Source: Candidatus Schekmanbacteria bacterium RIFCSPLOWO2_02_FULL_38_14 (GTDB lineage Bacteria; Schekmanbacteria; GWA2-38-11). From it: a stretch of 39,206 bases of DNA. A program made the translations under genes and the position numbers. A model generated the notes under the pieces. It searched no databases and was not told the origin of the DNA. It was given only the letters and a program-made list of their open reading frames with translations. Of this stretch, positions 1-39,206 are shown piece after piece. Positions within the stretch are counted from its first letter, which is position 1. Each line of letters opens with the position of its first letter. The stretch lies in the NCBI GenBank assembly GCA_001790855.1, contig MGDH01000037.1, positions 1,843 through 41,048 on the forward strand. The letters run 5' to 3'.

Positions 1-1597
1 TCCCTGCCTTAAATGCCTGATGATGAGCAAGGGCATGGTCAGCAGGAGTAGAAGAAAATGTAACTGTTAAAAGATACTTACCACTTACACCAGCGTTAGC
101 TGGATTATTATCATAGGTAACTCCAGTTACTGTAGCATATATATCATCAGCTGTATTGTCTGTAATCCGTAGCCACTGACTCGCTAACCTGCCTTTACCC
201 GTTCCATCAGCAGGACCTGCCCTGTAAAGGGTAACACCTGGCTTTCCTGTAACACCTGACTTCTGAATAAAGGAATAAGTGTTTGAACCATCAAAACTTA
301 CATTAGCCACAGAGTTTATTGTAGAACCATAACCAGAGGTGTTATTAGCGTCTGTATCACCAAAGGCATTGGTCGTAACTATATTCCATGCTGTGCCATT
401 TGTTGAATAATCAACCTGAGCCGAAGTAGGATAAGCACCAGCCACACCATACCCCCTAAGGTTAGAACCTGCAAAAAGAGAACCATCAAAGGAATGAAGA
501 GTACCTATACCTTCGCTACCTGTAAAGCTATGCACCTTTGTCCAGGTTGTGCCAGGGCCTGTCCACTTCCATATCTCACCACCTTGGGTAATCAGAGGTT
601 GCACATAACCACTGCCAAATATAGCTTTGCCTGTTCCTGCATAAAGATAACCCCCAAACTCAGCAAAGCAACCACCCCAGTTATTAAAACTCTTATTAAG
701 ATGTGCCTCACTGCCTCCAAAACCATCATTATTTACCTGCGTAAATGTCCCTCCTGTAGGCTCATACTCCCATATCTCGCAACCTGTAACTCCTGTCCCG
801 CTCCCACTCCCTCCAGGATAATCATTAGTCCTGCCTGTATCCCGGGGAGGATTAGGTTGCTTACCTAACATAATATATAATTTATTATCAAATCCTATCA
901 TATCAGGAATATAAAGCTTGTCAGCGACTTCAGCACTGCCATCCTCCCAGGCTGTGCTTGCGACCCCGTCTCCTGCTATCTGATGCCAGTTATCCGCATA
1001 GACATTACCTGAAAAATTAAAACTTACCGCTGATGGGTCATAAAACTTCCAGCTCACTGCTGAGCCTGTTACACCTGGTGCTATGCTTACGCCATCTGGA
1101 GCATGGTTAAAATAAGGATAACCATTAGGATCATACCCGTATTCATTATTAACAGAAACACCGCCAACCGAAATGCTTTCAATGGTAGCATATGTTCCGT
1201 AAAGAGTGTCACCAGTTGCATTGTCGTTGGTATTGTTATTGGTTATTGTAACATTCCCGGATAATATTTTAGTTCCACTATCCCAGCTTAAACCAGTGGA
1301 AGCCATTATGACATTTAGCGGGTAATATCCTGATCCAGCAGATGTGTATTGTTTTTTAGCAGAGCCTTTTGTTTTCTTTACACCTTTGCTTGCATCAGGA
1401 TATTCAAATGTAATCGTACCCTTTTCAACATCCACATAGGCTCTGAATGAGGCAACGGGCTTTTTCTTTGATACGCCTGATGATGACTTAGCTCCTCCGA
1501 TGCCTCCATCCTCTCCGCAACCCGGAATTAAAAATAGAGATAGCGCGAAGCAAAGAATTACTGATAATATTTTTATCCCCAAAAGTTTATTTTTCAT
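1..1597 (-). CDS. Lipoprotein with propeller-like repeats, C-terminus outside window
   Basis: Reading the minus strand from the ATG at 1597 gives 532 codons with no stop before the window edge, so the gene is partial. A GGGGAG ribosome site lies about seven bases upstream of the ATG. Residues 1-26 form a signal peptide ending in a lipobox, I24-P25-G26-C27. Gly at +2 argues against inner-membrane retention, so an outer-membrane lipoprotein is likely. From about residue 270 onward there are repeats of the type EIW...DGFG...LYAGT (near residues 276-310 and 341-390, with a further related stretch near 410). This pattern is familiar from secreted bacterial beta-propellers. The middle is rich in N, T, G and S, as in surface-exposed beta proteins. 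No catalytic motif is visible and the function is unknown. The gene lies 55 bases after the 52-codon gene and probably shares its sigma-54 promoter. Confidence 0.85.
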   Translation of the reverse strand, partial: MKNKLLGIKILSVILCFALSLFLIPGCGEDGGIGGAKSSSGVSKKKPVASFRAYVDVEKGTITFEYPDASKGVKKTKGSAKKQYTSAGSGYYPLNVIMASTGLSWDSGTKILSGNVTITNNNTNDNATGDTLYGTYATIESISVGGVSVNNEYGYDPNGYPYFNHAPDGVSIAPGVTGSAVSWKFYDPSAVSFNFSGNVYADNWHQIAGDGVASTAWEDGSAEVADKLYIPDMIGFDNKLYIMLGKQPNPPRDTGRTNDYPGGSGSGTGVTGCEIWEYEPTGGTFTQVNNDGFGGSEAHLNKSFNNWGGCFAEFGGYLYAGTGKAIFGSGYVQPLITQGGEIWKWTGPGTTWTKVHSFTGSEGIGTLHSFDGSLFAGSNLRGYGVAGAYPTSAQVDYSTNGTAWNIVTTNAFGDTDANNTSGYGSTINSVANVSFDGSNTYSFIQKSGVTGKPGVTLYRAGPADGTGKGRLASQWLRITDNTADDIYATVTGVTYDNNPANAGVSGKYLLTVTFSSTPADHALAHHQAFKAG

Positions 1598-1652
1598 TAT
1601 AGCTCCCCTTTATTTATTAAAATAATTTAGAGTTTCACTGAAGCCTGTTGAC

Positions 1653-1811
1653 TTAGAAAAAAGTCCCTCCACCTACATTCGCAGTAGAAGTAAAGAGGGT
1701 AATATCAATTAATGGTTCGTAAACTTTAAGTTTTGGTTCTACAAAAGCTTTTTTCTTTGGAATTCCTATAGCTTTTTTCTCTTCAGTTTTAATTTTCTCT
1801 TTGTTGCTCAT
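1653..1811 (-). CDS. 52-residue peptide with RiPP-leader-like motif
   Basis: The ATG at 1811 is preceded by a strong GGAGG site eight bases away, and the frame ends at TAA (1653-1655). The N-terminal half is very lysine/glutamate-rich and has no signal peptide. Residues 21-28 (KAFVEPKL) fit the K-x-[YF]-x-x-P-x-L pattern recognised by RiPP recognition elements in lasso-peptide and related leaders. A second VYEP follows at 30-33. The C-terminal part is rich in T, S and G and ends in ANVGGGTFF. It contains no cysteine, which argues against sactipeptide or lanthipeptide chemistry. No RiPP recognition element, B-type protease or cyclase was seen in this window. Translation signal and promoter make a real gene likely; the RiPP reading is inference from motif only. 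It could instead be a small structural or regulatory partner of the downstream lipoprotein. Confidence 0.65.
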   Translation of the reverse strand: MSNKEKIKTEEKKAIGIPKKKAFVEPKLKVYEPLIDITLFTSTANVGGGTFF

Positions 1812-1865
1812 TTAAGCCTCCAAAAAAAATTATAGACAATTTTTTCCTGAATTAGAATACCTTTT

Positions 1866-1881
1866 AGCAAAAATTATGCCA
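1866..1881 (-). promoter_or_regulatory. Sigma-54 (RpoN) -24/-12 promoter
   Basis: The minus strand reads TGGCATAATTTTTGCT, an exact match to the consensus TGGCAYRNNNNTTGCW, with GG and GC in the required spacing. Transcription would start near 1855, about 43 bases before the ATG of the 52-codon gene. Sigma-54 promoters need an enhancer-binding activator; none is encoded in the window. The 52-codon gene and the lipoprotein would be the transcript. Confidence 0.75.
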
Positions 1882-1915
1882 CATTTTAAACATTCTTTAA
1901 ATATTCAAATAACTC

Positions 1916-1932
1916 TCTGTTTTCAAAACAGA
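1916..1932. promoter_or_regulatory. Perfect 17-base palindrome, candidate activator site
   Basis: The sequence TCTGTTTTCAAAACAGA is a perfect inverted repeat around a central C. Its centre is about 69 bases upstream of the predicted sigma-54 start, a plausible though rather close place for an enhancer-binding protein site. It could also form an RNA hairpin, but it lies outside the predicted transcript. Confidence 0.4.
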
Positions 1933-1984
1933 AAAAACAATTAATCTTTTCAAGAAATCTTTTAACATTCTGACCTTCTTTAAT

Positions 1985-2000
1985 AAAAATGTACATTTTT
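1985..2000. promoter_or_regulatory. Perfect 16-base palindrome, candidate activator site
   Basis: AAAAATGTACATTTTT is a perfect dyad. It is centred about 137 bases upstream of the predicted sigma-54 start, within the usual range for upstream activator sites. AT-richness makes chance palindromes more likely here, so this is a candidate only. Confidence 0.3.
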
Positions 2001-2274
2001 TCGACAATTTTAATTCTAAATTTCTAACTCATTGATTTAATTTGCAAAAAAATGTCAAAAAAACCGACACCTCTTTGCAAACCTGCTATTAAAACCCGAT
2101 TCGATGATAGTTATGTTAACTTTTTTTATTTTAAATCTCCTTTTACTTAATAAGTGAAACAATCTTTCAGACAGATTTACAATTTGGTTATTAATTGAAA
2201 TGTATATTACTTTAAAAGAAAATCTATAAACAAACTATGAGATTAATTAATTAATGTCAAGGTAAATCAACTAT

Positions 2275-4473
2275 TTAATTTGCAGGATTTATTTTTTTTA
2301 AAAACTCTTCTGATGTCTTGTCTTTCGGATTTAAACTTAAAGACTTGATGAAATGCTCTATTGCTTTTTCCTTATTTTTTAAACTTAAAAATATCAATCC
2401 AAGGCTTATATGAGACTGATAATAATCTGGTTTCAAATCTAAAACCCTTTCAAACTCTTCTATGGCATCTTTAAACATTTTCTTTTCCATATATATTTTT
2501 CCCAGATTGAGATGGGGTATTATCTCTGTCTTTTTTAACCTTGCTGCAATTTTTAAATATTTTATTGCTTCATTGCTGTTTCCTGCCTCATTCAGCGCAC
2601 TCCCAAGGTTATTATAAACCTCATAAAGATTTGGATTTTGTCTGACTGCTATCTTATATTCCTCAATCGCCTCTTTGAATAATCCTTTTTTAAAATATAT
2701 ATTGCCTAAGTTATTGTAAGCTTTTGCCAGAGTTGGATCAAGTTTTATAGCCTCTTTATATTCCTTCACAGCATCATCAAATAACCCATTGTTGCTAAAG
2801 AGTAGTGCCAAGTTATAATGTGGATCACCTGATTTTTTGTCAATCTCTATTGCTTTCTTATAAGCTTCTATGGCTTTATCAGTAGCTCCAATTTGCCTGT
2901 AGATATTTCCTGCATTGATATAGGCTCTAAAAAAATTAGGGTTCAGTTCTAAGACTGTTTTTAGCTCCTTTAGTGCCTGCTCATATTTACCTTTTTTACT
3001 GTAAATAGTAGCAAGATTAAAGTGGGCATCCCAGTAATAGGGATTTATTTCAAGAGCTTCTTTAATATGCTTCAACCCCTTTTCATGGTCTCCCTTATCT
3101 ATATATATTGTTCCTAAGTTATTGTGGACAAGGCAATCTTCTGGAGATTTTTTTATTGTATCAAGCCAGAGGGTCAGGCCATCTTTCCAGACAGTATTCC
3201 GGCTAAAGGTCAGAACAAAACAAGAAAGGCTTATAAGAAAGAAAATGATAAAAACTAAATATTTATAAAAGGAAGATAAAAATCCCACTCCATCCCCCTT
3301 TTTCAAAGGGAAACTTGAAAGAATATTTTCGGATAAAACTGTCCCCGAAATTTCTTCCAGATTGCAGAGTTTGAAGATAATCAAACTCAACCCTAATGTA
3401 AATGCAAATGAAGGTAAATATAAATATCTATCAGCCTTTAATATTGCGATTGGAATCAGATTTGAGACTGGAATTAATGTTATTAAAAACCACATTAAGC
3501 AAAACCCGACTAATTTGTTGTTTTTCCTGAATTTAAAAAAAATAACAATAAAAGCAATGAGAAGAATTGCTCCTGCTATTATCCTGATATCAGAAAAGGA
3601 GGGAGGAAAAGGAACCTCATATCTGACATTCAGGTTTATTGGGAAGAGTAATAGTTTTATATAATCAAAAACAACCCCAAGCATTGCAAGAAACGTAAGA
3701 TAAGGGCTATCACCCCAATAGGTTTTAACAACCTCCTTCTCTGAAGCAACTGACAAAGTAATAATAGTTGAGAGACCTGCAATAACTAAAAAAGGAAGGA
3801 TACGAATAATTGTCCTTTCTATTCTAAATACTTTCTTCTCAGCTAAGAAGCAATAATCAAATAAAGGAAGCAAAAATGGAAGTATTATTACTGAGGGTTT
3901 TGAAAAGAGTGCAAAGATAAAACTTATTATTGAGGAGATAAAATATAGATTTTTCTTTATTCCAGTTATTTTAAAAGCTAAAACGTAAAATAACAGGGAG
4001 AGGAAAAAGAACATGCCCGAGAGGACATCCTTTCTTGCAGATATCCAGTTCACAGCCTCAGCATGAATGGGATGAAGGGTAAAGAGAAGGGAAGAGAAAA
4101 AAGATAACGCCTTATCCTCAAAAATCTTCAGAGTCAGTAAATATACAAGCAGGCAATTTATCATAAAAAGTATAACATTTGTCAGATGGAAGCCAAGGGG
4201 TTTAAGTCTCCAGAAATGATAATCCAGAGCATAGGAAAGCTCCTTTAATGGTAGATAGTCGCTTGCAGTTGGCTCAGAAAACATTCTGCATATATTGTCA
4301 AAATTAATTGCTTTTATCTTTTTATTCTCAAGAACGAGCCAGCTGTCATCATAGTTTACAAAATCATTTTTCAATGAGTTTGAATAGACAGCAAAAGAAA
4401 TGGCAAGAATCAAACAGATTGAAACAAAATGATTTAAATATTTTTCTGAAATCATAAATAAAAATCTATCCAT
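2275..4473 (-). CDS. TMTC-like GT-C membrane protein with eight TPRs
   Basis: The 732-residue protein has roughly ten to twelve membrane helices in its first 430 residues, then eight 34-residue tetratricopeptide repeats (about 447-719). The first loop carries the acidic pair D42-D43 (VNYDDSW), typical of GT-C glycosyltransferases that use polyprenyl-phosphate sugars. HPIHAEAV (134-141) and RYLYLPS are also shared with the TMTC family of O-mannosyltransferases. The likely role is sugar transfer to a protein or glycan on the outer face of the inner membrane, with the TPR part binding the acceptor. AAGGA precedes the ATG at 4473. It is the last gene of the long minus-strand run and the third tandem paralogue. 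The loop before the last helix contains repeat-derived sequence (see 3296-3310). Substrate and donor are not determinable. Confidence 0.85.
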   Translation of the reverse strand: MDRFLFMISEKYLNHFVSICLILAISFAVYSNSLKNDFVNYDDSWLVLENKKIKAINFDNICRMFSEPTASDYLPLKELSYALDYHFWRLKPLGFHLTNVILFMINCLLVYLLTLKIFEDKALSFFSSLLFTLHPIHAEAVNWISARKDVLSGMFFFLSLLFYVLAFKITGIKKNLYFISSIISFIFALFSKPSVIILPFLLPLFDYCFLAEKKVFRIERTIIRILPFLVIAGLSTIITLSVASEKEVVKTYWGDSPYLTFLAMLGVVFDYIKLLLFPINLNVRYEVPFPPSFSDIRIIAGAILLIAFIVIFFKFRKNNKLVGFCLMWFLITLIPVSNLIPIAILKADRYLYLPSFAFTLGLSLIIFKLCNLEEISGTVLSENILSSFPLKKGDGVGFLSSFYKYLVFIIFFLISLSCFVLTFSRNTVWKDGLTLWLDTIKKSPEDCLVHNNLGTIYIDKGDHEKGLKHIKEALEINPYYWDAHFNLATIYSKKGKYEQALKELKTVLELNPNFFRAYINAGNIYRQIGATDKAIEAYKKAIEIDKKSGDPHYNLALLFSNNGLFDDAVKEYKEAIKLDPTLAKAYNNLGNIYFKKGLFKEAIEEYKIAVRQNPNLYEVYNNLGSALNEAGNSNEAIKYLKIAARLKKTEIIPHLNLGKIYMEKKMFKDAIEEFERVLDLKPDYYQSHISLGLIFLSLKNKEKAIEHFIKSLSLNPKDKTSEEFLKKINPAN
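3296..3310. repeat. Palindromic repeat remnant inside GT-C/TPR gene
   Basis: CCCTTT-TTC-AAAGGG forms a six-base-arm hairpin inside the coding frame. It gives FPLKKGD in the protein, a translation typical of a dispersed C-rich repeat in metagenome-derived genomes. It sits in the loop before the last membrane helix, at the same place as the 7151-7172 element in the paralogue. Confidence 0.5.
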
Positions 4474-4481
4474 TAAAATCC

Positions 4482-6605
4482 TTATTCCAGCTCTTTTAAT
4501 GCTAATTCTGCTTTTTTGTCTTCAGGATTTAACCTTAAACTGGTTTTGAAATTTTTTATTGCCTCATCTTTAGCCCCTTTTAACTGATAAGCTTTTCCGA
4601 GCATATTATAGATTTCATAAAAATCAGGGGCAAATTTTAATGTATTTTTCAAAACCACAATAGCATTATCGTACTCACTTATCTGAATATATATCTGAGC
4701 GAGGTTAATGCCCGCATTAATATGTGATGGCACAGCTTTAAGAGCCTTCTTAAACATCTGCTCAGCATCCTCATAGTTTTTATTCATTCCATATATAATT
4801 CCCAAATTATTTAAAACCCCTGCATTTTTAGAATCAAGCTCAAGGGCTTTTTTAAATTCATTAAAAGCCGGTTGAGTACGGCCTGCTTCTATATAGAGCA
4901 ACCCCAGTTCAATATGGTTGCCTGCTATTTCAGGGTCAAGCTCAATTGCTTTTTTGAACTCTCTCTCAGCTTCTGCAGGCATTTTTAAATCACGGAATGT
5001 TATCCCAAGATTAAAATGAGCGCTGCCGTAATCAGGCATTATTTTTATGGCTTTTTTATAAGCCTCTACAGCAAGGTTCCCCTTTCCAGTGGCTTCATAA
5101 ATATTTCCTAAATTGTTGAAAGCGATATGGTTTTTCGGATCAAGGGCTAACGCTCTTTTAGTATAGAAAAATGCCTTGTCAAAGTTCCATTTTTTTCCAT
5201 AAACAGCTCCCAGGTTCAGATTGGCATCTATATAACCCGGCTCAAGCATAACTGCTTTTTTAAACTCTACAAATCCATTCTCTGTTTTATCAATATCTAA
5301 ATATTCTGCACCCAAATTATTATGAGGCCTTGCCTTCTCAGGAGATTTCTTTACAGCATCACTCCAGAGGGTTAGACCATCCTGCCAGACATGGTTGCGA
5401 TAATAAGTAGCAAGAGAGAAGCAAAGGACAATCAATGCTGGAGTGATAACAATTAAAATCTTGCTCAGTCTGCTTGTGCCCATTAATATTTTATAAATAA
5501 ACAGAGAAAGAAAAATTGAAAACCCAACTGAAGGAAGATAAAGCCACCGCTCACTCAAGACATCCTCAAGGGGAATAATTGAGGTCGGAGATAAAGCTAT
5601 GAAAAACCAGAGAATGGAAAAAGAAATCTCTTTGAAAGTTTTAAAAAACTTAAAAGCCAAATAAAAAATTAATAAAATTGTGACTAATGATAGGAGGGTT
5701 TTAAAATTTATGCCTGTAGTTAATGGAAAATCATGGTCTATGTTCAAATTTATTGGGAAGAAGAGAAGTCTTATATATTCTGTGCTAACATTAATCTGGG
5801 TTAAGATATTGACATAATAATTCCTGTTAAAAGTCGGGTTGCCTAAAGTTCCGTAAAAATATCTCCTCAGAACCATTAAGGCTCCAATTATGACAAAGAA
5901 AGGGAAATAGAAACGGGTCTTTACCTGCCTGCCGGCAGGCAGGGACCCCGTTAATAACAGACCTAAAGGTCTGTTTCTACGAGTAGTTGAAAAGCAAGAC
6001 TCATAGAGAATTAGAATAAATGGCAGAGTTGCTCCTGTTTCCTTTGAACCAATGCTTAAAAGGAAAAAGATAATGGAGGCTAAATAAGAAAAAAACAGCT
6101 TACCCCGTGATGGAACAACGCTTCTGGAATATTTAAGGAATTTAATGAAAAATATCATAGATAAAAGAAAAAATGTAGTGCTCATAACTCCTGAACGGCT
6201 TGAAATATAAGTAACTGATTCAACATTTATTGGATGAGCAACAAAGAACAGGGAGGCTAAAAAAGAAACTTTATGGGTTTTAAATATGAGGTTATAAGAA
6301 ATCAGATAAACAAGAATACCATTTATGATATGAAAAAATAAGTTCACAAGATGGTATCCAAAAGGATTAAATCTATTAATGTAATAGTTCAGAGCAAATG
6401 AAAGGCTTGATAATCCTCTTGTTGGATTTGAAAAGACTATATCATATAAATTATGTAAATCCCTTAGCTTGTAATCAGATAAAATTACCTTTCTGTCATC
6501 ATAGTGAAATGGCACATTAAAAGAATTAGAATAACACAGTATCGCAGTTAATATTATTAATGAATGGGGCAAAAAAACATAAAGCCATTTTGATTTATCT
6601 TTCAT
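4482..6605 (-). CDS. TMTC-like GT-C membrane protein with eight TPRs (paralogue 2)
   Basis: This 707-residue protein has the same architecture as its neighbours: a polytopic GT-C part with D36-D37 in the first loop (FHYDDRKV), HPINVESV at about 124-131, and WLYLPSVGF near the end of the membrane part. Eight TPRs follow at about 422-694. It begins five bases after the upstream paralogue ends, and its stop is eight bases before the downstream one starts, so all three are cotranscribed. About 25 residues (207-232) between ESCFST and the next helix come from palindromic repeats inserted in frame, including PAGRQV. The likely function is polyprenyl-phosphate-sugar-dependent transfer in the periplasm; acceptor unknown. 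Confidence 0.85.
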   Translation of the reverse strand: MKDKSKWLYVFLPHSLIILTAILCYSNSFNVPFHYDDRKVILSDYKLRDLHNLYDIVFSNPTRGLSSLSFALNYYINRFNPFGYHLVNLFFHIINGILVYLISYNLIFKTHKVSFLASLFFVAHPINVESVTYISSRSGVMSTTFFLLSMIFFIKFLKYSRSVVPSRGKLFFSYLASIIFFLLSIGSKETGATLPFILILYESCFSTTRRNRPLGLLLTGSLPAGRQVKTRFYFPFFVIIGALMVLRRYFYGTLGNPTFNRNYYVNILTQINVSTEYIRLLFFPINLNIDHDFPLTTGINFKTLLSLVTILLIFYLAFKFFKTFKEISFSILWFFIALSPTSIIPLEDVLSERWLYLPSVGFSIFLSLFIYKILMGTSRLSKILIVITPALIVLCFSLATYYRNHVWQDGLTLWSDAVKKSPEKARPHNNLGAEYLDIDKTENGFVEFKKAVMLEPGYIDANLNLGAVYGKKWNFDKAFFYTKRALALDPKNHIAFNNLGNIYEATGKGNLAVEAYKKAIKIMPDYGSAHFNLGITFRDLKMPAEAEREFKKAIELDPEIAGNHIELGLLYIEAGRTQPAFNEFKKALELDSKNAGVLNNLGIIYGMNKNYEDAEQMFKKALKAVPSHINAGINLAQIYIQISEYDNAIVVLKNTLKFAPDFYEIYNMLGKAYQLKGAKDEAIKNFKTSLRLNPEDKKAELALKELE
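5924..5975. repeat. Compound palindromic repeat inserted in coding sequence
   Basis: A perfect 20-base palindrome at 5924-5943 (CCTGCCTGCC and its complement) is followed by a second inverted repeat at 5956-5975 (AACAGACCT-AA-AGGTCTGTT). The first is flanked by AACGGGTC and GACCCCGTT as outer arms. The insertion keeps the frame and encodes the SLPAGRQVK stretch, which is known from dispersed repeats in uncultivated-bacterium genomes. The GC content is far above that of the surrounding gene. Confidence 0.85.
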
Positions 6606-6610
6606 TCTTG

Positions 6611-8332
6611 TCAGTTGCCTTCATTTATTTCTTTTAAAATTTTCTTTGCAGCTTCATTTTTTGGATTATAAATCAGGACATTTTCAAAACACTCTTTGGC
6701 AAGCTTCATCTCATTAAGTGACATATATAACATTCCGAGATTCCCATATGCTGCTACAGAATTCGGAACCAGCCCGATTAATTCTTTGTAAGATATTATT
6801 GCTTCTTTTATCATTCCCTTTTTAAAATAATAATTGCCGCTTTCAAACAATGCTACAGCTTCCTGAAGCATTAGACTTTTTTCACCCTTCTTCCTATATG
6901 CCCTGCCGAGATTGGCTCTTGAAGGTGAGTAATGCTTATCAATTCTTATTGCCTCTTTAAAAGATTTTATTGCTTCATTGTAGAGTTTCAGTTTCGCAAG
7001 AGCAACTCCGAGATTATTATGGGTTCTTGCTTTATGTGGAGATTTTTGGGCTGCATCCCTCCATAGCAATGCTTCACTGCTCCATACTTCATTCCTGCTA
7101 AAAGTCAAAATCGAAAAGAATAATATGAGAAGAATTCCTATTACTGATAATCCCCCCTTGCCCCCCTTTGAAAAATGATAACTCTCCCTGTACCCATCCT
7201 GTAATAGCATAATAAACAAAGCCAAGAATAAATAAAATCCAATTCCAGGCAAATAAAGCCATCTTTCACTCAATATATCCTGCAGAGGTATTAACAGCGT
7301 CGGGCTGAACGTTATGAGGAAGAAAAAAACTGAAAAAGCAATCTCGGAACATTTTCTGTATATTATTAAAGCTCCAAAAATTAAAATTAAAATCCCTATA
7401 AATGACAAAAGTGTTTTAATCTCAAGAAATGAACCGGATAAAAAATATTCATGATCTATATTAAGATTCACAGGGAAAATCAGGAGCTTAATATAAGCCC
7501 ATAATGCATTTGCCTGAGTAAGAAAGTTTTTATAATAATCCCTGTGAAAAGTCGGGTTGCCTAAAGTTCCGTAAAAATATCTCCTCAAAACCATTATGGC
7601 TCCAATTATGACGAAGAAAGGGACGTAGTATAATTTATAGTGAATGACATTGATCCTTTTCAGTTTGATAGGCGGGACATTCTTGTCCCGCCATGACGGG
7701 GTTAGAAAACCCCGTCTATCGATAGAGGTAGAAAAGCAGGACTCATAGAGAATTAAAATCAAAGGCAAAGTTATTCCTGTTTCCTTTGAGCCAATACTTA
7801 ATAGAAAAAAGATAATGGAAGTCAAATAAAAACCAGTCTGCTTAAGTCCTGATGCTCCGGTATTTCTAAAGTTTCTCAGGAATATAATAAAAAATATCAT
7901 AGATAAAAGATAAAATGTTGCGCAGAGAACTCCGGAGCGGCTTGAAATATAGCTGACTGATTCTGTGTTTACAGGATGAGAAATAAAGACAAGGGAAGTA
8001 AAAACCAAAACTAAAATATCTCCCTGAAAGGTGATTCTAAGAATAAGAAAAAACAAAACTCCGTTCAAACAGTGTAAAATTATATTTACCAGGTGATATG
8101 AGAAGGGATTAAGTTTTCCCCACCAGAAATTCAACGCAAAAGAGAAGGTTGAAACAGGCCTTGAGGGGTTAGAAGAGAATATTTTTTGGAAATCCTTTAT
8201 ATCCCTGACACTCTCATTTTTAACAATTACCTTTTCATCATCGTAGTGAAAAGGGCTATTGAGCGTATTAGAATAGATTGCAAAAGATACTATGAAAATA
8301 ATAATTATTGATAAAGAAGTTTCACGCCTCAC
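6611..8332 (-). CDS. TMTC-like GT-C membrane protein with shortened TPR region (paralogue 3)
   Basis: The 573-residue product matches the neighbouring proteins: D31-D32 in FHYDDEKV, HPVNTESV at 119-126, the RRYFYGTLGNPTF block also seen in paralogue 2, and RWLYLPGIGF. Its TPR part is short, with about four recognisable units, one of them degenerate (about residues 436-557). The start is GTG at 8332, overlapping the end of the DUF2304 gene by 11 bases, which suggests translational coupling. Two loops carry repeat-derived residues: 203-236 (RRGFLTPSWRDKN type) and the FSKGGKGG segment before the last helix. The fewer TPRs suggest a different acceptor or partial decay. Confidence 0.85.
   Translation of the reverse strand: MRRETSLSIIIIFIVSFAIYSNTLNSPFHYDDEKVIVKNESVRDIKDFQKIFSSNPSRPVSTFSFALNFWWGKLNPFSYHLVNIILHCLNGVLFFLILRITFQGDILVLVFTSLVFISHPVNTESVSYISSRSGVLCATFYLLSMIFFIIFLRNFRNTGASGLKQTGFYLTSIIFFLLSIGSKETGITLPLILILYESCFSTSIDRRGFLTPSWRDKNVPPIKLKRINVIHYKLYYVPFFVIIGAIMVLRRYFYGTLGNPTFHRDYYKNFLTQANALWAYIKLLIFPVNLNIDHEYFLSGSFLEIKTLLSFIGILILIFGALIIYRKCSEIAFSVFFFLITFSPTLLIPLQDILSERWLYLPGIGFYLFLALFIMLLQDGYRESYHFSKGGKGGLSVIGILLILFFSILTFSRNEVWSSEALLWRDAAQKSPHKARTHNNLGVALAKLKLYNEAIKSFKEAIRIDKHYSPSRANLGRAYRKKGEKSLMLQEAVALFESGNYYFKKGMIKEAIISYKELIGLVPNSVAAYGNLGMLYMSLNEMKLAKECFENVLIYNPKNEAAKKILKEINEGN
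7151..7172. repeat. C-rich dispersed repeat inside GT-C/TPR gene
   Basis: TCCCCCCTTGCCCCCCTTTG stands out against an AT-rich gene and encodes the linker FSKGGKGGLS on the minus strand. KGGKGG-type translations of this repeat are common in genomes with dispersed repeats. It occupies the loop before the last membrane helix. Confidence 0.6.
7671..7716. repeat. Twin hairpin repeat inserted in coding sequence
   Basis: Two perfect nine-base-arm hairpins lie side by side: GGCGGGACA-TTCT-TGTCCCGCC (7671-7692) and GACGGGGTT-AGAA-AACCCCGTC (7695-7716). The palindrome CTATCGATAG follows at 7716-7725. All are in frame and encode part of residues 203-236 of the paralogue 3 protein. Confidence 0.85.
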
Positions 8333-8687
8333 TTTTTTTGTCTGCTTTCGTATCTTCTAAATGATAATTTAAAATTGCCAGTTTCTGTGACAGATTCTTT
8401 ACCTGATTGCTTAGCTTAGAAATCTTAACTGAAAAATGAATGCTTATAAAAACCAGAAACAGGAGCCCGAAGATAAACAACGTTGAAGTTGGAAGCACAG
8501 CTCCTATAAGATGAGTAACAAACACAAGCAGGTTATACCATAAAGAAAGAATTATTATTGTAAACCCTGTCAGAATCCATAACCATGAATACTCTTCACG
8601 AAGTTTCCTCTGCCTGACAAGTTCTACAATAATGATTAGAATTGCCAGACTTATAACAACAGCAAATATTTTTTGGGTAATTGGCAT
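8322..8687 (-). CDS. DUF2304 small membrane protein
   Basis: The 121-residue protein has three likely membrane helices (about 7-24, 37-58 and 62-85), then a basic/polar coiled-coil-like tail. The order helix, RxxKLREEYSWLW, helix, helix, SVKISKLxxQV fits the DUF2304 family. These proteins are usually encoded next to DPM1-like GT2 transferases and are thought to be membrane partners of them; such a gene lies just upstream at 8938-9657. A strong GGAGGG site lies eight bases before the ATG at 8687. The gene overlaps the next one by 11 bases. Confidence 0.8.
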   Translation of the reverse strand: MPITQKIFAVVISLAILIIIVELVRQRKLREEYSWLWILTGFTIIILSLWYNLLVFVTHLIGAVLPTSTLFIFGLLFLVFISIHFSVKISKLSNQVKNLSQKLAILNYHLEDTKADKKSEA

Positions 8688-8795
8688 ACCTTTTCCCTCC
8701 TGATTAAAAGTCTATTCAAATCCTAAATTCTAATATCTAAAATCGTTCGACTGATGGTTCGACTGTTCGGCAAGCTCACAGCCCACCATGCAGCA

Positions 8796-8920
8796 CCCTG
8801 AGCCTGTCGAAGGGTCACGACGAAGTCCTAAACCCCGTTAGAAAGTAAAATTTCTAAGCGGGGCAAACAAATTCAAAAGACCTAAATTTTAAAAATGGTA
8901 GCCGCAGACTTCAGTCTGCG
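8796..8920. repeat. Cluster of three dispersed palindromic repeats
   Basis: The 250-base gap between the GT2 gene and the DUF2304 gene holds three different repeat types. They are CCCTGAGCCTGTCGAAGGG (8796-8814); a long hairpin from CCCCGTTAGAAA to TTTCTAAGCGGGG (8833-8863); and CGCAGACT-TC-AGTCTGCG (8903-8920). All resemble widely scattered intergenic repeats of uncultivated bacteria. The hairpins could also act as transcription attenuators or 3' ends. I see no gene here. Confidence 0.8.
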
Positions 8921-8937
8921 AAAATATTCGTAGAATT

Positions 8938-9657
8938 TTATTGTTCCTTTAAATCCTTTCTCAATAAAGTCACAAAAATTGACAGCAGCATTTTAAAAAT
9001 ATAGTAAACAGGTTTAAGTCCGCTATGCATGGATTTTTTTGAAAAGCTTGGATTCATCCTGACCGATACTTCTGCTATTTTAAACCCTGCTTTATGGAGC
9101 ATGATTAATACATCAGCGTCCGGGAAATCAACAGGGTAGCGGTCGCTGGAAAAGAATTCAATTACCTTTCTATTTAAAGCCTGGAATCCTGATGTCGGGT
9201 CAGTTATTCTCTGGCCTGCAAACAAAGAAGCAATTGCTCCGAAGAATGAAATTCCAAGCTTTCTTGCTAAACTTGTCTGATAATTTCCTTTCTCCAAGAA
9301 CCTAGACCCAATGACTATATCAGCATTCCCATTTAAAACGGGTTCAAGAATTTTAAGAATATCTTTTGGATTATGCTGTCCATCTGCATCAAGCTGTATA
9401 ACATACTCATACCCCTCCTCTAAAGCAAATTTGTATCCTGTCTGAAGTGCTGCCCCATAACCAAGATTAAAAGGCAGGGATATAACCCTTGCACCAGCAT
9501 CATGCGAGCACTTTGGGGTATTGTCAGTGGAGGCGTCGTTGACTACTAAAATCTGAGCTGAAGGAAGTGTTTCTTTTATCCCTTTTATTACTTCTCTGAT
9601 GTTCTGTTCCTCGTTGTGAGCAGGAAGAATTACTATTATGGATTGAGATTTATTCAT
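8938..9657 (-). CDS. GT2 glycosyltransferase, DPM1-like
   Basis: The 239-residue protein is a single GT-A domain. It has the opening motif VILPAHNEEQN (about 9-19), VVNDASTDNT with D41 and D45 for nucleotide binding, and D90-A91-D92 in IQLDADGQHNP for metal and UDP/GDP-sugar binding. DPTSGFQALNR and the PDADVL segment are typical of polyprenyl-phosphate mannosyl/glucosyltransferases. The likely reaction is transfer of one sugar from a nucleotide donor to polyprenyl phosphate, supplying donors to the GT-C proteins. It has no C-terminal membrane pair; the nearby DUF2304 protein may anchor it. The MurJ-like gene ends four bases upstream. Confidence 0.85.
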   Translation of the reverse strand: MNKSQSIIVILPAHNEEQNIREVIKGIKETLPSAQILVVNDASTDNTPKCSHDAGARVISLPFNLGYGAALQTGYKFALEEGYEYVIQLDADGQHNPKDILKILEPVLNGNADIVIGSRFLEKGNYQTSLARKLGISFFGAIASLFAGQRITDPTSGFQALNRKVIEFFSSDRYPVDFPDADVLIMLHKAGFKIAEVSVRMNPSFSKKSMHSGLKPVYYIFKMLLSIFVTLLRKDLKEQ

Positions 9658-9661
9658 AAAC

Positions 9662-11191
9662 TCAGCCTTCTCTGTTTGTAAAGGTTGACAGAAAGAACTT
9701 TAGTTCATGACGCTGAAAAATAAAAATTAATATTAAATATAAACCAATGCTTAAAAGCATTGTTGAGAATAATGGAAGAAAAAGGTTTAAGTCAAAATAT
9801 TTTTGACTGATAAAATAGACTATCACAGTGGATAGAACTGCAAACAGCGAAATCCATTCTATCCCTTTCAAATATTTGACAAAAATATCCTTTTCAAGAT
9901 GTGCTGTCAATTTAAATAAGAGGACTATGAATATAAAAACGGTATAGACTGACTGGGCAACTGCAAGTCCAGTCAGCCCAAAGTAATTTTTTAAAAAAAA
10001 GCTTGAAAAAAGATTTACTAAAATACTAAACAGTCCTATCAGAAATAAAGTTCCTTCCTTGCCTACGGCATAAAATGCTGAAAAAAGTATTAAGTTTAAG
10101 CTGTAAACCAGTATCAGAATAATATAGCCAAGAATCAGGTTTCCAAGTATTTCTATATCTTTGTTATTAAGAGAAGAGCTCAAGAAAAGCCTGAGAATGG
10201 GGGTTCTGAAAACAGAAAGAAAAAGAATAAGAGGTATAATAAAAATTATATTATACCTGATTCCTAAAGACAATGTTTTTGAGAACCTCGTTTTATCCTC
10301 CTTCATCCTTGAAAGGGAAGAAAGAATTACCAGCGAAATAGGATTTGATATTACACTTACTAAAAAGCCTGCTCCTGTTGCTGCGTATGCAAACAGAGTT
10401 GCAGAGCCTTCAGGAAAATAAGATGACAGGCTTTGTCCAATTGCATAATTTAAATTTCCGGTGACATAAATGCCTGAACCGAGAATCGTTGTTTTGAAAA
10501 TATCAAGAAAGGTAAATTCTGAATCATTCTTGAAAAACCTTGGCTTATATCCTATTTTTAGCAGATAGATTAATTGGAACAGGCATGAAAAAAAAGATGA
10601 TACCAGCATTCCGATAGCCACTGAATCAATTCCCAATAAATTTCTGAAAGTAAAAATTAAGCAGAGCCACAGGAAATTGCCAAAAGCATATGAATAGGCA
10701 GGTATGGAAAAGTTACCTATAGCCCCAAGAGCACTTGCACACAAAAAACCGATTCCCTGGAAGAAACCTGAAAAAGCTATTATTTTTATAAAATAGGATG
10801 TTTTGGCAAGAGTCTGGGAATCAAATCCCACCCCTAAAAAAGATGATATATAAGAAGAGAGTAACAAAACGGAAACAGAAAACCCTATTACTATTGATAA
10901 AACTGAGACAGCGATTTTGTTAAATACAGCAAAAAATCTTTCTTTGTTTTCAATATCTGCCATTAACGGCACTACTGAATATCTGAGGGTTGAGAGGAAA
11001 GTAGCGAAAAAAACAAAGAGTACATTTGCTGCGAAAAAAGCGTCAGTTTCTTTTGCTGCTCCGAAAAAAAGGGCTATGCAAAAATAACAGAGTAGTCCAA
11101 AAAGAGATGCAAAAAAACTGCCAACACTTGCAACCCAAGTATTTCTGACAACTTTTTTGCTGGTATCTAAATTTAATTTTTCTATTGTCAT
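9662..11191 (-). CDS. MurJ/MviN-family lipid flippase
   Basis: The 509-residue protein is almost entirely membrane helices (about 12-14), close to the usual MurJ length. The N-terminal block ALFFGAAKETDAFFAAN (about 40-56) matches the family signature around the second helix, and PLMADIE and ALGAIGNFSIPAY also fit. The family flips lipid II or other lipid-linked oligosaccharides across the inner membrane. In this glycan locus it may serve a polyprenyl-linked surface glycan rather than peptidoglycan, which cannot be decided from sequence. No good ribosome site precedes the ATG. The methyltransferase gene upstream ends 15 bases away. Confidence 0.8.
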   Translation of the reverse strand: MTIEKLNLDTSKKVVRNTWVASVGSFFASLFGLLCYFCIALFFGAAKETDAFFAANVLFVFFATFLSTLRYSVVPLMADIENKERFFAVFNKIAVSVLSIVIGFSVSVLLLSSYISSFLGVGFDSQTLAKTSYFIKIIAFSGFFQGIGFLCASALGAIGNFSIPAYSYAFGNFLWLCLIFTFRNLLGIDSVAIGMLVSSFFSCLFQLIYLLKIGYKPRFFKNDSEFTFLDIFKTTILGSGIYVTGNLNYAIGQSLSSYFPEGSATLFAYAATGAGFLVSVISNPISLVILSSLSRMKEDKTRFSKTLSLGIRYNIIFIIPLILFLSVFRTPILRLFLSSSLNNKDIEILGNLILGYIILILVYSLNLILFSAFYAVGKEGTLFLIGLFSILVNLFSSFFLKNYFGLTGLAVAQSVYTVFIFIVLLFKLTAHLEKDIFVKYLKGIEWISLFAVLSTVIVYFISQKYFDLNLFLPLFSTMLLSIGLYLILIFIFQRHELKFFLSTFTNREG

Positions 11192-11206
11192 TATACTAAT
11201 ATTTTT

Positions 11207-12079
11207 CTATTCTTTTTTTGCTAAAGCGAGTAGATAGTGCCCTAATCCAACACGAACATCTAATTGAATTTTTTTAGCAATGAGAGCAAAAGTCCGGAAA
11301 AAAGGATTAAGATTCTTAAAAATCCAGTCTTCCCTTCCAGGAACTCCGAAACCTTCTTCTTTAAGAAGTAAAATTTTAAATCCTGTTTTTTTTAGCAGAT
11401 ACGCTAAAGTTTCTTTTGTAAAAAGGTATAAATGGTAGCTTCTTGGAGCAAATTTTTCTTCTTTTGTTGAACGCAGGAAAAGATTAAGGAGAAAATTTCT
11501 TATCTTAAAGTTGTTTTCATTTGGGACTTCAATTAATAAATACCCTGACGGCTTCATAATTCTTTTTATTTCTTCTAAAGTTATCAGTGGATTAGGGAGA
11601 TGTTCTAATACATGACTCATATTTATTAAGTCAAAATAATCTTCTGGAAAATTAGCTTTTTCAACCCCTCCTTTCCTAACTTCAATATCTAATTTCTTAG
11701 ATAATACCTGAACTGCCCACGAAGATACTTCAACTCCATGAATATTCCATCCTCGCTCTTTTGCTACTTTTAGAAAACTTCCCGTCCCACATCCCACATC
11801 CAGTACTCTTCCAACTGGCATTTCTTTTAAAATAGTGTTGAACCGATTTATGAAAAAATTTTCTTGCTCCTTGGCAATTTTTTCATAAACATGGTAATAG
11901 TTTTCTCTATAAATTTCCTCATTAATAAGATATACTAAAGTCCTTGGATTCTGATACATAAGACTGCATTTTGAACATTTTACAATATTTATGTTTCCTT
12001 TGGAATAGATGTGGTAAAAATTTTCAGAATTACAAATTATACAAGATATATACTCTTTCATATCTAATTTATCTAACAT
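11207..12079 (-). CDS. Zinc-ribbon SAM methyltransferase (copy A)
   Basis: The 290-residue protein begins with a zinc ribbon (CIICN at 13-17, CSKCSLMYQNPR at 35-46). A class I methyltransferase domain follows, with the SAM loop VLDVGCGTG near 92-100, the acidic strand end GVEVSS and the MSHVLEHLPNP block. This arrangement resembles the N-terminal two thirds of sugar C-methyltransferases but lacks their C-terminal domain (those proteins are about 400 residues). The target may be a sugar, lipid or small molecule. The ATG at 12079 overlaps the stop of the radical SAM gene by one base. It is about two-thirds identical by eye to the gene at 13455-14312, so the pair arose by duplication. Confidence 0.8.
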   Translation of the reverse strand: MLDKLDMKEYISCIICNSENFYHIYSKGNINIVKCSKCSLMYQNPRTLVYLINEEIYRENYYHVYEKIAKEQENFFINRFNTILKEMPVGRVLDVGCGTGSFLKVAKERGWNIHGVEVSSWAVQVLSKKLDIEVRKGGVEKANFPEDYFDLINMSHVLEHLPNPLITLEEIKRIMKPSGYLLIEVPNENNFKIRNFLLNLFLRSTKEEKFAPRSYHLYLFTKETLAYLLKKTGFKILLLKEEGFGVPGREDWIFKNLNPFFRTFALIAKKIQLDVRVGLGHYLLALAKKE

Positions 12080-13458
12080 TAATATTTTTTTCTTTTTTTA
12101 AACAAACGATATGGTGCAATAAGTTCCTGAATTTTTTTTAGGATTTCTTTAAGGACCAGAGTCGTTGAATCTGGTTTCAATAATTCCAAAATTACAATAT
12201 AGATATTTCCTAATAGCCATAGCAGTTTTATCTCCATTTTTGAAAGAGCATCTGTTCTAATAGTGCAATTGTGTGCATCAAATCTTTCATAATCCTTTTC
12301 CATTAAATGACCTTTTTGAATAAGAATTTTCTGCAGCTCTGTTCCTGGGAATGGAGATGCCATGGAAAAGCCAACGTAAAAAGAATTCACTTTCTTTATG
12401 AATTTAAGGGTATCTATTACTGTAGAATAATTCTCACCTATATTGCCTATCATAAAGGAGCCAACTGTCTTGATTCCAGCTTCATGAGTTAATCGAAAAG
12501 CTCGTTCCAGTTCTTCTATTGTTATTCCTTTCTTCATTTTATTGAGCATAGTCTGGTTTCCACTTTCGCCGCCAAAAAGAATAACCTGAATGTTAGCTCT
12601 TCTTGCAAGCTTTAATAGGTGAGAATTGAGTAACTTCTCATTTGCTCGGAAAGCAGCCTTATAAACTATCTCCTCATTTAATTTATTCTCTATGATTAGA
12701 TTTAATAATTCTTCAGCCCATTCTTTGTTCAAATTAAAAGTGTCATCTTGGATGTATATTTCTCTCATATGATAGCGATTATATAGCCATTTTATCTCCT
12801 CGATAACCTTTTCAGGTTTTCTGAACCTTGTGTGTTTTCCGAAAACTGAAACATTACAGAATGTGCACTGGAAGGGACAACCCCTTGATGCCATTATGTA
12901 CATACATGGCTTCTGGATAACAGGTGGTCCTCCTGTGAATCTGTACAGATCTTTAACTAAATCAAGGTCAGGCAGTGGTAAGTAGTCAAGATCAGCAACA
13001 AAAGGTCTTGGGTCATTAACAATTCCTTTAAAACAAATTCCTTTGATTCCTTCTAAGTTTTTCCCATCCACAATCTCTGAAAATGTATGCTCTCCTTCAC
13101 TAAAGACTACTACATCAATATTTGGAAAGTTCTTGAAAAGTTCTATCTTTAACGCAGAAGAATGAGGTCCTCCTGCTACAACACGAATATCTTTGCTGAC
13201 CTCTTTCGCAAGGTTTGAGATAATCCTTGCTGATTTTGTCTGGTAGGTATTCATTGTAATTCCGACTATGTCTGGAGAAAATTCCAGGATTTTTGCTTTT
13301 AATCCTTTAATGTTAATACGCTCATTAGTGAGATGGGTTATGCAGACATTGTGACCTTCCTGTGAGAGCATTGTCCCCATAAGCACAAGAGCTCCGGAGG
13401 GATATATTTCAGTCTGTTGCGGGACATTTTCTTCTGGGTTTATAAGCAGGATATTCAT
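12079..13458 (-). CDS. Cobalamin-binding-type radical SAM enzyme (1)
   Basis: The 459-residue protein has an N-terminal B12-binding-like Rossmann domain (about 1-150) with the GGPH motif at 96-99 and SEGEHTF. The iron-sulfur cluster motif is CX3CX2C at C194, C198 and C201. The DxHxxG cobalamin ligand motif is absent, as in many class B relatives. Enzymes of this type methylate unactivated carbons or rearrange lipids and tetrapyrroles; the substrate here cannot be told. It overlaps the upstream methyltransferase by four bases (ATGA) and the downstream one by one, so the three are translationally coupled. Confidence 0.85.
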   Translation of the reverse strand: MNILLINPEENVPQQTEIYPSGALVLMGTMLSQEGHNVCITHLTNERINIKGLKAKILEFSPDIVGITMNTYQTKSARIISNLAKEVSKDIRVVAGGPHSSALKIELFKNFPNIDVVVFSEGEHTFSEIVDGKNLEGIKGICFKGIVNDPRPFVADLDYLPLPDLDLVKDLYRFTGGPPVIQKPCMYIMASRGCPFQCTFCNVSVFGKHTRFRKPEKVIEEIKWLYNRYHMREIYIQDDTFNLNKEWAEELLNLIIENKLNEEIVYKAAFRANEKLLNSHLLKLARRANIQVILFGGESGNQTMLNKMKKGITIEELERAFRLTHEAGIKTVGSFMIGNIGENYSTVIDTLKFIKKVNSFYVGFSMASPFPGTELQKILIQKGHLMEKDYERFDAHNCTIRTDALSKMEIKLLWLLGNIYIVILELLKPDSTTLVLKEILKKIQELIAPYRLFKKRKKY

Positions 13459-14312
13459 TTATTATTTTTTGCTAAAGCAATAAGATAATGCCCTAATCTA
13501 ATGTGAACATCTAATTGGAGTCTCTTAACGAAAAATGCTAAGGTTCTGATAAATGGATTAAGGCTCTTGAGTATCCAGTCTTCTCTGCCCTTGACTCCAA
13601 ATCCTTCTTCTTCAATTAACAAAAGCTTAAATCCTGATTTATCTATCAGGCTTGCAAGGGTGTCTTTTGTAAACAGGTATAAATGGTAGTTTCTTGGGGC
13701 AAACTTTTCTCCTGTGCCGGAATGTAAGAAAAGATTTAGAAGAAAATTTCTTATCTTAAAATTTTTCTCATTCGGAACTTCAATCAGTAAATACCCTGGT
13801 GGCTTTGTGATTCTTTTGATTTCTTTTAGAGTTTTAAGCGGGTTAGGCATATGTTCTAATACATGACTCATATTCACTAAATCGAAATATTCATTTGGAT
13901 AATTTGCTTCTTCTACTGTTCCTTCAGTAATTCCAATGCCCAATTTATCAATTGATGCATGAGCTGCCAGTGAAGATACTTCAACCCCATATACATCCCA
14001 ACCTAAATCTTTAGCCACCTTAAGAAATCCTCCGGTACCGCACCCTACATCCAGTACTTTTCCAGTTGGTATTCCTTTCAAAACAGTCTCAAATCTATTC
14101 CTGAAGAACTTTTCCTGATCCTGTGCTATCTTTTCATAAATTTTATAATAGTCCTTTCTATTGGTTTCTTCGTTTACAAGATTCTGAGAGACTCTCGGAT
14201 TCTGGTACATGAGTCCACATTTAGTGCATTTGACTATATTTATACTTTCACGGGAATAGATGGATGAAGAATTATCAGAATTACAAATCACACATGGTAC
14301 ATACTCTTTCAT
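13455..14312 (-). CDS. Zinc-ribbon SAM methyltransferase (copy B)
   Basis: The chosen start is the ATG at 14312, where MKEYVPC aligns with MKEYISC of copy A; an in-frame TTG at 14366 would add 18 residues but has no ribosome site. The 285-residue product has the zinc ribbon C-x2-C...C-x2-C (about 7-33), SAM loop VLDVGCGTGG, EVSS after the second strand, and MSHVLEHMPNP. It lacks the extra C-terminal domain of sugar C-methyltransferases. The C-terminal LDVHIRLGHYLIALAK block is also nearly identical to copy A. It sits between two radical SAM genes, giving two tandem radical SAM-methyltransferase pairs. Confidence 0.8.
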   Translation of the reverse strand: MKEYVPCVICNSDNSSSIYSRESINIVKCTKCGLMYQNPRVSQNLVNEETNRKDYYKIYEKIAQDQEKFFRNRFETVLKGIPTGKVLDVGCGTGGFLKVAKDLGWDVYGVEVSSLAAHASIDKLGIGITEGTVEEANYPNEYFDLVNMSHVLEHMPNPLKTLKEIKRITKPPGYLLIEVPNEKNFKIRNFLLNLFLHSGTGEKFAPRNYHLYLFTKDTLASLIDKSGFKLLLIEEEGFGVKGREDWILKSLNPFIRTLAFFVKRLQLDVHIRLGHYLIALAKNNK

Positions 14313-14393
14313 TTTCTGTTTTGATATCCTATTTTGAAGCCTCAAGCTTTTGAAGGTCCAGCTCAAAGAGACTTTTCAACATAAAAAATCAGG

Positions 14394-15830
14394 TTACATT
14401 CTATTGCTTTCCCGCCCTTTTATTAAGAATTCTAAAAGTGCGAGAAAACCATTTAAATAAATTCTTAGATGAGTAAGTGTTTTTATCTTCTTCAGATAAG
14501 ATAACACAATTCTTGGTCTGAAATAGAATTTCCTGAATGCCTGTTTGTTAAAAAAAACCAGCTTATCCTCTGTTAACTCTTTGGGGACAAAGACCGGAAA
14601 CCAGCCAGAAAGCATTTTCCAGTCGTTGTTGAAGGTACCAAACTCACCTGCTTTCTCATACAAAAGAGAACCAGGGAAGGGGGTCATAAAACTAAAATGG
14701 GCTTCTTTTAAAGGAAGGGAGAGGGAAAACTTTATGGTTGCATTGATGCTATCTTCAGTTTCGGTGGGATGACCAATAATAAAGGTAGCACAGGGCTCTA
14801 TGCCTGCTTTTTCTGTTTCTAACACAGCCTTTTTAATCTCCTCCAATGTGATTTTTTTATTTATTACATCAAGTACTTTCTGTGAGCCACTCTCAATCCC
14901 GTACCAGATCTGCCAGCAGCCGGCTCTCTTCATCATATTGAGCATCTCAGGGTTTATCATATCTGCCCTTCCCATGCAGGTCCAAACTATATCCAGTTTC
15001 TCCGTTATTAATAAATTACATAATTCCATGAGTCTCTTTTTTATTGCAACGAAGTTATCATCTCTGAATTGAATCTCTCTAATTCCATAATTTTGATAAA
15101 GGTTTTTTATCATTGCCATAACATAAGAAGCGGAATAAAAGCTTACATTATTTCCGAACATACTCCTGTCACAAAAAATACATTGTCCGGGACAACCCCT
15201 TGATGTAACCAGCATAGAAGCTGGGATTTTTTTTAAGGTATGGACAGGAGGACAATAATATTTTGCTAAATTAGGCAGGAGATCCCATGCAGGAAATGGA
15301 AGGTTATCTAAATCCCTGACACGCTCCCTTAAGCCGGTAAATAGAAGATTTCCATTTTCCCTTAAAAAAAGTCCCTTTACCTGTCTTAAATCCTTTCCTG
15401 CTGTAAGGGATGATATGAGTTCTGATATAGTATAATCGCTCTCTCCAAAGCAACCAATATCAAACTGGGGGTAGAGTTGTAATGTCTTTTCAGGAATTGC
15501 AGTAAAATGAGGACCGCCGATTATTATTTTGACCTTATTAAGGTGTTCTTTAATCAAAGAAGCAACTTTTGATGTATTTCCAATGCTTGATGTCACGGCA
15601 GTTAGCCCTACAAAATCAGGATTTTTCTTTATAGTCAGTTGTGCTACTTCCTCGCAACTCAAAGAAAGAGCTGCTCCGTCAAGGATTTTAACATCAAATC
15701 CCCTTTCTCTCAGGCTTGCAGCCAAATTTGTCAGACCCAAAGGAGGTGTTTGACCCCCACTTTGATACTTTAATCCATAGCGCTCCATTATGGTCAATGG
15801 TGGATTAATAAACAATATTTTTGGATTCAC
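14394..15830 (-). CDS. Cobalamin-binding-type radical SAM enzyme (2)
   Basis: The 478-residue protein starts at GTG (15830), with AGAGG about ten bases upstream. The N-terminal domain (about 1-160) has the B12-binding fold features PPLGLTNLAASL, GGPH (105-108) and GESDYT, but not DxHxxG. The cluster-binding cysteines are C213, C217 and C220 (RGCPGQCIFC). IWYGIESGSQKVL and the later FIIGHPTET belong to the radical SAM barrel. The C-terminal 80 residues are basic and helical, as in enzymes acting on membrane-associated substrates. Substrate unknown. The downstream partner is methyltransferase copy B. Confidence 0.85.
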   Translation of the reverse strand: MNPKILFINPPLTIMERYGLKYQSGGQTPPLGLTNLAASLRERGFDVKILDGAALSLSCEEVAQLTIKKNPDFVGLTAVTSSIGNTSKVASLIKEHLNKVKIIIGGPHFTAIPEKTLQLYPQFDIGCFGESDYTISELISSLTAGKDLRQVKGLFLRENGNLLFTGLRERVRDLDNLPFPAWDLLPNLAKYYCPPVHTLKKIPASMLVTSRGCPGQCIFCDRSMFGNNVSFYSASYVMAMIKNLYQNYGIREIQFRDDNFVAIKKRLMELCNLLITEKLDIVWTCMGRADMINPEMLNMMKRAGCWQIWYGIESGSQKVLDVINKKITLEEIKKAVLETEKAGIEPCATFIIGHPTETEDSINATIKFSLSLPLKEAHFSFMTPFPGSLLYEKAGEFGTFNNDWKMLSGWFPVFVPKELTEDKLVFFNKQAFRKFYFRPRIVLSYLKKIKTLTHLRIYLNGFLALLEFLIKGRESNRM

Positions 15831-15847
15831 AATTCATTACCTCTTTT

Positions 15848-17791
15848 CTATTTTTTAAAAATCTCAAGTTGTTTAAGATTTTCCTTTGCAGGATTAAAGC
15901 TTGGGTCAAGTTTTAAACACTCTTCCCACTCTTTCCGTGCCATTTCATAGTTCTTTCCTATAGTACAAAGAATTGCAAAATAATTATGATAATTAATATT
16001 TGAAGGAAAGTTCTGCACAAGTTTCTGAAACTTTTCTATTTCTTCATAATAGAGTTTTATATAAAGTGGTCCTTGCCTCTGTAAGCTGTATCCTCTTATT
16101 AAGAATGTTGAAATCAAAGATTTGAAAGGTTCTCTTCTTTCATTAACATTGAATGGCCTTAATATTAATGTATTATCTATCTTGTCCATTATAGTATAAT
16201 TTTCAAAAATGTATTCGCTCAATTCAGGGCTATATTCCTCACCTGATATTCCATCTATTTCCTGGTCAAGTTCATAAATAATCTTTTTTGTACCATTCTG
16301 AATTAAATCTCTTATTGCTTCTTCCCTCATCTTTTTTGTAATTGCAAGATAACCCAAGCAGTATCTCGTGGGATTAACTCTGTCAGCCAGAAAATAATAT
16401 ACAGCCTGCTGGGGAAAGATAAAGACAGGTTCATTATAATCCGTCTTTTTAGAAATATATGAAATTACCTTTTCAAAATGGTTTGCCTGCTCAGTTAGTG
16501 TCCTGACACCTCCTCCCCTTTTCAAGTTTAGTGTTGCTAAACCTTCTTCATTTACATTTGTTTTTGTTATCCAATAATTAATTAACCTTTCTTCCTCAAA
16601 AAAGTTTTTAAGGTTAAAAACCTTCATAAAATAAACTAAGAACATAATCAGCAAAAGTATCATAAAAACAACCTCAAATTTCATAACGGGCTTTAAGCTT
16701 TTAATGTGTAAAAGATCCTTTGCCCTGATGAAAAGTCTTTCCATGAAATAAATACTGATTAATATAGCCGGAGATATGGAAAAGAACAGATGATGAATAT
16801 CTGATCTTCCCAGAGCAGTTCTGAAAGCGAGAATCCCAAAGATAAGAACAAACAGGATCTTTATTTTTTCTGTATTAAATTTTTTTTGTATCCCTGAGAT
16901 AACTAAGTAAATTAAAGTTAATATATAAATTCCAATTGGAAGATAAAAGAGAAACAAGGTATCTGTTATCAGGGATAAAAGTTCTCTGACTGAAAAAATA
17001 CTGTTAGAAATATCAATAACAGGAAAAGGTAATCCCTGGAATCCGGAAGATACATAGATGGGGTATTTTATCAAAACCTCAAAAAAAGGTTTTAAGGCTC
17101 CTACAGAATAGAAATAAAGAAAAAATAATGATGGGAAAATAACTATCCCTGAAAACATTAAAAGGGAGGATTTTAGAAAAACTTTTTTTGGAAATTCATC
17201 AGACAGAGAGAAAACTAATAATGAGCCAAATGCTCCGGCCAAGGCACAAAGAGTTGTTTCTTGTGAAAATAAGAATGCGATACCAAGAAAGATGCCTGTA
17301 GAGAAAATCCAGAAGTATTTCTTCTTCTCTAAAAATTTAAAAATTATCAAAAGAATTATAAGCCCTAATGATACTCTGATATGATTAAATAAAAACTGAG
17401 AGAGTAAAATTATTGAAAAAAATATCACAAAAAACCTATTTTTCAAAAGTGATCTTGCAGTAAGATAACCAAGTATCTTTCCAAGTCCTCCCAGTAAATA
17501 AAAATATATCTTCTGAATTAATATAGTTGCGCCAAAAATCTTGAAGGTAAAAAAAAGGGGATAAATCTGCAAAGGGGGGTAGGGAATCCAAACATCCTTA
17601 TATAGAATTTTGCCTCTCATAAGTTCATTTACTACTGCAGAGAATTGTCCATCATCCCATGGTATTATAAAATTTTTAAAAGGTGTTGGAGTGTAAAAGA
17701 AAATAAGAACTGGTAATAGGATATAGTCGATAAAATTCCAGATTATTTTTGAAAAATTATTATTTTGAAATGTCTTCATTTGTAGAAACAT
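15848..17791 (-). CDS. GT39-like GT-C membrane glycosyltransferase with C-terminal TPR
   Basis: The 647-residue protein has an acidic pair, D46-D47 (IIPWDDGQF), in the first outside loop, then GKILYKDVWIPYPPLQIYPLF (60-80). That combination is characteristic of GT39/ArnT-type enzymes that use polyprenyl-phosphate sugars. About ten membrane helices run to residue 400. A soluble periplasmic part follows and ends in one TPR-like unit (about 600-640). The start overlaps the upstream small membrane-protein gene by 32 bases; ATG at 17779 is an alternative that shortens the overlap. The stop lies 17 bases before the next gene. Donor and acceptor are unknown. Confidence 0.75.
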   Translation of the reverse strand: MFLQMKTFQNNNFSKIIWNFIDYILLPVLIFFYTPTPFKNFIIPWDDGQFSAVVNELMRGKILYKDVWIPYPPLQIYPLFFTFKIFGATILIQKIYFYLLGGLGKILGYLTARSLLKNRFFVIFFSIILLSQFLFNHIRVSLGLIILLIIFKFLEKKKYFWIFSTGIFLGIAFLFSQETTLCALAGAFGSLLVFSLSDEFPKKVFLKSSLLMFSGIVIFPSLFFLYFYSVGALKPFFEVLIKYPIYVSSGFQGLPFPVIDISNSIFSVRELLSLITDTLFLFYLPIGIYILTLIYLVISGIQKKFNTEKIKILFVLIFGILAFRTALGRSDIHHLFFSISPAILISIYFMERLFIRAKDLLHIKSLKPVMKFEVVFMILLLIMFLVYFMKVFNLKNFFEEERLINYWITKTNVNEEGLATLNLKRGGGVRTLTEQANHFEKVISYISKKTDYNEPVFIFPQQAVYYFLADRVNPTRYCLGYLAITKKMREEAIRDLIQNGTKKIIYELDQEIDGISGEEYSPELSEYIFENYTIMDKIDNTLILRPFNVNERREPFKSLISTFLIRGYSLQRQGPLYIKLYYEEIEKFQKLVQNFPSNINYHNYFAILCTIGKNYEMARKEWEECLKLDPSFNPAKENLKQLEIFKK

Positions 17792-18272
17792 AGCCTTTTT
17801 TCAATAAAAAGAAATTAAACAATTTTATAAAGAAAATTATAAAAGCTAAAAACACCAATGAAAAGTTAATTTCTTTTTTATATATAATTATCCAATACAG
17901 TGCAAGAAAAGAGGGTAAAAAATCAATAGATGAAATGCATAAAATCTTTTCAAGAGAAATTTTGAAATATTTTGATATGAAAGATGAATAAAAAATCCAT
18001 GAAAGCCATGTAAGAACTCCGACTGAACTTATAAGAATCAAACTTAAAATATAATAGAAAATCTCCTTTTGCTTTGGGTAACCATAAAGATTTGTTAACC
18101 CAACTACATCAAGTTCATTTTTATAAGGTTTGAATTGAATTGGGAAATTATAGACGAAAACCAGAAGGAAATAGATTCCCAATACAAATCCTGAGCCTAT
18201 TATTATTAAATTATATAAAAAATTATCTTTTTCTGATGATAACCGAATTGCTTTTTTTATAAAATCTTTCAA
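17760..18272 (-). CDS. Small four-helix membrane protein, unknown function
   Basis: I do not recognise a family. The 170-residue product has four likely membrane helices (about 21-42, 74-95, 117-131 and 136-154) with a polar loop at 47-70. It starts at TTG (18272), with GAGG about nine bases upstream, and its end overlaps the start of the GT-C gene by 32 bases. The tight coupling suggests a subunit or accessory of that transferase. The hydrophobic, AT-rich composition fits its neighbours and I see no sign of a frameshift joining the two. Confidence 0.6.
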   Translation of the reverse strand: MKDFIKKAIRLSSEKDNFLYNLIIIGSGFVLGIYFLLVFVYNFPIQFKPYKNELDVVGLTNLYGYPKQKEIFYYILSLILISSVGVLTWLSWIFYSSFISKYFKISLEKILCISSIDFLPSFLALYWIIIYKKEINFSLVFLAFIIFFIKLFNFFLLKKGYVSTNEDISK

Positions 18273-18307
18273 ATAGAAGCCTCAAATGTTAGCCTTCTTC
18301 AATTAAT

Positions 18308-19933
18308 TTATTTTGGAATTTGTGATAGAAAATTTTCCATAGTCTTATTATAAATTAACCAGTCAACTTGATAGATTTCAAAAGGAGCTCCATTAGTACT
18401 TATATCATTTGGGACTAGAAAAGAGTGAACAAGCCTTAAGAAAGGGAATGGAGTGTCATTAATAAAGTTTTTCCTCGAGTAGAGCAAATAATTAGACTTT
18501 TTGAACTTCATATATTCAATGAGATATATCCAATACCTCAAATCTGTTTTAACCCCTGGACTATGACCAATCATTTCATGAGTGGTTAGCCCAACTGTAT
18601 CTATAGTTTTTCTTCCAGAAAAAAGCTTTGTTGCTCCAATAGGATCTGAGGTTATAACTGTTTCTGGGGGAAGATTCTTTGAAATCCATTCCGCAACAGA
18701 AACGTGAGCATCATTTACGTTTTGTATATGTAATGGATATTCATTCCGTGCAAAATTAAAAAAATTCAAACAGAAATAACAAAAAAGAAATAAAAATGGC
18801 AGGATTATAATTCCTTTAATACAGATCAAATGATTATGGGACTTAATATCTTTTGTCAAATTTTTATAAACTGATTCTACTAAGAAAAATAATCCGAAGC
18901 CAGCACCTATTGAGATTATTGGGTCATAAGGAGTGATATACCTGAAGACCCATCCAAGATAGATTGACTTGAAAGCCTTCCATGTGAAAAATGCAAAAAC
19001 TGTAGTTGCCCAAAAGAAATTTTGAAATGGTTTAGCTTTCTTAGCAATAGCAAAGATTATCCCAATAGTAGCAAAGAGGTATAAGAAGATATGGTATGAA
19101 TCAAGCTGGTCTGCAATTGCTAAGTATCTTTTCCATAGGTTTGCAAAGTCATATCCTGGTCCAACATATATGTAATAGGGTGTTGGGAAAAGAAGTCCTG
19201 TAAAATACCAATAGATAATTAGAGGTATAACCGCTGTTGATATTGTTATAAGGGCGAATCTCATTAGTTCTTTTGGTTTAATCAAAGTTCTTTTGCTATC
19301 AAAAACCTTTGATATCAGACCAAAATGTTCAAGAGATAGAAAAATCATAGCCATTGTCGGGAAGATATACAGCTCTTCCCTTGCCCATCCACATAACCCA
19401 AAAGCAAAAGGGCTGAATCTCAATATTCCTTCATCATATTCTTTGAAAAAAGTATGGGCTGCAAGCAGTATCATGAAGGCTGTTAGCGGTACTTCCATAC
19501 CACTTACAGCACCCCATATTAACTTGGAATTAAGAAGAAATAATATCCCACATATTAAAGATACATATTGAGATTCAAATAGAAATTCTGAGAGTTTTAA
19601 AAGAAAATATAAAGATAAAGCAAGAAGCGAAATGCCAACTAAATAATTGGAGAAGAGGAGAGCTTTATAAATATTGTAGAAAAAAAATCTGGAAATAAAA
19701 AATACTGGAGTTAGGATTACATACCATAAGAAGCCTGTCACCCCAGCACTTTTTTCCCCAATGTTATATTCAAAAAAGTGCCCTGAAGCAGCATTTTTTA
19801 TATAATTTAGATATATATAACCGTCATCTGTGGGCAGGTTGAAGGTGCCTGTATGGTTATAGTTTTCCCAAAGGAAGAAGATGGCCTCGATAAACAGGAT
19901 TAAAAGTAAAATATATCTAAAATGTTTAGACAT
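18308..19933 (-). CDS. GT-C membrane glycosyltransferase, AftB-like
   Basis: The 541-residue protein carries the pattern DDGYIYLNY...EYNIGEKSAGVTGFLW (D36-D37 through W70). This is close to the DDAFI..RYA..EGHGLVxNPGERVEGYT signature of AftB-type arabinofuranosyltransferases and their bacterial GT-C relatives. About ten helices are followed by a short periplasmic tail (from about residue 400) with SVAEWISKNLPPETVITSD, typical of this group. The likely role is transfer of a sugar from a lipid carrier onto a glycan or protein. ATG at 19933 overlaps the stop of the radical SAM gene by eight bases. Confidence 0.75.
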   Translation of the reverse strand: MSKHFRYILLLILFIEAIFFLWENYNHTGTFNLPTDDGYIYLNYIKNAASGHFFEYNIGEKSAGVTGFLWYVILTPVFFISRFFFYNIYKALLFSNYLVGISLLALSLYFLLKLSEFLFESQYVSLICGILFLLNSKLIWGAVSGMEVPLTAFMILLAAHTFFKEYDEGILRFSPFAFGLCGWAREELYIFPTMAMIFLSLEHFGLISKVFDSKRTLIKPKELMRFALITISTAVIPLIIYWYFTGLLFPTPYYIYVGPGYDFANLWKRYLAIADQLDSYHIFLYLFATIGIIFAIAKKAKPFQNFFWATTVFAFFTWKAFKSIYLGWVFRYITPYDPIISIGAGFGLFFLVESVYKNLTKDIKSHNHLICIKGIIILPFLFLFCYFCLNFFNFARNEYPLHIQNVNDAHVSVAEWISKNLPPETVITSDPIGATKLFSGRKTIDTVGLTTHEMIGHSPGVKTDLRYWIYLIEYMKFKKSNYLLYSRKNFINDTPFPFLRLVHSFLVPNDISTNGAPFEIYQVDWLIYNKTMENFLSQIPK

Positions 19934-21356
19934 GCTTTGATGAAGAGAAAAAAAAGCGTTTGATATTATTAACTCCTATTACAATGAGTTCCTTAATAGA
20001 GACATTTTCACTTTTAAAATAACAATATCCATAACTGATTAGAAATAATATATCAAAAATAAAATTAGAAGGGAATTTAATAATTTTCTTTATGAAAACT
20101 TTTAAGGAAGAAAATTTAACAGCCCAGAAAAATAATTTCTGCAGATTCTCAAGCTCTCTGCTTGATTCAGATTTGAGGAAGCTTTTTTTAAAAAATGAGG
20201 ATTCAGATAAGTCAATATTCTTATCAAAATATCCCATAGTTATGGCAAATTCTCCCAAAACTGTCTTAGGGTAAGGCTGAAAAATTGAACACCAGGGATA
20301 ATCTGTTTTAATCCTTGTGTTTATGTCAATAGTCTTAAAAGCCTGCTCAAGAGTTTCGCCGGGCAGCCCCATCATATTATATGTTCTGAAAGGAATTTTA
20401 TATTTTTTGAGCAATTCTGCAGTAATCATTATTTCTTCATCTGTTACCCCTTTAGAGAGCAGGTTATTTCTCAACCCTTCATCTCCTGACTCGATTCCGA
20501 AAAAAACTCTTATGCAGTTGGCTGCCTTCAGCCACTTTGCTATATCTTCATCAAACATATCAGCCCTTATAAGGCAAATGAGAGGAAGGTTTATTTCTTT
20601 TTTATATTCAGAGAAAAATTCTCTAATCCAATCTTTATCAAAAGTGAATGTATCATCCATAATATATACAGTTTTAAGAATATATTTACTACTTACTTCC
20701 TTTATTTCTGTGATTACATTTCCTACACTTCTCCGTCTGACATATTTTCCCTTACCTGCATATATTTTCTTTAGCGAGTGATTATAGCAGAAAGAACAGT
20801 TAAACGGGCATCCGCGGGCTGTAATGAAAGCCTTTTGTGATTTATTAAGAAAAGGATATTTACTATAATATAAATCTCTGTCAGGAAATGGTTGCCGGTC
20901 TAAATCTTCTATAAGAGGTCTTGGTTCATTCTTTATAATCTTTCCATCAGGTGACTTGAACCAGAAATTTTTTATGGCAGAAACATCTTTGCCATCAGAT
21001 AAGTTTGCAGAGAGTTCAAGTAAAGAAAACTCACCTTCGCCAATACAGACGCCATCTATTTCAGGTTCATTTATTATTTCAGGGAAAAATGTTGGATGAG
21101 GTCCACCGAAGAGAATAAAAGCGTTAACTGATTTTTTTATCTCTTTTGCAAAGCTAAGAGACCACTTATGCAATCCTGTGGAACATGAAAATCCGACAAC
21201 TGATGGGTTGTATTCAATTACTTGCTCTAACATTTTTTTATTCCCATTCCCAATAAATACTTCAACTTCATGTCCTCTCTCTTTTAGGATAGAGGATAGA
21301 TACATTAACCCTAAGTATTCATATGCTATATTCTGTATAAATGCTACTTTTACCAT
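19926..21356 (-). CDS. Cobalamin-binding-type radical SAM enzyme (3)
   Basis: The 476-residue protein has the B12-binding-like domain (about 1-150) with GGPH at 84-87, GEGEFSLLEL and no DxHxxG. Cluster ligands are C183, C187 and C190 (RGCPFNCSFC). VFFGIESGDEGLR and MMGLPGETLEQAF follow in the barrel. The C-terminal third is hydrophobic and basic (about 395-470) and could associate with membrane. The gene directly follows the methyltransferase relic at 21358-21569: the relic stop and this ATG are one base apart. It therefore once formed the same methyltransferase-radical SAM pair seen elsewhere in the locus. Substrate unknown. Confidence 0.85.
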   Translation of the reverse strand: MVKVAFIQNIAYEYLGLMYLSSILKERGHEVEVFIGNGNKKMLEQVIEYNPSVVGFSCSTGLHKWSLSFAKEIKKSVNAFILFGGPHPTFFPEIINEPEIDGVCIGEGEFSLLELSANLSDGKDVSAIKNFWFKSPDGKIIKNEPRPLIEDLDRQPFPDRDLYYSKYPFLNKSQKAFITARGCPFNCSFCYNHSLKKIYAGKGKYVRRRSVGNVITEIKEVSSKYILKTVYIMDDTFTFDKDWIREFFSEYKKEINLPLICLIRADMFDEDIAKWLKAANCIRVFFGIESGDEGLRNNLLSKGVTDEEIMITAELLKKYKIPFRTYNMMGLPGETLEQAFKTIDINTRIKTDYPWCSIFQPYPKTVLGEFAITMGYFDKNIDLSESSFFKKSFLKSESSRELENLQKLFFWAVKFSSLKVFIKKIIKFPSNFIFDILFLISYGYCYFKSENVSIKELIVIGVNNIKRFFFSSSKHV

Positions 21357-21357
21357 T

Positions 21358-21569
21358 TTAGATTACACGGGCAAAAACTAACATTTCTCCTGTTCGCAAA
21401 AGAATGTTTTTATTCAGAAATTTATGATTTAATTCTCTTGTGATTGTGGATTCATAAAAACGAACCCATAAAATAAATTGTTTGCTACATAAAAGTTATT
21501 TTTAAAGTATAAAATATCTATCTTTTCTGAATTACAAAGGTTGCACATGGTAGCTTTTGTTTCATTCAT
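21358..21569 (-). pseudogene. Relic of a zinc-ribbon SAM methyltransferase with its middle deleted
   Basis: The ATG at 21569 overlaps the GT9 stop and opens a 46-codon frame to TAA at 21429. Its residues (MCNLCNSEK...YGFVFMNPQ) align with the N-terminal zinc ribbon of the methyltransferases at 11207 and 13455 (CVICNSDN...CGLMYQNPR). The second cysteine pair is lost. In the next frame, up to the TAA at 21358-21360, the sequence ending LLRTGEMLVFARVI resembles their C-terminus (RLGHYLIALAK). About 200 residues including the SAM loop are missing and the two ends are out of frame. This is inferred from short similarity; a small functional peptide is the alternative. Confidence 0.55.
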
Positions 21570-22740
21570 GACAAAGGTATTTTTTTACAATTGTTTCATA
21601 TACTTCTTTAAAGGTAATCTTTTTTAAACATTGGTTATCACCATTACAAACTGCTGTTTTAACATTATAGACACTCAAACATGGACTACAATAAATACCT
21701 TTGTAAAAGATAATATGTTTATCATCTGAAGAGTAATGTCCATATAATGATGGAGTTTCAGGACCAAAAAAAGAAACTGTAGGTGTTCCCAGAGAAACAG
21801 CGAGGTGGAAAGGCCCGCTATCATTCGTTATAAACAGTTTGATTTCATCAAGCAGTGCTATCAATCCGGCAAGGTTTAATTTTCCTGCCAGATTTAATAT
21901 GCTATCTTTAAAATTAAGTTCCTTGACTGTTTTCTCCACATAATCTTTATCTTCCTCACCTCCTATCATGATGATTTTTGCATTATGAGAATTTATTAAT
22001 TCTGATATCAATTTTCTAAAGTTTTCCTCAGGCCATCTCCTTTCATAACACATATCACTGGAGTTGATGTTAACACCAATAATTAAATTATTTTCAGTAA
22101 AACCTTCTGATTTTAGTAATTCCTTGATGTATTTTTTCTCTCTATCTGATGGTTTGATTTTATCAATTTCCTTATCATTTGACTCAATGCCAAGGGGTGA
22201 GAACAGAGCAAGGAAAATATCAATAATATGCCTGTGGTGATTATAATAAATATGGTCAGTCAGTAAGTCTCCTCTCCACATCTGCCTTGAGTAAAACCCG
22301 ACCCTTCTTTGTGCACTGCTTAAATAGTTTATTATAGTAGAAAACTTTGAAAAAAATTCCATGTCTACAGATATATCAAATTGTTCTTTTCTAATCTTCC
22401 ATAAGGCTCTAAGTGTTCGGAAGAAGAAGGCGGAGAAATCTTTTGTTGGCAGATAGATGTAGTCATCAGCAATTTTCAAGATATTGCAAATCTCTTCATT
22501 GCTCGAGAAGGTCAAGAAAGTAATATTGGCATCAGGGAATGATTTCCTTAGTGCCCTGAAAGCAGGAGTAGCTAAGAGTATGCTTCCTATTCCAAAGTAC
22601 TTCATCACTAAAATCTTTTTAACTTTATCTTTTCTTTTTCTAAATTTTGGAAAAATCCAGATTTTGTTAAAGAGAGTCAATAGGATACAAATAGGTATTC
22701 CAAGCCATTTATCTATGGCTTTCATCTGATTTATTTTCAT
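21562..22740 (-). CDS. GT9 glycosyltransferase, heptosyltransferase-like (1)
   Basis: The 392-residue protein has the two-lobed GT-B fold of ADP-heptose:LPS heptosyltransferases. It shows KKILVMKYFGIGSILLATP (41-59) at the acceptor side and the donor-site motif NDSGPFHLAVSLGTP (306-320). A hydrophobic N-terminal stretch (13-31) suggests membrane attachment. The C-terminal cysteines (C355, C358, C367, C373 region) form a pattern common in LPS-core GT9 enzymes. It probably adds heptose or a related sugar to a lipid-linked core on the cytoplasmic side. It overlaps the second GT9 gene by four bases (ATGA). Confidence 0.8.
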   Translation of the reverse strand: MKINQMKAIDKWLGIPICILLTLFNKIWIFPKFRKRKDKVKKILVMKYFGIGSILLATPAFRALRKSFPDANITFLTFSSNEEICNILKIADDYIYLPTKDFSAFFFRTLRALWKIRKEQFDISVDMEFFSKFSTIINYLSSAQRRVGFYSRQMWRGDLLTDHIYYNHHRHIIDIFLALFSPLGIESNDKEIDKIKPSDREKKYIKELLKSEGFTENNLIIGVNINSSDMCYERRWPEENFRKLISELINSHNAKIIMIGGEEDKDYVEKTVKELNFKDSILNLAGKLNLAGLIALLDEIKLFITNDSGPFHLAVSLGTPTVSFFGPETPSLYGHYSSDDKHIIFYKGIYCSPCLSVYNVKTAVCNGDNQCLKKITFKEVYETIVKKYLCHE

Positions 22741-23918
22741 GTGTTTTTTCCATCTGCAAAAAGCAGTTTCTTTGCGGAATCCAAGACCTCACTGACTTCT
22801 ATCTTATCCATGCACCACTCCTTTTCATTTTTGCATTTTCTCTGGGTACAGGGTCTGTACGGGCAGTCATCATTCATTATGAGAATACTTTTGTCATCAA
22901 AGTGCCCGAAAATTTCAGGCTCTCCGGGTCCAAAAAGCTGAATCATTGGTGTCTTTACAGCAAAGGCTATATGGGTTGGTCCGCTGTCATTACCGATATA
23001 GAGGCTTGAGAAGGCAAGCAAGCTTGCAAGCTCTAAAAGATCAAGTTTTCCAGCCAAGTTAATTCCTCCTCCTGCCATTGAGATTATTTCATCAATTTCC
23101 TCTTTTTCTGAAGAAAAGCCAACCAGAATGATTTTTGTTTTAGTGAAATTTATTAGTTCCTTAATCAACTTTGAAAATTTTTCTTTGGGCCATGATTTCC
23201 ACCTAAACAGAGAGATTGGGGAAATTGTGATTACTCTATCTTCTTCTTCAACCCCTTGTTTTCGGAGCAGCATTTTTATCTTTTCCTCGTTTTCACAATC
23301 TGTTTTAATTTCAAGCTCAGGACTTGGAGAAGTTATTCCAAGCTCTTTGCATACTCTTAAGGTCCTTTCAACTGTACTTACAGGTCCTTGCTTTAGCCAT
23401 ACAGGATGGGTAAGAAGAAATCCGCCTCCTCCGTCTGCCAATCCAAAGCAGAATTTTGCTCCTGATAAAAAAGAAAATATGATTGTAAAAATATCCCCTC
23501 TTAAATCTATTGCAAGGTCAAATTTCTCTTTTCTCAGTCTTTTGATTATTTTAAAAACTTCAATTATGCCTTTTAAGAGGTTTGATTTTTGAGTTCTGAA
23601 GGTTTTGAAAAAGAAATAATCAAATACAATCACATCATCAAAATCTTTTGAGCCTTCAACAATATCCTTTGCCCATGAACTGATTAAAAGTGTTATATGT
23701 GCATTTTTGAAATACTTTCTTATTTCTCTGAATGCTGCTGTTGACAGGACAACATCTCCAACTCCGTCAAGCCTTACAACCAGAACTTTTTTGATAGTTT
23801 CTGAATCATACTTTTTTCTGAAAAGCTCTATTGGATAAAAAATAATACCACCCAAAAAGTCTAACAGGACAATAAAAATTTTAACAGGAAGGTCTATTGT
23901 TTTATAGCGATAGGACAT
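22737..23918 (-). CDS. GT9 glycosyltransferase, heptosyltransferase-like (2)
   Basis: The start is placed at the ATG at 23918 (MSYRYKT), one base after the stop of the upstream radical SAM gene. The open frame reaches back to 24002, but that would overlap the radical SAM coding region and add residues unlike the family. The 393-residue product matches the length of its neighbour. Motifs are KVLVVRLDGVGDVVLSTAAFR, the GISL-type strand ISPISLFRWKSWP, and the donor-site GNDSGPTHIAFAVKTP with FGPGEPEIFGH. C-terminal CPYRPCTQRKC and CMDKI cysteines are typical. It probably acts in sequence with the other GT9 enzyme on a lipid-A-core or similar acceptor. Confidence 0.8.
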   Translation of the reverse strand: MSYRYKTIDLPVKIFIVLLDFLGGIIFYPIELFRKKYDSETIKKVLVVRLDGVGDVVLSTAAFREIRKYFKNAHITLLISSWAKDIVEGSKDFDDVIVFDYFFFKTFRTQKSNLLKGIIEVFKIIKRLRKEKFDLAIDLRGDIFTIIFSFLSGAKFCFGLADGGGGFLLTHPVWLKQGPVSTVERTLRVCKELGITSPSPELEIKTDCENEEKIKMLLRKQGVEEEDRVITISPISLFRWKSWPKEKFSKLIKELINFTKTKIILVGFSSEKEEIDEIISMAGGGINLAGKLDLLELASLLAFSSLYIGNDSGPTHIAFAVKTPMIQLFGPGEPEIFGHFDDKSILIMNDDCPYRPCTQRKCKNEKEWCMDKIEVSEVLDSAKKLLFADGKNT

Positions 23919-23919
23919 T

Positions 23920-25299
23920 TTACTTCTTTTTAAAATACCACAAAAAGAGACTTGTTCCGGTTTTTGCCATATTGAAAAATTGAGTGAACGTTTTGATTTC
24001 AAAAAGTTTTTTGATAATATAGGAAGGTTTCATGTAAAATTTTTGGTGTGCTACTTTTATTATTTTTTTTATTTTCTCCTCATCCCAATTTTCAGAAATC
24101 ACCACAGGCTTTTTTAAATCCTTATCAACCGGGTTCTGGGCATTTATTTCCCTGTACCAGCCTCTCCTTTTTGCCTCCTCATATATCCATGTTCCGTAGT
24201 AAGGCGATAAAGCGCTGAACTGAGCATAAGTCGGGTTTAACTCCTTTGCAAATTCTATTGTCTTAAGTTCATCGTTATAAGTCTCATTAGGGATTCCTAA
24301 AATAAAATATGCCATTGTTCTGATACCTGCTTTATGTGTGAGCTTGAAGGCTTTTCTGATATCTTCAAGGTGGGTTTTTTTATTCAAATACTCAAGCCCT
24401 TTTTCATTGCCACTTTCTACACCATAGGCAATCATCGAACATCCTGCCCTTTTCATCAGAGAAAGCATCTCTTCATCAACAAGGTCAGCCCTTCCCTCAC
24501 ATTTCCAGTCGATTTTAATCCTCCTTTTCAAAATCTCTTCACAGAATTTTAAAACTCTTTCTTTTTTCAGGGTGAACAGGTCATCATAAAAAATTATTGA
24601 ATCAACCTTTATATCTTTTATTATCTTCTCTATTTCATCCAAAATATTCTCCGGACTCCTGCTTCTCCATTTTGACCCAAAGACAGACTTGTCACAGAAT
24701 ATGCATTTATAAGGACAACCCCTTGAAGTAAACATGGTTGTAACATTTTCTTTGACAGAGAGAACATATTTATAGGAACTGTTTGGTAAAAGATGCCTTG
24801 CAGGGAAGGGAATTGAGTCTAAATTCTCTATCAACTCCTGCGGAGGGTTTACTCTATCTCTGCTGATTAATCCTCTGACATTTTTAAAATCAGTATTTTC
24901 ATCAAGCCTTTTAATAAATTCCAAAAAAGCAATTTCTCCCTCTCCATATATTGCAAAATCTACCTCAGGGCATTGATTAAAAACTTCATCCTTAAAAATA
25001 GAAACATGAGGTCCGCCCATGACAATATATTTAGAATACTTTTTGCAAATCTTTGCCGCTCTGAATGTAGTGTCAATTACAGGACTCATTCCGCTAATTC
25101 CTACTAAATCAGAGCGTTCATGCTTAACCGCTACTTCAAAATCATTCCATGAAAGCTGAAGAGCAAAGGCATCCAGAATTTTAACATCAAAATTAGCTTT
25201 TTCTAAAACTGCTGCAAGATATGCCAAACCAAGTGGTGGGACTACTACACTTTCATTTGTGATTTTTCTTGGGGGAGGATTAATTAACAGTATTTTCAT
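23920..25299 (-). CDS. Cobalamin-binding-type radical SAM enzyme (4)
   Basis: The 459-residue protein has the B12-binding-like domain (about 1-150) with PPLGLAYLAAVL, GGPH at 95-98 and YGEGEIAFLEF, and no DxHxxG. The cluster motif is C195, C199 and C202 (RGCPYKCIFC). IAYGVESGNEKGL and FILGIPNETYNDE are barrel motifs. By eye it is closest to enzyme (2) at 14394, sharing the ILDAFALQLSW/ILDGAALSLS segment. The upstream neighbours are a GT2 and a methyltransferase, the downstream ones two GT9 enzymes, so a sugar or lipid-linked glycan substrate is plausible. It starts two bases after the GT2 stop. Confidence 0.85.
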   Translation of the reverse strand: MKILLINPPPRKITNESVVVPPLGLAYLAAVLEKANFDVKILDAFALQLSWNDFEVAVKHERSDLVGISGMSPVIDTTFRAAKICKKYSKYIVMGGPHVSIFKDEVFNQCPEVDFAIYGEGEIAFLEFIKRLDENTDFKNVRGLISRDRVNPPQELIENLDSIPFPARHLLPNSSYKYVLSVKENVTTMFTSRGCPYKCIFCDKSVFGSKWRSRSPENILDEIEKIIKDIKVDSIIFYDDLFTLKKERVLKFCEEILKRRIKIDWKCEGRADLVDEEMLSLMKRAGCSMIAYGVESGNEKGLEYLNKKTHLEDIRKAFKLTHKAGIRTMAYFILGIPNETYNDELKTIEFAKELNPTYAQFSALSPYYGTWIYEEAKRRGWYREINAQNPVDKDLKKPVVISENWDEEKIKKIIKVAHQKFYMKPSYIIKKLFEIKTFTQFFNMAKTGTSLFLWYFKKK

Positions 25300-25301
25300 A
25301 T

Positions 25302-26327
25302 TTACTCTTTGAGAGCAATTTCTCTTGCAGATATTCCAAACTGTTCAAACCACCTATAGATTTCAGCATCAGAAACTTTTTTTAACAATCTTATCTTTTT
25401 TCTCTTCTTAAGCATCATCCCAATCCCCTTAATTGCAGCAAAGTATGCACTAAAAAGAATTTTTAAAAGCTCAATTTTCGAATTTTCTTCAACAAATTTG
25501 CCTGAAGCTCCTTTTCTGGTTAATGCTCCATAGGCTTGAAATAAAAACCTTATAAAAGTATAAAAGGGGCTAACAAGAAGCATCTTTGAAGGAAAATATT
25601 TTATTGCAATCCAGACTCTGTTTCTTTCAACATAGAAGGCTTTTAGTTTAGAGTACGCACTACTTGACCCTGAATAACGGTGGTAAACAACAGCAGAGGG
25701 AACATAAATACATCTCCACCCTGCCAGTCTTCCCTTTATTCCAATATCAGTATCATCACCGTAAGCAAAAAAATCTTCATCAAAAAGACCTATTTCATCT
25801 AACATCTTTTTTCTATATAAGGCTGCACATCCGCTCGGGAAAAATACCTCTTCCCTATTGTCATATTGCCCCCTGTCTTTTTCCAGCCTTCCCTTACCTC
25901 TATTTAATCCATCTCTGTATATTAAATGCCCCACATTATCAATAATATCCTTGTTCTCATAAGATAACACCTTTGAAGCGCACATCCCTATCCTGTTATC
26001 TTTTTCAACAACTTTTATCAACTCTTCAATCCATTTTTCATCCGCTACAGCATCATTGTTTAAAAGCAGAATATAATCTCCCCTTGATGCTCTTATCCCT
26101 CTGTTATTTCCTCCAGAAAACCCTAAGTTTTTTTCGTTCTCTATTAGTTTTACTCTATCCCTAAATTTACTTTTGATTAACTCAACAGAGCCATCAGTTG
26201 ACCCGTTATCAACTAAAATTATTTCAGTTCTTTTATAAATCTGCTTAATCAAAGAGTTTAAGCAATCTTCTATCAAGCTTTTTCCATTCCAGTTCAAAAC
26301 TATCACAGAAACTAATGGAGTATCCAT
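25302..26327 (-). CDS. GT2 glycosyltransferase, rhamnosyltransferase (WbbL)-like
   Basis: The 341-residue protein has VSVIVLNWNGKSLIEDCL (6-23), ILVDNGSTDGS (37-47), NLGFSGGNNRGI (67-78) and LLLNNDAV (87-94), the standard motifs of WbbL-type GT2 enzymes. The acceptor-site block FFAYGDDTDIGIKGRLAGWRC carries the catalytic ED/DD pair. The 60 C-terminal residues include a likely amphipathic or membrane-associated helix. It probably adds rhamnose or another deoxysugar to a lipid-linked glycan. It ends two bases before the radical SAM gene and starts ten bases after the methyltransferase. Confidence 0.8.
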   Translation of the reverse strand: MDTPLVSVIVLNWNGKSLIEDCLNSLIKQIYKRTEIILVDNGSTDGSVELIKSKFRDRVKLIENEKNLGFSGGNNRGIRASRGDYILLLNNDAVADEKWIEELIKVVEKDNRIGMCASKVLSYENKDIIDNVGHLIYRDGLNRGKGRLEKDRGQYDNREEVFFPSGCAALYRKKMLDEIGLFDEDFFAYGDDTDIGIKGRLAGWRCIYVPSAVVYHRYSGSSSAYSKLKAFYVERNRVWIAIKYFPSKMLLVSPFYTFIRFLFQAYGALTRKGASGKFVEENSKIELLKILFSAYFAAIKGIGMMLKKRKKIRLLKKVSDAEIYRWFEQFGISAREIALKE

Positions 26328-26337
26328 TATTAAGCCT

Positions 26338-27129
26338 TTAGTCCTTTATTCCCTTTGCCCAAAAGTCATTGGAAAAAATATAGATGAAAGGTTTCATGGA
26401 AAGCACTTTTGAGATAAGCCTTGTAAACGGAGATTTAACAAACTCCTGTGTAAACCTGCTCTCTCCCTCTCTTAGAATATCCTTATCAAGCCACATATTG
26501 AACCTTAAAGTTGAAGATTTAACAAGTTTTTTAAACCGGAACGGATTGTATTCATTTATATGAACATTGTCTTGGGCAATATGGCGACTGATTTCGCCTA
26601 AAAGATTCTTTTTCCCGATAATTCCTAAGAAATATTCCATCAGTGGCAATACAATTTTTTTAAAATATATATTTGGGCTTGTATGGATTAAAACAAACCC
26701 ATCTTTTTTCAATATCCGTGAGATTTCTTTAATACAATTTTCTGTATCTTCCGGAGTCAAATGTTCAATTACATCACCAATAAGTATTTTATCGAACATG
26801 TCAGATTTAAAAGGAATAGGACTTGCAAGAGAACAGCACAGACAAGATTTTTTAACGTTACTTAAAGTCTCTTTTGATATTTCCAAAGCATCTTTTGAGT
26901 AATCAATACCAAATACAACAGCGCCTTTTTCTGCACAATGGTAAAGAACCTCACCTCTACCACATCCTATGTCAAGAATCATCTCTCCTTCTTTAGGAGA
27001 AAGAATCTTTAGCTGCTTTTTTTTGATATAAGATAAACTTTTATTATTCAGAAATTCTTTATAGCCATCGCAGCGGTCGCTTAAAAAATATTCTTTTGAA
27101 TAGACTTCAGAAGAAGGGGTTTTAGTCAT
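26338..27129 (-). CDS. Class I SAM methyltransferase
   Basis: The start is the ATG at 27129 with AAGGA five bases upstream; an in-frame TTG lies just before it. The 263-residue product has the SAM loop ILDIGCGRGE (about 49-58), GIDYS at the end of the second strand and GDVIEHLTPED, typical of Methyltransf_11/23 proteins. There is no zinc ribbon, unlike the two methyltransferases at 11207 and 13455. It heads the GT2-radical SAM-GT9-GT9 series and probably modifies a sugar or lipid intermediate of it. Its upstream gap contains two hairpin repeats. Confidence 0.8.
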   Translation of the reverse strand: MTKTPSSEVYSKEYFLSDRCDGYKEFLNNKSLSYIKKKQLKILSPKEGEMILDIGCGRGEVLYHCAEKGAVVFGIDYSKDALEISKETLSNVKKSCLCCSLASPIPFKSDMFDKILIGDVIEHLTPEDTENCIKEISRILKKDGFVLIHTSPNIYFKKIVLPLMEYFLGIIGKKNLLGEISRHIAQDNVHINEYNPFRFKKLVKSSTLRFNMWLDKDILREGESRFTQEFVKSPFTRLISKVLSMKPFIYIFSNDFWAKGIKD

Positions 27130-27154
27130 CAATTCCTTTGCTTTCTTTTAAAAA

Positions 27155-27209
27155 GGCAGGTCAGGAGACCTGCCACTACCCCGGATAGCATCAGGTCTCC
27201 TGACCTGAT
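27155..27209. repeat. Pair of mutually complementary hairpin repeats
   Basis: GGCAGGTC-AGGA-GACCTGCC (27155-27174) and ATCAGGTC-TCCT-GACCTGAT (27190-27209) are two perfect eight-base-arm hairpins. Their 16-base cores are exact reverse complements of each other, so the pair can also fold as one larger stem. They lie in the 130-base gap between the membrane-protein gene and the methyltransferase, and may end or attenuate transcription. Confidence 0.8.
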
Positions 27210-27264
27210 GTATATCCCATCATCTTTTTTACCTTTTACAAATATAAATTCACCAGAAATAGTA

Positions 27265-29148
27265 TCACCGTTTTAAAGCATAAAGGCGATATTTCCTGTT
27301 CTCATATACAAGAGGCAAGGAAAGTTCTTTCGGTTTTTCAAACACAGCATAATTTGCATTATATTTTTTTGCCACATTTAAAAGTTTATCTTCATTAATC
27401 GAATTATATTCTTCTCTTTCTCTAACAAGTCCAACATCAAAATTAGTCTCACCGCTTAAACCCAAATCCCTCATCCTCTCAAGCCATTTTTTTCCGTAAT
27501 CATTACCAAAAAATATTGTAAGACCTCCATCTATCCAATCTCCAAAGCTTGCCCTTTCGGAAAACATTCTGAAATCAGGATTTGCCGTATACGGTGGCAC
27601 AACAAAAAGAGAATTCTTATCAGTATTATTTTTAGCATAAAGCTGAATATCAATCCAGGGATTCACATTTTTTTCATCATATCCTCTAAAATAGACTGAA
27701 AATCCTTTTCTCTCATAAATTATTGCGAAATTAATAATAAGTGCAAATATCAGGGCAAAAATTATTAATAAGCTTTTTTTGTTTTCTGTTTTTAAATATT
27801 TCTCTGTCACTGCTATTATAAAAAGGAAAAACAGACAGGCAATGAAAATTGCAAGCCTTTCTCTCCCTATATCAAAAAAAGAGTTTCTAAATCTTGAAAA
27901 TATAGTACTCACTAATACAGCCCCGCTTACTGAACAAACCAGCGCCTGAATCATAAAACGGAATTTTCCTAAATCTATCCTTGAATCATAGGCAATTATA
28001 AAAAGTAAAAAAAGAGGAAGAAGCCAGTACGGAGTTTCATAATAGCATCTAGGGCTATTAAACTTTGTGGTCACATAGCTCGTGATGACAAGTCCGGTCC
28101 CAATAACACCAAACTTCCTCCATATATTTTCATTAAAAGATGAAACCAGAAAATTGGAGATAAAGCATAAGGCTATTATAAAATAAATCCATGTGCTACG
28201 CCATAAATGAAGCTGCATTATTGTAGGTATAGGCTTATACTCCGAAAAAATTGTTCCTGCTGCGCAAAGAAGCAATATCCCTAAAAAAAACGTTTTTATT
28301 GTTTTCTTATCCTCAGAAAAAGGAGAAACTTTAAATGATATTATAAAGGCAATGAGGAATATAAAAAAATTTCTGAACATGTCAAAACCCCATTTAGACG
28401 GGTAGATATGAATCCAGAGAGTCCATTTTACAACATCGTACCACTCTTTCCCGACTTCCATTTTCCCAAAATTTCCAAAAATTGGAATTAATCCTGGAAC
28501 TGCCGGAATAATAAATGCTGATAGCGACAAACATAAGGTTTTCACTCCGACCTTTTTTATATTCAAAAAAAGATATAAGAGAAAAATAAATGAAACAAAG
28601 AATGCATACATGAGTTGAAAATTTACAACTATTCCTGTAAGGAAAAGTGCCGGAACATATTTTTTTCTTATGAAATAATTAATAGCAAAAATTAAGAAGG
28701 GTAGCGAAAAAGAGCTGTGGTGCACAAAAAAATAATAAATTTGCGGGGCATCAACAATCCATTGCCTAATCCCAATAGAAAAAAGGATGACCGATATGTA
28801 ACCAACAAGAGGTTTTTTAAAAAGGGTAAGGCTTAAAGAATATATTCCATAAATTGTAAAATAAAGTGTTACAAGGTGCAGCAGGAAAAATGTCCTTTCT
28901 TTAGATAAATACTCAGATAATAAATAAGCTATTTTCCAGAACCATCCAATCTCATGCTTTAAAAGTGTCTGGACAAATATATCGCGCTGAAAAAGTAAAA
29001 GGTCTTTTTTTGCTGAAATTAATGAGAGGTAAATATTGTAATCATAGCGATAGCTATTAAGCAATATTGAGTTTAAAGTAATTACTGCTAAAATTACAGG
29101 TGTTTTAACTGATTTCAAAAATCGGTTTTGGCTTTCTATTCCAATCAA
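27265..29148 (-). CDS. Large polytopic membrane protein, possible GT-C or DUF6798-like
   Basis: The 627-residue protein has about 12-13 membrane helices up to residue 500, then a soluble C-terminal part. In it, FVVPPYTANPDFRMFSERASF and the WLERMRDLGL segment recall DUF6798-type proteins, which resemble GT-C transferases; this match is from memory and uncertain. It lacks the clear DD motif of the other GT-C proteins here; an acidic RYDYN and RDIF in the first loop are candidates. It starts at TTG (29148), with AAGGGG about ten bases upstream. It lies between the flavin oxidoreductase and a methyltransferase. A role in glycan or lipid export or transfer is inferred from context only. Confidence 0.6.
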   Translation of the reverse strand: MIGIESQNRFLKSVKTPVILAVITLNSILLNSYRYDYNIYLSLISAKKDLLLFQRDIFVQTLLKHEIGWFWKIAYLLSEYLSKERTFFLLHLVTLYFTIYGIYSLSLTLFKKPLVGYISVILFSIGIRQWIVDAPQIYYFFVHHSSFSLPFLIFAINYFIRKKYVPALFLTGIVVNFQLMYAFFVSFIFLLYLFLNIKKVGVKTLCLSLSAFIIPAVPGLIPIFGNFGKMEVGKEWYDVVKWTLWIHIYPSKWGFDMFRNFFIFLIAFIISFKVSPFSEDKKTIKTFFLGILLLCAAGTIFSEYKPIPTIMQLHLWRSTWIYFIIALCFISNFLVSSFNENIWRKFGVIGTGLVITSYVTTKFNSPRCYYETPYWLLPLFLLFIIAYDSRIDLGKFRFMIQALVCSVSGAVLVSTIFSRFRNSFFDIGRERLAIFIACLFFLFIIAVTEKYLKTENKKSLLIIFALIFALIINFAIIYERKGFSVYFRGYDEKNVNPWIDIQLYAKNNTDKNSLFVVPPYTANPDFRMFSERASFGDWIDGGLTIFFGNDYGKKWLERMRDLGLSGETNFDVGLVREREEYNSINEDKLLNVAKKYNANYAVFEKPKELSLPLVYENRKYRLYALKR

Positions 29149-29185
29149 TCTTTATAACCCCTTGTCAACATATTCAGATAAATGT

Positions 29186-30502
29186 TCAGGCAGGTTGTAT
29201 AGGTTCTATTTTAAGAACTATATCAGCAATCTGGTTTCCCAATTTCACACTATAGTTCATTCCTCTATCTTCAGGATAAATCTGAGCCATAGTTGCTGTA
29301 AAGAGGTTTTTTATCGGAGTTTCAAAATTCGGGAGGGTTTGTGAATAATTTATTGTCACAATAGGCTGCGCAAATTCATCACGAAAAATGAAAAATTGCT
29401 CTATCCATTCTTCAGAAAAATTTGGATTCATCTTTTTAAGATGTTTTGAATATTCCTCTATTAATTCTTTATCACTACACTTATACAGCCACTCATCCCT
29501 GTATAGATAATTAGATATATAAAGGATATTCTTATTGTTGTAAGCACTGGGCCTTATAAAATTGGTATGTTCTATAATCCCACCAAATGGGATAGAATTA
29601 TCACTTATGTTTTCCCAGTAATTGTATGTAAAAGAGTTTTTCAAAATCAATATCACACATACAGTGCTCGCATATTCAACCTGATTTATTTTTTTCTTAT
29701 ATTCCTCAGATAACTGAGGAGCAATTCTAATCAGGACTGGATAAGCAACAGTACTTACAGCTTTGTCAAATTCATATTCACCTTTATCAGTTTTTATAAA
29801 TACCTTATTGCCATCTGTAGCATCTATCCTTACAATTTTTTCTTCCTTTTTGACTGTACCACTCATTGAAATAATTTCATTTTCTAACTTATCTATCAAT
29901 AACCCGAAACTGCCCAAAAGATATCCAAGCCTTTCCTTTTTTCCTCCTTTTGATCTGGAACTTCCTCTCAGTTTTATTTTTCCCCAAAGCCAAGACATTG
30001 AAGCTTTCTGATAATTTTTTCCAAACTTAGCAACCAAAAGAGGCTCCCATATAACTTTACATACATTTTCTCCTGCATACTTCCTCATCCATTCTATAGC
30101 TGTTGTTTTTTCCAGTTCCCGCCAATTATTATAATTTTTCAAGAACAAAACAGTTGCGCCAAAGCGGAGTTTATCAAGAAAAGAAAGATGCTTGAATCTA
30201 AAAAGTTCTCCTGGAGTCCCAAAAGCATGGATTTTGTTTTCATAAAAAAGTCCCATCCGGCTTTCAAGCCACATGAGTTTATCTTTTAAGCCTATTTCAT
30301 CTATGAGATTTATTATTTCAAAATCAGTAGTAAAAATATGATGATAGTATTTCTCTATTAGAAAATTATCTATTTTTACAACTCCTGCTAGACCTCCAAG
30401 AACTTTATCTCTCTCGAACAGAGTAACACTAACCCCATCCTTTGATAATCTGTAGGCTGCCGTCAGACCTGCAACCCCACCTCCAATGATCGCAATTTCC
30501 AT
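29186..30502 (-). CDS. FAD-dependent oxidoreductase (amine-oxidase / UDP-galactopyranose-mutase-like)
   Basis: The 438-residue protein opens with the dinucleotide-binding motif IAIIGGGVAGLTAAYRL (3-19), then FERDKVLGGLAG (29-40) and a YYHHIFTTD segment near 52-60. These are typical of the protoporphyrinogen-oxidase-like flavoproteins found in polysaccharide clusters. The C-terminal FTATMAQIYPEDRGMNYSVKLG closes the FAD fold. Members near glycosyltransferases are thought to oxidise or isomerise sugars or isoprenoid lipids; the reaction here is not known. No good ribosome site is visible. It starts 24 bases after the small methyltransferase stop. Confidence 0.8.
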   Translation of the reverse strand: MEIAIIGGGVAGLTAAYRLSKDGVSVTLFERDKVLGGLAGVVKIDNFLIEKYYHHIFTTDFEIINLIDEIGLKDKLMWLESRMGLFYENKIHAFGTPGELFRFKHLSFLDKLRFGATVLFLKNYNNWRELEKTTAIEWMRKYAGENVCKVIWEPLLVAKFGKNYQKASMSWLWGKIKLRGSSRSKGGKKERLGYLLGSFGLLIDKLENEIISMSGTVKKEEKIVRIDATDGNKVFIKTDKGEYEFDKAVSTVAYPVLIRIAPQLSEEYKKKINQVEYASTVCVILILKNSFTYNYWENISDNSIPFGGIIEHTNFIRPSAYNNKNILYISNYLYRDEWLYKCSDKELIEEYSKHLKKMNPNFSEEWIEQFFIFRDEFAQPIVTINYSQTLPNFETPIKNLFTATMAQIYPEDRGMNYSVKLGNQIADIVLKIEPIQPA

Positions 30503-30526
30503 AATAGTTTATATTTTCATATCAAT

Positions 30527-31006
30527 TTAATTTTTCTGGAAAACCCCGCATTGAACAATCCCAAAAAGATTCTTTTTCTTTATCAACTTCAAAGGGATTT
30601 CCTCAAGATAAATTAAATTAGAATGAGGAGATGTCCTTTTTTGAAAAATAGAAAGATGTTCACCGATTTGTAATAAACTATCCATATATGGGACAGGAGT
30701 TGAAACCATCAGGATTCCCTCAGGCTTTAATATCCTTTTAATCTCCTTTGTACAATCTATATGTTCAATAATCTCTAAGGCAAATACTGCATCAAAAGAA
30801 TCTTCTTTGAAATTATAAGTCTTTACATTGCCAACTATATCTGCAGGAGAACTTTCATCAAATCCAACACAGTCATAGCCTAAATTCCTTAAATAATTAG
30901 TAAGCCACATACTGCCACATCCAAGGTCTATTATTTTGTAGTGGGGCTTAAGAAAGGGTATAAAAAATTTCAACTTCTGTCTGTTTGCAAAGGATAGTTC
31001 TTTCAT
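30527..31006 (-). CDS. Small class I SAM methyltransferase, first gene of the minus-strand run
   Basis: At 159 residues this is short but contains the Methyltransf_11 core: KIIDLGCGSMWLTNYL (about 23-38), GFDES, DAVFALEIIEHIDC and LKPEGILMVSTPVPY. The end (about 115-159) is the usual short cap region, so the gene looks intact. It is the promoter-proximal gene of the long minus-strand series; a near-consensus promoter lies at 31036-31064. No Shine-Dalgarno sequence precedes the ATG at 31006. A sugar or lipid target is inferred from context. Confidence 0.75.
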   Translation of the reverse strand: MKELSFANRQKLKFFIPFLKPHYKIIDLGCGSMWLTNYLRNLGYDCVGFDESSPADIVGNVKTYNFKEDSFDAVFALEIIEHIDCTKEIKRILKPEGILMVSTPVPYMDSLLQIGEHLSIFQKRTSPHSNLIYLEEIPLKLIKKKNLFGIVQCGVFQKN

Positions 31007-31035
31007 ACACAGGATTCAGAGTCTTTTGGTTGAAG

Positions 31036-31064
31036 TTTATAGTATATCTGCTTGAGGTTGTAAA
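31036..31064 (-). promoter_or_regulatory. Sigma-70-type promoter for the long minus-strand run
   Basis: TTTACA (31059-31064) and TATAAA (31036-31041) are separated by exactly 17 bases, each one mismatch from consensus. The start would fall about 7 bases further on, leaving a leader of some 20 bases before the ATG at 31006. It could transcribe most of the genes down to 2275, although internal promoters are likely. Confidence 0.6.
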
Positions 31065-31092
31065 GGATTAATCAGCATCTTGACTTTTTTAG

Positions 31093-31120
31093 TGGATTTA
31101 ATATTGAGAAATTGTATAAT
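31093..31120 (+). promoter_or_regulatory. Promoter for the plus-strand glycan genes
   Basis: A perfect TATAAT at 31115-31120 lies 16 bases after a weak -35 (TGGATT, 31093-31098). It gives a leader of about 35 bases before the TTG start at 31161. Its position inside the longer open frame from 31080 argues that the protein does not begin at 31080. Confidence 0.45.
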
Positions 31121-31160
31121 TTTCCGAATAAAATTAAAATTTAAAACTGGAGATTGCCAT

Positions 31161-31883
31161 TTGTGGAAAGGTAAAAAAGTCTCAGTAATACTACCTACCT
31201 ATAATGAAAAAGATTCCATCCGCCAAGTTATTGATGACTTTTATAACACAGGTTATGTGGATGAAGTCATAGTGGTAAACAACAATGCTGCTAAAGGAAC
31301 AAAAGAGGAGGTAGGAAAAACTAAGGCAATCCAAATTTTTGAAGAGAAGCAGGGCTATGGCTACGCAATCCAAAGAGGATTCATGGAATCAACCGGAGAT
31401 CTTTTCGTAATATCAGAACCTGATGGAACTTTTTGCGGTAAAGATATAGTGAAACTCTTAGCCTATTCTGAAGATTTTGATGCAGTCTTTGGTACCCGCA
31501 CAACAAGCATAATGATCTGGGAAGGAGCAAACATGAGGCATATGTTAAGAATCGGAAATATTCTCGTTGCAAAACTCATAGAGTTTTTCTTTAACACCAC
31601 ACAACTAACCGATGTAGGATGTACCTATAAATTAATATCCAGAGAAGTTTATGAAAAGATAAAAAATAAATTTACAATTGGTGGTTCTCATTTTGGTCCG
31701 GAACTTATGCTTCTGATAATAATAAATAGACTTAGATTTATTGAAATCCCATTGAATTACGGAAAAAGAGTTGGTAAATCATCTGTAACAGGGAATAAAG
31801 TAACCGCTTTTCTCCTTGGGTTGCGGATGATTGCCCTAATATTTCATTACCGGATATCTTCCCTTTTTGACAAAAACTTATAA
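31161..31883 (+). CDS. GT2 glycosyltransferase
   Basis: The chosen start is TTG at 31161: GGAG at 31149-31152 lies eight bases upstream, and the GT2 domain begins at once (KKVSVILPTYNE). The open frame extends back to a TTG at 31080, but that would span a perfect -10 element. The 240-residue product has IVVNNNAAKGT (37-47) and KQGYGYAIQRGF. In place of a DxD motif it has S-E-P-D (85-88, SEPDGTF), a variant seen in one branch of GT2 enzymes. DVGCTYKLISREVYEKI and FGPELMLLI are as in polyprenyl-phosphate sugar transferases. It probably primes or extends a lipid-linked glycan. Confidence 0.8.
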   Translation: MWKGKKVSVILPTYNEKDSIRQVIDDFYNTGYVDEVIVVNNNAAKGTKEEVGKTKAIQIFEEKQGYGYAIQRGFMESTGDLFVISEPDGTFCGKDIVKLLAYSEDFDAVFGTRTTSIMIWEGANMRHMLRIGNILVAKLIEFFFNTTQLTDVGCTYKLISREVYEKIKNKFTIGGSHFGPELMLLIIINRLRFIEIPLNYGKRVGKSSVTGNKVTAFLLGLRMIALIFHYRISSLFDKNL

Positions 31884-31887
31884 ATTA

Positions 31888-33771
31888 ATGGTTTCTACTA
31901 ATAAAATACTTATTTTTTTATTCTTATTATTTTTGCTTCAGCTCGGATTTCTCTCCTGCTATCTTCCATTTTCTGAATGGGTTACTGACTCTCCAATTTT
32001 TACTGATGATTATGGAGTCCATTATGGAGATTCAGTAAAACAGAATTACTTTATGAGAAAATTTGGTCGCCAATGGGGATATGATCCCTATCAAAGGGCA
32101 GGAACACCCACCCCTACTATAATTACTATTGATAACAACGGTTGGGGATTATTCACCTATATATTCTTCTTTCTTCCAGAAGCTGTATCCTTCAAACTAT
32201 ATTTTATTCTTGCCATCCTCTCAATTCCATTTTTATGCTATTTTTCAGCTCGCAATTTTGCCTTAACATACAAGGAAAGTATATTATGCTCTTTTTTGGG
32301 GACTATTTTCTCACATATTTCTATTTGCGTAGATTTCCTGTACTGGGGTACAGTCTCATATATATTTGTGTGTTACCTATCTCTTCTAACAAGTTCAGTT
32401 TTTTACAGATTTTTAAAAGAAAAAAGTTTTCTAACCTTTTTAGGATTTATTCTGGTGTTTTCATCTGCCTTATGGATTCACATATTCGCATGCATAAATT
32501 TAGTTGCTCCCCTGCTAATCCTTTATATTACATTCTTTCCTAAAATAAGCTTAAAAACCCATGGATTGGTTTGTCTATCCATTGTTATTGTTTTTCTAAT
32601 AAACAGCCCTTGGGCTATACCGTTCATAAATTTTTTTGATGGTATGTTTATAAATCAAATCTGGACTCCATATGTAAGCTACGATATTTTTCAACCTATT
32701 AAAACATACCTTAACCAATCAGTTTATTTTAATTTGTTCAAGAATATACCTTTCCAGAAGTCAGCATTAGTAGACATCGGGTTGATGCTTTTCGGAATAT
32801 TAGGGATTTATAACTGGTTAAAAGAGGGAGAAAAAACAAAAGGGTATGTTTTTATTGGAACTACAATATTTCTCTTCCTTTTTTCTTACTACGGAGGGCA
32901 GTGGCATTTTACAGAAACGCTTACTCCTATGCGATATACTATTATGATGAACTTATTTTTAGTATTACCAGCAAGCAAAGGAGTAAATAAACTCTATGAA
33001 TTGTTCATGGAAAATAAATCAAATATGATGAAGATAATTTTTGTATTGGTAATAACCTGTTTAACTATGATTTTTTTAGCAAAGCCCTATTATCACCTTT
33101 ATATAAAAAAAGATTTCAGGTTTATGACAAAAATTCCGGATAAGGTAGAAGAACTTATGAAATGGATTGAAAAAAATACAACAAGCGAAGGAAGAATTTT
33201 AATTGAAAATTCTGATTGGGAAAGCGACCATCAATATTACGGAACTCATCTTCCACTTATTTTTCCTTTATATATGAAGAGAGAGTTTATAGGAAATGAT
33301 TATGGATATAACCCTACAAAGGATTCTTTCGTAAGCTATTTTAATGGATTGCTTTTTAAAAGACCCATCCAAAACTTTACATTAGATAGCTTAAAGCCCT
33401 ATTTAGACCTCTATAATATAAAATGGGTTATTTATTGGTCAAAGCCTTCAAAGGATTTCTTTGAGTCTTACCCTGAATACTTTGTTCCTGTCAAAAAGAT
33501 AGACCGTTTCTACATCTGTGAAATTCCCAGAAAGCCTTCTTTTTTTATTGAAGGTGAAGGTAAAAGTTCTGCTGATTATAATTTAATTGAATTAAAAGAT
33601 ATAAAAAGTAAAGACAATGGAATAATTCTTTCATATCACTGGATGAAATATTTTAAAACAAAACCTGCTGTAAAAATTAAAGAAAAAAAATTTCTGGATG
33701 ATCCTATTGGGTTTATTTGTATTGAAAAACCTCCAAAGTCTCTATTAATATATAACAGTTATAAAAATTAA
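31888..33771 (+). CDS. Large polytopic membrane protein, GT-C/YfhO-like
   Basis: ATG at 31888, five bases after the GT2 stop, is preferred over an in-frame TTG at 31867 that lies inside the GT2 gene. The 627-residue product has an N-terminal helix, then an outside loop with DSPIFTDDYGVHYGDS (about 35-50). Acidic pairs there fit GT-C or YfhO-like membrane proteins. About ten further helices follow to residue 400, and then a soluble periplasmic domain. The C-terminal block with RILIENSDWES and WVIYWSK resembles the tails of GT-C-like proteins. Precise family and substrate are uncertain. The GT2 genes on both sides suggest transfer of a lipid-linked sugar. Confidence 0.65.
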   Translation: MVSTNKILIFLFLLFLLQLGFLSCYLPFSEWVTDSPIFTDDYGVHYGDSVKQNYFMRKFGRQWGYDPYQRAGTPTPTIITIDNNGWGLFTYIFFFLPEAVSFKLYFILAILSIPFLCYFSARNFALTYKESILCSFLGTIFSHISICVDFLYWGTVSYIFVCYLSLLTSSVFYRFLKEKSFLTFLGFILVFSSALWIHIFACINLVAPLLILYITFFPKISLKTHGLVCLSIVIVFLINSPWAIPFINFFDGMFINQIWTPYVSYDIFQPIKTYLNQSVYFNLFKNIPFQKSALVDIGLMLFGILGIYNWLKEGEKTKGYVFIGTTIFLFLFSYYGGQWHFTETLTPMRYTIMMNLFLVLPASKGVNKLYELFMENKSNMMKIIFVLVITCLTMIFLAKPYYHLYIKKDFRFMTKIPDKVEELMKWIEKNTTSEGRILIENSDWESDHQYYGTHLPLIFPLYMKREFIGNDYGYNPTKDSFVSYFNGLLFKRPIQNFTLDSLKPYLDLYNIKWVIYWSKPSKDFFESYPEYFVPVKKIDRFYICEIPRKPSFFIEGEGKSSADYNLIELKDIKSKDNGIILSYHWMKYFKTKPAVKIKEKKFLDDPIGFICIEKPPKSLLIYNSYKN

Positions 33772-33783
33772 GGAATCATTTTA

Positions 33784-34524
33784 ATGGAGCAAAATTCTTT
33801 AGAATTAAGTCTTGTTATACCTCTTTATAATGAAGAGCCAATCCTTGAAGAAAGTCTAAAAGAGATAAAACTTTTACTGGATACTTTTAAGTTCTTATAT
33901 GAAGTTATTCTTATTGATGATAAGAGCAGGGATAAAACTGTAGAAATTGCAAAAAAATTTACAAACCAGAATAAAGATTTTAAGTTATTTTGCCATGATA
34001 AAAATCAAGGAAGAGGAGGAACTGTAAGAGACGGGATAAAGATGGCTAAAGGAAGTGTGGTAGGATTTATAGATATTGATCTTGAGGTGCCTGTCTATAA
34101 TATAATCCCCTGTATTCTGAAGATTGAAGAAGGGTTCGATGTTGCAACCATTCATAGAATTTACAAGCTAAAATTGAATTACAGATGGATAATGAGCAAG
34201 GGATATGGGTGGCTTGTGAAACTGATATGTAAGACTCCTTTAAAAGACACAGAAACAGGATGCAAGTTTTTTAACAGAGAAAAAATCCTCCCTGTGCTGG
34301 ATAAAACCGTTGATAACCACTGGTTCTGGGACACAGAAATTATGGTTATCTCTTATTATGAAAATTTAAAAATTATTGAAATACCAGCTCTTTTTATAAA
34401 AAAATCTGAATCCCTTTCTTCTGTTAATTACTTCTCTGATAGTGTTAAATATTTTCTTAAGCTAATAAAATTCAGAAAAGTAGTAAAAAGATACAACAAC
34501 AGTAAATCTAAAGCTCAAGAATAA
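33784..34524 (+). CDS. GT2 glycosyltransferase
   Basis: The 246-residue protein shows SLVIPLYNEEPIL (9-21), LIDDKSRDKT (43-52), NQGRGGTVRDGI (74-85) and D97-I98-D99 (FIDIDLEVP) as the metal and nucleotide site. DTETGCKFFNREKILP matches the DPM1/GtrB-like branch. The lack of C-terminal membrane helices suggests a soluble or loosely bound enzyme that makes a polyprenyl-phosphate sugar. An AGGA lies nine bases before the ATG. Start and stop leave gaps of only 12 and 11 bases to the neighbours. Confidence 0.85.
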   Translation: MEQNSLELSLVIPLYNEEPILEESLKEIKLLLDTFKFLYEVILIDDKSRDKTVEIAKKFTNQNKDFKLFCHDKNQGRGGTVRDGIKMAKGSVVGFIDIDLEVPVYNIIPCILKIEEGFDVATIHRIYKLKLNYRWIMSKGYGWLVKLICKTPLKDTETGCKFFNREKILPVLDKTVDNHWFWDTEIMVISYYENLKIIEIPALFIKKSESLSSVNYFSDSVKYFLKLIKFRKVVKRYNNSKSKAQE

Positions 34525-34535
34525 CACAAAGCAAA

Positions 34536-35621
34536 ATGCTTTCACCAAAAGTTTTATCAAATATATTAAAATGGTGCTTTAATGCTACAATAAAGAGCAA
34601 ACCCTTTCCTCTTATATGCAATATCTGGATTACAAACAAATGTAACTTCAGATGCAAATTCTGTTATCAGGATTTTAATATCGCTTCAAAGACCCTATCA
34701 GAAGATAAATTCAAAATGGCAGTTGATGATTTGGAAGGAATGGGAACCATATACCTGTACATTAGCGGTGGAGAACCTCTTCTTGTTGATAAGATTGAAG
34801 AGAGAATAGAATACGCAGCAAAGAAAATTCCCTATGTCCATATGGTCAGCAACGGTTTCCTCCTCAATGAGGAGAAAGCCCAGAAACTCGCAAAAACAGG
34901 AATCAGCGAAATCTCAGTCAGCTTGGATGGAATGGAAGCCACTCATACAAAATATCGGGAAAATGAAAAAGCCTTTTCCAATGCCATAATGGCAATAAAT
35001 AATCTGAAAAATTATGCTCCAAATATTAAAATTACTTGTTCCAGCATGGTTGCCCCATGGAATATAGATGACCAGATGGAATTAATGAAGCTGTGCGATT
35101 CACTGAATGTAGAACAGAGGTTGACTGCCTTTGAGGACTTTCCTGTTGTAAAGGAAAATTATATTGATGATTTTGAAATCACAGATGAATTCCTTGAAAA
35201 ACTAAAAGTATTCTTGAAATGCTACTCTGAATTACATAAAGACAGGTTTTTAAAATTCATAGAAATATTTTTTGAGTCAAAAATAAATGATAATACTTCT
35301 TCTGAATTTGAATTATTTAATGACCCGTGCCTTGTCCCTTCTTTTTATGTTAATATTCTTGAAGACGGAAGTGTTTCCCCATGTCACGGAGTACATAAAT
35401 ACCATAACTATCAAAAAGAAATTTTTAATATAAACAACCACACTCTGAAAGAAATAATCTTCTCCAAAGAATATAAAAGACTGATACAAGAAATGAGAAC
35501 CTGTAGTTACTGCAGAGAACTTCTTTCGAGCTGTTATATCAGACCAAGGCTTGTTTTCCCGCCAGCAAGCTTTTTCAAATACACAGTTTATCCGAGGATA
35601 AGAGATATCTTTGGATTTTAA
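34536..35621 (+). CDS. Radical SAM / SPASM enzyme
   Basis: The 361-residue protein has the cluster motif C36, C40 and C43 (NKCNFRCKFC) and the SAM-contact motif SGGEPLL (77-83). SLDGMEATH is the usual ribose-binding segment. The C-terminal SPASM domain for extra iron-sulfur clusters has cysteines in DPCLVPSFYVNILEDGS, SPCHG, and CSYCRELLSSC. Such enzymes modify peptides, activate sulfatases or act on sugars and nucleotides; no substrate peptide is encoded beside it. It is the last gene of the plus-strand series and converges with another SPASM gene at 35772. Confidence 0.85.
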   Translation: MLSPKVLSNILKWCFNATIKSKPFPLICNIWITNKCNFRCKFCYQDFNIASKTLSEDKFKMAVDDLEGMGTIYLYISGGEPLLVDKIEERIEYAAKKIPYVHMVSNGFLLNEEKAQKLAKTGISEISVSLDGMEATHTKYRENEKAFSNAIMAINNLKNYAPNIKITCSSMVAPWNIDDQMELMKLCDSLNVEQRLTAFEDFPVVKENYIDDFEITDEFLEKLKVFLKCYSELHKDRFLKFIEIFFESKINDNTSSEFELFNDPCLVPSFYVNILEDGSVSPCHGVHKYHNYQKEIFNINNHTLKEIIFSKEYKRLIQEMRTCSYCRELLSSCYIRPRLVFPPASFFKYTVYPRIRDIFGF

Positions 35622-35647
35622 CAAAGATAGTTAGCTGTAAACATATC

Positions 35648-35765
35648 AATTCCCAAATCACAAATTCCAAAAAAATAAAGTTCTAATGTTCTGTATATGA
35701 GTTTGATTAATTTGAGAATTGAAATTTAGAGCTTATTTGTATTTTGGTGTTGAAATTTGGAATTT
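35648..35765. repeat. Inverted repeat between convergent genes
   Basis: AAATTCCAAA (35662-35671) is exactly repeated in reverse complement at 35756-35765 (TTTGGAATTT). CAATTCCCAAA (35648-35658) pairs with TTTGAGAATTG (35711-35721) with one mismatch. The whole gap is AT-rich. It resembles a decayed dispersed repeat and may also serve as a two-way transcription end. Confidence 0.5.
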
Positions 35766-35771
35766 TAGTAT

Positions 35772-36869
35772 CTAAGTCTTCAGATACGACACTTCCCTCA
35801 ACACCCTTTTAATGTTCGCCAAAGAATATTTTAAAGAAATCCTCAGAGATAGCTCAGCAAAACAGGACACCCAGCAATGCCCGCATAATTTCTGATTATG
35901 ATCGTTTCTTATTGCTTTAAACTTTTCTGACTTCCATATCTTTCTGAATGATTTTTCCCTGATATTCCCTGCAATCCTCGGGTCCAAAGAACACTGGGTC
36001 ACATCCCCAAAGCTGTCAACATTACAGCACAAATATCCAGCATAACAATTTTTCAAAACATATTCTCCTCTAAAAAATTCCCTGAAGGTATCCAAATAGA
36101 CTTCAGAGTTTGTATATAATCCGTTTTTCTTAACCTCTCTTTGCAACTCCTTCATGCTTCTGTGTATCTCATCAATCTGCTCTTCTGTTGGCATCAATTC
36201 CTTGTCCCCAAACTCCCTGTGATTATATGGATAACCAAAATGCACAGGCAGGAATTTAACCCATTCAGCCTTAAGTGAAATTGCCAAATCAAGCATCTTT
36301 AAAATCTCTTTGTAGTTCTCTCTGCTTACAACCATATTAATCCCAACCTTTATCTCATCACCACCCTTTTCTTTTAACATCCGGACCCCTTTGCATATCT
36401 TTTCAAAAGCCCCTTTTATCCCTCTTATTTCATCATGTGTTTCAGCAAAAGGATCATCAATTGACACAGAAACAGAGTTAATCTTGCATCTGACAAGTTC
36501 TGAAACTTTGCTTTCATTAAGCAGATATCCATTTGTAACAAGATAGGTAGACATTTTAAGTCTGTGAATTTCATTAACAACTTCTTCTAAATCTTTATTT
36601 AGAAGAGGTTCCCCTCCCCAGAGGGCGATTATTTTTACTCCCATTGATGCAGCATCAGACAGAAAAACAAAAATTTTCTCTTTGCTTAATTCGCTTTTCC
36701 CCTTGCCCTGACCATCTCTTCCAATATTACAGATTTTACATTTCAAATTGCATTTTTCAGTTAAAGCCAGAAATATTACAAGAGGACCCCTCGGAGCAGT
36801 TCCGAACAACCGGGTTAATTTAATATTTAAGGTTTGATAGAAAATCGAAAGAAGATTTGCTATTTTCAA
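35772..36869 (-). CDS. Radical SAM / SPASM enzyme
   Basis: The start is TTG at 36869, supported by GGGAGG about seven bases upstream. The 365-residue protein has the cluster motif C40, C44 and C47 (TEKCNLKCKIC), WGGEPLL for SAM binding and SVSIDDPFAETHDE. The SPASM part has cysteines in NCYAGYLCCNVDSFGDVTQCS and LCGHCWVSC, enough for one or two auxiliary clusters. It differs in detail from the convergent enzyme at 34536, so this is not a recent duplication. It stands alone on the minus strand between two plus-strand series. The substrate is unknown; a sugar or peptide modification is possible. Confidence 0.85.
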   Translation of the reverse strand: MKIANLLSIFYQTLNIKLTRLFGTAPRGPLVIFLALTEKCNLKCKICNIGRDGQGKGKSELSKEKIFVFLSDAASMGVKIIALWGGEPLLNKDLEEVVNEIHRLKMSTYLVTNGYLLNESKVSELVRCKINSVSVSIDDPFAETHDEIRGIKGAFEKICKGVRMLKEKGGDEIKVGINMVVSRENYKEILKMLDLAISLKAEWVKFLPVHFGYPYNHREFGDKELMPTEEQIDEIHRSMKELQREVKKNGLYTNSEVYLDTFREFFRGEYVLKNCYAGYLCCNVDSFGDVTQCSLDPRIAGNIREKSFRKIWKSEKFKAIRNDHNQKLCGHCWVSCFAELSLRISLKYSLANIKRVLREVSYLKT

Positions 36870-37053
36870 TATTTCCTCCCGAATACTAACCTCAAATAAT
36901 TTTTTGTTCTTGTCAAGATAAAAGAAAATGAGGGCTTATATTAAATTGACAAACAGGGATATTTCATTAAAGATAGGTGAATGAGAGACGAAAATTTGAG
37001 GTAATCGTTTTAATCTTGCCAATAAAAACAAACAGTTTAAAAGCAATAAGAAG

Positions 37054-38439
37054 ATGTCAGTGTACAACAAACTAATAGTTTCTGGTTATAAATTTTTAGG
37101 AACTTTCTCTGAGTTTGATGCATGGGATAAATTCCAGTTTCTTTTGGATAACCAGTATAAATCAAGAGAAGAGATCGAAAAAATCCAGTGGAAAAAAATA
37201 AAAAAGCTTTTAATCCATTCCTATGAAAACGTTCCTCTGTACAAAGAAAAATGGAATAGAGCGAAAATCAAACCTGAAGACATTCAAAAACCATCAGATA
37301 TGCTCATTCTTCCAATTACTACTAAAAATGAATTAAAGGAAAACTTTCCTGATAAATGTCTTGCAAAAAATATTGCTAAAAAAAACTGCTCTCTGGTTCA
37401 ATCCTCTGGAACAACTGGCAAGCCTCTGGCAATATATATTGATTTTGCTGGCTACAACCTTCAATATGCTGACCTTCTCTATTCTTACTATTTAGATGGC
37501 TGGCAACTGGGGGATAAGATTGCAACAGTAAGAAATAAAGCGCACGGAGACTATAAAGGAAAATTTGCCAAAGATGGTTTAAATTCTGAACCATACTCAT
37601 TAATCAGAGACATAGTATATCTTTTTTGCCACAGGAAAATACTTCTCTCGCCTGTTGAAAATGGTACTTTTATCGAAGAAGTTAAACTTAAAAGTATAAC
37701 AGAAAAACTATTAAACCATAAACCTCAACTTCTTGAAGGAAATCCTGTGTACTGGGAAATTTTGGCAAATTATTTTTTAAAAGAAAACATTTCCATAAAT
37801 GGAATAAGAGCTATTGAAGTCGATGAAACGCCTGTAACAAATAAAATAAGGGAAAAACTAAAAAAAGCTTTTAAAGCCAATGTGTTTGATTGCTATGGAA
37901 GCCATGAATTAGGGATTGTTTCACATGAGTGTGAAACACATCAAGGTAACCACATCCTACCTTTTTCAAATTATGTAGAGTTTATCAAAGACAACAAACC
38001 AGCAAAGAGTGGAGAACTTGCAAACTTGGTTGTAACAAGCCTTACCAACTATGCAACACCCCTGATAAGATATGACACAGGAGATTTAGCAAGAAAAATA
38101 GAAAATAATTGCTCATGCAAAAGAAAATTTTCTTTAATGTCTCATGTTGAAGGAAGATCTGATGACGCTATTTATGTTGATGGAAAACTTTATACAACCT
38201 TCTTTTTTCTGGATTACTTCCAGTCAATTAAAGAAATATCTTTTTTCCAGCTTTTAAAATCGCAGAACGATATATATATTCTTAATTTAGTAAAAAATTC
38301 TGATATTCCGGAATCAATTGAACAAAAAATCAAAAACGATTTGGAAAAAATTTTAAATAAAAAAATGACTATAATTTATATCAAAGAAATCATGACAGAG
38401 GCTTCAGGAAAAATCAGATGGATTAAAAACTCAATTTAA
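37054..38439 (+). CDS. PaaK/CapK-like adenylate-forming enzyme
   Basis: The 461-residue protein has the ATP-binding loop SSGTTGKPLAIY (117-128), DCYGSHELGIVSHEC, YATPLIRYDTGDLA and the C-terminal ASGKIRW lysine motif. Together these place it with phenylacetate-CoA-ligase-like proteins, including the CapK proteins found in capsule clusters. These activate a carboxylic acid as adenylate for transfer to CoA or an amine. With the methyltransferase and aminotransferase downstream, it could attach an acyl group to an amino-sugar, an inference. AAGAAG precedes the ATG closely. The upstream 184-base gap has a TTGACA at 36946-36951 but no convincing -10. Confidence 0.8.
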   Translation: MSVYNKLIVSGYKFLGTFSEFDAWDKFQFLLDNQYKSREEIEKIQWKKIKKLLIHSYENVPLYKEKWNRAKIKPEDIQKPSDMLILPITTKNELKENFPDKCLAKNIAKKNCSLVQSSGTTGKPLAIYIDFAGYNLQYADLLYSYYLDGWQLGDKIATVRNKAHGDYKGKFAKDGLNSEPYSLIRDIVYLFCHRKILLSPVENGTFIEEVKLKSITEKLLNHKPQLLEGNPVYWEILANYFLKENISINGIRAIEVDETPVTNKIREKLKKAFKANVFDCYGSHELGIVSHECETHQGNHILPFSNYVEFIKDNKPAKSGELANLVVTSLTNYATPLIRYDTGDLARKIENNCSCKRKFSLMSHVEGRSDDAIYVDGKLYTTFFFLDYFQSIKEISFFQLLKSQNDIYILNLVKNSDIPESIEQKIKNDLEKILNKKMTIIYIKEIMTEASGKIRWIKNSI

Positions 38440-38453
38440 ACTACAAGTCTTTT

Positions 38454-39023
38454 ATGAGAAGCATAGTCTATTGGCATCCTTTTACATATAAACTGATAAT
38501 GCGGTTAATCTATGGGAAATATTATATCCCATTTTATGGAAAGATAGCCAATGAGATAGGCAAAATGGAACTTTTAGATATCTGCTGTGGAGATTGCTAT
38601 ATTACTCATTTCCTTTCTGGCAATAAGTATTTAGGATATGAAATAATTCCAACCTTTGTGAAAAAAGCGAGGAAAAAAGGAATCAATGTGGAATTAGTTG
38701 ATATAAGGAATAAACCTTTTCCGGAAACAGAATGTATCTTAATTGCAAGAGCCCTCTACCAACTATACCCATACCATGAGGAAATAATCTCAAAAGCCCT
38801 TAAAAGTGCTAAGAAAAAACTTATTATAGCTGAATCTGCAATAAACCTTGCATCATCAAGAAACCCGATAATATCATCAATTGCAAAGCGCTCTACAAAC
38901 CCTGGCGTTCATTCATCAAACAAAAGATTCAATCCGGATGAGTTAAGAGAATTATACGAAAAATTTGGAGCCAAAAGAATTGAGTTTTTGGGACGTGATT
39001 TTATAGGAATTTTTGAAAAATAA
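38454..39023 (+). CDS. Small SAM-methyltransferase-like protein
   Basis: The 189-residue protein has a Rossmann start ELLDICCGDCYITHFL (about 39-54). The second Cys stands where the usual D-x-G-x-G-x-G loop has glycines, so the SAM loop is degenerate (ICCGDC). GYEII and the ARALYQL block follow in family order. It may still bind SAM, but activity is less sure than for the other methyltransferases. It starts 14 bases after the adenylate-forming gene and ends one base before the aminotransferase ATG, so these three are cotranscribed. Confidence 0.65.
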   Translation: MRSIVYWHPFTYKLIMRLIYGKYYIPFYGKIANEIGKMELLDICCGDCYITHFLSGNKYLGYEIIPTFVKKARKKGINVELVDIRNKPFPETECILIARALYQLYPYHEEIISKALKSAKKKLIIAESAINLASSRNPIISSIAKRSTNPGVHSSNKRFNPDELRELYEKFGAKRIEFLGRDFIGIFEK

Positions 39024-39024
39024 C

Positions 39025-39206
39025 ATGCCGTTTCTTAAAATACCAAGGCACAGACTCTATCTGAATGGAAAGATTTTTTTTAAAATTATTGAATCTTTTT
39101 TGAAAGGGAAAGTCATCGCTGGCAAGGAAATTGATGAGTTTGAGAAAAAATTTGCTCAATATATAGGAACAAAATATGCAATCTCTGTACCATCAGGGCG
39201 TATGGC
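39025..39206 (+). CDS. DegT/DnrJ/EryC1/StrS-type aminotransferase, N-terminus only
   Basis: The ATG at 39025 opens a frame that runs off the window after 60 codons. The segment GKVIAGKEIDEFEKKFAQYI followed by GTKYAISVPSGRM is the conserved N-terminal block of PLP-dependent sugar aminotransferases of this family. These make amino-sugars from keto-sugar nucleotides; the PLP lysine lies outside the window. It is coupled to the preceding gene (one-base gap). Confidence 0.8.
   Translation, partial: MPFLKIPRHRLYLNGKIFFKIIESFLKGKVIAGKEIDEFEKKFAQYIGTKYAISVPSGRM

Follow-up and report, generated by a model that had tools for sequence, protein, structure and literature searches.

Lasso peptide leaders are read in a fixed register: positions Y/F-17, P-14, L-12 and T-2 are reported to be needed for B1 recognition and for cleavage, and B1 assists both the kinase and the B2 peptidase (PMC10368454). 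The HprK-like kinases phosphorylate a Ser of the core (PMC8498205, PMC7533575). Linear polyphosphorylated peptides (LPPs), which come from Bacillota, have an RRE, an HprK-like kinase, an NTP transferase and a YxxP-type leader, without a cyclase; their leader peptidase is signal-peptidase-like and their transporter MsbA-like, their conserved set lists no radical SAM enzyme, and their precursors are reported to have variable C termini (PMC13381572). With RRE-Finder, lasso-type RREs were also encountered beside radical SAM enzymes, ~300 of them, and were set aside as false positives (PMC7470986). The peptide gene analyzed here is, with a probability of about three in four, a RiPP precursor gene with its enzyme genes at another site of the genome, and the best reading of its product is that it represents a radical SAM-modified, probably phosphorylated family of linear RiPPs, near the lasso and LPP systems but distinct from them.

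The gene lies in a 39,206-nucleotide stretch of the genome of Candidatus Schekmanbacteria bacterium RIFCSPLOWO2_02_FULL_38_14 (this stretch is referred to as the window, and its features are collected in Table 1). An ATG opens 52 codons that end at a stop; the sequence 5' of the ATG, TTTTGGAGGCTTAAATG, holds a GGAGG, the leader motif is K21-A-F23-V-E-P26-K-L28, the C-terminal tail is GGGTFF, and Cys is absent. (The first-pass annotation had recorded the ribosome binding site, the 52 codons, the K-x-F-x-x-P-x-L motif at residues 21-28, the tail and the lack of Cys just as they are found.) The search for homologues that it had proposed, carried out on 98 whole genomes, brings up four copies in a genome of the same order (G002; E 2.7e-10 to 1.1e-6) and one in another lineage (G023; E 1.1e-5), most of them directly before the gene of a large lipoprotein. 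The aligned peptides have in common the pattern K-x(1,3)-F-x-E-P-x-[LI]-x-x-Y-x-x-[LF]-x-[DNE]-[IV]-T-L and a tail ending in FF, which in G023 is prolonged by KTFK. Over the 30 codons common to the window and G002 copies, pN/pS is 0.14-0.50 (rough values, because synonymous sites are near saturation), and residues that are identical between the window peptide and the G002 copies are mostly specified by different codons. By these sequence comparisons the peptide gene is real and is under purifying selection at the protein level: the frame is conserved and substitutions are biased toward synonymous ones, the two points on which the first-pass annotation had let its proposal depend. Weak profile matches in G001, G002:C15:286589 and G003 are due to chance, as is a weak match on contig C16 of the window's own genome (G000), which lies antisense inside an FG-GAP gene. 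The window peptide matches nothing in NCBIfam and nothing significantly in Pfam; no Rfam elements or terminators were found around its gene, where promoter-like sites occur at chance level.

Table 1. Features of the peptide locus (positions in the window)
Feature	Position	Strand	Basis or remark
Adjacent lipoprotein gene, first 532 of 1042 residues (the rest is on the contig, left of the window)	2..1597	-	starts 55 bp after the peptide gene
Precursor peptide gene, 52 aa, MSNKEKIKTEEKKAIGIPKKKAFVEPKLKVYEPLIDITLFTSTANVGGGTFF	1653..1811	-	conserved frame, homologues, purifying selection
Predicted core FTSTANVGGGTFF, residues 40-52	1656..1694	-	register; 13-residue core also in the four G002 copies
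Leader recognition segment F23..L39: F(-17) P(-14) L(-12) T(-2), then L(-1)	1695..1745	-	same register in 22/22 precursors
Ribosome binding site GGAGG, 5 nt before the peptide ATG	1817..1821	-	upstream sequence read

Numbered from the lasso-type cleavage position, F or Y at -17, P at -14, L, I or V at -12 and T at -2 are found in every one of 22 precursors, and this leader register therefore predicts cleavage after L39, with a 13-residue core. Mean identity among the five window and G002 peptides is 66% in the core and 58% in the recognition segment. In anammox bacteria, Nitrospira, Deltaproteobacteria and Trueperaceae, most cores follow the pattern xFFGTFxP. The window core has neither Asp nor Glu; these residues occur in 3 of the 22 cores overall (at positions 7, 10 and 18), and at core positions 7-9 in only one.

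No maturation enzyme adjoins the peptide gene, as the first-pass annotation had stated; the candidate enzymes are encoded on another contig of the same genome, in a cassette of the order PqqD-HprK-rSAM-B2, that is, with an HprK-like kinase and a radical SAM enzyme (rSAM) between PqqD and B2. Searches with PqqD (PF05402) and Transglut_core3 (PF13471) find, in all four Schekmanbacteria genomes, a gene for PqqD and one for a B2-like protein no more than ~2.9 kb apart, and the PqqD-HprK-rSAM-B2 cassette is present in 4/4, in each case with no adjoining peptide. (In G001, which is 70% complete, and in G003, both cassette-bearing, no peptide was found.) B2 scores above the NCBIfam threshold for lasso B2; the similarity of the HprK-like and PqqD proteins to the HprK_rel_A, lasso PqqD and ScmC/ScmD models stays below cut-off, and among PDB entries PqqD matches the lasso B1 protein TbiB1 best. 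An invariant CxxxCxxC is found in the rSAM together with five more invariant Cys, and its predicted model (pLDDT 87) is similar to SuiB, SkfB, PqqE and anSME, and also to DesII and viperins. B2 of the window's genome has its Cys and His motifs, and the kinase has its P-loop and SDD motif; the P-loop, peptidase and Fe-S motifs are kept there and in most copies, simple patterns missing some elsewhere. No dedicated exporter gene was recognized.

Other PqqD/rSAM cassettes are present in the window's genome and might in principle work on the window peptide. One, at L171 3133-8987 (G000:C36), resembles an LPP-like cassette: consecutive genes encode PqqD, two radical SAM proteins, a protein of 304 aa, a protein that by eye is like S26 signal peptidases, and an NTP_transf_5-like protein. 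Cassettes of radical SAM, PqqD, HprK-sized and S26-peptidase-like proteins (by eye) are also seen at L049 4991-7903 (G000:C29) and L051 7346-10127 (G002:C4); no precursor was identified for these two. At L052 6614-9212 (G002:C15), genes for HprK-like, PqqD and radical SAM proteins are followed by a 67-aa ORF, MKRREFLEKGKKTLTVAAAASVVKKWISPKLISLDDSAYADTICPKKNDAIEKANKKCRQQKGKHFS, which opens with a Tat-like RR, contains Cys and a W-x-x-P-x-L motif, and may be a Tat-exported precursor of another RiPP type.

In the window's genome, peptide and presumed enzymes are on different contigs and have no physical link; genetic linkage is observed for relatives in other phyla and in a deltaproteobacterium (RBG_13_61_14; G043), where PqqD, a lipoprotein, a related peptide (a weak match to the Schekmanbacteria peptide profile, E 0.0017), HprK, rSAM, a second lipoprotein and B2 make up one cluster. 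When GTDB genomes were scanned with the rSAM alignment, 80 loci came up, the best 18 of which were examined; among these 18 are loci from Brocadia, Jettenia, Loosdrechtia, Nitrospira, Thermodesulfovibrionia, Bryobacteraceae and Trueperaceae (MAGs). An HprK gene is present in 17 of these best 18, one being a Schekmanbacteria contig (L053) without an adjoining peptide. In all 16 of the non-Schekmanbacteria HprK loci, HprK is preceded, directly and on its own strand, by an ORF with [FYW]xxPx[LIVM]x9T. When ORFs are counted (L053 left out), the register is borne by 16 of 52 just upstream of HprK vs 6 of 1990 elsewhere in the same loci, one of these six being a true second copy (Fisher p 1.7e-22; the motif was not chosen blind, the ORFs having first been noticed by a looser one, and position played no part in the choice). 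In a less biased set of seven genomes, retrieved by their rSAM only, a register-bearing peptide is present in four, inside the cassette locus in G350 and G192 and, by peptide profile, elsewhere in G308 and G320; in the regions read of the other three (G312, G181 and G188) no peptide was seen. The rSAM of the cassette is found in 13 of 386 sampled genomes, all four Schekmanbacteria among them. In G023 the components are distributed over three contigs: PqqD-B2-NTP_transf_5 (L047 5882-8859), HprK-rSAM (L170 7731-9785) and peptide-lipoprotein (L015 10139-10378).

The reading of the gene as a RiPP precursor, proposed in the first-pass annotation, is thus supported by the exact leader register, by like peptides within cassettes of other lineages and by the host's own cassette on another contig; the gene is short, has a conserved frame and is divisible into leader and core. 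Co-occurrence suggests that the window peptide is probably trimmed and modified by the distant cassette of the same genome. In the proposed pathway, the PqqD-type protein, as the RRE, would bind the FxxPxL leader, the radical SAM/SPASM-like enzyme would modify the Phe/Thr/Ser/Asn-rich core (at candidate sites Phe, Thr, Ser and Asn), and the HprK-like kinase, whose activity is putative, would phosphorylate core Ser/Thr. By analogy with lasso systems, removal of the leader by B2 would come after these RRE-guided modifications: the cysteine peptidase would cut after L39, which is, as at lasso cleavage sites, the residue following T-2, and free the modified FTSTANVGGGTFF. The mature peptide would probably act at the cell surface with the large lipoprotein from the same operon.

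Placed beside the LPPs, the system shares the RRE, an NTP transferase (in many loci), the YxxP-type leader, the absence of a cyclase and a kinase that is HprK-like by sequence and of putative activity. In place of an SpI-like leader peptidase it has a B2 above the NCBIfam cut-off, and because B2 replaces the signal-peptidase-like enzyme and a radical SAM enzyme is added, it is not an LPP cassette as described; it also belongs to other phyla, and its peptides have a conserved core, which in the window and G002 copies is no less conserved than the recognition segment, the opposite of the variable C termini of LPP precursors. The HprK-like, PqqD-like and radical SAM proteins are weakly similar to those of the SynChlorMet cassette (NCBIfam ScmC/ScmD/ScmE/ScmF), the Scm models scoring 24-76 bits vs curated cut-offs of 100-400. 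That cassette has two radical SAM proteins and is not known to have an identified precursor; no paper on it was found among open-licence papers. With the SuiB, SkfB and PqqE systems the cassette has in common a radical SAM enzyme with a C-terminal Cys-rich region, and its predicted rSAM model matches the fold of SuiB and SkfB, but identity is low (14-18%), and the core lacks Cys, Lys, Trp, Glu and Tyr, which are the residues that these enzymes join.

The lipoprotein next to the window peptide carries the lipobox LIPGC, and no terminator was found between the two genes. NCBIfam holds no match to it and Pfam none of significance, and its single-sequence AlphaFold model (pLDDT 33) gives no usable fold. 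Two copies of this lipoprotein family are found in G000 and five in G002. The peptide gene directly precedes a same-strand lipoprotein gene in the window, at three G002 loci (at one of which two peptide genes are in tandem) and in G023. For Schekmanbacteria the best reading is that the precursor genes stand apart from the cassette and form pairs with those of surface lipoproteins. The same gene order, and the presence of a separate lipoprotein with one or more peptides at each of the three G002 loci, would also suit an unmodified small protein serving the lipoprotein as chaperone, assembly factor or translational partner. This is an unlikely alternative: two of the five G002 lipoproteins and one of the two in G000 have no peptide, and a processed precursor is indicated by the lasso-type register, by like peptides beside maturation genes in 16 other genomes and by the peptide of G308, which has no adjoining lipoprotein. 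The earlier suggestion of a small partner of the lipoprotein may also hold for the mature peptide.

In other lineages the gene before the peptide typically encodes a large secreted protein, some of these with VWA/PKD, SBBP propeller, CBM9, FG-GAP or SpaA domains, and this supports a link of the peptides to surface proteins in general. Homology of the Schekmanbacteria lipoproteins to these secreted neighbours is not clear, profile similarity across lineages being marginal (G023, E 1.8e-4; Trueperaceae, E 0.004; in a database of three sequences). It is conceivable, if rather doubtful, that the mature modified peptide, instead of acting freely as a natural product, is a dedicated and conserved surface partner or ligand of the adjoining large secreted protein, one central cassette maturing several scattered peptides, one per surface lipoprotein.

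Directly upstream of the peptide-lipoprotein pair, positions 2275-8332 of the window encode three TPR-bearing multi-pass membrane proteins (TMTC-like by eye), and four similar genes are directly upstream of peptide and lipoprotein in G002 (L012 1535-9404). Window segments 12079-25299 and 34536-36869, read by eye, hold several genes for radical SAM proteins in between those of glycosyltransferases and methyltransferases, and a cobalamin-binding N-terminus is apparent in some of the radical SAM proteins; this content resembles a surface polysaccharide locus.

A route to a redox cofactor made from the peptide, as for PQQ or mycofactocin, in which the core would be cut to a small molecule for use by the secreted protein, is suggested by the pairing of PqqD with a PqqE-like radical SAM enzyme and by the unusual conservation of the core between lineages (xFFGTFxP in several phyla), unlike that of variable cores. 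We judge it improbable: no additional protease or dehydrogenase is found repeatedly, the secreted proteins nearby have mixed surface-protein domains and not oxidoreductase domains, and we know of no cofactor pathway with a B2-type peptidase and an HprK-like kinase.

Less probable still is a lasso peptide precursor with the same leader and B1/B2 whose ring is closed by a distant lasso cyclase. Leader register, B1- and B2-like proteins and HprK-like kinase do all occur in lasso clusters, and the likeness to systems with split B1/B2 (the paeninodin and Bsf types) covers the register Y/F(-17) P(-14) L(-12) T(-2), the PqqD-type RRE, the transglutaminase-like B2 peptidase, the HprK-like kinase and, in many loci, an NTP_transf_5 protein. 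On the other hand, an asparagine-synthetase-like gene is absent from all 19 scanned rSAM loci and from the peptide loci; all of these genomes do encode Asn_synthase family proteins, but none of them beside cassette or peptide, the closest being ~20 kb from two G002 peptides. The radical SAM enzyme stands in the place of the cyclase, and the window core, with neither Asp nor Glu, lacks the acidic ring acceptor. Because there is no cyclase in cassette or peptide loci and no acidic core residue, the features that define a lasso peptide are lacking and the product is not one, and the label "lasso" in the first-pass annotation is apt for leader and peptidase but not for what they yield. A chance open reading frame, for which the short length speaks, is refuted by the conservation found (homologues, conserved tail, pN/pS < 1) and opposed by the ribosome binding site.

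The separate parts of the system preferred here, a modified RiPP made by a distant cassette, are known; for lasso-type leader and peptidase, radical SAM enzyme and scattered precursors together, no description was found in the open-licence papers searched. No published description of a cassette with its own peptide recurring in many bacterial phyla was found in that literature, and nothing was found in open-licence papers on Brocadia with RiPP and radical SAM, or on HprK-related proteins with PqqD. The present cassette may belong to the set of ~300 noted with RRE-Finder. A likely precursor is now supplied for the cassette of anammox bacteria, Nitrospira, Schekmanbacteria and others, in which a lasso leader/peptidase module is joined with radical SAM chemistry. 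It also offers a case of precursors dispersed at a distance from their enzymes, which cluster-based genome mining would overlook, and links them to surface proteins.

Follow-up and report, generated by a model that had tools for sequence, protein, structure and literature searches.

A B12-binding radical SAM enzyme that recurs with a zinc-ribbon methyltransferase and a GT9 gene, and its relic partner in Candidatus Schekmanbacteria

In the window, the 39,206-nucleotide stretch of Candidatus Schekmanbacteria DNA analysed here, the third of four B12-binding radical SAM genes (RS3, 19926–21356; this and all features below lie on the minus strand) belongs to a clade that recurs in three phyla as a unit with zinc-ribbon methyltransferase and family 9 glycosyltransferase (GT9) genes. 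The unit is intact in four other genomes (G002, G287, G174, and G312), while in the window the methyltransferase survives only as a relic.

The RS3 unit and its relic methyltransferase

Among 386 genomes, a zinc-ribbon methyltransferase gene adjoins RS3 in all four non-window members of the RS3 clade, and a GT9 gene lies within one or two genes of RS3 in the same four. An adjacent zinc-ribbon methyltransferase is found for 1 of 73 other B12-binding radical SAM genes, and in that sole positive (L040, from G002) the methyltransferase is very distant. The count covers 77 radical SAM genes, with the window's own and duplicates excluded; three loci yielded no radical SAM ORF. Fisher's test gives p = 3.7e-6 (5.7e-5 with G174 and G312 counted once, and 1.1e-3 with G287 also dropped) for a clade whose boundaries were drawn after the data were seen. 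Three gene orders were observed, GT9–methyltransferase–RS3, GT9–RS3–methyltransferase, and RS3–methyltransferase–GT9; because the order differs between genomes while the adjacency and the GT9 gene are kept, the association has outlasted rearrangement.

The window has two GT9 genes (both PF01075), and the homologs in all four genomes are nearer to GT9a (21562–22740; 72% identical to G002 and 35–41% to G287, G312, and G174) than to GT9b (22737–24002). Two further neighbours, both without a Pfam match, accompany the unit elsewhere: GTC1 (15848–17791), a large, putatively GT-C-like membrane protein with homologs in G002 (57%) and in G312 and G174 (24–25%), and a small membrane protein (17760–18272) with homologs in G002 (50%) and G312 (25%, E 5e-10). 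RS3-clade members are sparse, occurring besides the window's own genome in 4 of the 386 genomes and in 1 of 184 in the phylum of G287, whose order-mates have none at the cut-off used; the G287 contig (C77) is only 4.1 kb, and mis-binning is possible. RS3 relatives at or below 48% identity, including those in G001 and G003, have no adjacent methyltransferase. We found no published description of the unit in the literature searched, including passages of PMC13142503 and PMC5461906, subscription papers being mostly outside reach.

The relic (21357–21569) retains approximately the first 45 and last 20 codons of a methyltransferase gene, with the middle deleted and the tail in a different frame. 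The best two segments score 64 and 49, each above the maximum of 42 among 1000 Markov shuffles, confirming the initial annotation, which had placed a methyltransferase relic before the third radical SAM gene. The first part holds half of the zinc site. In G002, an intact methyltransferase occupies the relic's place in a region syntenic with the window, and its tail matches the relic's C-terminal 20 codons at 60% identity. By this comparison, the relic is an internally deleted ortholog of this intact zinc-ribbon methyltransferase from G002, a genome of the same taxonomic order, where the gene lies directly against the RS3 ortholog. Since RS3 persists in the window genome without its partner, the pair is separable.

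Duplicated methyltransferases beside unlike radical SAM enzymes

The remaining zinc-ribbon methyltransferases of the window, MTa (11207–12079, 290 aa) and MTb (13455–14366, 303 aa), alternate with the other radical SAM genes in the order RS2 (14394–15830, 478 aa), MTb, RS1 (12079–13458, 459 aa), MTa, as the initial annotation had read it. Its description of the genes as mostly overlapping by 1–4 bases holds for RS1/MTa (one base, TAATG) and MTb/RS1 (four bases, ATGA) but not for RS2/MTb, where a gap separates the genes (27 bases if MTb begins at the TTG given in the ORF list, or about 81 if it begins at the ATG at 14312, the more likely start). Directly downstream of MTa lies a MurJ-type flippase gene (9662–11191; PF03023, 139.6 bits). 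The other assigned genes encode GTC2, a putatively GT-C-like membrane protein (18308–19933; no Pfam match; G002 ortholog E 2e-228), RS4 (23920–25299, 459 aa; G002 ortholog 57%), a GT2 glycosyltransferase (25302–26327; PF00535), a methyltransferase of another type in which a zinc ribbon was not seen (MTc, 26338–27132; PF08241), and an FAD amine-oxidase-like protein (29186–30502; PF01593). No RNA families were found in the window.

RS1–RS4 all match PF02310 (B12-binding) and PF04055 (Radical_SAM) above gathering scores (57.2 and 86.5 bits for RS1, 91.5 and 78.8 bits for RS2), and the cysteines of the CxxxCxxC iron–sulphur motif (C183, C187, and C190) are invariant in 19 sequences that include them; all four are predicted to bind cobalamin and cleave SAM. 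MTa and MTb score above the cut-off for PF13489 (Methyltransf_23; 106.6 bits for MTa), and four putative zinc-site cysteines (C13, C16, C35, and C38 in MTa numbering) are invariant in 14 relatives, despite which neither protein matches a Pfam zinc domain at E ≤ 1e-3.

The initial annotation described a tandem duplicated pair of near-duplicate methyltransferases and clearly different radical SAM enzymes. Both descriptions of the parts are accurate, but only the methyltransferase was duplicated: MTa and MTb share 67% amino acid and 74% DNA identity (dN/dS = 0.167), whereas RS1 and RS2 are 32% identical in amino acids, have no reported DNA similarity, and fall in different clades. Because of these differences, and because RS1 lacks a sister in the tree, we reject duplication of the pair. 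RS1 has no close ortholog, its own genome being the only one of the 386 with a match at E ≤ 1e-65; RS2 relatives at E ≤ 1e-85 occur in 20 of the 386, its own counted. RS1-like genes beside RS2-like genes in G088 and G228 were considered and rejected, as the best matches of RS1 are at ∼30–34% and do not include those genes; the methyltransferase-like ORF intervening in G228 lies on the opposite strand and lacks the zinc motif.

In the methyltransferase tree, the RS3-linked methyltransferases form one group apart from MTa and MTb (SH-aLRT 92, in a quick tree of 110 of the 113 collected rows whose careful search was unfinished; three weak rows without a radical SAM neighbour were dropped). An insert common to MTa, MTb, and their relative in G002 is absent from the RS3-linked group. 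The best reading of MTa and MTb with RS1 and RS2 is a lineage-specific rearrangement.

Linked function or shared neighbourhood

We consider it about an even call that the region is a gene cluster for a surface glycan, with one and the same sugar tailored by both the RS3-type enzyme and its methyltransferase. Such a cluster would build a lipid-linked oligosaccharide or lipopolysaccharide-like glycan, using its GT9 and GT2 glycosyltransferases, large GT-C-like membrane proteins, and MurJ-type flippase; its decoration would fall to four B12-binding radical SAM enzymes, each different, together with class I methyltransferases. We infer that RS3 and its methyltransferase act on one sugar: RS3 may methylate an unactivated carbon, or rearrange it, by way of a 5′-deoxyadenosyl radical and cobalamin, the methyltransferase may use SAM to methylate a nearby hydroxyl (or carbon), and both modifications would come before or during chain building by GT9 and GTC1. 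In the window genome, the RS3 partner was lost and a second zinc-ribbon methyltransferase lineage, MTa/MTb, was duplicated around RS1, where it may serve RS1 and RS2, replace the lost enzyme, or act separately. A fuller version, to which we give a tentative and rather low probability, is that a surface sugar both methyl-branched and O-methylated is the product of the cross-phylum unit, to which GT9 and a GT-C-like transferase are tied, and that here, after loss of the partner, a second methyltransferase lineage was duplicated within the cluster to serve other B12 radical enzymes, i.e. partner swapping.

The strongest competitor, somewhat improbable in our estimation yet far from negligible, is that the genes are incidental neighbours within mosaic surface-glycan clusters rich in both families, where tailoring genes are shuffled and share no step. 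The genome has 22 B12-binding matches, and when the order of the 18 window-cluster genes was shuffled, the finding that all three zinc-ribbon methyltransferases (relic included) adjoin a radical SAM gene had p = 0.054; since MTa and MTb are not independent, the layout in the window by itself is hardly above chance expectation. Beyond the window, no B12-binding radical SAM gene was found in the flanks of 80 named zinc-ribbon-methyltransferase loci (methyltransferase called in 75; flank lengths vary; 36 of the 80 are from Poribacteria, probably since one A2 row was of that type). No fusion of the two families occurs among 172 radical SAM ORFs, with families called by profiles from the window proteins and A1 and ORFs by a simple longest-ORF picker. 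Adjacency was seen in 9 of the 113 collected rows, which mix methyltransferase-selected and radical SAM-selected loci and so give no unbiased frequency. The methyltransferase tree has five label changes along it, and at order level the nearest relative of MTa/MTb, that of G002, adjoins a MurJ-type flippase with no radical SAM gene within 18 kb. The 0 of 80 loci, the lack of fusions, and this flippase-side relative therefore tell largely against the initial suggestion, taken as a general rule, that the two families act together; the initial annotation had itself named rare adjacency in other genomes as grounds for refutation. What incidental neighbourhood does not readily account for is the RS3 clade, with its contrast of 4 of 4 to 1 of 73 surviving changes of gene order; there the suggestion is supported, and RS3 with the relic's ancestor is the best case for linkage.

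The original proposal of a duplicated cassette acting on consecutive carbons draws on the alternating order and tight junctions, and is quite unlikely given that RS1 and RS2 are not sisters and that the recent duplicate is the methyltransferase only. Least probable is that the methyltransferase assists the B12 enzyme (e.g. in corrinoid or methyl-intermediate handling) and is not a separate tailoring enzyme. Weak similarity to the CpaM (‘corrinoid protein-associated methyltransferase’) model speaks for this (44.7 bits for MTa and 33.0 for MTb); against it, the cut-off of that model is 180 bits, zinc-ribbon methyltransferases mostly have no B12-binding radical SAM gene nearby, and RS3 remains in the window genome without its partner.

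A unit kept together through rearrangement offers a defined gene set, and one that would link B12 radical chemistry with a sugar of the cell surface. The surveyed loci suggest that many B12-binding radical SAM genes of uncultured bacteria adjoin glycosyltransferases and lack an assigned chemistry. The relic shows that such pairs are breakable, which calls for caution when inferring function from adjacency.

Comparison with known systems

RS1–RS4 share B12-binding and radical SAM domains and an overall fold with MgmA, TsrM, OxsB, CysS, HpnJ, and BchE, but fall far short of the curated cut-offs set for all the named families listed (HpnJ, 133–210 against 577.6; BchE, 97–219 against 481.35; TIGR04295 (B12_rSAM_oligo), 48–96 against 400). 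The top-scoring named models are HpnJ and BchE for RS1, RS2, and RS4, and HpnJ for RS3; judged by sequence, non-methylase chemistry appears no less likely for these enzymes. The solved structures nearest to the RS3 model (476 aa, pLDDT 91.8) are MgmA (9ccb, the best match), TsrM, OxsB, AprD4, and CysS. AprD4, a sugar-acting radical SAM diol dehydratase, is the best solved-structure sequence match of RS2 and the second for RS3, although the highest score against its model is 134.4 bits, where the cut-off is 500.

MTa and MTb resemble the NDP-sugar 3-C-methyltransferases MtmC, KijD1, and TcaB9 in combining a putative N-terminal Cys-rich zinc region with a class I methyltransferase domain, and these three are among the best solved-structure matches of the MTa model (pLDDT 82.6; full-length, TM-score by query 0.52–0.59). 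Profile alignments to the solved enzymes start at position 7 or 26, inside the zinc region, and end at or before 251. The known enzymes, however, are ∼416 aa long and ∼14% identical, and have a C-terminal part that MTa and MTb lack. MTa also scores below the cut-offs for the DVU_1556 methyltransferase (54.5 against 155) and CpaM. By model comparison, the solved structures nearest to RS3 and MTa are B12 or sugar-acting enzymes, in favour of the sugar-tailoring reading.

A pathway-level precedent is that of gentamicin, in which, according to PMC5461906, the B12 radical SAM enzymes GenD1 and GenK are capable of methylating sugar carbons and a SAM-dependent N-methyltransferase, GenN, is also present. 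These enzymes serve an antibiotic pathway and are likened to the window enzymes by description, not sequence; by analogy, we count GenD1 and GenK in favour of possible sugar tailoring by RS3.

Cluster layout and neighbouring genes

Sampling of the host's family and order has yielded only three relatives of this genome (2.68 Mb, 99% complete; the window is 1843–41048 of its contig C37). Transcribed from the minus strand, the cluster begins with an FAD amine-oxidase-like protein, a large membrane protein, a methyltransferase of another type (MTc), a GT2, the radical SAM gene RS4, and the family 9 glycosyltransferases GT9b and GT9a. It continues with the methyltransferase relic, RS3, the putatively GT-C-like membrane protein GTC2, a small membrane protein, the likewise putatively GT-C-like GTC1, RS2, the zinc-ribbon methyltransferase MTb, RS1, and MTa, and ends with a MurJ-type flippase, a GT2, a 121-aa protein, and three consecutive related large proteins (2275–8332, minus strand), the first of which, the one tested, has C-terminal TPR repeats by Pfam. 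G002, which belongs to the same order, has four such proteins in a row. Its locus L080 (509–3262) carries a 917-aa YfhO-like membrane protein after GTC1, in place of RS2–MTb–RS1–MTa.

A 52-aa ORF (1653–1811, minus strand) ends in GGGTFF and contains a P-x-L-x-x-Y stretch, which we take to resemble a modified-peptide precursor leader; its G002 relatives lie at C15:16745 (immediately downstream of the TPR genes, matching the window), on C3, and close together as two on C1. Two SPASM-type radical SAM genes (34536–35621, plus strand; 35772–36869, minus strand) adjoin a 461-aa protein that has no named Pfam match and may resemble coenzyme A or AMP ligases.

Duplication of the methyltransferase

All of RS1–RS4 score above cut-off for the Pfam B12-binding and Radical_SAM domains and share three invariant iron-sulphur Cys; MTa and MTb have a Methyltransf_23 domain and four invariant Cys. 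The host genome (2.7 Mb) has 22 B12-binding domain matches and G002 has 26 RS1-like genes (E ≤ 1e-20), so genes for B12-binding radical SAM enzymes appear to be abundant in this order.

The initial annotation described a tandem duplicated pair of radical SAM enzyme and methyltransferase, mostly with overlapping junctions. The layout is sound, and two of three junctions do overlap (by 1 and 4 bases), but RS2 and MTb are separated by 27 or about 81 bases. Judged from sequence, the duplication concerned one methyltransferase, whose copies RS1 now separates, and not the pair: MTa and MTb are alike (67% identity at residue level and 74% at base level over 864 positions) whereas RS1 and RS2 differ (32% of residues; no DNA similarity reported), and each of the four radical SAM enzymes occupies its own group in the radical SAM tree. 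RS1 is without a close relative: its best matches are 30–34% identical, and among 386 genomes only RS1 itself was retrieved at E ≤ 1e-65. With a dN/dS of 0.167, both MTa and MTb look kept by selection.

Radical SAM–methyltransferase linkage across genomes

The proposal that the two enzymes act together is partly supported, best at the RS3–relic position, which the initial annotation named last, and poorly for MTa and MTb with RS1 and RS2. RS3 matched 63 of 386 genomes, and 30 loci were retained, including the window. Among these loci, each of the four closest to RS3 outside the window (69%, 51%, 50%, and 49% identity) places a same-strand zinc-ribbon methyltransferase gene immediately beside the radical SAM gene and a GT9 gene one or two genes away at most; G312 additionally carries the small membrane protein together with GTC1, whereas G174 carries GTC1. 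An adjacent methyltransferase accompanies 4/4 of this clade versus 1/73 other radical SAM genes across three query sets; no zinc-motif methyltransferase adjoins the remaining 25 RS3 loci, in two of which the ORF picker missed the radical SAM gene. Clade members span three phyla, since G174 and G287 each share only the domain with the host and G287 is not among the three sampled genomes of G174's phylum. The adjacency test is small because further searches (matches in 2/3 genomes of that phylum, 1/184 of G287's phylum, and 1/27 of its order) added no new member.

The relic (21357–21569), about 213 bases between GT9a and RS3, retains the two ends of a methyltransferase, its start and its tail, but has lost what lay between them. 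At this position G002 has an intact 283-aa zinc-ribbon methyltransferase (GT9–methyltransferase–RS3–GTC2–160 aa–GTC1); the relic's head matches its zinc region and the tail is 60% identical over 20 residues (E 2.6e-6). These two segments score 64 and 49, whereas 1000 shuffles reached 42 at most.

Against a general partnership, no B12-binding radical SAM gene was found among 1254 ORFs at 80 named zinc-ribbon methyltransferase loci (36 from Poribacteria). Three of 20 MTb-chosen loci place one beside a methyltransferase of the MTb profile (L238, L240, and L251, with the zinc motif in L238 and in L251, the RS3-clade case), as do three of 20 RS2-chosen loci, one with the zinc motif. The nearest relative of MTa and MTb within the order, in G002, has the flippase, GT2, and TPR genes as neighbours and lacks a radical SAM gene in 18 kb. 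The within-window layout gives p 0.054. On the methyltransferase tree, the RS3-linked group stands apart from that of MTa and MTb; there the radical SAM neighbourhood probably arose several times, yet is clustered, because the label changes five times versus 8.8 in shuffles (0/500 as low).

Predicted chemistry

The likeliest substrate, ranked above lipid or peptide because of the glycosyltransferase setting, is a sugar. RS1–RS4 score far below the cut-offs of named NCBIfam models. The RS3 model (pLDDT 91.8) matches MgmA, TsrM, OxsB, AprD4, and CysS, mostly methylases, with a single ring-contracting enzyme and a single sugar dehydratase among them; passages of York, Zhang and Booker (PMC13142503) treat cobalamin radical SAM enzymes as mostly presumed methylases, with HpnJ, OxsB, PbsB, and BchE as exceptions. 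Most of the MTa model (pLDDT 82.6) matches NDP-sugar 3-C-methyltransferases, but MTa ends too early to include the C-terminal part of these enzymes, so it may work on a similar plan without necessarily being one of them.
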